Origin: Styela clava
Lineage: Eukaryota; Chordata; Ascidiacea; Stolidobranchia; Styelidae
Assembly (NCBI RefSeq): GCF_964204865.1
Contig: NC_135251.1
Span: 24,366,001 to 24,430,000, forward strand
Reading direction: 5' to 3'
Length of the DNA: 64,000 nt
The translations under genes were made by a program, and so were the position numbers. Numbering within the stretch: the first letter of the stretch is position 1; every line of letters starts with the position of its first letter. The notes beneath the pieces are model-generated. The model was given only the letters and a program-made list of their open reading frames with translations, searched no databases and was not told the origin of the DNA. Below are positions 1 through 64,000 of this stretch, in pieces.

Positions 1-578
1 TTATATGGAAATGAGGATTTTTCCAAATATCCAAAATTTGTCCTAATAATAAAGTAGATTTTCTAATCAAGTTGAAAACTTGTAAAATTGGTTATACTCA
101 GTACAATTAAAAAAGATTTGTGAAGTTCATGGTTTTAGGTATAAATTGCAATATTAACGTTCAAGAAAATTGTTATTTTGAGCAAGTCTATGCAAATACC
201 TGGTTAACTATTCCCGTACCCGATATAGACTGGTAACTGTACGAGAGATTGTGGTTAATTATGGTGTTGAATTTTATTTTTTTAAATTGTTATATGCATA
301 TGACGCTAATACTTGTTTAGCTATTTCTATACCAGGCATTGAAAGGTACTGGACGAGGGATCGAGGTTAATCGTATTGTCAAATTTTGTTTTTTGAATTG
401 TGATGCAATTCCCAATTTCATTACAAATCAATTTTACAGAAAAATAAAGACCGCTCTTTTCAAAATAAATGTTTTTCAAATAATGTTTGAATTAAATACT
501 GTAGACATCTCTAAAACCAGTACGTACATCGTTAATTCTAGTTTACTAAGTCTCTTTTATGTCACAAACTCATTTTAG
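1..578 (+). other. Intron of the AFG3L2-type gene (5' end outside window)
   Basis: No exon is recognisable here. The first coding exon in the window begins after an AG acceptor at 577-578, so this stretch is the end of an intron. It holds a degenerate repeated phrase (near 208-260 and 325-370, with words like 'ccgtacccgatatagactgg' and 'gaggttaat'). Related text recurs near 47930-48000, so it is probably a dispersed repeat. Confidence 0.6.
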
Positions 579-9456
<8,878 letters not shown>

Positions 9457-9900
9457 ACTGTGATAAGATATTGTCCTGAATAATACCTAAATCAAAAAAA
9501 AAATAGATTTATTAGCATTTTCTATCTGATATCTGGCAGTGTGAGCACATAAACTACGGGCTTCATGTGGCTTGAAATCATATGAAGTTGTCAGTGTGAA
9601 CAATGTTATTATATAGTCATTCTTGCTCTCTTCCATTCTAATATAAGACATCGTGGATCCAGTACCTCTGGTGTAAATGGTTTTATAAAATCCAATTTAT
9701 GTTCCACTTTGCGTTTGACTTTTGTTTTGGTAAAAGCATTATGCATTGGGTGTCAATATTGGCGAATGTTGCTAGAAGCCATTGTTCAGGAAAAAAAAGG
9801 TATTCAGTTGTTGAGAAATGAATCAATCTCCAGTGCAGTGGCTGTCAAACTTTTTCAGCTTGTGGCAAAACTCTAAAAATCTTGTCGCACATTCTATTTA
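9457..9900 (+). other. AFG3L2 3' flank
   Basis: This is 3' untranslated and flanking sequence with no second coding exon. I found no convincing AATAAA close to the stop codon. Near 9841 there is a single CAGTGGCTGTCAAAC-like terminus with no partner end. Confidence 0.5.
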
Positions 9901-10860
9901 GGCTTACCATATTTCTAAAGCAAAAAAACGGAACTGCGCGGATCGGACAAGCCAACCTAGGTTCGATTCCAGAGGCTTGGTAATAGTTTAAACGTTTTCC
10001 ATACCACTGTGGGCAGATTACGGGCATCAAAATTAGCTGTAAATCCTAATAAAATATCCAATATTGGTCTTTGCTTCAAATAATAGAAATCATTAGAAAA
10101 CATGCACTTTGTTTGCGGCTTTTCAAGGATTCAACGACAGTACAGTTGGGTGGTAAAATAACGTATCATGACTAGGGCTGGGAATGATTAACCGGTTAAC
10201 CAATTTTAGATGGTTAACGGTTACGATTTATTTTAACCGATAACTGACATCTCGGGTACAAATCATTTTTATACTGTACAATTTCTTCAAAAATGATTGA
10301 GTCATCGCAAATTTATCTCCTGCGGCATTTAATTCAAAAAAATATCACTAACTGTGTGGGTACCAATAAATGTGAAAAACAACCAAGTACCAAGATTGCT
10401 TATTCTGAAAATTTACAATAATAAAGGCAGAATCGATTTTCGGTCAAAATATATTTTCCACAATTTTATTGCAGAATCGTATATTCAATGTCATCCAACA
10501 AGTGCGCAGATGATGCCGTTTTTCTTTATATCTCGAAGTAGAATTTGTACATCGAACACTGTCACAAAACATTGTCACATAAATGACGTTTGATAACAGA
10601 ATCGAGTTTTCTGAAATACATCCACGTGTCCGAACAACGCTGCATAACTCTTGCAGAAGAGCAATCATGTTCTATCTCGAATCGTGAATAATTTTGAGCG
10701 ATATCGGGGTAAGATCAAGCGAAATTGCTTTCTAACCATTGTGACGTAACACGCTTAAATTATTACGTCAAACGTCACGCTACGGTTAAAGTGTTTTCAC
10801 TGAAATTCCCAGCCCTAATCATGACATAACAATTTTTCTCTCTATCTGAACTAGTGAAGT
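9900..10860. mobile_element. Copy of the TAGGCTTACCATA element, split by a later insertion
   Basis: From about 9900 the text (taggcttaccatatttct, then gccaacctaggttcgattcc) parallels the element at 13909-14389. The match resumes after 10825 with a phrase like aactagtgaagtgac, also found at about 14219-14233. The 645-bp element at 10173-10817 interrupts it. The right terminus of the outer copy is not clear. Confidence 0.6.
10173..10817. mobile_element. hAT-like MITE, TAGGGCTGGGAAT ends, exact TSD
   Basis: Inverted ends are TAGGGCTGGGAAT and ATTCCCAGCCCTA. An exact 8-bp duplication, ATCATGAC, flanks it at 10165-10172 and 10818-10825. The left interior holds repeated 'ggttaac' words. It inserted into an older element (about 9900-10860), giving a clear relative age. 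Confidence 0.9.
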
Positions 10861-11247
10861 GACCCACATTCTCTGGCCTTGAAGAGATAAATACACCCGC
10901 TTATTTGTTATTGCTCTTCTGTCGAACTGGCTCATTTCTTCGGCGTGAGCCAGCCTTTTCTGAATACTGTAGTCTTTAATAAAAGAGCACTTCGAATTGG
11001 TTAAATAATGAATATCTATACTTTTGTGTTCAACGCTTTCCCATCAAATAACCTATGCGCTATGTTTATTAATAAAAATCCCTCAAACGAAAGAACCGAT
11101 ATATATATAGGCTGAAATGGATGTAAAAAATACTATTATTTTACATTGTAGAAATATTGGTTGTATATCCTGATTGGTTTGTTATTAGTTGAAAGGAAAC
11201 AAGGAACCAACCCGCAATTTTTCAAGATATTGGGACTGGTTCCATTA

Positions 11248-11423
11248 CATTTGAACCCACGTACATTTGAACCCATGACAATTGCACCTGTAGGCCTATG
11301 CTATTGCACCTATGGAATTTTTTTTGTTTCACGGATAGTTAAACCCATACTAACCCTAACCCATGGGTTTTAGCACCCGCATATAGATTGAACCCGTGGA
11401 TATACCCATGGGTTCAAATGTAC
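11248..11423. repeat. Palindromic repeat with acatttgaacccat motifs
   Basis: The phrase tacatttgaacccacg/catg near 11245-11280 is inverted as catgggttcaaatgtac near 11407-11423. Copies of 'aaccc' and 'accctaaccc' lie between. It is probably a small inverted-repeat element. Ends and target duplication were not resolved. It lies about 530 bp upstream of the peroxidase start codon. Confidence 0.5.
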
Positions 11424-11948
11424 GGTCACCATTGGAACTAAATGTAGTTTGGGCGCTCAAATACGTTATTGGAATATTGTGCAATGAAGTACAGTACTTT
11501 GACTGCAGTAATGTACGAACGCCTGTATTTGGATGTTTATTCAAGCGTTTTCTAGCTATATCTTCCACAGAAATAATTTCATCGTCGATGAAGGTTGCGT
11601 TCGCTACATCGGCAATACAGCCTTATCTTTATGACCTGTTACGAAACGTGTGGGAATATACAAATGTTGTGTTACTTTGGAATATAAATAGCAAAACAAG
11701 GGGTCTATGTAAACACCGTCTTTTGCATTGTCATTATGCGAGCCTGATGTATTTAGAGCGCGAACGTAACATTGTCTGCATCTCATAGCTTATTCGTGAT
11801 TGGAAAAGTCAGTTTGAGGCTTTCTCACTCGACAAGACGCTTTACGCGATCACACTCATTACCGACTGGGGTGTTCTTCTCTTTCGTATCTGCGTAAATC
11901 ATGAATATATAAATGAAATTATTGGTAAAAGCAAAGTATTCGAAGAAG

Positions 11949-14509
11949 ATGAAACAGAAGATTGGGTTCGTGGTGCTTCTTCAGGCCTTACAGGTCTTGG
12001 CGGCGCCTGAGCTGATGTCACAATGTGATGGGAGTGTTACGGTATGTGAAGGAATCGTCATAAAATCTTTTCATTCGTATAAAATAGTCTAATTAACAAG
12101 ACTAAAGCCTATTGGTTGTGAATACACGTAACACTTTTTAGAGAAATATTTTTGCATGGAAATTATATTGAAAAAATATATCATTGTGAATGAACGAAAA
12201 TTAGCCGCTAACTCAGTATATTCGACGAAAATGTTTTCTTGGTGCAACAAAAGCGGAAAGTTCAGACAAACAATGCTTTTGTTATAAGTGTGTACATACA
12301 ACCACTTTAATAAAAAAACTTAATAAGAAATACAAATCGGCAACATTTGCTTTTAAATGACATATTTACACTCAACTAACTCAATCAAATATTCCAAAGG
12401 AATCCGTTTATTCTTACAATGTAAATACATTGGATGATCAAGCAGTGGATTTGGGTCTGTTCAACGGATCGATTGCTGTTATCATGAACTCAGCATGCTT
12501 CTGAGGTTTAACACCGACCATGCTACCCGGCATGAATGCACTTCTCACGGTGAGTATATTTACCCTTTGAGTAATCATTCCAAGATGCATAATATTCAAG
12601 CCACCCCCAAATACCACTAGTACATTACATGCAAAATTTAAAAAAAATCTGCTATATTGCAATGAAAAAATGAGAACAACCAGATGCCGAACAGTTTTGA
12701 ACCGCAGAAAGGATAATTTTTTAAATTCATAAATCGCAATGAAACGTTTCTATTCTATTCGGTGGTGATTCCAGTTATTACATAAAATTTAGAAATCTAT
12801 TGTCTAAAGCCCCTGCCAACGCTCAAAACAAGAAAGTTAGTAATTATCCAGTCAGGGTTAGGAATGCAGGTTGAGCTGGAAATTCAAATTTTCTAATCAT
12901 AGCTGACCCTAACCCCAACTGGATAATTTGGTATTTTAAAACTTTGCGGGAGTGTTTTTCAAACTTTTCAAACATTAGTGGCGGAGGTTGGTACAAAATA
13001 TACAAATTGTCGATACGCTAACTTATATGCTAGTGTACATGGCACATCAATCAAAATGAAATATGTCTAGTCAAAATGACTAGTCGACAGCGCATACATA
13101 GTTTAAATAATAGTGGCCTTTTTTAACAGAAATATGAGGAAGCCGGAGTAGTTGGTCTAGGGTTCCCCTGTAACCAATTCAAAAAACAAGAGCCAGGGAG
13201 GCCCGATGAAGTGATGAATTGTTACGAGTTTGTTCGTCCAGGGGAAAGTTGGGCACCACACAACTTGTACAACATCTTTGGTAAAGTCGACGTCAACGGA
13301 GTATCGGCGCACTCACTTTATAAATTCTTAAAGGTACTTTACTTTGTTTATGTTCAATTTTCAATACGCTGCGTGCGTTCTCGTAAGCTAACTGCGACCT
13401 TCCTATATCTGATACAGCACCTGATAAACTCCCTTTCAATATAATCACCATTTGGCGTGACACCGATACAGAAATATGACTTAAATGAAGGTTAAAAACG
13501 ATAAAGTGGTATAATTTAATATTTGGTTGTTTTCCGCAAAACCTTGAAGCAGTCATGTGGATATACTTAGATAATCATAAAATTCTTGGTAACTGTATAC
13601 CTATGGCATTCAATGCTAAATTTTCTTAATAAATTCTTCTATTGCAACAAGGCTTCTTGTCCCGCGGTAACAGAGAACATCGGTAATAGACAACTGATGT
13701 ATTGGGATGATATAGATGCTCGCGATGTCACATGGAACTACGGAAAGTTTCTCATCGACTCTACCGGAAAACCAAGGTAATTCATATGACTGGAGATTTC
13801 AAATCAGAACCGGTTATTCGATGTCTGAAGCTAAAAAATTGAAAAAATAGGTTGATTACGCTTCCACTCGAAGACTTTTGACACTTAGTAATTCAGTTGC
13901 TCTATTCATAGGCTTACCATATATCTGAGACAAAATAAAGGGGCAGTACGGATGGGACGAGCCAACCTTGGCTCGATTCTGAGGCTTAGTAATAGTTTAA
14001 TCTGTTTCCATGCCTTTGTGGGTATATTACGGTCGTCAAAATTAGCTGTGAATCATATTAAAATATCCGCTATTGGTTTTGCCTTCAATAATGGAAATCC
14101 CCTTTCAACACACTTTAGAAAACTTGTTTTTTTTTGGCATTTTGATGATTCAGCGACAGTACGGTCGGGTGTTAACGCATGGCTCATACTTTATATCATA
14201 ACTATGGCAATATAATCTAAACTAGTGAAGTGAGTTGCAAAGCGGTGGTAAATCAGCTACCTCAGTTATAAAAAAGTTTGTATCATTATTAAATGAGAAA
14301 TTGTTGTCATACTGCATGGACGGGACATTTAGGTCAACCGGCCGGGACGGCGGGACAACATGCTAAAATCGGGACGTATGGTAAGACTATCTATTCAGTT
14401 ACATATCCCATTATTTTTCAGGTATCGATTCGGACCTACCGTTACACTTGATCAGCTCTACCCGTATGTAGATGAGCTTATTGAAGAACGAGATGATATG
14501 ACCAAGTAA
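11949..14509 (+). CDS. gpx: Secreted selenocysteine glutathione peroxidase (GPX3-like)
   Basis: Reduces hydrogen peroxide and lipid hydroperoxides with glutathione or a similar thiol, probably outside the cell. Exons 11949-12041, 12400-12549, 13130-13333, 13652-13776 and 14422-14509 join in phase to about 219 residues (human GPX3 is 226). Exon 1 gives a hydrophobic signal peptide, then a CDG segment resembling the GPX3 N-terminus. Exon 2 has the active-site context NSACF-Sec-GLT; the Sec codon is TGA at 12502-12504 (about residue 66). Exon 3 has GFPCNQF and KQEPG, supplying catalytic Gln at about 101. Exons 4-5 have DVTWN, supplying Trp and Asn at about 177-178. Thus the full catalytic tetrad is present. 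A SECIS-like hairpin and polyadenylation signal follow the TAA stop. An automatic gene finder would split or drop this gene at the TGA. I am sure of the family; orthology to GPX3 alone, rather than the GPX1/2/3/5/6 clade, is uncertain. Confidence 0.93.
12502..12504 (+). other. In-frame UGA, selenocysteine codon
   Basis: The TGA lies in frame in exon 2 (102 nt after its start) between TTC and GGT TTA ACA, exactly where the GPX family has Sec before Gly-Leu-Thr. Phase is preserved on both sides and the rest of the enzyme follows, so recoding is far more likely than a nonsense mutation. Confidence 0.92.
13909..14389. mobile_element. hAT-like MITE, TAGGCTTACCATA ends, exact TSD
   Basis: The ends are inverted: TAGGCTTACCATA and TATGGTAAGACTA. 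An exact 8-bp duplication TCTATTCA lies at 13901-13908 and 14390-14397. It fills most of the last intron of the peroxidase gene, ending 32 bp before the final acceptor. Right subterminal text is rich in 'gggacggcgggaca'. Confidence 0.9.
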
Positions 14510-14621
14510 ATGTGATGATTTGACCCCGAAAATATATTATTAATTGTTATCTTTCATAATTTACATCTCAAAGGCATTCATTCAACTTCAAGTTATGAAA
14601 TAATATCTGACGAATTTAACC

Positions 14622-14683
14622 GCCTGCATTCATGAAGGCAGAATCTTAAACGTTTTGCGTTGGTTTTGTCTGACAAATGTCCT
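14622..14683 (+). promoter_or_regulatory. SECIS-like hairpin in the GPX 3' UTR
   Basis: It begins about 110 nt after the TAA stop. The 5' core ATGA (14632-14635) is followed 12 nt later by AAA (14648-14650) in an apical loop. The 3' core TGAC is at 14671-14674. Between them AGGCAGAATC pairs with GGTTTTGTCT over ten positions, counting G-U pairs. The two cores give the tandem G.A pairs of the SECIS quartet. A lower helix, GCATT with AATGT, flanks them. This is the element that directs UGA recoding in animal selenoproteins. Confidence 0.85.
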
Positions 14684-14784
14684 ATTTCGGCCAGCACTTG
14701 TGCATTCGTGCGTGTCGATACGGCATTGCAGGTAGCTCTGTCGAGATGTGTTTCTATAATTTGAGGCTGTGCCAATTGAGATTT

Positions 14785-14790
14785 AATAAA
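14785..14790 (+). terminator. AATAAA polyadenylation signal of the GPX gene
   Basis: AATAAA lies about 100 nt after the SECIS-like hairpin, giving a 3' UTR of roughly 300 nt. Confidence 0.65.
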
Positions 14791-16900
14791 ATCAAATCAC
14801 TATTTGTCTGAAAATCTGTGTGAAGACGGGTTCATTGTAGCCAGATCGATAGGACGCATGTCACTGTGGGTGAAGGGGAGGGCGACACAGAATGAACAGT
14901 AGGAACTACAAAATAATTGGTGTCACAAATATAGACAAGAGAGCTATGCTCAAATATATGGACACGTAGCGCCACCCAGCGGGAATAATTTTGATGACGT
15001 CATAGCCTTCTGGAGAAAAATTTTATCTTCAACCACTGAAAATTTCAAAGCAATTGGTCCAGTATTCGAAGAGAAAAGCGATTTCTTCAAAACGTGTCAA
15101 AGAACAAGGACACTAAGAACAACAATAAGAACAACAACAACATAATAGTAAAACGAGCGCTATGTCCACTACGTGTCCAATAACAGCATCGTATATATAT
15201 ATATGTATATATATAAAGATCCCAGACATATTTCAATGATAACCACGTAAGATATATATATATATATCCTGCATTCTGGAAAAGTACTAAATTCCAACAA
15301 ATTTGTAATTTGGCGGATGTGTTAAGTTTTGGTTAACAGTCAATTGCGAATTAGACAAGTATATTTACCTTGATATAACGCAAAAAGAAAGACTCTGACT
15401 AAAATTTACAGATGTGTGTAGACAACGACCCGCACTAGACAACTTTTCTTGATTCTCGCGCGTCCATAATTATTGGGCCAATGTATCGTTTGGCTGAAAT
15501 GTTTTTTTTTTCGTTATTGTTGGAGAAAAATCGCTTTTATCCGCAAACAATGGAACAATCGACCACATTTCTATGCTTGAAGATTGTTGAAGTCGCTGTA
15601 AGGATATACTGTATATTACTTTTTATAATTTCGTATGGGGCGTGTTTGCAGGAAATTTTTCTGGTTAATTTAAATTTATGTGAAATTTAATATGGAGTAT
15701 AGAAAAACTTTATAACGTCAACCTTGTCTGCCTTCATCACGCTTGTCTACCAATCTTGTCTGCAAACTTGGTTTTGATGCTAAGCTAGAACGCCGAACCG
15801 TACCGGCACGGATGATCTTCATGTCCGTATATTTTATCATATTACTTTCGCTTAATTATCGGTCTGTATGCAAGTGTTATTTTTATGTCTGATGTATCTT
15901 ATTTGAGCTCTAAGCCAAATATTGGCAGCTTGTCTTCTAGCTCCCAACAAAATGCATCAAATTCCATTGGAAAGATGTTTCAAGATGTTTTAATTTTACA
16001 TACAATTATTAGCGCTTCGATGATTGGTTGCAACTAACTTTTTTGTGACTTTTTGACAATGTGTAAAAATTAAAAATACATACAAGTAATATATATATTC
16101 ATAATTAATAATACAAACAGTTATTTATGCGAATGTTCAAATAAATAAATATTTTAATAATACTCATACAAGTGTCAAATATACACAAAAAAATTTATTA
16201 AAATAGCACAGGCTTTTGATTTCAATTTTATCATTATGAAAATAAACTCAATTTGCTGAATGATTGGCTAGGTAAAATTGCCAAGATTTTTTTGCATATC
16301 GCATATGGTATAAGAATTAGTAAATTACGAATAAATACTATTTGCTTAAATTTTGTATTCATATACAAATGTGGTATTTATCATAGGCATTCATATCAGG
16401 TATTCAGATAAACATATGATGAATTTAAATACCGCTGGAAATGCCATAAAAGTTCCATTGTCCTGAATATTTTAATTTATCTTCAATGACAATGCGAACC
16501 GGTAATTTTGCATAATCTCCGATGACGGAAGTTGAATAAATAAATTCTATATTCAAATGAACTCGGAAAGTTTTATTATTTTTATTTTTAAATAAACTTA
16601 TTATTAAAGCCAGCTCCATTATTATATTTAAATTCAGAGCAACGCTCTGTACAAACTGGTATAATATTTGTACCACTTGTTGAGTTCAAATTTCAGTGAA
16701 AACTTCAATCGTTTTTAAAAAGTAATTCTAAGCGCACCACTCATCAGACAACTATATTACCATACACAAAAAACTCAGCATCACTGATGCAATAACTATC
16801 ATCCTATCATCCCTTATCAAAATGTCTGTTTGTGCGCGTTTGAATTGGTGTCTTTAAACCAATTGTTTGTAAAAACTCTATTTTTAATTACGCCGTCTCA
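14791..16900. other. Intergenic, AT-rich, no gene seen
   Basis: No coding exon is recognisable. About 14930-15190 is a dispersed repeat whose end (aacaacaacataatagtaaaacg ... acgtgtcc) reappears near 20710-20760. TA microsatellites occur at about 15188-15270. Confidence 0.5.
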
Positions 16901-17486
16901 TATGCATTGAATTGACAAATTCAATTTTCGGATGTAAAATTACGCTGCAAATACCTGCAATTATAAATTTGTTTTGATTTGAATTATAAAAACACAAGCG
17001 GAAATATGCAAAATTACCCAACACACAACAAACAAAAAATTTAAATTTCAAACAATTGCACATACCGTGCCATCTGGTATTAATCGTGTCAGGCAACTAG
17101 GAAGCTTTGCTTTATGAAAATTTCTGAAGGCGATGCAACATAATAGATTTGTTAATTTGAACGACAGCAGCTAATATACTGAAAAATATTCTTGCTTCCA
17201 GCACAAAAAACTTCGTATTTGGTTTTAGCAACTCCATTTGTAATCAGTTGAAAATGGACGGAAAAACGATATTAAACCCAATAATATTTGTACCTTCTTG
17301 ACCCCACTATAGCTTCCAAATATGACATTTTTTTAGTATTAAGTAAATTTACAACGATATTGGGTTTCTAATATTTTCCTTGTGGAGAAGTGATTCATAG
17401 TAGATATGAACCCAGTACTTGACACGCAATGTGCGGCTGGGGACTCTGAGACTAATGTATAATAATTAACAACAATCGCTTATTTC

Positions 17487-17876
17487 TAGGGCTGGGCATT
17501 TTCGAATACCTGATGATTTCAGAATTGATCGAATTATTTTTTCGAATCGAATCGAATCTCGAATACTTGGAAGGTATGAAATTGTATGTAACTTTCTTAT
17601 CATTTTAGGTCCTCCAGACACATAAATTACTGAAAACATAGAATACATCACTGACAATAAAAAAACACGTTTTCATCAATACCTCAATACAGAAAAGAGT
17701 CATATGTCAGAATTGTGTTGAAAAAATATGGCTTCAATCAAAAAAAATTGAGAAATTTACCTCGACCATTGGTAGAAAGAGTGAAACAAGATGGCGGCGA
17801 TTCGAAAATTTGCTCTAAACCGATTCGAATAATTTTCGATTCGATTCGAATATTCGATTCGAAATGCCCAGCCCTA
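17487..17876. mobile_element. hAT-like MITE, TAGGGCTGGGCATTT ends, exact TSD
   Basis: Inverted ends are TAGGGCTGGGCATTT and AAATGCCCAGCCCTA, with exact 8-bp duplication CTTATTTC at 17479-17486 and 17877-17884. Subterminal 'ttcgaatcgaatcg' repeats are present on both sides. It is absent from the duplicate region near 23.1 kb, so it inserted after the duplication or was lost there. Confidence 0.92.
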
Positions 17877-18496
17877 CTTATTTCCAAATCTAAAATGGTA
17901 ATTTAGCAATCTACATTTCCAGTATTATGGAGTTTAAAATGAGAATGACACAACCGATCTTTGGATATAATGCAATGAAAGCATGTACATATAACCACCT
18001 ACTTTGAACGTACGAACACATTTGACTAAATCTCGACATTATCATGACTGGAAAAATTGTTGATGTTAGTGTAATTTGTATGAAGATTGTTTAGAAAAAA
18101 TATATATATACATTAGATCTCAATATTAAAAAGTATTCCGTGTAGGTTTTAAGAAAATGGTTTTCGGTTAGCAAGCCAACCCTCGCTATGAACCAGGAAT
18201 TAACCTCAAATGGTCTGTTGGGAAATATTACCAATACAAATTTTTGTTCTCAAACAATTCCCATACATGATTTTGTAAAATAAAATATGTTACAAAATTT
18301 GAATACGAAAGTAGAGAACCTTTATCTATCAAAGTATGGACCAATTGTCCGCTATAGATCTTTTAATATTCTAGGGAAGACTTCTGAAAAACGAATCATT
18401 CACTTGCACATTCCCCACAATGTGCTATTGTCTTATTGGCGATAAACAATAATGCCAAACAATTCCCCAAATGATGCAAAATAGTGGATTGTAGTG

Positions 18497-18504
18497 TATA
18501 AATA
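18497..18504 (+). promoter_or_regulatory. TATA box, secreted precursor gene copy A
   Basis: TATAAATA lies about 30 bp before the gacaacagcaatccacttcg stretch that is conserved in both copies and likely contains the start of transcription. Confidence 0.75.
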
Positions 18505-18524
18505 GTGGAATGCGACAACAGCAA

Positions 18525-18581
18525 TCCACTTCGAGAAGATATTGCCTTTACTACACGTAGTTTTGAAACATAAAGATACAG
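18525..18581 (+). other. Non-coding first exon, secreted precursor copy A
   Basis: The exon runs from the expected start about 25 bp after the TATA box to a GT donor at 18582. It is strongly conserved with the copy B leader, including caatccacttcgagaagat, and joins to an AG acceptor at 19029-19030. Confidence 0.65.
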
Positions 18582-19039
18582 GTATGTATATTAACAAAAT
18601 ATTTCGTTAGCATGTTGAATTACATTCGTGTTACAGTAAATATTGCCAGTCGTCATTTGCTGTAGGCCAACTTGACAGTAAATAAACCCAGATAATAAAT
18701 GTTCACTATGTTTGTGTGTTGCGTGGTATGTTCTATATTTTCAACTAGTGGAAAAAACAACATTTCAGGCTTAACACAGACAGACCACATTAAACAGAAA
18801 AGACACGTGAAGATTTTTCGACAATTATCTCTTCGATTACATCGGTTCAATTTCACTTTTGTGATGCATCAACTAGATCAAGCATCAAACTAGATCAATC
18901 ACTAGATGATGCTTTGATCAAGTTTCTTCGCGTTAATCTAAATACAATTTAGTTTATTGGTATTAGTCAAACATTGACGTCGTCCAAGAGAAATTATACA
19001 TGGCCATTAATTTTATTTATATCACAACAGGTTTGCAAA

Positions 19040-20027
19040 ATGAAGCTGGTTATTGCCCTTGTTCTTGTTGCAATTTTTGCATTCGAGGAGAGTGACGCAC
19101 GATACGTAAGTAGAGGAGCCTACAATATTCAAGTTCGACAAGTCGCGTACTGGAGAAATCGTTACAGCGCACTTGCTAGAAGTTACAATGCACTCGCAAG
19201 TAGATGCAGAACTGTGAGTTACACCCGGTACAACAGACTACTTGCAGGATACCGCAAACTGGTGGCGTTCGTGAATCGCATGCGTGTCGCATCTCACAAT
19301 ATGCATAACACTCACAGGTAGGATTGCTAGGTCTAAAATTGACCAATTGTTTCAATATTGGATTCTTGTTTGTATTAATCAAAGTCGAATAAATACATAT
19401 TATACCGATGAAAGACGTGATGCCGAATCATCAGTTATTTAAATAAATTATTCAAATCTCTCGTCCTTTATATATACATTCCGCCAAAAGTACTCGATAC
19501 TTTAGGATTCCACATTCCTGGGCTAATTCACATCAACAAAATAATTGGTAAATAATCTAAGAATCAATAATTTTATTATATCATGAAATCTCTCGCAAAT
19601 TTCTAAAAAAATTTAACAGACGTATTGCCGGTGGAGACGAAGACATGCCAGAAATGCAGCTTGTTGAGGTATAGTCTATTTATATAGAATAAGTTAGTAA
19701 AATGTTGATGGAATCATTTACAAAATTCGTTCAAATATAATAATGTTTTATTTGTACGCGAAGGGTGAAGGTCAAATATTATAAATCACAATACACGAGT
19801 GATGGGTAACTTATATACATCTATATACAGGACTCAGAAGACATGAATGAACTCCTGAATTTGCTTCCTGAATTCAACGAAGATGTCGACGACCTCCCTG
19901 CCTTGAGTAAGACAGAAAATATTTTCAGAATTCATTTTATTGCCGTAAACCCCTTATTTATTTATTTATTTTACTTTCAGCCGAAGAGGTCGAACAAGAT
20001 GAAGAAATTGAGAAATCCGAAGACTAA
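19040..20027 (+). CDS. Secreted Arg/Tyr-rich precursor with acidic tail, copy A
   Basis: No named family is recognised. Coding exons 19040-19317, 19620-19668, 19831-19906 and 19981-20027 join in phase to 149 residues. Residues 1-21 are a signal peptide (MKLVIALVLVAIFAFEESDA). Residues about 22-93 contain some 14 Arg, one Lys, many Tyr, a single Cys and no Asp or Glu. Residues about 94-149 contain some 23 Asp/Glu and two basic residues. The charge switch falls at the exon 2/3 junction, next to an Arg-Arg pair that could be a processing site. A cationic peptide followed by a neutralising acidic propiece is the layout of ascidian antimicrobial precursors such as styelins, so a host-defence peptide is the leading guess. 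Other charge-paired secreted proteins are possible. The start at 19040 is chosen because an upstream in-frame ATG lies in the intron. AATAAA is at 20125. Confidence 0.8.
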
Positions 20028-20124
20028 TCGATTTTTCCAGGCAAGCATAGATGACAGAAAAATTGCAACTGAAACTGTGATTCGTATATGTGCTGCTCAT
20101 TTGGTTATTGTTAATTTAGTGCAA

Positions 20125-20130
20125 AATAAA
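20125..20130 (+). terminator. AATAAA signal, copy A
   Basis: AATAAA lies about 100 nt after the stop codon of the copy A precursor gene. The equivalent site in copy B is mutated to an A-run. Confidence 0.6.
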
Positions 20131-20180
20131 CAGATCCATCTTTTGATGATGTTTATCCTATAATCCAGATCGACTTAAAA

Positions 20181-22650
20181 AATTTAATAATTGATTGGAT
20201 TCTTTGTAATTTTTTTTCGAGGTGGGGGTCGTCGAGGCATGGCGAAGGCGAATATATATATATGTATTTATAAGGTGGATATACACGTGTAATTATCTGC
20301 AGACACATGTTAGTCCGGGCATTTCATATCTGATATCCTCGACAAAATCAAACCCAAAATTGCAAGTGTTAGGTAAAAACACATTAAGTGTTATTAAGAC
20401 AAGAGAATGATTCTCAAATATATAGTCACGAATGCCAAAACATTTCACATCAACGGCAGCTTATCCTCAGCTTAACAAAACAGGTATCGGAAAACTTTCT
20501 CGTAGCACAATTTCGCAAAATCAACACGGAAGAGAGTCGTCACACTTTGCGGATCAATAACGGGGTTCCCATTAAAAAAATAATATACAGTAAAATTTAG
20601 GATGAAATATCAGTCGTTATTGGATTTATATAAAATTTAGAAGAAAATAAAAGTCAACAATCTTTAATCACTGAATATTTCAATTAACAAGAAGAAAATA
20701 CCAACAAGAAGATCAACAACAACATAATAACAAAACGCCCCATACATACCTTTCTTGTCCAACAAATAGCAAAATAAACAAACTTAAATACAGCTTAAAT
20801 GGTGTATAGTACATTTTATGCCAAACCCAAACTAAAATCAGAATGTACGCGGAGTACAAACAACTGCGCTGCTAATTAGTAACTATGACATGCTAGTAGT
20901 TGACGTTAGACATAATTTACTGATTGACGTGACCATGGATTTCGAAACACTGATGAGAAGATTGTGATCAGCTCCCAATATTTCGGCGCTGTTTTTACCA
21001 ATAAGTCGAGTAAAAACTGCAAAACTGCAAAACAGGTTGCCAACATGTGCAACGATGCAAAAGCAGTCCATGTAATTCAAATTCCCATCAATCGCTTGCA
21101 GAGCGATGAGTATATTTCAGGTTTGAAGTAATATAAAGTTGAAAGTTCAAAATGAATTATAAAGTTATGGTTTACACCGACATTCAATGGATGGTGCCCA
21201 CTCCCAGGCCTTTCTTTGTTTATATCTGTAAAAAAGGAAATCAGCAGTAAGTCAACAATTGTAATTTGAACTGCCGCTCAGACATTCTTCCGCTCAGACG
21301 CATGGTTTGTCAGCATTGTTGTTTCCCCGACCTTTGACCCTAGGCAAATTCTCTCTATACTTTAGCCTTACGAATGTTTTCATGCTTATTATGGAATTGT
21401 TTTAGTGAGTTAGCGCTTACAAACTGGTTAAATGATAAAAAACGTCAAATATTAATAAAAAAAATATTTAACCACGTGTCGCTTAATTTAAGGTATTGGT
21501 AGGCTTACCATACGTCCCGCTTTTCAGCGTTTTGTCCCGCCGTCCCGATAAGTCAGCCAAAAGTCCCGCTTTTCCAGCATAATACACAAACATGTTCTCG
21601 TTACTGTTGTTTCTGTGTAGCGCAGCGCTAGCCTACTTACTGAAGATGAATGCGTTCGTTTTCTGCTGATTCCCATTGATGGCAGACGTATCGCATGTAA
21701 AACCAATACTAATTAGTCTAAATTCGAATTATTTGTACCGGTATCGTTAACGTCAATTCCTTCCTATTTTTCGAACTGAACCCGATATTTGGACAGAGAA
21801 TATGCGCATGAAATTCCGATAACAATATGGTCAATAAACACAGCCGAGATAGCTTTAAATGTAGGAATGTAGGCCTATGTAGTAAAATCGGAAAATGTGA
21901 AGTTATGAAAACACAGCTAAGGGGTCGTTGTCTTTCGAGAAAAATATGGTAACCCTAGGTATTGGTAGCTGAATTTTAGACTTGTCTATCGCAGCTTTTT
22001 CGTAACTACGGTAACTAATATTGCAACTAAGCTAAAGCTCCTACGAAGTCATAATGACAATTAAGTTATATGATTTTTAACCAATTTTTGGAAACAAAAA
22101 TGAAAACTGACAAATAACACGCAAAACTAAGAAAACGGGGCAATGTTTAAAATCAAGCTTAAATATCTGTCTGAGCGGTTAGACAAATTTCAATTGGTGT
22201 GCTCGAGGAAACATTCATTGTCTCGTTTTCGTGGTTTTTGCGAGTTAATTTTTAGTTTTGAGTTGTGTTTCCAACAATAAGTTGTAAATGAAATAACAGA
22301 ATTAAAAATCATGTCTTCTGAAGAGTTTTAGTGTAGTTGAAGTAAATAAAAGTTTCTCCCCAGTCTAAAATTAACTATCAGAACCTTCACGTGGTTGAAT
22401 ATTTTTAATGAAAATAATGGCCTTGTACATGTAAATGTGATTGTAATCGCTGATTTCAAAACACTCTCAAAAGAGCATCAAAAATTTTTCATTTAGCAAA
22501 CTTTTTGTATTTTTATACTTTCAGTGTATTTACATTTACTTATAACGTAATTATGATCTAGAGAAAAGTAGGTAAATATGGACATTTACGCTCTGTAAGA
22601 TCAAAATTACTTGCTGCAATGTGCATTTATTAATTATCTCAGGACAATCA
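20181..22650. other. Spacer between the duplicated genes
   Basis: No coding exon is recognised. It contains the MITE at 21500-21957, a repeat end near 20710-20760, and text at about 21320 (tttccccgacctttgaccct) that recurs near 31990 and 36010. Confidence 0.5.
21500..21957. mobile_element. hAT-like MITE, TAGGCTTACCATA family, exact TSD
   Basis: The left end TAGGCTTACCATACGTCCCG and right end TATGGTAACCCTA are inverted. An exact 8-bp duplication, GGTATTGG, flanks it (21492-21499, 21958-21965). The subterminal 'gtcccgccgtcccg' is shared, inverted, with the element at 13909-14389. Confidence 0.9.
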
Positions 22651-23681
22651 GGATTTAACGGTGTAAAATTACAATTCAATCAGAAATTTTCTACAATTTG
22701 AATGACAAAAACAAAAGCGAGAATATGCAAAACAACCTAATACACAAAGAACAGAAAATTTAAATTCTAAACGATTGCTCTCATCGTGCCATCTGGTATT
22801 AATTGCGTCAAACAGGAAGCGTTGCTTCATGAACATTTCAATGCAAAAATATAACTCAGATGTGGCTTCAAATCTCTTATTTTATTTATATTACAACTGT
22901 TCTTTTTAGATTTAAAGTTATTGTTTATATTTAGGAACGCTATTTTAAAAAGCGAACCCGTGAATTTTGTACCCGCTATATCTTCAAAATATGACATGTT
23001 TTTGCACATCGCTAAAAATTGGATTTTAGTATTTGTCTTGCGGAGAAGTGATCCATACTAAACCCATCTCAATACTTGACACGCAATGTAGGGAGATGGA
23101 TTCTGGAAGTTCATTAACAAACATTTTCAAATAATTGTCTACGTTGAAAATCTAGTATACACACATTTCACTGAATCTCGATACTAATATAAAAATCGGA
23201 ATGTTTTTGTAACTTTACTAATGAAAAATGTGTGGGTTTCGGCATTGTGTATATTTCTTTATGCACGTCTTTTTTTAAATTATCAAATCGGTTGTGAAAT
23301 AGTTTACAGTTAGTAGCCTGAGCCGGAGCGATTGCCAACTTCAGGAAATAAACCAGGAAATAACCGCAAATGGTCTGTTACAAAATTTTGTTCATACAAA
23401 TGAAATCTCTCGAACAATTCATACAGAGTTTTGTGAAGATCAAAGCGTTAAAAAATTGGAATTCAAAAGTAGACCATCTTTGGATATCAAATTATCAGCA
23501 GTGGATCTTTGAATATTTCCGGAAAGCCTTATAATTTACAAACAACAGAACAACTCGAAATTTTGAATAACTGATCATTCGTTTGCATATTGCGCACAAT
23601 CTGTCATGGTCCTATTGCTTATAACAATAATTCGATTTTAATAGAAAGTTCTTAATGAATGCAAAATAGTAGATGGCAGTG

Positions 23682-23689
23682 TATAAATA
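23682..23689 (+). promoter_or_regulatory. TATA box, secreted precursor gene copy B
   Basis: TATAAATA is in the same conserved context as in copy A (gtgtataaatag, then ccgacaacagcaatccactt). Confidence 0.75.
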
Positions 23690-23706
23690 GAGGAATCCGA
23701 CAACAG

Positions 23707-23765
23707 CAATCCACTTCGAGAAGATATTGTCTTTACTACACATTGTTTGGAAACATAAACCACAG
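23707..23765 (+). other. Non-coding first exon, secreted precursor copy B
   Basis: The leader exon is conserved with copy A and ends at a GT donor at 23766. The acceptor is at 23844-23845, so the first intron is 80 bp here against about 450 bp in copy A. Confidence 0.65.
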
Positions 23766-23854
23766 GTATGAATCTAATCTAATTCGGTTTAATCTAATAC
23801 TTCGTTCAGAGTATATAGACATTTTTTTTATTTATGTCACAACAGGTTTGCAAC

Positions 23855-24873
23855 ATGAAGCTAGTCATTGCCCTTGTTCTTGTTGCAATTTTTGCATTCG
23901 AGGAGAGTGACGCTCGATACGTGAGTAGAAGAGCCTACAATATTAAAGTTCGACAAGCCGCGTACTGGAGAAGACGTTACATCGCACTCGCTAGAAGTTA
24001 CAATGCACTCGAATCTAAATGCAGAACTGTTAGTTACGGCAAGTACATCAAACTTCTGACGCACTACCGCAGACTGTTGGCGTTCGTGAACCGCATGCGT
24101 GCTGCATCTACCAATATGCACAACGTTCACAGGTAGGACTGTTATAGTAGGCTCAAACAAGCCAATTTTTTCAATATGGGGTATGCATTGTGTATGTGTT
24201 GAAGACAAATAAATACGTACTGATCAAGCAATGTGGTGTCGAATTATCGTTTTTATTTTTTTTATGTGTGTGTGTTACCACCATTGGAGTTATTGAGCAA
24301 CCTCGCCTATTATTCGCTGCATCAAAAAATCTCGTTAGCCTACTTCAAGATTCCATATTTATGGGCCAGTTTATACCAATGAATATAGTTGGTGAAATAT
24401 CTTAGTAAATAATAGTTTTATTATGTGGTGAAATTTCTCAAATTTTTCAATATAACCATGGCACATATGACTTTTTTAACAGCCGTATTGCCCGTGGAGA
24501 TGAAGACATGCCAGAAATGGAGCCTGTCGAGGTATAAATAAATTATACATTCATTTACAAAATGTATTTAATCAAATATAATATTTTTTACTATACAAAA
24601 ACAGCACGGATTAGTTTAAACTATAATAAATCACAGTACATAAGTGAACGCTAATTTATATCCATACAGGACTCAGAAGACGTGAATGAACTCCTGGATT
24701 TGCTTCCTGAATTCAACGAAGACGCCGAAGACCTCCCTGCCTTGAGTAAGACAGAAAAGATTTTTGGATTTTTTTTTATTCTCGTATCTCCTTTTACCCC
24801 CGTTTATTTGTTTCTTTTACTTTTAGCCGAAGAAGTTGAACAAGATGAAGAAATGGAGAAATCCGAAGACTAA
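23855..24873 (+). CDS. Secreted Arg/Tyr-rich precursor with acidic tail, copy B
   Basis: Paralogue of the gene at 19040-20027, with the same exon lengths and phases: 23855-24132, 24483-24531, 24670-24745, 24827-24873; 149 residues. The signal peptide is identical (MKLVIALVLVAIFAFEESDA). The basic core again has no acidic residues and one Cys. Substitutions are often charge-conserving or add charge (RNRY to RRRY, SRCRT to SKCRT). At the core/tail junction the Arg-Arg of copy A is Ser-Arg here, so cleavage there, if real, may differ. The tail is highly conserved and ends EKSED in both. The likely polyadenylation signal AATAAA is at 25026. Function unknown; an antimicrobial or other secreted cationic peptide is inferred from architecture only. 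Confidence 0.8.
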
Positions 24874-25040
24874 ACGATTTTTCCAGTCAAGAACAGATCA
24901 CAGAAAATTTGCAATCGGAAGTCCAATACTTTTATGTTGCTTATTTGTTTATTGTCAAATTATTGCAAAAAAAAAAGCAGATCCATCTTTTGATGAAGTT
25001 TATCATATAACCATGATCGAATTCAAATAAAATTGATTAT

Positions 25041-25395
25041 TTGATGGAATTCTCTGTTTCTTATCAATGTCTTAATAGGGTCAGGAGGAATAGGATTTCG
25101 TGCCAATGTAATACAACGCCATGGAAACTACTGAGTGGATTCCTTCGCGACATGATATTTTAGATTACCAAACAGATCTCGTCAGGTGCTTCGTTCTGGT
25201 AATATTAGGCAACTTAGAAACATTTGGGAGGCAACATCAGGGTGTTGTAAATGTGAAAAACAGGGCTGCCGAAAGTTCGAGCTGTCCGCGCGATGAATTT
25301 TTGCAGTTTACCACAGGCCTACAAGGATGACGAGCTCAAAAAAGTGCTTCGTTCAAATCTGTTTGCGCTACATTTCGAAATCATTTGTATAATAT
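25041..25395. other. Intergenic, no feature recognised
   Basis: No gene or resolved repeat was seen in this stretch between the copy B gene and the inverted-repeat element that follows. Confidence 0.4.
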
Positions 25396-26218
25396 CGTCA
25401 CGCTAATAACCGAATTGCGTAAGTCATTTTTGGCGATTTTGAGTTTTTTATAAAATAGGTATTTATGTAATGCTGCGCACCTGTCTGTTAACTCAGATTT
25501 TATTTTAAGAATTCCGAAACCCATAAAAATGGAGATTTAGTATGACATGCACATTTGTGCAATTGTTTCGTCATAATGAATTATCATTATTACCGCAGGA
25601 CTATTGTGACGTCACAAAGGCAAAATAACCTCGGCGAAGTATTTTCGAGTTTTTGCATCTCGGATTTTAGCTTAGCGCGTATTAATTTAAATTTACACTA
25701 CAGTATAGGAGGACGTGCACTTGTGATATTCACTGTCCGAGTCCAATTCACCTTGGTTGGCTTTTATATTGGGTGCATTGCTGTTTTATTCTTTATATTT
25801 AATCTTAGTCTTATTTCGGTGGGTGTGCAGAACGTGTTATATCGATGAAATATATATTTTTAAACTTAAAAATAATGTAATTGAAACTGATTAGCTATTT
25901 TCTGGATTAGACATTGTAGATACTGAGAATTACATTCGTTTTTGGAATGTTTAGTTTTCAGGACTGGTGCATATAGTAAAGTTGCAAAATTGCGTATGTC
26001 CCCAAGTCATAGACACATTTCTGCCTAAGTCACAGTGCGCCATTATGACGTCACTCAACTGCGTCATACAAATTAACTTAAATCCGGCTACGATCAAAAA
26101 ATTGAACCATGGCAAATTATTGACTCTCAATGGCATAACAATATCATTAGACAGTTTTTTACGTTTTTCTCAAAATTGCTAAAAATGACTTACGCAATTC
26201 GGTTATTAGCGTGACGAT
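25396..26218. mobile_element. Inverted-repeat element with about 40-bp ends
   Basis: A left stretch beginning tcgtcacgctaataaccgaa, and running on through attgcgtaagtcattttt, is repeated in inverse at the right end (aaaaatgacttacgcaat, then tcggttattagcgtgacga). The flanks are TA on both sides, compatible with a TA target duplication, though this is weak evidence. No transposase is visible. Confidence 0.75.
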
Positions 26219-27089
26219 ATGTTATTCAATTTTCATGAATAATCAAAAATATTGTCATTTACGATCATCTCAGCAGTGATACAGAAAAATTTGTATTGCT
26301 GACTGAGTTTCCTGACATGACAATTTGCTGTACAGCTCTAGATAATCATCATTATCGTACAATTTATTTACAAAAGGTGGAGATACAAATATATTCAGAT
26401 AGGAACTGGTGGCAAAAAATATATATATATATAAATATATAGGAGTCTACGAAACAAACTTTTCCGCAGCTACAGTATAAACTGCTGTGGCACCCATAGA
26501 ACGATGTCGATAACGTCATGTAAGATGAAGTAGCACTAAACATCGGGTAGGAAGTCGCGTTGGTCAAATGATTTTAGCATGTATAGGATTGATCACGACA
26601 GAGACCGAAGACGCTTTAACAAAAAAAGCTTGCCACATAGAAGAGGAAATACAAAACCCATCAACCGAAACATCAAAAGAATAGGTCATTTAAATAATCC
26701 ATGTATATATATAGATGTTTTTATCAGGCGGCTATTTGATCGCACAAAGGCAAAATATATAAATGTTGAGCGTGTAGTTATTGGTTTGGGCAATTGCATA
26801 TTTCTATTCATTTAATTTCATTATTTTACATTTATTTAGTTTTCAAATTTATTTGTATTGTTGATCTCATTTTCTCTCGGTTGTTTTTATCATGCACTTA
26901 CTAGCATTTCTGGTTTGCTTTTGCTTTTGTAGTTAGGCCTACGATCCATTCTGATAGTATTTATTTCTGATACACTTGTATAACACAGGAACTTTCCAAT
27001 AGGTGGTACAACATTAAAACTTTTGTTTTAGTCTTAACTGGAAAATGGCATCCGGTGTGGATTGTTCATTGCAAGTCAGCTACGACCAG
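26219..27089. other. Intergenic, no gene seen
   Basis: AT-rich sequence with a TA-rich microsatellite near 26420-26440. No coding exon is recognised. Confidence 0.4.
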
Positions 27090-28143
27090 TGATTTCCCTA
27101 CACCCCCCCTATAGGGGGTGAACACCCCCCTAAAATTTCAAACACCCCCCCTAATTTTGAGGTGCGATTCCACACTGAGGGGTTCTAAACCGCAGTTTGC
27201 GGGCCAATTACGGCCCGCGTGACGATTTAAAATGGCCCGCCGAACTTGAGTGAAATAGTTTAACCCTTCATGTGATACCTTTTGAGTTTTAGATACCGTC
27301 TATTGTTACATCATTATCACAGTTTAAGCACGTTTATTTCGTAACAATTGAATTATTCCGGTATCTTATGTATAGGTATGGGTATTATGATTACACACTG
27401 CAGTATTTTAGATGTCAGCCATATATTAAGAAGTCAGATGTCACAAAACGAAAACTAGGAACTGAAAACAGACGTTTTTTAGATGAATGACAGCGTTTTT
27501 ATTTCTTTATTGAAAAGAATCAAACTTCAGCGATTTGTCTCCTTACAAAATATTTCAGTTCTGAAGGAACACAACATTATGATCAGTTGACGAGCGTATT
27601 TCAAAATTTAATTCATACAAAAGTCAAACAAACATGTTCAAAAAAACTAGAAATGTGTAACAAAACAAGCCATAAGTAGCCATTCATACAATGTCAGATG
27701 AGCAAGTAACTTCATTAGTCACTATCAGTTGCAAATTACTTGTTGAAACGTAGTAGTATATATGTACGGTTGAAAGCCGTGCTTGTTATCTATTCCCCGA
27801 GAATTCTATCAGCTAAATAATATAATTATTGATTTATATGCTAGGCTATTTTGGGCCTATTTCTCAAAATTTTCTCAGGGCGCTTAAGCGCGCCCTGAAC
27901 CCCAGCCGTGCCGTCCCGCACTTTTCCTCGCTCCCCTTTTCTGGCCCTACAATTTCATTCTGCTCTGGATTTTGGCTCGCCGTCAATCAACTTGGGGCCC
28001 CCCCATGTACATCGTTTCTTAAATACATACCATTTTTTAAGAATACAAATAGCCTAGTTTTATCTCTAATAGCAAATTATTTACCCCCCCCCCTAAATTT
28101 TGAAACACCCCCCCTAAAGAGAAAAGCTGGGGAACATACTGGC
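27090..28143. repeat. Probable inverted-repeat element with C-runs
   Basis: Near the left end are runs like 'acaccccccctatagggggt' and 'aaacacccccccta'. Near the right end is 'ttgaaacaccccccctaaag'. The outermost bases (ccagtgatttccc / ggggaacatactgg) are only loosely inverted and no target duplication was found. An open frame across 27829-28299 runs out of the element and resembles no family I know. Confidence 0.4.
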
Positions 28144-29118
28144 ATATTCGGCAAGTTTGAGTGGAAATCCTATATCTGTGTATGGGAACACCGACCACAG
28201 AGATTATCAAATCAGCTTCAGCTTTCCTCAGTCAATTTGACAACGGATGAATTTAGAGCAGGGGTCGGCAAACTTTTGTCGCTCGCAGGCCAAATTTAAG
28301 GGTTGTAAGTCATTGGCGGGACGCATATATTTTTTGGAAAGTTGAAAACCGAACGGATGATACTTTTTATAATAAAAATCAAGCAGTGATACATCTCTCA
28401 AAAAGAATATAAATTTATTTCCCCATTGCATTGCATCTCAAAGAAATTCCATTTGAATATTTTTGGCACCATTGAACCCTTTGCACTTAGCATCAACTTT
28501 TCCGCGTTTTGTTACCATTTGTTTAATTATAATTAAATTATAGGTTCATTAAACGAGTAGTTGTGAATTTCATACTTGTTAGATTATAATATAATTTAGT
28601 CTACACTTGTCTCACAATGAATCCTGATACGTAAAGAATATAATCGTCAAAACAGCTGCTTTGCTATATTTTACTGACCATTAGTCGCAGCGTCAGTTAA
28701 TAGCTCATATTGGGGTTTTGTCCACACATGAGAGGCAACGGTTTTTGAAGTTTCGGGTTACGGTACAGAGCTCATTAAAAAAATAAACATGATATTTTTT
28801 ATTTCATTTTATTCAAAGAAAACGCAAAACAGTGGTACCGCCACCTGCACTGGTTATAATTCGCACAATTGGTTTTAGTTAAAACGGAGAGAGTGCGCCT
28901 TATAGTTCGTAAAATAATACAGAATGATAACCCTGCCAGTTCATTATTTCTACCTCTGAGTGTCGGAGGTATATTTAATACAAGCAAATATTTTCAGTCA
29001 TTAAGGAAAAATAGCACATCCAATCACGGATGCCATTCACTATTGATATGCTCCAGTACATAGTCATAGTGTAATAAATAAGTAATAAAATATGAAATTA
29101 ATTAAAGCATCTGCAGGA
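28144..29118. other. Intergenic, 3' of HLCS
   Basis: A single hAT-type terminus, CAGGGGTCGGCAAACTTTT, is at about 28259 without a visible partner. No coding exon is recognised. The HLCS 3' UTR must lie in the right part. Confidence 0.4.
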
Positions 29119-30978
29119 TCAATGTGTTGATTTCATAGCTATAAGATTTTTAGTCATGTCAAAACTGTTGCTGTCTGGCTGAAGACTAATTCTTTTGCCA
29201 TCATGGAGATCGGCACATAAAAACCCACTGCTGTCAATCCCAACTATCACACCTTTAGTAAAAACTTTGTTGCTTGGGTGAGAAATTTGAATTTCTTGAT
29301 TGCTGTGTATCCAGTATTTGTAATATAATTTTAGGAATTCGTCTGCCCCATTTACCTGATAAGAGTTTATCATATCCTCTAAACATGACAATGTTCGTGC
29401 TAAAACTTCTTCGCATGTTAAAGGTGAATATGGAATATTTGCTATTCTTATAGCATCATTGATACACTTGGTTGGAAAATCATTGCTGACATTAACTCCA
29501 CAACCGATCGTCGTAATCAGATTGTTATTGAACATCGTAGACTTGACCAAAACACCACCAATTTTAATGTCTCTTCCAATGTAAATATCATTTGGCCATT
29601 TTACCCGTAGATCTAAATTGACCAGCTCAGGAATTGAACGTAACGCGTGAACAACAGATACAGTTGTCAAATGTTGCAAAACAGACATACGTTGACCCAA
29701 ATTTGACCATTTAGATACTGACAATACATGGGAAAACATGGCCGTACCAATTGGACTTAACCACTTATTACCACCCCTCCCTTTACCTTGAGTTTGCTGT
29801 TTAGAAATACAAGTCACAGTAATGTCATTTTTATGTAACATCTTCCCTGTAAAAGGTTCTACAATGTCCATTGTAGAAGTGACAACATCTGAGTAAATAA
29901 TGGTTTTTGCAAATCTTTTTGTTTTCAAATTCTGTTGGAATTTTATCCAATCAAAATTTATTGAATTTGATGCCGATTCAGGATTCGGACAATGAAGGAC
30001 AGGTACGAATGGGTTTGTGGTATTACTTGATACCAATGACTGCATCAATTCACTCGTAAAACCTTGGACTTGCATAAATTTTAGGCTTGTTGAAGTGCCT
30101 TTCAAGACACATGATTCAGGATGGACAATATCCAAGTCTTTAAAAAATGCAGACAGTTCATCAGGATTTTCACTCAGGATAACACACGGTGTCTCTTTTG
30201 GAATTGACATGTTCAATTCAGACATAGTTGCAATATCCAACTCCCGGAAAAAGTAATTCAACAAAACTTTGCTATTTTCATCCACTGAGCAATCTTGACA
30301 ACAATGCTTGCCTGAGTCACAGCATGTCAACAAAGGCAGCGAGCAATGCAATATTTTCCCACCATTTCGAACTGATATTATTGCAACAGGATCCAGTTGG
30401 GAATCATTAAATTTTGAAGATAATACAACACTGTTTGACGCTGATTGAAAACTATCAGAGGATTGAAACACTCGCCCGCAGAATTCTAAAACGGGAGCTT
30501 CAGAAAATGGTTTGTTAAATTTATCTATGAAACAGCATTTATCAACAGGTTCTATGTCGCGAGTTTGGAATTTAAAATATTTTGCAACTTCCGAAGAAAA
30601 GCTAAGAATCTTTCCATGTAAAGAAAGGTACTTTTCGAGCAAAACAATTTCAGATTCATCCAGGTCAACATTTTTACTTGCTGTACTTGGTACAACTAAC
30701 AGTTGGCAATTGTCCATCCATGGAGCACTGGCAGCCTCTTCATATCGTAAACGATAAACAGCAAACTTATCTAACGGGAGGCATCTTTCTACAGCAACTG
30801 TAAGACAATCTTTTGGACAGTTTTGAATAGATTTTGGTTGGTATACCAGAATATTCGGAGGTTTCATTACTGAGCCTTTAGAATTATTAGCATTGATATT
30901 TAAAATTGGCTTGATATAACTCTGGTGTGCTTGAATACGTCTAAGCATTAAGATAGGATCAACAATTAAATTTGCCAT
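29119..30978 (-). CDS. HLCS: Holocarboxylase synthetase (biotin protein ligase)
   Basis: Joins biotin, through biotinyl-AMP, to the conserved lysine of carboxylases. One uninterrupted 619-residue frame. The C-terminal catalytic domain shows GKGRGGNKW (about residue 400, biotin/ATP loop), KWPNDIY (about 460), IGGVLVK (about 473) and GCGVNV. The C-terminal cap ends near SNSFDMTKNLI, much as in human HLCS. The N-terminal half corresponds to the vertebrate HLCS N-terminal region and is more diverged. It is shorter than human HLCS (726 residues). The absence of introns is striking beside intron-rich neighbours. The start codon lies 15 nt after the stop of an upstream small frame on the same strand (30994-31230). 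The spacer contains no AG, so a trans-splice acceptor directly before this start is not available. Confidence 0.95.
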   Translation of the reverse strand: MANLIVDPILMLRRIQAHQSYIKPILNINANNSKGSVMKPPNILVYQPKSIQNCPKDCLTVAVERCLPLDKFAVYRLRYEEAASAPWMDNCQLLVVPSTASKNVDLDESEIVLLEKYLSLHGKILSFSSEVAKYFKFQTRDIEPVDKCCFIDKFNKPFSEAPVLEFCGRVFQSSDSFQSASNSVVLSSKFNDSQLDPVAIISVRNGGKILHCSLPLLTCCDSGKHCCQDCSVDENSKVLLNYFFRELDIATMSELNMSIPKETPCVILSENPDELSAFFKDLDIVHPESCVLKGTSTSLKFMQVQGFTSELMQSLVSSNTTNPFVPVLHCPNPESASNSINFDWIKFQQNLKTKRFAKTIIYSDVVTSTMDIVEPFTGKMLHKNDITVTCISKQQTQGKGRGGNKWLSPIGTAMFSHVLSVSKWSNLGQRMSVLQHLTTVSVVHALRSIPELVNLDLRVKWPNDIYIGRDIKIGGVLVKSTMFNNNLITTIGCGVNVSNDFPTKCINDAIRIANIPYSPLTCEEVLARTLSCLEDMINSYQVNGADEFLKLYYKYWIHSNQEIQISHPSNKVFTKGVIVGIDSSGFLCADLHDGKRISLQPDSNSFDMTKNLIAMKSTH

Positions 30979-30993
30979 GTAAATTCAAGAATA

Positions 30994-31230
30994 TCATATG
31001 CTTGCTTTGTGAGTTGCAGAATGATTTGTTTTAATAAGTTTCTCTTTTTCTTTTTTGCAAGACTCTAAGATGTGCTCTTTATCAGTTAAAAAAAACAAGT
31101 TGCTGTTTTCTTGTTTTTTAAAAACCTTTCCAGTATTTTTCATGCTTTGAATTTCTCCCACCAATATATCCAAGCCATGTAAACGTTGCCGAGTCTCTAT
31201 GTCACCAGATACTTTAATTTCAGTAGACAT
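30994..31230 (-). CDS. ASDURF: ASDURF-like prefoldin-type small protein
   Basis: A 78-residue frame that resembles ASDURF, the protein encoded in the upstream reading frame of the human ASNSD1 mRNA. ASDURF is a beta-prefoldin-like subunit of the PAQosome/R2TP-associated prefoldin complex. The diagnostic stretch is KVFKKQENSNLFFLTDK (about residues 35-51), matching the family pattern KVY-QQ-NSN-FF-ADR. It is flanked by charged helical segments expected for prefoldin coiled coils. Here it sits not before ASNSD1 but 15 nt upstream of HLCS, apparently on one transcript. The start context (TAA before ATG, T after) is weak, which would allow leaky scanning to the HLCS start. No intron is seen. Confidence 0.8.
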   Translation of the reverse strand: MSTEIKVSGDIETRQRLHGLDILVGEIQSMKNTGKVFKKQENSNLFFLTDKEHILESCKKEKEKLIKTNHSATHKASI

Positions 31231-32226
31231 TTATAATATAGCTGCAGAGTTGACACCTAAAACACAGGTATGAATAAACATCAGAACATGGTAAGCCATC
31301 GCTTTTTTATTTCAGGTTGCTGGTCCAGCCAGGTTTTGTATTTGAACAGAAGAACCGTCATTAAGTGTGGGAAGCTTTGATGAGGCTAATCTATGCAATA
31401 ATTTATTTACGGCTCTGAGCATTGCAGGATTGTTTTTTTAGAGCAATGACTTTGTTCAATTGATTGAATATTGTAACTAGCTCTGACCATCTTTTCTACC
31501 ACGTTGACTACCGGTGGTGACTCATGGGAGACAGTCCCATTGTTGCATCGTAATTCACCAGATATTCCTAAAGTTTTTGATTTTTTCTAGCATCACCGTA
31601 ACCTTTACACGTCCTTTACACAACCTGGACTGCAGCTGAGCCGTAACACTCTGTTAGAGCTGGAGTCAAGTTTATCATATCCAATGAAGCCGGACCTGGC
31701 ACAAATTATGGTGGCTTCCTTTTCTAACCATTGCATTATATTTCACATTAATAATTTTCCAATATTTGCTAATAAACTATTTTAAATCCAACATCATTGC
31801 TTTCAGCAAAATTTTTCTTGCCCTTTTTTGGAAGAGCGCATAAAAACTGAATTTGAATAAATTATTAATGATTGGTAAATGCGCTTACCAAAAAAAAATC
31901 AACGTGCGTAATGAGTTACGTAGATTTATCGTATTTTCCTCATTTAACAACAATAAATACCGCTGCATCGTGGTAGACTCATGGACCTTTCCCCGATCTT
32001 TGACCCCCGCAAAATTCTTTACCATTGCAAAATTGTCGGGGCTATTTTAAGAGTGCTTTTGCGAGTTGGCGCCTGTAAAATGGGGTATGTGTTTCAAACC
32101 ATCATTATGATTCATCGCATACAACAATCTGTACCGGTACAGGTAAAGAATTTTAGCCTAGTCTGTCTATCACAGCTATTCCTACACTAATTTTTTATTA
32201 CTGCAATTAAATTAGACCTCCTAAGA
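31231..32226. other. Intergenic, no gene seen
   Basis: It contains the ASDURF-HLCS promoter region, and text at 31983-32030 (cctttccccgatctttgacc) that recurs inverted near 36005. No coding exon is recognised. Confidence 0.4.
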
Positions 32227-33118
32227 CAGTGGTTCTTAAAGTATGGGTCGCGACCCAAACATGGGTCGCGGAAGGTTTAAAAATGGGTCGCGACAAGGTC
32301 GTCACTGCAAGGGCAATCTAAGAGGAGAAGGAAGAATTTTCAGCTTTCCCAATGTTTCAATTTAGCTTCTAAACTCTGGTATTTAAAAATAATGAAATAT
32401 AAAATTTCATTCACGGAAAGAACTGTCTTGAGCTCATTGTTACATCACAATTCTGATATGCCAGTCACGTGTATTATTTTTATGGTATCGGTAACCATGC
32501 ACGTCGCTTGTCGTTGTGTTGACCGCGTGGAATGTCGTCTTAGTGGATTAAAATAACCAAAAATGGGTGTCTTTTTGGTAATGTAAATTGTAATAGACGA
32601 CGCAATGAAAAAGCTCGCTTCTCGACATTAGATTATTCAATATCTAGAGAAAATGTGACTTCATCTCGAGGCACCATTTACCGCGAACGAAGCAGTGTGT
32701 GCGCATTTGATGAGTAAAAAGTTGTATATTGCGAGAGATACCGAAGGCCAGCTAGGATGTCGTGCTTGCGACGGACAGCGGACGCCTTTTCTGCTACAAT
32801 TCGCGACAAGGCACTTGTGCGAGCGAGGATATTTGGCACTGACGGTTATCAAAACTAAGCTCGCAATCGCCTCGATACCCGTGACAACTAGCGTATTGCG
32901 TTGGGTAAAATAGAGCTGTGTATTGAAGATATAATGAAAAGGAAATTTCAGTTTCATCAATCTCACTGAGTCAATGGGCTGTTTCTAATAAATAGTTGTC
33001 TGTATTTGAGTCAAACTGTACTAACATTAAAAACACATTTTGCGTTATTTAGGATTGGGTCGCGAGTATTCATAAAACTCAGATTTGGGTCGCGCTCGAA
33101 AAAGTTTAAGAACCATTG
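32227..33118. mobile_element. hAT-like element, CAGTGGTTCTTAAA ends
   Basis: The left end CAGTGGTTCTTAAAGTATGG and right end TTTAAGAACCATTG are inverted. Flanking 8-mers tcctaaga (32219-32226) and tcctagga (33119-33126) differ at one position. Subterminal 'gggtcgcgaccc' words occur at both ends. No transposase frame was found in the 892 bp. Confidence 0.88.
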
Positions 33119-34545
33119 TCCTAGGAAGACAGAGTGATCATTGAATTATCTGATTTATATTTAAGTTTCCGCATCACAACTGAAAACTAACCAATACAGT
33201 TCAAAAATTCGAAAACGAGGTAATGTTTACGACCGCGCCTGAAAATCTGTCTAAGTGAGAAAAGTGTCTGAGCGGATGCGAAAAGGGCAAGTGCAGTTTC
33301 AAGTATTTTGTGGCGTCTGCAGCTGCCGCAAAACCATGGCGGTATTTCCATACCATGGCCGCTACGGCCGAACCTACGGCGACTGACTTTTTAGCTGCCA
33401 CAAACCAATGACGAGCTGCCGTTACCGCGGCAGCAAATTGAAAACCCAATGGCAGGTAAAATATTGCTGCCGTAACCACGGCAGGTGGGCCGTAAAGACA
33501 GGGCTGTCCCTTATGGTGACAAATATTGGGTAAGTTGGAACGATTTTCTTATGGATACAGTTTTGACGGATTTGGGGGGGTTACGGTTAGGCTTTAAGTA
33601 GATATAATTCCGCATGATCAATTAAAATCTGGTACATTAATTTGTGAATATACCGTCAATACTGATTACTAAATACTGAAAAGCGCTATAAAACCTATGG
33701 CAAGAGCTGCCGCGGTTTATTCGTGGCAGGAGCTGCCATGAAGTGGTAAGAACTGCGCCTCGAAAAGGGAGCATTGTTACGTCACTTTTCGCAACTTGGT
33801 GATTAGCCAATGTCACGAAGTAAATAAGGAAGTCGATGCTCGGGGAAAGGTCCATTGGACAGACTGGCCTTTTAGGCAGGAGAGATATATGGTAAGAATG
33901 ACCGGACACTCGAAGAACGGATGTGACATCACAGTGTAAAAACATCTTATCCTTTTTAAGTGATCCGAATTTCAAAGCAGCTGTCTTGTGAAAATTGCGG
34001 TCCAATCAGAACAAAAACCACGATGATCAAGAAACTTTCCTGGAAGCCATCACCCTTATATCGAGACCCTTCGTCACTTTCGTTAAAATACTACGAATTT
34101 AGGTCCAATTGGCAATGAGATAAACAAACATGGATGAAAAATAAGAGGATTAATCCGATACTTGTCTTGGCCCTACATATATGTTTGGCTGTGGATAATT
34201 AAAGATATAAGTTTTCTTAAAACGAAATCAGCAGTATGTTATGGCTATCATTGAACACAACACTTCCCACAGCAAATCCCTACTAAATGGTCATCAATAG
34301 AAAACACCTAAATCTTCAATTTTCATTTATTTAGCAGAATCAGTAAAAAAAATCCAAGTGTGCAATGCCAGCATATGATGCAGCCTTGGGGTGCAGAGTA
34401 TGAAAACAAATATCGCCAACTTACGATCACAAAAGAGATAGGAGAAAAAATATCAATTCTCTCCCTCCCAGTATTCCAAATACTTCATAACAATTTTGGT
34501 TCATCATCAATTTGAATCACGAAAAACACTACCTACAATGGCAGA
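33119..34545. other. Intergenic, 3' of the snRNP gene
   Basis: At 33315-33490 there is a cluster of degenerate 'gctgccg/cggcagc' words on both strands, probably a decayed inverted repeat. TTTATT at 34326-34331 is an AATAAA on the minus strand, about 215 nt beyond the stop of the snRNP gene, and is a plausible polyadenylation signal. Confidence 0.45.
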
Positions 34546-37500
34546 TCATTTTTTAGCAAAAGTGACATGCATTGCGTGAGTTGGAGAAATTTTGAAACCT
34601 TCCAGTGAGTCTTTTGCAGATGCAGATTGTCCTTCATTATCGAATTCAACAAACGCAATGTCATGTCTGCCAGGAACCATACGTATTTCTTTAAATCCTG
34701 GGAACCTGAACATTTAACGTACAAAGTTAATCTTCTTAACTCATGAAACTAAAAATAACAGTAATATAAGAATTGACACTATCAGTTGTTGAACAATCCT
34801 TCCAAGCGAGCAACTTTCAGATAAATACCTGTTGCATAAAACTTTAAGCATTCCTTCATCTGTTTCCTCTGGCAAATTGTCCAAAAACAAAATATGATTT
34901 GGTGGATTGTTTCTGCCATCATCAGTTGGCTTCGTCCCAGGTACCACTACAAATGGCAAAATATGGAAATTGAACAAATAGCAAGAAAACAAAAAAATTA
35001 AATTTTTTAAAATCTAGTTTCAGACTAATTTCCATCTTCCATTCTTCAAGTTTTTAATAGCGATGTAATGAATCCAATTTTTACACATAAGTTGAATATT
35101 AATAACGTACAAACACTGCTACAAATAAATATCTTATCAAAGCCTACTTGGCATCATTCCTGGCATGGCTGCGGCTGCTGGTCCATTTGATGCTCCTTTT
35201 TTTGCCTGAAAGTGATGTAGATACATTTAAATAATATTTAAAACTACTGAATAACATGCAATGTTCCTAAGAGTTGAAAATCAACCTTGGATTTAGTTTC
35301 TTTCTTCTTTTTCTTCTTTGGTCTTTCCTGAAATGTTCCTTTGAGTTTCGCAATTATATCTGAATCTTTCTTGGAATAAGCGATTCTCTATACATCACAA
35401 GAAGCAAACAACAAAAATCAGTATAAATTGTTAAAAATATAAATTAACTTTTGTCAAATTGCACAGATATAGATAAAAAAGGGTTAATTTCAGAAGTGTT
35501 ACCATAGGTTTGTCGTAAAATGGAAAACCCTGCATTGAGCGTATTGCATTAGATGCACTCGATATTTCTTTGAAGATCACAAAAGCCTGCCCACGCATCT
35601 TCAATGTTTTAAGAGCCACAATGTCCAATATTTGTCCAAATTGTGAGAAGATCGCATAAAGTGACTTTTTTAACTCTGGAAAAAAATATTCATTATGTCA
35701 GTCAATTGCGCTGTTGTTAAAAAACTGACTGGGATATTTTTATGATAAAAACCACTAGGCCTACCCAAAAACTCATCTATTGAATACAGCAATATGGCTG
35801 GTATACCAGTATGCTGATTAGAGGTAAGATCGGGACCAAAAATTCCAGCCTGACCCGACCCCGACCCAACTGGATTTGCAGGCCAGACTCACCTGAGCCT
35901 GAATAATTAACTGGATTCGCAGGCCCGAGCCCGAAGCAAACCCGAAATTCTTAAAATAAGTCACGAAAATTTTGCAATGGTAAAGTATAGGAAGAATATT
36001 TCCGGGGGTCAAAGGTCGGGGAAAGGTCCATTACAGCTTTTTCTCCGTTTTACTCACATTATTTCTTTTATAACAAGTATTCCTTAGATTAGTATCCACA
36101 CATAGTTTTAGTATATATTTTTATAAAAAAAGTCAGCGATAGAGAAGCCCGACCCGAACATAATGATTGACATTTCAGGCCCAACCTTACCCGAATTTCG
36201 GGTCGGGCTTCAGATCTTAGCTCTAATGCTGATACAAGTCTATATTCTCTATAACTTCAGACAAAAAAATTGACATTTTACCACCCAAAATACTCTCAGG
36301 CTTGCAAATCCGCGCCCGAAAACGAGAGTCTAGGCATACTCTCGTCGACCTCCTAACGGAATTCGAAAGATTCAATGACGTCATAGTGACGTCACATATA
36401 CTCCCGTCCCAGGAAAATGTTACGCGAGTCAGGCACGAGTCAATGTGTCTAATTATATCTACGCACACACTATCTACACACCTACTTTCGCTCGATAAAC
36501 ACTACTCCGTCGGTACCCTCGTTCTGCGATATTGCTACTTGCGAGCGTCTCATTAAATACTAATCAAGATAGCTGCGTGCTCTGCGACGCCGTTTTCCCC
36601 GCACGACGTAAATGACCTAATTATGTATCGGGGTAATCGACCATTTTGCCATTTTGCAGGTTTTGCTGCAAACTGTGGACTGTGAATAACTCTCAACAAG
36701 TTACCCTACAAAGAAAATAATAACTCAAGTTTTGCAAAATAAAGGGAGGAACTTTAATAAACGGCAGTCGCCGTTGCCATCGCCTTTTTTTTTTTTTTTT
36801 TTAATAAACAAAACCATTCATGCAGTCTGGCATTTGCCGTACAAACTGAAATCTATAAAATAAGTTCGCATGTAGCAGATGAGTTCATGCAAAATAAACA
36901 TCGCACAGAAAGAACGAAATTGAATATTAAACGCTAATCGCCGCCCGTCGACTTCGCATCATTTAAAATGTATAAAAAGAAAGGTTAGAAATTGTGTCGA
37001 CGAACAAAGAAATGCGTGAGACGCTTTCAGGTTCACATATCACAGTTTTAGTCTTCTTCCGACGAGCTATCGTCGATGTTTATTAGTTGAGTCTGTACCA
37101 AGCTGGGCTTTGCCGTTTCCAACCCCCCTAAAATTGAATTTATACGTCGTTTCACGAGACCTCGTTCAGACGTCCCATCGCTTCCCATAGATCGGGCGGA
37201 AGCCTTGTTGACCAGATTTTCTCGAATGGCCCCGTCTTCGAACTGTTCTTTTCGTGTGGCAATTAATAGAAGATCTTTTATCATATTGTGTCCGAGATGT
37301 GATCGCCAATCAGTGAGAATTCGCCATAAACAACTGAACCCTCTTTCGACAACAGCATTTGAGAATGGTAAGCAAAGCACTAACTCGACAACGATTAACA
37401 AATTTTTATACGCCTCCTTTTTTCGCTGGTGCAACTTGTGCCAAAAGTCGGTAGTGCTCAAATCTTTGTAAACCTCATTTCCCTGGACGTCATACTTCAA

Positions 37501-40500
37501 ATCATCCCATTCTTTCAAGCATGCACCCTTCTCGCACCCAGCTGCGTGTAGAGGTACTTTGAAGTACTCAAAGACTTGTGAAAGATCCTGATTGCCATAT
37601 TCAGGGACGGACGCATTAATCCCGCCATCCGACATCAAGATTTCAGGGTTCAGCCATGATAACTTACTCAAAATGTTTTCTTGTTCTTCTATTTCTGTAA
37701 ATCGCTCGTCCAGGCAATCACGCAGATTTCTTATGCATTGCGATCTTGTTGTTTGGGATCTCTGGATGATGGTTTCCTCTGCAGAATGAAAAACCACGCT
37801 TTCCTCGTGTTCCAGGAGTCTGGCGGTCGGTGTTTCACGCCTTTTACAAGTAATGCGTATTGCCTTCGTTTGTCCACCATCTTCGTGTCTGGTAAAACGG
37901 AACGGAAGCGGAGTGCAATTTAGGTCGCCCCTGTCATAAGCATCGAGCGCTTCTCGCTCTGCAGGACCGCCGCGAAGTTCCATAGAAGTTAATTTCATTT
38001 TCAACCGTTTTATCTGCTTGGTAGCGTCAATAATGGATGACCCGTCATGATCTGATTGTATTGCGATTGACGTGGCAGATACCCAATTTACGATATCCTC
38101 GTATTGGCGACATAGGATATAGAACTTGAAGCTGTGAAGATTAACAAGAAATTTCTCAGCCTTCATATCTGACTCAGCCTCCCTCTGGTTAGTGAAATGA
38201 TGGATGTAAACAATCCAATTTGTTTTTAGCGCATGGAGTGCGTTGAGTGTGTGTGCCACAAATCTTGTGCCTTGCGACTTTGGTACACTAACAACCGCGG
38301 TCTGCAACTTTTCTGCCGCATTACATGCGGCGGCCCATTCTTTAGGGCTATTCCGAAAATGATAATATGTGTCAATAAGGAAGTCAATAACTTGTTTGAA
38401 ATGGGGGGTCAATGCGTCTTTCGATGCTAGTTCAATTCGATGTGAATAGCAATGTAGTTTGATTAGCCGACCAGGGCACACGTCCTCCCATTTTTTAAGT
38501 AAACCCGTTTTACGCCCAAAGTTAACAGCAGCGCCATCGGCGCCGGCCCCGATAATTTTTGAAGAAAAAGGCTTAATAAGTTCCACAAGATTTCAATGGG
38601 TGTCTCACAATTTGTTGTTATATCGGGAATCAGGAAACTCAACAGAGAGCGCAATGTAGCGTGGTACAAATTGTTAGCGTCCACTCGAACATATTCCTTC
38701 ATTGAAATCAAGTCAATTTCGTGTACAGCTGGTTTGCATTCGTGCGCTATTCTTATGTAAATTAGTTCCGACTCGTACGATAACTTGCGCTTGGCGACTG
38801 TTGACCCATCCACCATCCAGCTTAAAAAATTTACTTTTTTGTGCACTTCATTTCTCATTGAGGACAATATCTCCTCCGCGAGAATATGTATAAAGGCTTT
38901 ACAACCTTCTCTGTTACCATAGGACGTGGTTATTTTGCCGCCATTGTCTGCGCACAGTTGTAATAAGTCCGCAAACGCATTGAAAGGCAGTTCCTTCCTA
39001 GAGACATACAGTGAAGTACGAACAAGAGGTTTTATGGCGTTCTCCGCCCTCTGTTTTTGGCAGCCCCATAAGCGAGCGATACTTGTTTGCGTCGGGAGCT
39101 TCCCATTCTCAATTTCGACACACTTTAAGTGGCCCTCGGAATTGAGGTGTCGTTCTAAATTATATCTTAAAATCCAGTTGGTGCCATTCTCCCCGTAAGT
39201 CGTCACATCATTAACAACTTTGCCTCCATAGCCGCGCTGTATTCTGTCACAATGTTTTTTGCATACAATGCATGCTGCATGTACGACTTTGGTATTATCT
39301 TCGTTGAAACCGAACGTAAAACTGTCCTTTAATCTGTTTGGCCAAAACTTCCAGGCCGCTACAGAGACGGACCTTGATTTTTCCTCCATTTACTCAATCA
39401 TACAATTCATAATATCTCCTGTGGTATTTTTAAACAAACAAAAAAACGGTGTTACGCAAAGATACCCTTTTACCGGTAATTTACAACAAAACAGCCGTTA
39501 ATATAACTAATTAATTACACTAGCCCTAGTCTTACCGACATCTCATCTTTGTTAGTCTGCAACACTTCTATTAAATTCATAATACGCATTTGCAGTCTGC
39601 CTTATTACAAGGGAACATTCTGCATTCGCCAACGCCAAGTCGTCCGGAGGCGTGCCCGTGCTTGATTCCTCGCTTTTCGCTGTAATGTACTATTGTGACA
39701 TCATAAACCATCGCCCGCAAACGATTTTACGTCACTAAAGAATAAAGAGAGAGAGGCGGCGGAAAAAAATCGCCTCGGACTCTCGTGTACTGCTGGACGC
39801 GAGTAATGACGTTTTTTACGGGAGTAATAGCTAGACTCGGGTAGGGCAAAATACGCGAGTCTAGACTAGAGTATGACTCGCGTACTCGCGTAGATTTGCA
39901 AGCCTGTACTCTTATAAGAGTATATTAACTATAGGAATTGTGTATGCTGGTACGGGTTTGCATAGATACCGAACAAATACCATTGGCAAATTGGGTCTCC
40001 TGAAGTACGCGCCCTCAAGTACTTCTAGTGGGTGTAGCGCAGCGATTTTTGCTTATGATATTCCTAACCCTCACCTAAGTTCGTTACCCAAAAATTACAT
40101 CACTCGACATCACAATTGCGTCATAGAGCTTGCTAAAGTATTGCTACGATTTTCCGAAATAAACTATAATAAACTCACTATTGCCAGCGACCTCTCTCTC
40201 TCTCTTATCGTTATGACGGGAAAACGAGATAAATTGCTTGCTCGATTTCGGATGATTGTTTGCGCGACATACTGTATACTTTGGAGGGCCGTATGACGTC
40301 TCTGCGACTTCGCAGTGATGTAATTTTCGGATGTTGTACACAGGTAGGGGTTAGGAATGACATATGCAAAAATTGTTGAACCAGGCCAACTAGAAGTATA
40401 AGTGGGTGTGTACTTCAGGAGACCCTGTAAATTGGTCAACCATTCAACACATAGGCAGTAGAGATACCGTACTGAAATGGATCAACCAACTACTTCATTA

Positions 40501-40681
40501 AACAGTTCAAGTATGAGTTTATTTCGATCCCATAATCAGCATAACAGGAGATAAAATAGTTATTTTACAAAAACTAATGAATAAAACCTGAATATAACAG
40601 TTATATGAAAATCTCACCTTCCTTCTTAACTTTCTCGTTAAGATTGTTCACATAAACTGTGTTGTTGGGTTTAATATCCAT
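34546..40681 (-). CDS. SNRPB2: U1A/U2B''-type spliceosomal snRNP protein
   Basis: Binds U1 and/or U2 snRNA stem-loops in the spliceosome. Exons on the minus strand: 40618-40681, 35503-35675, 35286-35387, 35148-35205, 34829-34946, 34546-34705. Phases match and give 224 residues (human SNRPB2 has 225). RRM1 carries [10 protein letters not shown] (RNP2) and [10 protein letters not shown] (RNP1). A Lys-rich linker (PKKKKKE) follows. RRM2 carries [11 protein letters not shown] and [10 protein letters not shown] and ends FAKK. The short linker points to U2B'', but RRM1 words such as [13 protein letters not shown] and GFPFYDKPM are U1A-like. It may be a single ancestral gene serving both snRNPs, as SNF does in flies. 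Intron 1 (about 4.9 kb) contains three transposons. Confidence 0.93.
35819..36225. mobile_element. hAT-like MITE, TAGAGSTAAGATC ends, exact TSD
   Basis: The left end TAGAGGTAAGATC and right end GATCTTAGCTCTA are inverted. An exact 8-bp duplication ATGCTGAT lies at 35811-35818 and 36226-36233. Subterminal 'gcctgacccgacc' and 'gggtcgggct' are also inverted. It lies in intron 1 of the snRNP gene. Confidence 0.92.
36297..39906 (-). mobile_element. hAT transposon with near-intact transposase
   Basis: The 14-bp perfect inverted ends CAGGCTTGCAAATC and GATTTGCAAGCCTG are flanked by exact TACTCT at 36291-36296 and 39907-39912. That gives a 6-bp target duplication. Classical hATs make 8 bp, but hAT subgroups with 5-6 bp duplications are recognised. 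The 3610-bp element carries a transposase on the minus strand, plus subterminal 'actcgcgtactcgcg'-type repeats and an 18-20 T run near 36786. It lies in intron 1 of the snRNP gene. Confidence 0.88.
37048..39389 (-). pseudogene. hAT-family transposase, one frameshift
   Basis: Two overlapping minus-strand frames, 38463-39389 (308 residues) and 37048-38586 (512 residues), together form one transposase of the ZNF862/C17orf113-like hAT group. The N-terminal part has a degenerate zinc-finger layout (CIVCKKHC, then HLNSEGH). The C-terminal part has the hAT dimerisation region ([17 protein letters not shown], then MIKDLLLIA). The frames cross near 38590, where a one-base indel would reconcile them. 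No other break is visible, so the copy is young or recently inactivated. Programmed frameshifting is possible but unlikely. Confidence 0.85.
39993..40425. mobile_element. MITE with GGGTCTCCTGAAGTAC ends
   Basis: The 16-bp inverted ends GGGTCTCCTGAAGTAC and GTACTTCAGGAGACCC are perfect. The flanking 8-mers ggcaaatt and tgtaaatt share six positions, consistent with an old 8-bp duplication. Interior text (tgacatatgcaaaaattgtt) recurs at about 58030 in an ATG14 intron, so this is a family. Confidence 0.8.
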
Positions 40682-41313
40682 GATAACGTTGTAATAACAG
40701 ATTGTTGCTATCTGACATTCACCTCCGGCGATTCAACAAACGGCGGCACCTCAGTACTCGTGGCGAATGCAAGCCGAATCAGAACACACCGCTGGTGTCT
40801 ATACCTACCGCCTATGCGGAATAATAGTGTTCCCAAAAAATAAAAAAGTTGCTCGATTAAAATAGATATCCAAGCAACGACAGTGCCGACAGGCCTTATA
40901 GAAAACTGCAAAGACATAACGTAATATAAATTCTAAAATAATAGTAACTATATTTTAATATTATTCTGAATTTTAAAATCATATATAAAAAATATGTCAG
41001 GGTTATCTAAAAATTTCTTGATTTTTCAATGATGTTTGCAAAATTAGGAGCACGATTTCGTTTTGCATGTACTTGAAACTTTATTTTTTTACTGTCAAAT
41101 GTTTCAATTGTGATATTAAATTTTGAAAAAGTGAATTCTTTCAGTCAGTCCGGTAAAGTGTCAATCGAAACCTCGTTGATGAGAAACCGTACTCCGCGTG
41201 GGAATCAGTTTAAATAGTAAATGTTTTGCGCTGGATTAACAGTGAGGGCCAGTATAGTCTGTTGAAGCCCAGGCGGCTAGGATGAGTGGAATAAATGCCA
41301 GCACGCTGCAATC
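40682..41313. promoter_or_regulatory. Divergent promoter region, snRNP protein and FBXO42
   Basis: Start codons of the two head-to-head genes are 632 bp apart and no coding exon lies between. No TATA box is obvious near either start. The sequence must contain both 5' UTRs and is a candidate bidirectional promoter. Confidence 0.5.
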
Positions 41314-44300
41314 ATGAAGCCAACTATTGAGGTAAGTGGGACTAGAAATGAATAAAATGTATAACATTTTAATAATGTACTGTTGGTAGGGTCTCCCTAA
41401 AACCAGGCACTCGCGAATTCAGACACTTTTTCAGGCACCATTTCAGGCACTTTGATATTTTTTTATTTTTACCGTACGTCATTGGGATTTCCAATTTACC
41501 TAACAGGATAATTAGACTTTGACTAATTTTTTGCATCCCTATATTGCAATAAAACAATATTATTTCCAATTTATTAGGGTATAAATAATTTTTCAATAGT
41601 AAAATGTGGCAACATTGATTACAAAATATAGAAATCAGGCACTTGTGAAATTTCAGGCACTTGGTAAAAACCTATTTTACAATGTATCTGATTACTCTAA
41701 AGCAGAAAATTAAATATATACACTTTGTATGGTTGAATTTTCAACTTTTTAGTAAAATACAATACCGTTTATGACTGATGGAGGCGTGTCATATTTCGCA
41801 AGTGCCTGATTTTTCATTTTTCTCAGTGACAGTTGCCATATTTTTTCGCAATTATTTTCTTAAATTATTTGCATCAGCACTTACTATTCTTTGCTTTCTA
41901 ACGCAAATTCATTGTTCCACAACAATTTGAGCGCTATTTAATACTGCAATGAGCAATACCATTTGACAACATATGGTCAACCATCGTACTTTCTGGATTT
42001 ATTTGAAATTGAATATGAATAATAAAATCTGGCAACCTCAAGCACAAAATACTAAAACCAGGCACTTGTGAAATTTCAGGCACTTCGTAAAAACCTATTT
42101 CTCGATGTTTTTACTTACTTTGAAGCAGAAAACTAAAATATACACTCTTTTGTATGATTGAAATGACGTCTTTTTGGTAAAAAACAAGAACGATTGGGAC
42201 TGGTCATGAGGGGTCAAATTTCGCAAGTGCCTGATTTTTCATTTTTTTCGATAACAGTTGCCATATATTTTCGCAACAATTTTTCTAGATTATTTGCGTC
42301 AGCACTTACTATTCTTTGCTATCTAACGCAAATTCATTGTTCCACAACAATTTGAGCGTTTTTAATATTGCAATGAGCAATACCATTTGACAACATATGG
42401 TCAACCATCGTACTTTCTGGATTTATTTGAAATTGAAAATGAATAATAAAATCTGGCAACCTCAAGCACAAAATACTAAAACCGGGCACTTGTGAAATTT
42501 CAGGCACTTCGTAAAAACCTATTTCTCGGTGTTTTTATACACTTTGAAGCAGAAAACTTAAATAAACACTCTTTTTTATGATTGAAATGACGTCTTTTTG
42601 GTAAAAAACAAAAACGATTGGGACTGGTGATGAGGGGTCAAATTTCGCAAGTGCCTGATTTTTCATTTTTTTCGATAACAGTTGCCATATATTTTCGCAA
42701 TAATTTTTCTAAATTATTTGAGTTAGAACTTACTAATCATTGCTTTTTAAAATAAATTCCTAGTTCTACAACAATTTCAGCGTTTTTACAATGAGCAATA
42801 TTATTTGACAACATATAGATAAACATCGTACTTTTTGGATTTATTTGAAATTGAATAGGAATGATAAAATCTGGCAACAGCGAGCACAAAATACTAAAAC
42901 CAGGCACTTGTGAAATTTCAGGAACTTCGTAAAAACCTATTTCTCGATGTTTTTACTTACTTTGAAGCAGAAAACTAAAATATACACTCTTTTGTATGAT
43001 TGAAATGACGTCTTTTTGGTAAAAAACAAGAACGATTGGGACTGGTCATGAGGGGTCAAATTTCGCAAGTGCCTGATTTTTCATTTTTTTCGATAACAGT
43101 TGCCATATATTTTCGCAACAATTTTTCTAGATTATTTGTGTCAGCACTTACTATTCTTTGCTATCTAACGCAAATTCATTGTTCCACAACAATTTGAGCG
43201 TTTTTAATATTGCAATGAGCAATACCATTTGACAACATATGGTCAACCATCGTACTTTCTGGATTTATTTGAAATTGAAAATGAATAATAAAATCTGGCA
43301 ACCTCAAGCACAAAATACTAAAACCGGGCACTTGTGAAATTTCAGGCACTTCGTAAAAACCTATTTCTCGGTGTTTTTATACACTTTGAAGCAGAAAACT
43401 TAAATAAACACTCTTTTTTATGATTGAAATGACGTCTTTTTGGTAAAAAACAAAAACGATTGGGACTGGTGATAAGGGGTCAAATTTCGCAAGTGCCTGA
43501 TTTTTCATTTTTTTCGATAACAGTTGCCATATATTTTCGCAATAATTTTTCTAAATTATTTGAGTTAGAACTTACTAATCATTGCTTTTTAAAATAAATT
43601 CCTAGTTCTACAACAATTTCAGCGTTTTTACAATGAGCAATATTATTTGACAACATATAGATAAACATCGTACTTTTTGGATTTATTTGAAATTGAATAG
43701 GAATGATAAAATCTGGCAACAGCGAGCACAAAATACTAAAACCAGGCACTTGTGAAATTTCAGGAACTTCGTAAAAACCTATTTCTCGGTGTTTTTATAC
43801 ACTTTGAAGCAGAAAACTAAAATAAACACTCTTTTTTATGATTGAAATGACGTCTTTTTGGTAAAAAACAAAAACGATTGGGACTGGTGATGAGGGGTCA
43901 AATTTCGCAAGTGCCTGCTTTTTCATTTTTTTCGATAACAGTTGCCATATATTTTCGCAACAATTTTTCTAAATTATTTGAGTTAGAACTTACTAATCAT
44001 TGCTTTTTAAAATAAATTCCTAGTTCTACAACAATTTCAGCGTTTTTACAATGAGCAATATTATTTGACAACATATAGATAAACATCGTACTTTTTGGAT
44101 TTATTTGAAATTGAATAGGAATGATAAAATCTGGCAACAGCGAGCACAAAATACTAAAACCAGGCACTTGTGAAATTTCAGGCACTTTGTAAAAACCTAT
44201 TTCTCGATGTTTATACTTACTTTGAAGCAGAAAACTAAAATATACCCTCTTTTGTATGATTGAAATGACGTCTTTTTTGGTAAAAAAGAAAAACGATTGG

Positions 44301-47300
44301 GACTTGTGATGAGGGGTCAAATTTCGCAAGTGCCTGATTTTTCATTTTTTTCGATTACAGTTGCCATATATTTTTGCAATATATTTCATAAAATCATTTT
44401 CGTCAAAACTTAGTACTTACTATACTTTGCTTTCTCGGTAAAATGTTTTTTAAGACAATCCGATGTATATTGAGTGCTATTCTTATCGCTAATTTCAATT
44501 CGACGTCTGCCCGAAGGTGGTGCAAGTATTTATATTTGAAGTGAGTACATACCTCTTCAAAACGCCCAGATGGAAGATTGAACAAGTCGGAGTCAACAAA
44601 AATTCAATCACATTTGGAACGTTGTCGCACTGCATCGTCGCCACTCATATACTCTGAAATTCCGATGCATGAATTTTGCTTTCTGGAAAATAATAATTAG
44701 AGTGTCTGTTAAAGTGCGAAATGTATACGGGAGCACGTACAATATCAATGCTTCGTTTGCAAGCGTTGATATCATGATACATGTGAGAAAGTATCGAAAG
44801 CGAAATTGTGGAAGTGTAAAATTTGTATTCGGTAAGTCGGTGTTGCAAATGTGGGCATTTTCAGGGCGCTCCCGTAGTAGCCTATGTGCTCCAAGATGGC
44901 GCACAACCTATTACCTCTATCTTGGTACACATACTTTGTTCGGGTTGTGTGCCAACTTTGTGCACATACTACGGGAGCACCATTTTCTGCACAACCTATT
45001 CTGATGCTCATTCGCGACATGAAGAAACTATACGCCCGACATATAAAAGTAGCAAAATATACACAAAACCTTTTCATGTTTAATTTCAAAACTGACATTT
45101 AAAAATTTCAATTCTTAGATCTGTGGTTTTACCTAATTGCAAGATACGTAAATCATATCATGTCAAAATAGAACAAATAGTAAGGAGTTTCATTGGATAC
45201 TCAATATTTCTAATAATTTTCAAACTGAAAGCTTCGATTAGTGTTCACTCATACACTTCCTTTGTGAAGTTGTGTTTTTAATGTTTTATCTCCTTAATAA
45301 ATTTAAATTCAAATTTATATCCCCAATTACTGATGAAGAAAGATCTATAATCGAGAGTTTAATACGGCTTCTGTGACATTAAAAACAATTACTGTTTTAT
45401 GTTTTTATATATTTGTAACTTTTTGAATAACGCAAAAAAAAATTGTTGACTGACTACTGGCGTGTTGAATATTGAAGGATTTTTATTGTAACATTCGTTT
45501 AACGATGCTTTTAAGCCTAACTTTGGGCATATCAGCTACCTGATGTCATTCGCCGAGCGAATTTTGTTTAGGTGACATTGCCATCTCGCATTTACCATCC
45601 TGTAGCCATTCTTCTTATTTGGGAACTACGTGTTTTACAGTTAGCTGTTACAGCATGAAATAATGTACAAATAATTCTACGTAAACTATCCATGAAATCC
45701 ATTCCATAAACTATCCATGAAAAGATATTACAGTCAGATCTTCAGGTTGTAAAGAATATTATACAACAGCAACAGCAAGTGATTGAATATCTTTATTGTA
45801 GCCGTGGTTGAACACCGCTGGTTGTCAATATAGATTTTGCACAGGCTTTTATACATTTTGTGAACGGTAAATTATGTTCTATTAGGGGATAATGTGACTT
45901 GGATACGTATTATAAAAAATTCTATACGACATAAGTTAATTGTTTCTCTTATGTAGTTTATATGAAGTCATAGGCCAAGTTACATTATTGAAATCGTCGT
46001 CCGATAACAATTAAAACTGGAATTTCGAACTAATATTGCCAGAAGACAAATTAGGTTCTTTATAACAATGCGATTGTTGCTGCCTGGGTAATATATTACG
46101 TCGAAATGTTTATAACAAATTAGAAGAAGTTTCAAACCAATTTCAAGGGTTCCGAACATTACTATAAAGATGTCGTCTGAATAACTAATATTCTTTAAAG
46201 ATCTGTCAAATTTAAACCCGTATTTAAATAATACATATGTCATACTTTTGAATTAATAAAAATAAACAACACAATGTCATTCAAACTTTACAATATTCAA
46301 ATAGTTTTGCAAAAGCGTGATTGGTTTAATTAAATACCGATTTCCGGATGTAGATACTGATGTTAAAAGTTTAATTCCATTTATGCTAAGTGGAGCTCTC
46401 ATACAAACATTGACTTTTATAAAATAATGCAATAGGGAAACAACATATAAAAAAAAGACAAAAATTATAGAGATATGGCAACTACCATTGACAAAACCAA
46501 AAAATCAGGCACTTGCTAAATTTGCCACATTCCTACCAGTGACAGTTCTTCTCGTTTTGAACAATAAAAATACCAAATTCAGTCATACAAAATATGTATA
46601 TTTGGATTTTCGGCTTTAAAGTAATCAAAAACATCGGGAAATGGTTTTTTACAAAGTGCCTGAAATTTCACAAGTGCCTGATTTTAGTATTTTGTGCTTG
46701 CGGTTGCCAGATTTTATCATTCCTATTCAATTTCAAATAAATCCAAAAAGTACGATGGTTATCTATATGTTATCAAATGATATTGCTAATAGCATTATTA
46801 AAAACGCTGAAATCGTTGTAGAACTAGGTATTTCCTTTAAAAAGCAATGATTAGTAAGTTCTGACGAAAAAGATTTTATGAAAAGTATTGCAAAAATATA
46901 TGGCAACTGTAATCGAAAAAAATGAAAAATCAGGCACTTGCGAAATTTGACCCCTCATCACCAGTCCCAATCGTTCTTGTTTTTTACCAAAAAGACGTCA
47001 TTTCAATCATACAAAAGAGTGTATATTTTAGTTTTCTGCTTCAAAGTAAGTAAAAACATCGAGAAATAGGTTTTTACGAAGTTCCTGAAATTTCACAAGT
47101 GCCTGGTTTTAGTATTTTGTGCTTGAGGTTGCCAGATTTTATTATTCATATTCAATTTCAAATAAATCCAGAAAGTACGATGGTTGACCATATGTTGTCA
47201 AATGGTATTGCTCATTGCAATATTAAAAACGCTCAAATTGTTGTGGAACAATGAATTTGCGTTAGAAAGCAAAGAATAGTAAGTGCTGACGCAAATAATT

Positions 47301-50300
47301 CAAGAAAATAATTGCGAAAAAATATGGCAACTGTCACCGAGAAAAATGAAAAATCAGGCACTTGCGAAATATGACACGTCTCCATCAGTCACAAACGGTA
47401 TTGTATTTTACCAAAATGTTGTAAATTCAACCATACAAAGTGTATATATTTAATTTTCTGTTTTAGAGTAATCAGATACATTGTAAAATAGGTTTTGACC
47501 AAGTGCCTGAAATTTCACAAGTGCCTGATTTCTATATTTTGTAATCAATGTTGCCACATTTTACTATTGAAAAATTATTTATACCCTAATAAATTGGAAA
47601 TAATATTGTTTTATTGCAATATAGGGATGCAAAAAATTATTTAAAGTCTAATTATCTTGTCAGGTAAATTGGAAATCCCAATGACGTACGGTAAAAATAA
47701 AAAATATCAAAGTGCCTGAAATGGTGCCTGAAAAAGTGCCTGAATTCGCAAGTGCCTGGTTTTAGGGAGACCCCTGTTGGTAATTCTTTTTGATATTTCT
47801 TTATTTGTTATTTTTCATTTAAAAAAAAATGTATTTGTAACCAATTTCAGCGGCTAAAATATTTCAACTGGAAAATTAAATGCAAGTAAATCCAAGTCCA
47901 TGCTTCCGAACAATATAACTAATCCCATACCCGACTCGGAATGGTAACCGGACGAGAGGCCGTGGTTCGCCATATGGATAAGCCGTCTTATCGACTTTCC
48001 TCTCCCCCGGGATAAATATGTAAATCCTATCCTAACTGGAAAATTAAATGCAAGTGAACTTGTTAACCGTCATCATACCACACTCATTAACTCACACTCA
48101 AACATTAATAATTCCAATAATTCTTTTTTAGTCTCTGCCAGAGGAAATTTTGGAAAAGGTTTTCTTGAACCTCTCACCTTACCAAGAGTATGACAATGTT
48201 GCTTTGGTATGCAAACAGTGGAGACGAGTTATCGCAGGTGCTTGTTCGTGTTGACAATATACATGATTTGACATACGGCATAATTGTGAAGGGACCTCCA
48301 CTGTTACTAATAGAGCCCAGCTTGAGGGACATTTGATTGTGTTTTTCAAGATATAAGAATATTAAGCCATGCAATGCTGGATTAAATCGTCTTTTCAACT
48401 TTCCTCTCTCAGTGATACCGTAAATCTGTTCCTCCAGATTCTGGAATATTTAAGCCATGCAATGCTGCATTAAGTCTCTTTTCCTCTCCTCGAGATTAAT
48501 ATGTGAATCCTATTCTAAGGGTTAAATGTATTATTTCACCAGATTATTCACCCGTTTTCAAAGATCAAGTTCAGTAAAAGATAGCAACATGAATACAATG
48601 TGCTTGATTTTGCTAGAGACGGATCATGTACTAGGTTGTCATTTTTTCCTATTAATTGGGTTACCGAGAACAGAATTGTATCATTTCAACCAAGGGTCCC
48701 CCTCCCCCATTTTCCTTATTTGTTTTCAGTGTATTGAACTTGGCGTTTTTTCAGGGGTTGCAAGCCAACTGCAAAAACGTTTTGAAGAAGCTTTTAACAA
48801 TAGAAAACTCGCTTGGACAGAAGTTTGTTTGAATGTGTGAGTATTAAGAACAAAGCCTACGAATAACAAAATGTTTTAAAGTTGTCCAATCTATTATACC
48901 AGTGTTTTATGTGTGCCCCTAATCTCTAGATTTAAATCAATATCAGGGATGGCCAATATCGAATAGTTCACTATTTCGAATACATTCGAAATTATTTTTT
49001 TCGAATATGAAATTTTGAATACTTCGAAAATAAAATCCACTAATTGAAGCTTATCTAAATGTATGTAGGAATTTCCATACAATAAGCAATGGAATAACTG
49101 CTATCTAAAGTTACAACCTAGCCAAATTACCAGGCATTTCATATTTGCAGATTATTGCAGTATATATTTTATATACCATGAGTCATGTTAACAGAATTAA
49201 ATTAATACGACAATAGTGGGATCGATGATGGATTTGAATATTTGCGCAACACAAAATCATCCTAGTAAAACGCCCATACTTTTAAATACCAACAATTATC
49301 CAAATTATTTGTCAAAAAGCGGGATAAAGTATGAGGTATTTTTCCGACTTGTGACAATTTTTTCGTGAGTACAAAAATACGAATCAAAAATTAATTATAT
49401 TCGGGAACTTTACCACACATTTTAAGTCCGCAGATCGCCGTTGTATGTTTGAGTAATAATACTTTCATTATTTCATAAATATGAAAATAGGAATCAAAAA
49501 CTATTTATTATCGGGTAGTTTACCCACACATTCTAAGTCCACAGATCGCCGTTGTATTTTGTACATACGAAAATAGGAATCAAAAATTAATATTAATCGC
49601 GAGTTTGCCACACAATTTATGTCCACAGATTGCCGTGATATTGTGCCGAATATAATTAGTTTTTGATTCTTATTTTCGTACTCACGAAGTCCAATAAGTC
49701 CACATGGCAAATAGGACGATGTCTATTTTTAGCACTCAAAAAAGAGGTTTTTCCATATAGGCCTCCAATAAGACGGGTAGAAAAATTGTGTCCCTGTTGT
49801 TCAGTAATGCTGATAGGCTCTAATAATTATATAGCTTTAGAACCAGATCATGTTAGTTTGGTAGAATCATACTCACAGAATTAACTATTTTTAACAAATG
49901 AGCGGTTAATTTAAGTTGTAAAGCGGCAATCATTTTAGACAACCTATTAACCCGAATGTCGAAATAATTTTGGAATGTGATAAGTACTACACTGTACGTC
50001 CACAGGTTATTTCACAGCTGTGTTTTCCTATCCCTGTCGTGTTCTGCTGAATCGGCAAAACGAAAGGGTCACAAATCACTTTATCTCGGTGGCCGTGTTT
50101 CTCTTTAAAGTAACAATAACCAGCCTGCGATAAAATATCATGATTGGCAGACCCTAAGACCCAAATATAAGGTTACACAAATCATGCTTGGGAAGACTCA
50201 TGCGAATAATAAGCAGGTCACATAGAAATAAAATAAACATACTTTCTCAATTTTTCGACGTAATGGAAATGAATTTGTAAATTAAAAGCCACGTACACGA

Positions 50301-53300
50301 ATGTCGGCATTGTCCACCCACGCAAACGTGCAAATGTGTCGCAACACCATGCGACGTACAGTCGCACAGAATATAAACAATCAAAGTGCCGATTCTATTT
50401 CATCGTCATTACAATACGTGAGACAGCGTAAAAAGTCGTTTGAAGATTCCCGTTAAAGGAAACACCACGTTTACGGCGAAAAATGGCTACTATTCGGAAT
50501 TATTCGAAAATCAGCCGAAAAGGTATTCGAATACATTCGTATATTCGATTCGTTTTGGACAACCCTAATATATTTACTTCTCCACTTATTAACATAGGCT
50601 CTGAATACAATTGAAAATTGCAATATTTTTGTCACTTGATTTAATAATATTCATAAGGTTATCTCAATTAACTGACAAAGCATTTTTAATTTAGTGAAAA
50701 ATATCCTTATGTCTGGAGTGTTGAACAGCCACTCTTATTATTAATTAAAATTGAATTCTTAATCAATATACAACACATATCATTTCCAGGTCTCGTCATC
50801 CTGCTAATTCAAGCTTTATGTCACCAAGATTACTTCATTCTATGTGTTATAATGATGAAACAAGATCAGTATATGTGTTTGGGGGTCGGTCTGTTGGTTC
50901 CCAATCTGCTGGTTTCAATGACTTATGGCGGCTCAATATGCATACTAAACGCTGGGAAAGACCAATCATCTATGGTATAGAATTTTATTATTTCATATAT
51001 ATATATATATAGCATATTATTTCAGATATTTTAAATTTATCAGTTTACAGTTAACAAATTGCAATTGGAGAATAAATGTCCTTGACACATTTGAACGAAA
51101 TCTGAATCAAATGGGGATATAAGTGAACTAACTGTTTCCATGTATCCAATATCACGAAACATAACAATTTTCATTACTTGTTACTTTCAATCAACAGGTG
51201 ACTTTCCTCGTCCAAAGTTTGGCTGCTCACTTGAAAGTTACAAGAATGTTTTAGTGTTATACGGTGGTCGATCCATGCCTCGTTCAGCACCTTTCGTTTT
51301 GTATCATCCTGATTATTGTAGCGATGAACTCCACATCTTTGATACACATACGGTATGGTTAGACGTATTTTTATGCCATAGAGTGCACATTAGTACATAA
51401 TTGGTATTGATTTGGAAGGTTAGGAATTTCATAATTTAAATGACTTAATTATATAGTAAATATATATTATAGTTAATTATACAGTTAGTAAATTGTTAGC
51501 ATCTAGAACTAGTCCCATTTGGGTTGGGCCTAACAAATTTTCAAAATATCCAACTTGTCAGCTTTGTGCCAACTATGATATGGAGGTCTAATACATCTCA
51601 TTTATATCTAGAGTAAATGGAAACTGAAGCAGAGTATACAAGATGCCCCACCTGCCCTCTATCTGCATGGCAGCTGTATAGTAGCTAACCAATCTGAAGA
51701 TGGTGATGAATGTATGCTCATATTTGGTGGAATAAAGGAAAGAGGTGGTGGTGACAGCTCTGAGATTTGGTGCTTAGATTTACCGACATACAACTGGTGG
51801 AAACCTACCATTATCGGACCGCCACCAGAAGCAAGGTAATATCAAATTTGTGAGACAGAGACAGACATGTGTGTAGGGATGGCAATGGTTTGACTCTTCT
51901 TCGTTATTTTTACATATTCCTTCTGAATATCAGCAGCCTGGTGAAAAAAGCATTAAGTTAAACTCAACCATGATCACAATCTCAGGCTCAAGTTCCATGT
52001 CCACCGCCTCACCCAGGGTGTAGGAAATGCCGGTCTATCCAAACTATCGTAGCTATGTACTGAGCCTTGCTCAGAGTGGAATGGGTATGGATATGTCACG
52101 AAAAAATACTCTAAAATAGAAGCTCAAGAAGTGTGATAATCATCATTTGACATGCATTTGTACAATTACTTTACTATCCTAATCTCTATGGAGTTTCTAT
52201 AACAGGTTCTTATTTTCAGGCATATGCATACACAAGCTGCTTTCAGAAGCGAGTATACTTTTTCAAGCGCAGTTCTTATAGTTGGAGGAAGCACTACAGA
52301 AAATAGAATTTTGACAGATGCTTGGATTTTAACTCGATCAGGATTCAGAGAGTGGACTAGCACTTTACTGGCTATCCGGCCCGGACCACGAGATTTTTTA
52401 CCACAGATCAGTGTTTTTAAAAGAAGTGGAGTAAAGGTATTCCAGTTTTCTATTTTCAAACACAGCCTGAAGTCTCAAATTAGCGTAGATTAGGGTTGAT
52501 GGGACCTCAGGCATTCTTATCCTAGAGTTTACTTGTTATATAATGTGTAGTAACTAACTTTCATTCTGCTCCACGATAAACTGTAATACCATATAATAAT
52601 AGGTACTCCCGTAGTATATGTATCAGGTTAGAGTTAGGCCATAATTTCAGGTACAAGTACTACAGGAGTCACTTGGCTAGTCTCCGAACTCGTAATAGAA
52701 CTGAAATAGGGAAAATTGGAATAAAATTATAGCCGAACCCTCACCTGATACACATACTACGAACGTACCCAATAATATTGGTACAGCATGGCCACATATA
52801 CTCAAATGGCATTGGAAAAGTAAAACTCAACCATTTTTAATGCAAAAATTTGAGATATTTTAGTGTTGTTTGAATGGCAGAACATGTTTTTAAATGGTGA
52901 AAGCATTTTAAAAGAAGACATATACCGGTATATGATCATGTTTTATGTTGCATACATGCTATGAGGTACTTCTATGGGTCACGTTGATTAATATAATGTC
53001 TTGAAGCACGCATGTTCGCCACACCTGCATTTGAACGTATTCTAAGTGAGAGTTCATGAGGTCTTTTTTCCATTTGGGTTCAACTCTGGTCTGAAGACGC
53101 CGATTCAGTTTAGCATTATTACTTAGATTCGGATGAGTTCGGGTTTCTTTTTGTCATTCTCATTGAGAGATTTATTTCTAGGTTGGACAAAACCTGATTT
53201 TCTTTGGTTCTACTCCTTCAAATAAAGCATCATGTAAAAGAAAATCGATCAGAAGATTTTATCCGTATGAGGATCAAGGCAAGTTGAACAGATTTTATTT

Positions 53301-53704
53301 CAAAGTATCTCGTTATTACTATTGACTGTCATTTGTATTTCTTTTTTTTTTCAGAAATACAATCGGTATTAAATGGGGAATGTAACAACATTTTAGAACG
53401 ACATCGTAACCCTTTATGCGTTTACATCTTGGACTTGAGCAGAACTATATCAGATAATATTTTAACTTGGAAAACATCCCTGTCGGAAAATGACAATAAT
53501 GTGGACTGCAATATGCTGGGTCCGGATAAACCAAACTATCATTTAGCAGTTGTTGCAAGGGGAGAGATAGTCGTTCACGGAGATTTTCCTCTTGAAAATC
53601 CACAAGTTATCGAGCGAACCTTCAGACAGAGTCACAATTTTTTAAACGGAATGGGAAGTAATAAATGGACACCTCTTTATTTTTTATCTGCGAATATCAC
53701 ATAA
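41314..53704 (+). CDS. FBXO42: FBXO42-type F-box/kelch substrate receptor
   Basis: F-box proteins recruit substrates to SCF ubiquitin ligases; human FBXO42 targets p53. Exons 41314-41331, 48132-48237, 48755-48836, 50790-50974, 51198-51352, 51612-51835, 52220-52436, 53182-53278, 53355-53704 join in phase to 477 residues (human 717, with a longer tail). Exon 1 encodes only six residues. The F-box ([20 protein letters not shown]...CKQWRRVI) matches FBXO42 closely. Kelch blades follow, with YVFGG...NDLWRLN, VLYGGRS, LIFGG...EIWCLDL and LIVGG. Intron 8 uses a GC donor (caag|gcaagt at 53279), the only phase-consistent choice. The last exon (116 residues) resembles nothing specific. Intron 1 (6.8 kb) carries the foldback element. 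Confidence 0.92.
41389..44400. repeat. Left foldback arm: seven tandem units of 418-424 bp
   Basis: The phrase aggcacttgtgaaatttcag starts near 41637, 42061, 42485, 42903, 43327, 43745 and 44163, giving periods of 424, 424, 418, 424, 418 and 418 bp. Units 42061-42902 and 42903-43744 are nearly identical as a two-unit block, evidence of higher-order amplification. Each unit repeats the transposon's terminal motif (ctaaaaccaggcact) and also its inverse (agtgcctgattttt). Confidence 0.92.
44401..46474. other. Unique core of the foldback element
   Basis: No open frame resembles a transposase. Short overlapping frames around 44600-45100 come from a nested palindromic MITE (44864-44980) and its surroundings. 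The element is therefore non-autonomous as it stands. Confidence 0.6.
44864..44980. mobile_element. Short palindromic MITE (CTCCCGTAGTA family)
   Basis: Inverted ends contain GCTCCCGTAGTA and TACTACGGGAGC. The flanking 8-mers cattttca and cattttct differ at one base. The interior continues the palindrome (gcgcacaacc / ggttgtgtgc). The same terminal word occurs in the element at 52602-52769. Confidence 0.7.
46475..47773. repeat. Right foldback arm, three inverted units
   Basis: Inverse copies of the left-arm unit begin near 46655, 47080 and 47500 (gcctgaaatttcacaagtgc), again with about 420-bp spacing. The outermost unit mirrors the left outermost unit closely, including the gacgtacggtaaaaataaaa stretch. 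Confidence 0.9.
47783..48131. repeat. Dispersed repeat, 3' part of FBXO42 intron 1
   Basis: The stretch cccgactcggaatggtaacc and the following gacgagaggccgtggttcgc resemble words at 208-260 and 48400-48510. It is probably a dispersed short element; its ends were not resolved. Confidence 0.4.
48944..50567. mobile_element. Probable hAT-like element with ttcgaata repeats
   Basis: The left end CAGGGATGGCCAATATCGAA and right end TTCGTTTTGGACAACCCTA are imperfectly inverted. Subterminal 'attcgaatac' words are on both sides. A target duplication could not be fixed (aatat shared). It lies in FBXO42 intron 3. Confidence 0.6.
52602..52769. mobile_element. MITE with GGTACTCCCGTAGTATATG ends
   Basis: The left end ggtactcccgtagtatatgt, continuing atcaggt, is inverted at the right (acctgatacacatactacga, then acgtacc). 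The flanking 8-mers taataata and caataata differ at one base. It lies in FBXO42 intron 7 and is related to 44864-44980. Confidence 0.8.
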
Positions 53705-53749
53705 TATATCTTATCTTTTTACCTTTTTATTGATTTTATTTGAGAATGT

Positions 53750-53755
53750 AATAAA
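53750..53755 (+). terminator. AATAAA signal of FBXO42
   Basis: AATAAA lies 46 nt after the FBXO42 stop codon, implying a very short 3' UTR. Confidence 0.65.
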
Positions 53756-53974
53756 TTATTGGCCCCCTTTGTTTCTGTGGTTAAATTCAATAGTGAAGCT
53801 GCATGCCAGAAAAGAGCAACTTGCATCAAATATATATTCAAAGCTGACGGCTATGTATAGCTTCTTCTGTGTAGGCGGAGCAATCGCTCCGGTAGAAAAC
53901 AACTGCTCCTCCTACCTTATATCATTGGAATGACATGACCTGACCAGACTTCCAAGAGCATAATGTGCAGCGTG

Positions 53975-54945
53975 CAGGGCTGTCCAAGCGAACCAAATAT
54001 TCGAAACGCTAAGAGGAAACCACATCTGCAAGACGTCTTTTCTTGGGCAAGCGGCGGCGCTTCGAGTTTAGACTACTCTCGCTCCCGGCTTAATTGGTTT
54101 CCCAATATATCTCTCGCCTTCATTTTGTGATAAACATGTCATTCTTAATGCCCGCCCGGTGGCACGAGATTAGCCATTTCATGCATGGTCATCATAACTT
54201 AAAAGTTATCGGTAATGACGTTTTTGAGAGAGAACAAGGAGAAAAAAAGCAATTTAGAAAACGATAGTTCTATAAATAGAATCGAGCTGAAGCTGTTAAG
54301 TTAGTTATCATAGGGACTTGGTACAGGCAACTCAAAGCTGAAACAGGTCTTTTGGGATCCTTATGATGGCAATACTGTATTATCCATCTACCGGTATATA
54401 CCAAGACAAATAATTGCACTCTTGAATTTTGATGGCTGTTTTACAATAACAATATTATAGTCATCAAATTAGCTTCGAATTTGTTAAATGCAATTTTGAA
54501 TTTGAGCAACAGTTTTATCTATATTAATGGTTGTTATTATTTTGCTGAAAATTACACAAAAAAACATAACCCTAGTGAATAGGATTAAAATAGCATCTAC
54601 AGGCTTTACATGTCATATTAAAACTGAATCCATTAGAATTGAGATTGCAATTTTTGAATTGTGCAATTTTTACTCTTAACACGCAACAGTTTTCGAGACC
54701 CAAATTTTGGAGTCCTCCAATTATTTTGACCAGTTCATACAAGCGTGTGACTCCTTTCATAAATCTGAAACATTGTATTGCAAAATACCAGCAGTAAGTA
54801 AGATGTACCTGCACATACGTCACCACAACATCGAAGGGCAGGCGTTTATTGTGTAATAGAGACAGATTTAGGATTGCGCAATAATATTCGATTATTCGGT
54901 TCGATACGGCGAAATCATAAAACTATTCCATTTTGGACAGCCCTA
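53975..54945. mobile_element. Probable hAT-like element between FBXO42 and RFC5
   Basis: The left end CAGGGCTGTCCAA and right end TTTTGGACAGCCCTA are inverted, with 'gttcgatacgg' and 'cgaaccaaatattcg' subterminal words. I found no matching target duplication, so this may be an old or rearranged copy. Confidence 0.6.
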
Positions 54946-55212
54946 GTCAATTATTCTGTGCATTTGAGTACCACTTCCTGACTATTTGCTACCCAGGCCA
55001 ATGTTTCCACGTAAAAAAATATGCGATAACAAATAACTTGTAATTGTGTACAAGTGTATGCAAGGCAGAAATGATTTAAGACCTCGAGTTGCTTCTGCAC
55101 ACTATTACTAGTTTCTCCTCTTCAAATAATTTTTACCTTGCGAGGATGGCGAAATTGCAGAATCATCATTTCAGCATGGTGAACAGGGAAGAGCTTTGAA
55201 TGAGTTCGATAT

Positions 55213-56809
55213 TTAGTTCACTTCTTTTGCAGTCATATTTTTAGCTTGTTGGAATGTTGCCAAGAGAGCCGTTGTTTGTATTTTTTCACTTGCCCCTGCA
55301 GCCAACCTGTATTCAATGTCTGCCATCTTGTCCAAAATATGGATTTTCACATTTGTAGGAAAATCTATCCGATGCACAAAACTATGCATTTCTGTTAAAA
55401 TATCTTGTAACGCTATTCCCTTTTCTTTTTTAAGAACCGATAAATTCCGATATGCAACTGAAAATTCTTTATTCAGCATCCATTCTAGCATATCTTCGAT
55501 GTCGCTGCGCTTCGGTTGCCCTGTACATGTATAAATGGTGTCTTCCGAAACAATATCATGGGCCATTGAAGTACTTTGTAAAATGTTTAAGGCCCGCCTC
55601 ATATCACCAAATGACAATGCTAAAAGTGCCTTCATGCCATCTTCAGTGATATCAAGGTTTTCAGCATCAGCGACATGTTGTACTCGTGGCACCATTTGAT
55701 CAGTAGTCAACGGTCCAAAACGAAACCTTGTACATCTAGATTGCAATGCAGGAATTATCTGGAAAATAGAATAATATTACCACATTTGACTTACGGTAAT
55801 TGTTTTTGATCAAAAAATGCAAAAAAAACCTTGGTCAGATAGTTGCAAATGAGACAGAATCGAGTGTTGGCAGTGAACTTTTCCATGACTCTTCTTAATG
55901 CATTTTGTGCATCTTTCGTCATTGCATCAGCTTCATCGAGAATAATCAGTTTGAATCCCTTGTTGAATATGGTTCTTGTACTAGCAAAACTGAGAACCTG
56001 AAATAATTTATTAAATATTTTTTAATGAAAGTGAATCTATATTATTAATGTGTTTATATTGCAGTCATTGCCTGGTGTATATTTCAAGTTTAGTGACATA
56101 TTTTTGCTGTTACGGTGTTGATAATATTATCACTACTGCACTATGTTATGCTTTTAACATATTTATTGCGAAAAAAGGGAAATACCGAACAATATCATCA
56201 CCAAATACTCAAATATGACTTTGGCGTCAGTCAATACAATACCATGCTGCCATCTGTTTATACTGTTATAATAGTTTGGGGAAAGAAATATGAGGCTCAA
56301 AGCTGTCAATAATGCTGCTTTTGTATTTCTTTATTGCAGTATTGAGAAATCAAGTTGAAAAGAATCCAAATCAGAGTATATTACCCAAAAATTGTCAAGT
56401 TCGTATGAGATAAACATTTCTGTATAAACAGCAATTTTGCGAACCGACTATAAGTGCATTGTCATACCCAAAGTTGAGATCAAACTAACATATCTAGAAA
56501 TATAAAAATGGGCACCTTTTCCCTCACTACTCCAATTCCTCTATCGTCAGATGCATTCAATTCCAGCACCATTGAATTAAATTCCTTTTTTGAATAAAGC
56601 TGCTTGGCACATGCCAAAATTGTAGATGTTTTTCCGGTTCCTGGAGGACCATAAAACAAAAGATGAGGCAAACGATTTTCATCCATGAATTTCCCGATTG
56701 TTTTTAGAATGTCTTCATGAGAAATTAAATCTTCCAAACGTTGTGGCCTGTACTTTTCCACCCAAGGCAGATTGGGAGACGCAGGGGTAACCCCAGAGTC
56801 CACCCCCAT
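55213..56809 (-). CDS. RFC5: Replication factor C subunit 5
   Basis: A small subunit of the clamp loader that opens and loads PCNA during DNA replication and repair. Minus-strand exons 56516-56809, 55830-55997 and 55213-55758 join in phase to 335 residues (human RFC5 has 340). Visible are [10 protein letters not shown] (RFC box II), Walker [11 protein letters not shown] at about residue 53, LNASDDRGI, Walker B ILDEADAM in exon 2, and SRCTRFRF (sensor/arginine finger SRC motif) at the start of exon 3. The C-terminal collar region includes MADIEYRL. The wording ([30 protein letters not shown]) matches RFC5 rather than RFC2 or RFC4. Confidence 0.96.
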
Positions 56810-57156
56810 CTCGTTATTCTGCTTTTTGGCTACAAAAAATCGAAAAACATTAACTTTCAGCTCAATGCAACTTCCTCGCGCGGTGTTATTTGCTCACGTG
56901 ATCAGTTGACCGATGGATGAAAAATAGGCTTATCTTTTATTAGGTTTTGCTTGTGTTGTACGTTTGTTAATGACTCATTTATTTATATATAGTATTTTTT
57001 TATTTGAATATAAGTCATAAATATTGCGTATACACTAAATTGGTTTAGATCTATCGAAGAAATCATTCAAGCGTAGATCATTTTCTTTGTTTTGGTTCCT
57101 TTCTGATGCTCCACTAGGGCAAAATATTTTTTGGCATATCGTATGAGGTCTGGTTT
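56810..57156. promoter_or_regulatory. Divergent promoter region, RFC5 and ATG14
   Basis: Only 347 bp separate the start codons of two head-to-head genes. A CG-containing patch (cttcctcgcgcggtgttatt, about 56870-56890) lies near the RFC5 side and the rest is AT-rich. It is a candidate bidirectional promoter. Confidence 0.5.
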
Positions 57157-60100
57157 TTGATGGAGGATTTACATGAAAATAGTAATAATTGTCAAAATGT
57201 TAAAACGGAAAAGATCTTGCCACGTGTTATAAAAATAGAAGAAACAAATTGTTCAATATGTAGACGCGTAAGGAAGTTTTATTCATGTCGACAATGCAGA
57301 GAAGTAGATGGACATATGAGTTTCTTAACTCAAGAAATTCCTTCATCGCCAACTGGAAAGGAAAAACGGTTTCCTGGTTTTATATCAGGGTAGGTTTTGT
57401 TTACAAATATGTTTATACAGTATCTTTATATTTTTCAATATTACGTATCGCAGTTTGTGCTGTTTCCTAATTGACTTTATTTTGAAAAATCCAGATAAAA
57501 AATTATACAGAAAATCATGGCTTCAGAACATAATAACTCACTCACATTCATTTGAAGTGATAGAAAATAAAGAACTTCATTTCAAAGAACTTTTAACTTC
57601 GTGTCTTAATATTATTGGGTCTAGTCGAATTTGATACAATTCAACCGTTACTAAACCTATTGACATTTTCAAGATATATCTCTAGTAGGACATAGGAATG
57701 TTGTTAAATTAAATCACTGCCAATTCGGGTCAATGCCATCCAAAAATTACGTCACTTCGACGTCACCATCACTTCATAGGAGTTGCCGAAGTATAATTAC
57801 GATCGGCCGAAATGGCATCTGCGCCGCCGATAAGAACTTGCTAAAGCCGGCGATCTCTCTCCTATTGTGATCGTTGCGACGAGAAAACGAGAGAAATAGC
57901 TTGCTCGATTTCGGGTTATCGTCTGCGCGTTTTGGGCGACCATTGATACTTCGTTGGGCCTTATTACGCCACTGTGACGTCGGAATGACGTAATTTTTCG
58001 GTGACGTAGTCAGGTGGTGGTTAGGATTGACATATGCAAAAATTGTTGAACCAGGCCAACTTGAAGTGGATGTGGTACTAAACTATACCAGACCCGCCAA
58101 TTCTTTGTCTAATTTCAGACTGGCGAAATTTCAAGTTTCAGAATTGAAGAAGAAACGTGTTACATTGAGCGAAAAAGAAAAATTGTAAGAAAGTTTATGT
58201 TAAGAAAGTTTTATGTTATGTTCTGATGTTATTTTTGTTCTAAAATAGATATTGAGATAATTCAGATTTGTGAAAATCTGGTTGGTAGCAGTTATAAAAA
58301 AAACTCAACTATCTTCATCTGTCAATGCAAATATACTATAATTATTATACATATAATGAATCACCCATGTCTGATTTATATCTGTTTATATACTCCATTT
58401 TAGTCTAAAATGCTGCTGAAACAAGATGGAAGTATGTATCAGTTTGCTAAATTCTCGTTGTTGAAATGATTGCTGTAAAAAATCACTTTTTCAGACACTG
58501 ATAAACCTATCAAAATTTAGGTATTCACAGTCACAGATGGAGGAAGTTTTTAGAAAGCTATTGCTTTTTTTTAAATTTTTTTTTTTTCGACTTTCATGGG
58601 ACCTGATATTTCATCAAAAGCTTGTTGATTTAGTTTAATCGAAAGGAAATACTTTTTATTCATATTGCTCGACCTGCTCCATATTGATTGACACGCCGAT
58701 CTCGTTGGTGTCCTCGGGCCTTTTCTTGTGACATTTGTTAAATACATTTTAGTAATCAATTTTATTTCTACAGAGTTATAGAAGCCACTGAGACTCTCAG
58801 TCAAAGACAAAAATTGGTACAGTGTAAATTAACTTTTTTTGCACATAAAAAAATAAAAAAACAGACTTAACAACACTATTTCAATTTTTCCAGAGGGCAG
58901 ATATAATCGAGACAAAACTGAGAATAGAAACGTTAAAGAAGATGCGTAGAATCCAAATTGAAGGGATGAAAAAACTAGAAATGGAAAAGAAATCAGTTGA
59001 ATCAACGGTTGATCAACTGCACAGAAGATCTAAGAGAACCCAACTGAAAAAATCAAAAATCACTGATTACATGAATACCAAGAAGGTTAGATTAGATTTT
59101 GATAAAACAGGGCACTTAGATATCCTGCGAAGGGGGGAATCTTCTGCTTTTCTAATGTCAAGATGTAGAAAATATTGAACCGTCTAATATTTAATTTTAT
59201 TATATTTCATTTAATGTGGTATATTTTGTTTGTCGATTCAACTTATTGCAAGTGCTGAGTGCTGACTAAATTTTGTCTTGCTTTGAATGCTCATAGTAGA
59301 TCAATCAATCAGAGACGATCTGTAAAAAATTTACTTTCCATTTATTGATATTGCAACGTTATTACGTTATTATCAATCACAAGGTTCATGTAGAAAGTTT
59401 TGTCACTTTGTACTTTTTTCATCGGAATGTTTGTAGGGGGGGAATGAAAAAAATCGAAATTACTAAACTGCTTATCAATCATTTTTCAGTATGTTGTGGA
59501 AAAGGTTCATACATCACTACAGAAACAGAGTAAAGAACTTGAAATCATTGGCAAACAACAAATACAAGATCTTGTGACTCATATTTTTCCAATTGTTGGA
59601 ATATCACAAGATGAAACATTTGATAGGTAAGATTGTGTCAGGGATTCATATTTCTGAGTTTATTTTCATTTAGTCTCCACTCGTAATCACTTTGGAAAAT
59701 ATTCAAAATTTATCCCAATCGGGTAGGGAATCCCGATCTGGAATGATTTTAGTCGTTCCAAAAATAGTGAGTTCCCACAGAATGTTAGATATCAGTGGAC
59801 TTTGTTTGGAGCAAAATAATGTTTGCGTCATGTAAACAAGCATGATAGCATTATTATAGTGTTTTATTGTACTGATGTATAATTCATTACTAGATTGTAA
59901 AAATTTTAAAGAGAAAAATTTGTAGCCCTGTTTAATTAATTATTTGAGTCTCAATTAGGATCTTTCTTGAAGATTATCTAATTTCGTTTCTACTATATTT
60001 TTTGAACATTTAAGTTATGCTATCATTTCAAAAGATTACCGACCGTATTATTATCGTTTATTTAGGATATAAGTCTCCTATATTATAGTTTGCTTTTCTC

Positions 60101-62688
60101 AGGTTCTTATCCCCGAGTTACGGTCCGTACTTGATTTTTGTTTTAGTGACAAATCTTCAGATGATGAACATAACAGGGAAAATTCAATGAATTTACTTGA
60201 AGAAGAGTTGGCAGAAGCCAGACGACTTTCTTTTGTACATGGTAGATGGATATATGATCAAGTACGTAGTCAGATTGTTCAAAATGTCTTCCTACTGTAT
60301 GGAACAGGAATCATGCTGGAACATAGGAAACCCGGAGGGTCATGACTCCCAACTCAGGGTTGAAACAAATTTTTTCTCTGACTCCAGATCCGTTAAAATC
60401 ATTTTTGATATTCAAAACTTTGGTATATGCAAGACTTCTTTGCTAGACTGTTTAGATTGCTTTATTAAATTGACCCTATTTGAGTTTCTGTTGAAAATGT
60501 AACTTCTTTTATTACTATAGAAAGTGTGTTCTTGTTGTATGGCCAATGACCCAACGCTTATGCCAATAATTTTGATAGTTTGGTTCAAGTTAGTTATAGT
60601 AATCATTTTTATTTCACTAGAGAGAAGGACCTGACCTTGTTCGATTATCCATCGCATCTAGTAGGGTAAATGCACCTGCAGATGGAAATTATACAGCATG
60701 TGAAGCATGGTTGAAGTCAATGTTGTTATCTGCATCTGGTAAGTAATGTGGATTTCATGCATTGAACATACGAACATTCAGTTACAGACCTACACGAGTC
60801 TTGAGTAAATGGTTCAGGAAGCTGGTTGCATTCTTGTCAGTCATTGTTGCGAATATGAACAAGGAAGACTAGGATCGAGAAAATGCAGTTTCTTCAGTCT
60901 TTTCTTTAGATTATAATATTCATTTTTATACATCCGTGCCTATTTCATATTTCAGTAACATCCGAATCCACTGAAACTTCAACATCTTCATCTATTCATC
61001 GTCCTGAACCCCACCGATCATCGGGTGCCAGTATTTACGCAGCCTTGTGTCATGCAACTCATTTGATGCATACAATACGAAAAATATTATGTTTGCATAT
61101 GCCTTATAAACTGCATTACAGGTATTTCTTTATCTGATTTGTAAAAAAAATTGACAGAAAAAGTTAGTGTTGTATCACTCTTTTGTTGTGTAGTTTTATT
61201 TCCCGTCCAGCGTTATTGATGCAACAAACCGCTTTGCTGATTTCCTCCGGGATATTTTCATGCATTTTAAGGATATATTCCTTGCTCTTTCAATACATTG
61301 TATAATATACTAAGGAATACTATTTTAAAAAAATTCAATAGTTCAGAGTGATTGTTTCATTTCTCGTTTTTTTTAATCATATCAATGGCTACTTGTCTAC
61401 ATCATTTTTCGGAGTGAATGTATTAAATTTAAAGTATCATACAAATACTGTAATCAGATTGTATACAGTATTCTTTAGTATACTAGGACACATGATTACG
61501 TTTTAATATCTATTACTGTGTTCTAAACTTCAGACAGTTCAGTGTGGGTAATATGAACGTTCAAGAATTTCTGTGGAATGTGCATAAACTCAATGGGAAT
61601 GTTCTTTCACTTTGTCTTCGTAATGGAGTTCAACCTCAGCTAATTCATCCTTTGCATACACTTCCCAATATCCAGAATGCTATACAAATGTATTTACATA
61701 ATGGAGCCAGGTAAAAATTATGTCGTTACATTTAGACTGTTTAAAATTTTTATCAGAAAATAAATGTCATACCTTGGCATTGACACATATTGTACATTAA
61801 CTCACTGCCGGTGATTCAGGCAGTTGTAATATAAAGCATTATTAGTGGAAAATTTGGTGTTCATGGAGTTTGGAGCGAGAGTCATCAATGCAGAGCCAGA
61901 ATCAATTTTTCAATGGCTTGGAATCAGTGTCGGGGAAAACATTTCCACCACAGGCCACAGATATGCATTAAACTGGACATATATATTTATGTTGATGCAG
62001 TGAATCATATTGTGTGATTGTTTCAGATTTTCAAGGTGACGACTAATCATCTTCATTCATACTTTCAGTACTTCTCAATCAATATTAACTCCCGAGTTGA
62101 TTTCATCATTAGAAGAGGCTCTCGAGGAGAGCAGCGATCCTCTACCCGATGATGACGAGAACAGGATGGAGGATTCTCTATCTGAGTGGGAAAACTCACT
62201 TTCTGAAGATTGGGAATCTTTGATACCAAAGCAGTAAGATAACGCTTAAATAGCATTTCATTTAGGAAAGTCACATTAACAATGAATGGTTGAAAAACCC
62301 ATGATAACTATAAATGGTTTTAAAACATCAGAGCATCACTCACGTTCATATTTTATGAACATGATTGAAAATGTCTGAACTGAACGTAGATAGTGATTTC
62401 ATTTTATAGGTTATTGATGCTAATTTCTGGCAAATATTTCATGCAATTTTGACCTGTGCTAATAAATCTTCACATTTCAAATCTATCATTTTTAATAAAA
62501 AATGAACCAACCTTTTTGCTACCAAACTCTAATATAAAAACGTATCATTTTCTAGGTCTTCACTTGCCCATCAATACACATCTGCAGCTCCTTTCCAGTC
62601 TCAAGCCCAGTCTGTTGATATTAGTGAATCACAGGGACTTGTATCAAGTGCTGTTGCTTGGGTTACTAAAGGCTGGTGGAACAGATAG
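57157..62688 (+). CDS. ATG14: ATG14/Barkor, autophagy PI3-kinase subunit
   Basis: Targets the class III PI3-kinase complex (VPS34, VPS15, Beclin 1) to autophagosome formation sites. Exons 57157-57389, 58119-58184, 58774-58816, 58894-59085, 59490-59626, 60147-60261, 60621-60738, 60956-61121, 61534-61710, 62069-62233 and 62556-62688 join in phase to 514 residues (human 492). The N-terminus has the paired cysteines CSIC and CRQC of the ATG14 zinc-binding-like motif. Exons 2-5 are charged and coiled-coil-like. Exon 6 has LAEARRLSFVHGRWIYD, a close family match. Exons 8-9 hold AALCHATHLM and IHPLHTLPN. An acidic stretch (DPLPDDDEN, about residue 435) follows. The end (SSAVAWVTKGWW) corresponds to the membrane-curvature-sensing BATS helix. 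Alternative start: the second Met. Confidence 0.94.
57735..58067. mobile_element. Copy of the 39993-40425 MITE family
   Basis: Shares collinear text with 39993-40425, including gagaaaacgagagaaata-like, gcttgctcgatttcgg and tgacatatgcaaaaattgtt stretches. It sits in ATG14 intron 1. Terminal repeats are less clear than in the other copy. Confidence 0.65.
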
Positions 62689-64000
62689 CACTTGTTTAAT
62701 TTTAAGTCTTTTTTACATTCAGTATTACTATGCCAGAGATGATTTTTAGAAAAAAAAATAGAGAATATCATATAATATATATTGATATCATTGTTAGATT
62801 CTTCTCTATAATAATTGGTGCTGCAATGACTTATTTGTCTGAATAATAAGAATCAATTTTTGCGATCAAAAAAGCTCTGTATAGTTGGGTATTGTTTGAT
62901 TTGAGTATGGATTAAACAAATTCAGTTCTTTGTATTTCCTACCTAATTTATCAGCTTGGTGTGTTTTAATTTTGAGGCAGTATGGCATGGATTTCTAGAT
63001 TTGAACTGTTGTTTTGTAATTTAAATTGTTCTGTCAATATTTCACTGTATCTGTTTGTATGGTTATTAGTGTTTAGTTTGTTAACTTTCTTGGTATTTGA
63101 ATTACTATTGATAACATAAAGAATATGAATTTGTACGAATAATACTGTTAGTTTTTAATTGCATATTAAATCCTAATAATAATGCCTATATTTGGTATGT
63201 GTTCAATGGCTTGATATACGGGTCATAAGAGCATTTTTCCCACCCCACCTTATGTATTTAGGAATTTCTGAAAAAAATGCCAATTCTATGCCGATATGAT
63301 TTTGTTTTGCTGTGCAAAAAAATACTATTTCCACAATGACTGTCAAACTCTTGTGTATTTTATGTTATTTTTAACATTAAAGTTGATTTTTTAACGCACC
63401 GTAAGTGGGTATTTTGTGGGAGTCTGTTTATGTCCACAAAGTAAATGTGAGGGAAAGTCTAAATTTTGTTCATCCCGCATTTCAATATATTCTGTTCCTC
63501 AAAATTCCTTCCGCTTACAGAACTACATTTTAGGGTATTGAAGATTGTCTATTTTTAAAATATTTTGAAGAAAGCTGTAGAACTATAGAAAAAGTCTGTC
63601 CATATTATGTCGGAAACATTTGGCCAATTCTGGTATAACAAGAACACCATTTTCGCTTACTATCGGTGGCAAGCTGTAGTGACTAAAACTAAGTTAAAGC
63701 TGTTAAACACCGTTCTGTTTGAGCAAACTTCAACTTTTCATACGCCGGTAAGCGCAGATGTATATCTGCACCTGGCAACTACCCCCTGAAAAGATCGCTA
63801 ATTTCTTGATAAAATAACAATTGTGACGCCAGAATATAAAATAAATTCATAAATCTGACTTGCCCAGGCTGTACTTTGGTTTGCTGATGTAGAATGTAAT
63901 TACTTCGTTCTCAATGTCTGTTTGTGGCCATGCGTAAAGCGTTTTTTTGATCTCCAGTGGAAATTTTTCGCGCTTTAATTTATTGGAGACGATTGACTGG
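62689..64000 (+). other. ATG14 3' flank, no further gene seen
   Basis: AT-rich sequence without a recognised coding exon. ATTAAA near 63379 or AATAAA near 63840 could serve as distant polyadenylation signals, which would imply a long 3' UTR. The choice cannot be made from sequence. Confidence 0.45.

Follow-up and report, generated by a model that had tools for sequence, protein, structure and literature searches.

Do two tandem genes whose products are split into a basic and an acidic half encode the precursors of a new antimicrobial peptide family? That proposal came from an initial annotation of a 64,000-nucleotide stretch of genomic DNA (the window), which likened the products to ascidian antimicrobial precursors pairing a cationic peptide with an acidic propiece. 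The published ascidian precursor layout runs from signal peptide through cationic amphipathic helix to anionic tail (PMC7387483). Here, we describe the gene pair, the charge architecture and predicted structure of its products and the searches made for relatives, and weigh the antimicrobial reading against its rivals.

Results

The genome is a tunicate's, because a GH6 domain (contig C9, 16179895-16180164, forward strand) adjoins cellulose-synthase sequence (Glyco_trans_2_3 and Cellulose_synt, above cut-off; C9 16177232-16178053, forward strand, equivalent to L009:7232-8053). This adjacency, with GH6 1.8 kb downstream, was seen in the DNA, and within metazoans a CesA (GT2) joined to GH6 has been reported from tunicates only (PMC6523144). 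No COX1, which would have allowed the phylum to be tested by its mitochondrial code, was found in the assembly.

As first described, the window carries two tandem five-exon genes (gene 1, ~18.5–20.0 kb; gene 2, ~23.7–24.9 kb), both on the forward strand and of 149 codons each; their introns are of the GT/AG type and interrupt the coding sequence in the same phases (2, 0, 1). The TATA box and conserved leader exon attributed to each gene were also recovered: TATAAATA stands at 18497..18504 and at 23682..23689, conserved in the pairwise alignment, and the non-coding exon 1 (18523..18581 with a GT donor at 18582; 23707..23765 with a donor at 23766; 5′ ends approximate) is identical in 52 of 59 aligned columns. 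Exon 2 (19031..19317, ATG at 19040; 23846..24132, ATG at 23855) encodes the signal peptide (residues 1–20) and the cationic core to codon 93, and is 86% identical between the genes, with no indels. Sequence and the alignment of the two genes place exon 3 (19620..19668; 24483..24531), which encodes the end of the core (RIAGG in gene 1, RIARG in gene 2) and then the start of the acidic tail (DEDMPE… in gene 1), and exon 4 (19831..19906; 24670..24745), which carries the tail onwards. Exon 5 (19981..20027; 24827..24873) supplies the acidic C-terminus and stop, with AATAAA at 20125 and 25026. No NF-kappaB-like site, in either of two consensus forms, was found in the 1.1 kb before either gene.

The two proteins are identical at 122 of 149 residues (signal peptide 20/20, core 54/72, tail 48/57). 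These are real genes under selection, because their 450 coding bases hold no indels, against 24.9 predicted from the rate in introns 2–4, whose 488 aligned bases hold 27. With all splice signals and the stop also kept in both copies, this rules out chance open frames or pseudogenes, and a non-functional pair is accordingly very improbable. Comparing two paralogues is not a proper dN/dS test, and the NG86 values of 0/0.25 for the signal peptide, 0.175/0.237 for the core and 0.068/0.171 for the tail should be read in that light; the tail value also depends on the method (0.087/0.101 by maximum likelihood). The core changes faster than the signal peptide (P = 0.0099), and its difference from the tail is not significant (P = 0.28), a pattern suggestive of a conserved leader and a fast-changing core. 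Set against a neutral codon model, any excess retention of charge was weak and limited to one direction.

Both products begin with a hydrophobic stretch ending in Ser-Asp-Ala, which, judged by eye, bears out the signal peptide of the initial annotation. Its description of the core as holding about 15 Arg/Lys and no Asp/Glu suits gene 1 (14 K/R and 0 D/E in residues 21–92) and not gene 2, which has 17 K/R and one acidic residue, Glu53. The acidic tail, put at ~56 residues with about 23 Asp/Glu, is present as described, the last 57 residues holding 23 D/E in gene 1 and 25 in gene 2. Of the 72 residues in each core, 8 are Tyr and 13 are Arg, and a sole cysteine, Cys56, is invariant in both genes. 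Net charge is +16 and +18 for the cores and −22 and −24 for the tails of genes 1 and 2, respectively: from gene 1 to gene 2, the core gains two positive charges and the tail two negative ones, so that both proproteins stay at net −6. Neither protein reached its observed degree of segregation in any of 100,000 shuffles that preserved composition, and the length-scaled segregation scores of the two products without signal peptide (3.35 and 3.70) compare with a best of 1.86 among the 113 stop-to-stop frames of at least 75 residues in the window. The charge switch had been placed at an exon boundary; intron 2 splits codon 93 and the last residue before the switch is 94 in gene 1 and 97 in gene 2, so it falls a few residues inside exon 3.

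Two AlphaFold2 models of the core, with mean pLDDT of 64.6 and 63.2, predict at low confidence paired helices at residues 5–38 and 41–70 in one and 5–36 and 41–70 in the other. Mean helical moment lies above that of shuffled sequences (P = 0.0008 for gene 1, 0.044 for gene 2); in maximum moment, gene 1 exceeds them modestly (P = 0.026) and gene 2 does not stand out (P = 0.28). Applying the limits of PMC7387483 for hydrophobicity, moment and charge, in a reimplementation with an approximated polar set, 41 (gene 1) and 38 (gene 2) windows of 18 residues pass as cationic, amphipathic and free of cysteine, covering both predicted helices of the core, and another 31 and 38 pass as anionic. The core is unusual: ~77 residues long, predicted to be two-helical, rich in Arg and Tyr and with one conserved Cys.

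The earlier failure to recognise a homologue held up across Pfam, NCBIfam, PDB and bacterial, archaeal and viral contigs, none of which gave a confirmed match. No Pfam match exceeded its curated cut-off: VPS51_Exo84_N (the best, E = 0.037), ABC_tran_Xtn (0.038), RSS_P20 (0.12) and Mfp-3 (PF04202; E = 0.32; 11.9 bits, cut-off 22) were all rejected, as was the best NCBIfam match, DpdI (E = 0.055), also under cut-off. PDB yielded nothing at E ≤ 0.001 (matches at 0.085, the best, and 0.32 were not significant), and Foldseek matches, obtained with a low-confidence helical core model as query, were set aside at E = 6.1 (the best) and 9.2. Pattern matches in bacterial and archaeal genome contigs (83) and in viral contigs (14) gave no confirmed relatives. 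Genome searches, with a reach of E 0.001 beyond which remoter core paralogues might lie, hit only the two genes and found no other copies. Six sequence strings looked for in a library of papers matched none of them. A comparison with 21 of the 22 rows of the Ciona peptide table (one near-duplicate left out; 37 tests per gene) revealed no similarity to Ciona segments, mature or anionic and including Ci-MAM and Ci-PAP, that survives correction over 74 tests; the best segment, the anionic part of KH.L14.3, was equalled by 83 and 34 of 40,000 tail shuffles, and by 157 and 108 with the query shuffled, neither significant over the 74 tests.

Discussion

By analogy with published precursors, we give an even chance to the reading that the products of these tandem paralogues are secreted prepropeptides of the cationic-peptide type found in ascidians, new in sequence and unnamed, with a function that we infer. 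Of the unnamed defence-peptide family first proposed, the novelty of the sequence stands as far as we searched, the kind of precursor was already known and the defence role comes by inference. Under this reading, the signal peptide would be removed after Ala20, as predicted, and the acidic tail would neutralise and shield the cationic core while it is in transit and stored in granules. A protease would then cut the proprotein, most probably before Asp99, to release a mature protein of ~77 residues whose terminal Gly98 could donate an amide. The core is predicted to fold as a pair of amphipathic helices that turn around residues 57–62, might bind anionic microbial surfaces and permeabilise membranes, and could form a disulphide dimer through Cys56, its only cysteine. 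Cleavage at the exon 2/3 junction, as initially suggested, appears less likely than cleavage before Asp99, because residues 93 and 97 differ between the genes, Gly98-Asp99-Glu100-Asp101 is shared and PMC7387483 places the cleavage of styelins and clavanins on the N-terminal side of D and DD.

The parallel with ascidian antimicrobial precursors drawn by the initial annotation gains support because 17 of 22 Ciona antimicrobial candidates in PMC7387483 have an anionic helical C-terminus and because the core passes the limits for hydrophobicity, moment and charge. There, Ci-MAM, Ci-PAP and others share the order of signal, cationic amphipathic helix and anionic helical C-terminus, with a boundary that lacks a shared dibasic site and bears acidic residues; they differ in being Cys-free, 50–100 residues long and cationic over only ~18–35 residues, against 149 residues, a ~77-residue predicted two-helix core and one Cys here. 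The Ciona screen filtered for 50–100 residues and no cysteine, so both products, with 149 residues and Cys56, fall outside it. Botryllin (158 residues) and dicynthaurin (one Cys) fall outside the same filters.

Among other ascidians, botryllin is a 158-residue prepropeptide, comparable in length to our 149, with a propeptide beyond the mature peptide and storage in morula-cell granules; like our products, it carries an extended acidic stretch behind its mature peptide, which has 37 residues rather than ~77 (PMC9966394). Styelins likewise have such a region (PMC2866484) and the cut N-terminal to Asp, and are Phe-rich rather than Arg/Tyr-rich, a separation made by description, with no family match. 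Dicynthaurin, an ascidian single-Cys dimer, and halocidin, both from Halocynthia, are described as helical with a single cysteine and 15–30 residues per chain (PMC2866484, PMC7024374); they dimerise, whereas a dimer here would be a guess. The ascidian peptides cited (23–37 residues) have about half the length of the core.

The main rival is a tyrosine-rich granule or adhesive protein. As a secreted matrix, adhesive or net-forming product, its core tyrosines (8 of 72 residues) could be hydroxylated to DOPA and crosslinked within the tunic, a wound clot or an adhesive; the tail would keep it soluble, or both parts would coacervate, until release. We regard this as unlikely, although the 8 Tyr and 13 Arg of each core speak for it, as does the sub-cut-off resemblance to mussel foot protein 3, another short, secreted, Tyr- and Arg-rich protein; that match, at 11.9 bits, lies far under the cut-off of 22. 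To our knowledge, mussel foot protein 3 has no acidic tail. Dihydroxyphenylalanine does occur in marine antimicrobial peptides, according to PMC10608444, but the core is predicted to be helical without low-complexity repeats, and among the papers listed by a literature search on ascidian Tyr-rich DOPA adhesives there was no evident counterpart. Killing and net-building might be combined, with the two-helix, single-cysteine core made as part of a self-complementary polyampholyte, stored in granules as a condensed, charge-paired complex, released, cut from its tail and dimerised or Tyr-crosslinked, so that it kills microbes and also builds the extracellular net in which they are trapped; we consider this quite unlikely.

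Rather unlikely, too, is an uncleaved helical protein with its acidic tail folded back on the basic core, serving in granules for storage, as a carrier or to bind polyanions. Near-balanced core and tail charges that shift together would suit it, as would the absence from the junction of any dibasic or RXXR site common to both genes, and a split-charge protein would be soluble without any cut; yet constraint on the tail appears to differ from that on the core, and ascidian precursors of the same layout are cut (PMC9966394, PMC7387483). Signalling, reproductive or other secreted precursors, such as gamete or test-cell products with charged parts unrelated to defence, seem improbable: an amphipathic cationic core of 77 residues is unusual for a neuropeptide, and nowhere in the 149 residues do short peptides recur between dibasic sites. 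In favour of such a role, fast-evolving, lineage-restricted secreted genes are common in reproduction.

If the core of these presumed cationic prepropeptides is antimicrobial, it would be a sequence-new, unusually long, two-helix and cysteine-bearing addition to the ascidian repertoire, of a kind that published screens would miss because of their size and cysteine filters. A protein that both kills and builds nets, if real, would form a tunicate defence class apart from styelins, clavanins, Ci-MAM and halocidins. The tandem pair, with its co-changing core and tail charges, may lend itself to a small-scale study of how a precursor keeps a toxic part masked while it evolves.

Gene structure and genomic context

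Two genes lie in tandem on the forward strand of the window, the sequence TATAAATA occurring at 18497 in gene 1 and at 23682 in gene 2. In gene 1, a leader exon ending at 18581 precedes coding exons at 19031-19317, 19620-19668, 19831-19906 and 19981-20027, with AATAAA downstream at 20125; in gene 2, the leader exon ends at 23765, coding exons occupy 23846-24132, 24483-24531, 24670-24745 and 24827-24873, and AATAAA follows at 25026. All introns are bounded by GT/AG, with phases 2, 0 and 1 in each gene, and each frame comprises 149 codons plus a stop, the products being identical at 122 of 149 residues. Repeat analysis matched 16958-17091 to 22677-22810 (79%), each stretch lying some 1-1.5 kb before its gene; either the unit duplicated in tandem extends past the genes, or a repeat is present at these positions. 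Just behind gene 2, a 52-base inverted repeat (25392-25443 and 26169-26220; 96% complementary, arms 725 bases apart) is possibly a small mobile element.

Conserved neighbouring genes encode an AAA ATPase (3926-4321, +), glutathione peroxidase (13127-13441, +), biotin protein ligase (29122-30984, −; a single long frame of 621 codons), an RRM protein (35434-35697, −), a kelch protein (51612-51836, +) and a replication factor C subunit (55216-56893, −). Three copies of a 109-base unit (802-1127; 99% identity) overlap the initial exons of a gene resembling AAA proteases and may reflect recent duplication or an assembly effect. The window also contains hAT-type transposase-like sequence with a dimerisation domain, spread over two overlapping frames (37051-39389, −), and satellite-like arrays with a unit of 418-425 bases at 41595-44412 (6.7 copies) and 46575-47568 (2.3 copies).

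Charge layout and predicted fold

Both products run from a hydrophobic leader, ending by eye in Ser-Asp-Ala, through a basic core to an acidic tail. The best charge split is +16/−22 after residue 94 (gene 1) and +18/−24 after residue 97 (gene 2), net charge is −6 for both, and 0 of 100,000 shuffles matched the segregation for either gene. The initial annotation had described this layout soundly, subject to two small corrections: the gene 2 core, reported as free of acidic residues, contains Glu53, and the charge switch lies a few residues inside exon 3 rather than at the exon boundary.

AlphaFold2, run with the two paralogues, predicted helix-turn-helix cores at low confidence (mean pLDDT 64.6 and 63.2). 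Mean helical moment exceeded that of shuffles in both genes (P = 0.0008 and 0.044), whereas the maximum did so in gene 1 only (P = 0.026 versus 0.28). Tandem Repeats Finder reported 1.9 copies of a 21-base repeat in gene 2 exon 2 (23972-24011), with a heptad-like reading.

Coding constraint

Introns 2-4 differ between the genes by 27 indel events over 488 aligned bases, against none in 450 coding bases (24.9 expected); intron 1 was omitted because its lengths are too different. Identity is 86-94% in coding exons and 74-81% in introns 2-4 by pairwise alignment (64-78% by MAFFT). NG86 gave dN 0.107 and dS 0.216 overall; by segment, dN/dS was 0/0.25 (signal peptide), 0.175/0.237 (core) and 0.068/0.171 (tail). 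For the last of these, maximum likelihood gave 0.087/0.101, so the tail ratio is method-dependent. Amino-acid identity is 20/20, 54/72 and 48/57, respectively. The core differs from the signal peptide (P = 0.0099) but not significantly from the tail (P = 0.28), so the apparent contrast between a conserved leader and a rapidly changing core, drawn from two sequences, is only partly significant.

Codon-level neutral simulation was run in each direction. From gene 1 to gene 2, P was 0.034 for core net charge, 0.003 for tail net charge, 0.037 for acidic positions kept and 0.10 for basic positions kept; from gene 2 to gene 1, no charge-retention value was notable. Support for charge retention beyond the neutral model is thus weak.

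Relatives and tunicate origin

Searched against its own genome (376.6 Mb, 379 contigs), gene 1 exon 2 matched genes 1 and 2 only (E ≤ 0.001; five candidates scored), as did a DNA search spanning leader exon to exon 2. The gene 2 tail gave four matches at E ≤ 10, all in exons of these genes; exons 3 and 5 of gene 1 were missed, indicating limited sensitivity for short exons. No relatives were found in the bacterial, archaeal and viral contigs searched, and when the products were compared directly with Ciona segments, no similarity remained significant over 74 tests. Six sequence strings from the products were absent from the literature searched, which says little because most sequences go unprinted.

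The one GH6 domain found in the assembly (contig C9, 16179895; E 1.5e-6) lies 1.8 kb downstream, on the same strand, of a glycosyltransferase-2/cellulose-synthase stretch exceeding Pfam cut-offs, the two adjoining across 16177232-16180164, an arrangement that is a hallmark of tunicates. By the account in PMC6523144, a CesA-GH6 fusion occurs in 8/8 tunicates examined and a GH6 domain in 0/35 other metazoans; this arrangement therefore supports the earlier tunicate assignment.

Discussion

Whether the products are antimicrobial precursors seems to us about evenly balanced, and that interpretation, put forward in the initial annotation, is reasonable and unproven. Both cores and tails fall within the window limits of the Ciona precursor study PMC7387483, but the filters described there (50-100 residues, no cysteine) would reject the products. 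Botryllin, located in morula cell granules, is described in PMC9966394 as a prepropeptide of 158 residues, of which 37 form the mature peptide, with propeptide beyond it. The 72 residues of each core include 13 Arg, 8 Tyr and a single Cys. Of the other readings, a tyrosine-rich matrix or adhesive protein is unlikely, a charge-paired granule protein that stays uncleaved a little more doubtful, and some other secreted peptide distinctly improbable.

If the products are antimicrobial precursors, the signal peptide would be removed and the acidic tail would shield the core's charge; prodomains, C-terminal in some cases, are described in PMC10608444 as counteracting the mature peptide's membrane activity. 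Cleavage would then fall before Asp99, preferred because Gly98-Asp-Glu-Asp is common to both genes while residues 93 and 97 differ. Amidation could occur at Gly98; turgencins are examples of amidated ascidian peptides (PMC7024374). The released product would be a two-helix, cationic, membrane-active protein, perhaps dimerised through Cys56; dicynthaurin is reported as a homodimer with a single Cys (PMC2866484). Judged by sequence, the family is new to the libraries searched, and the kind of precursor is one already known.
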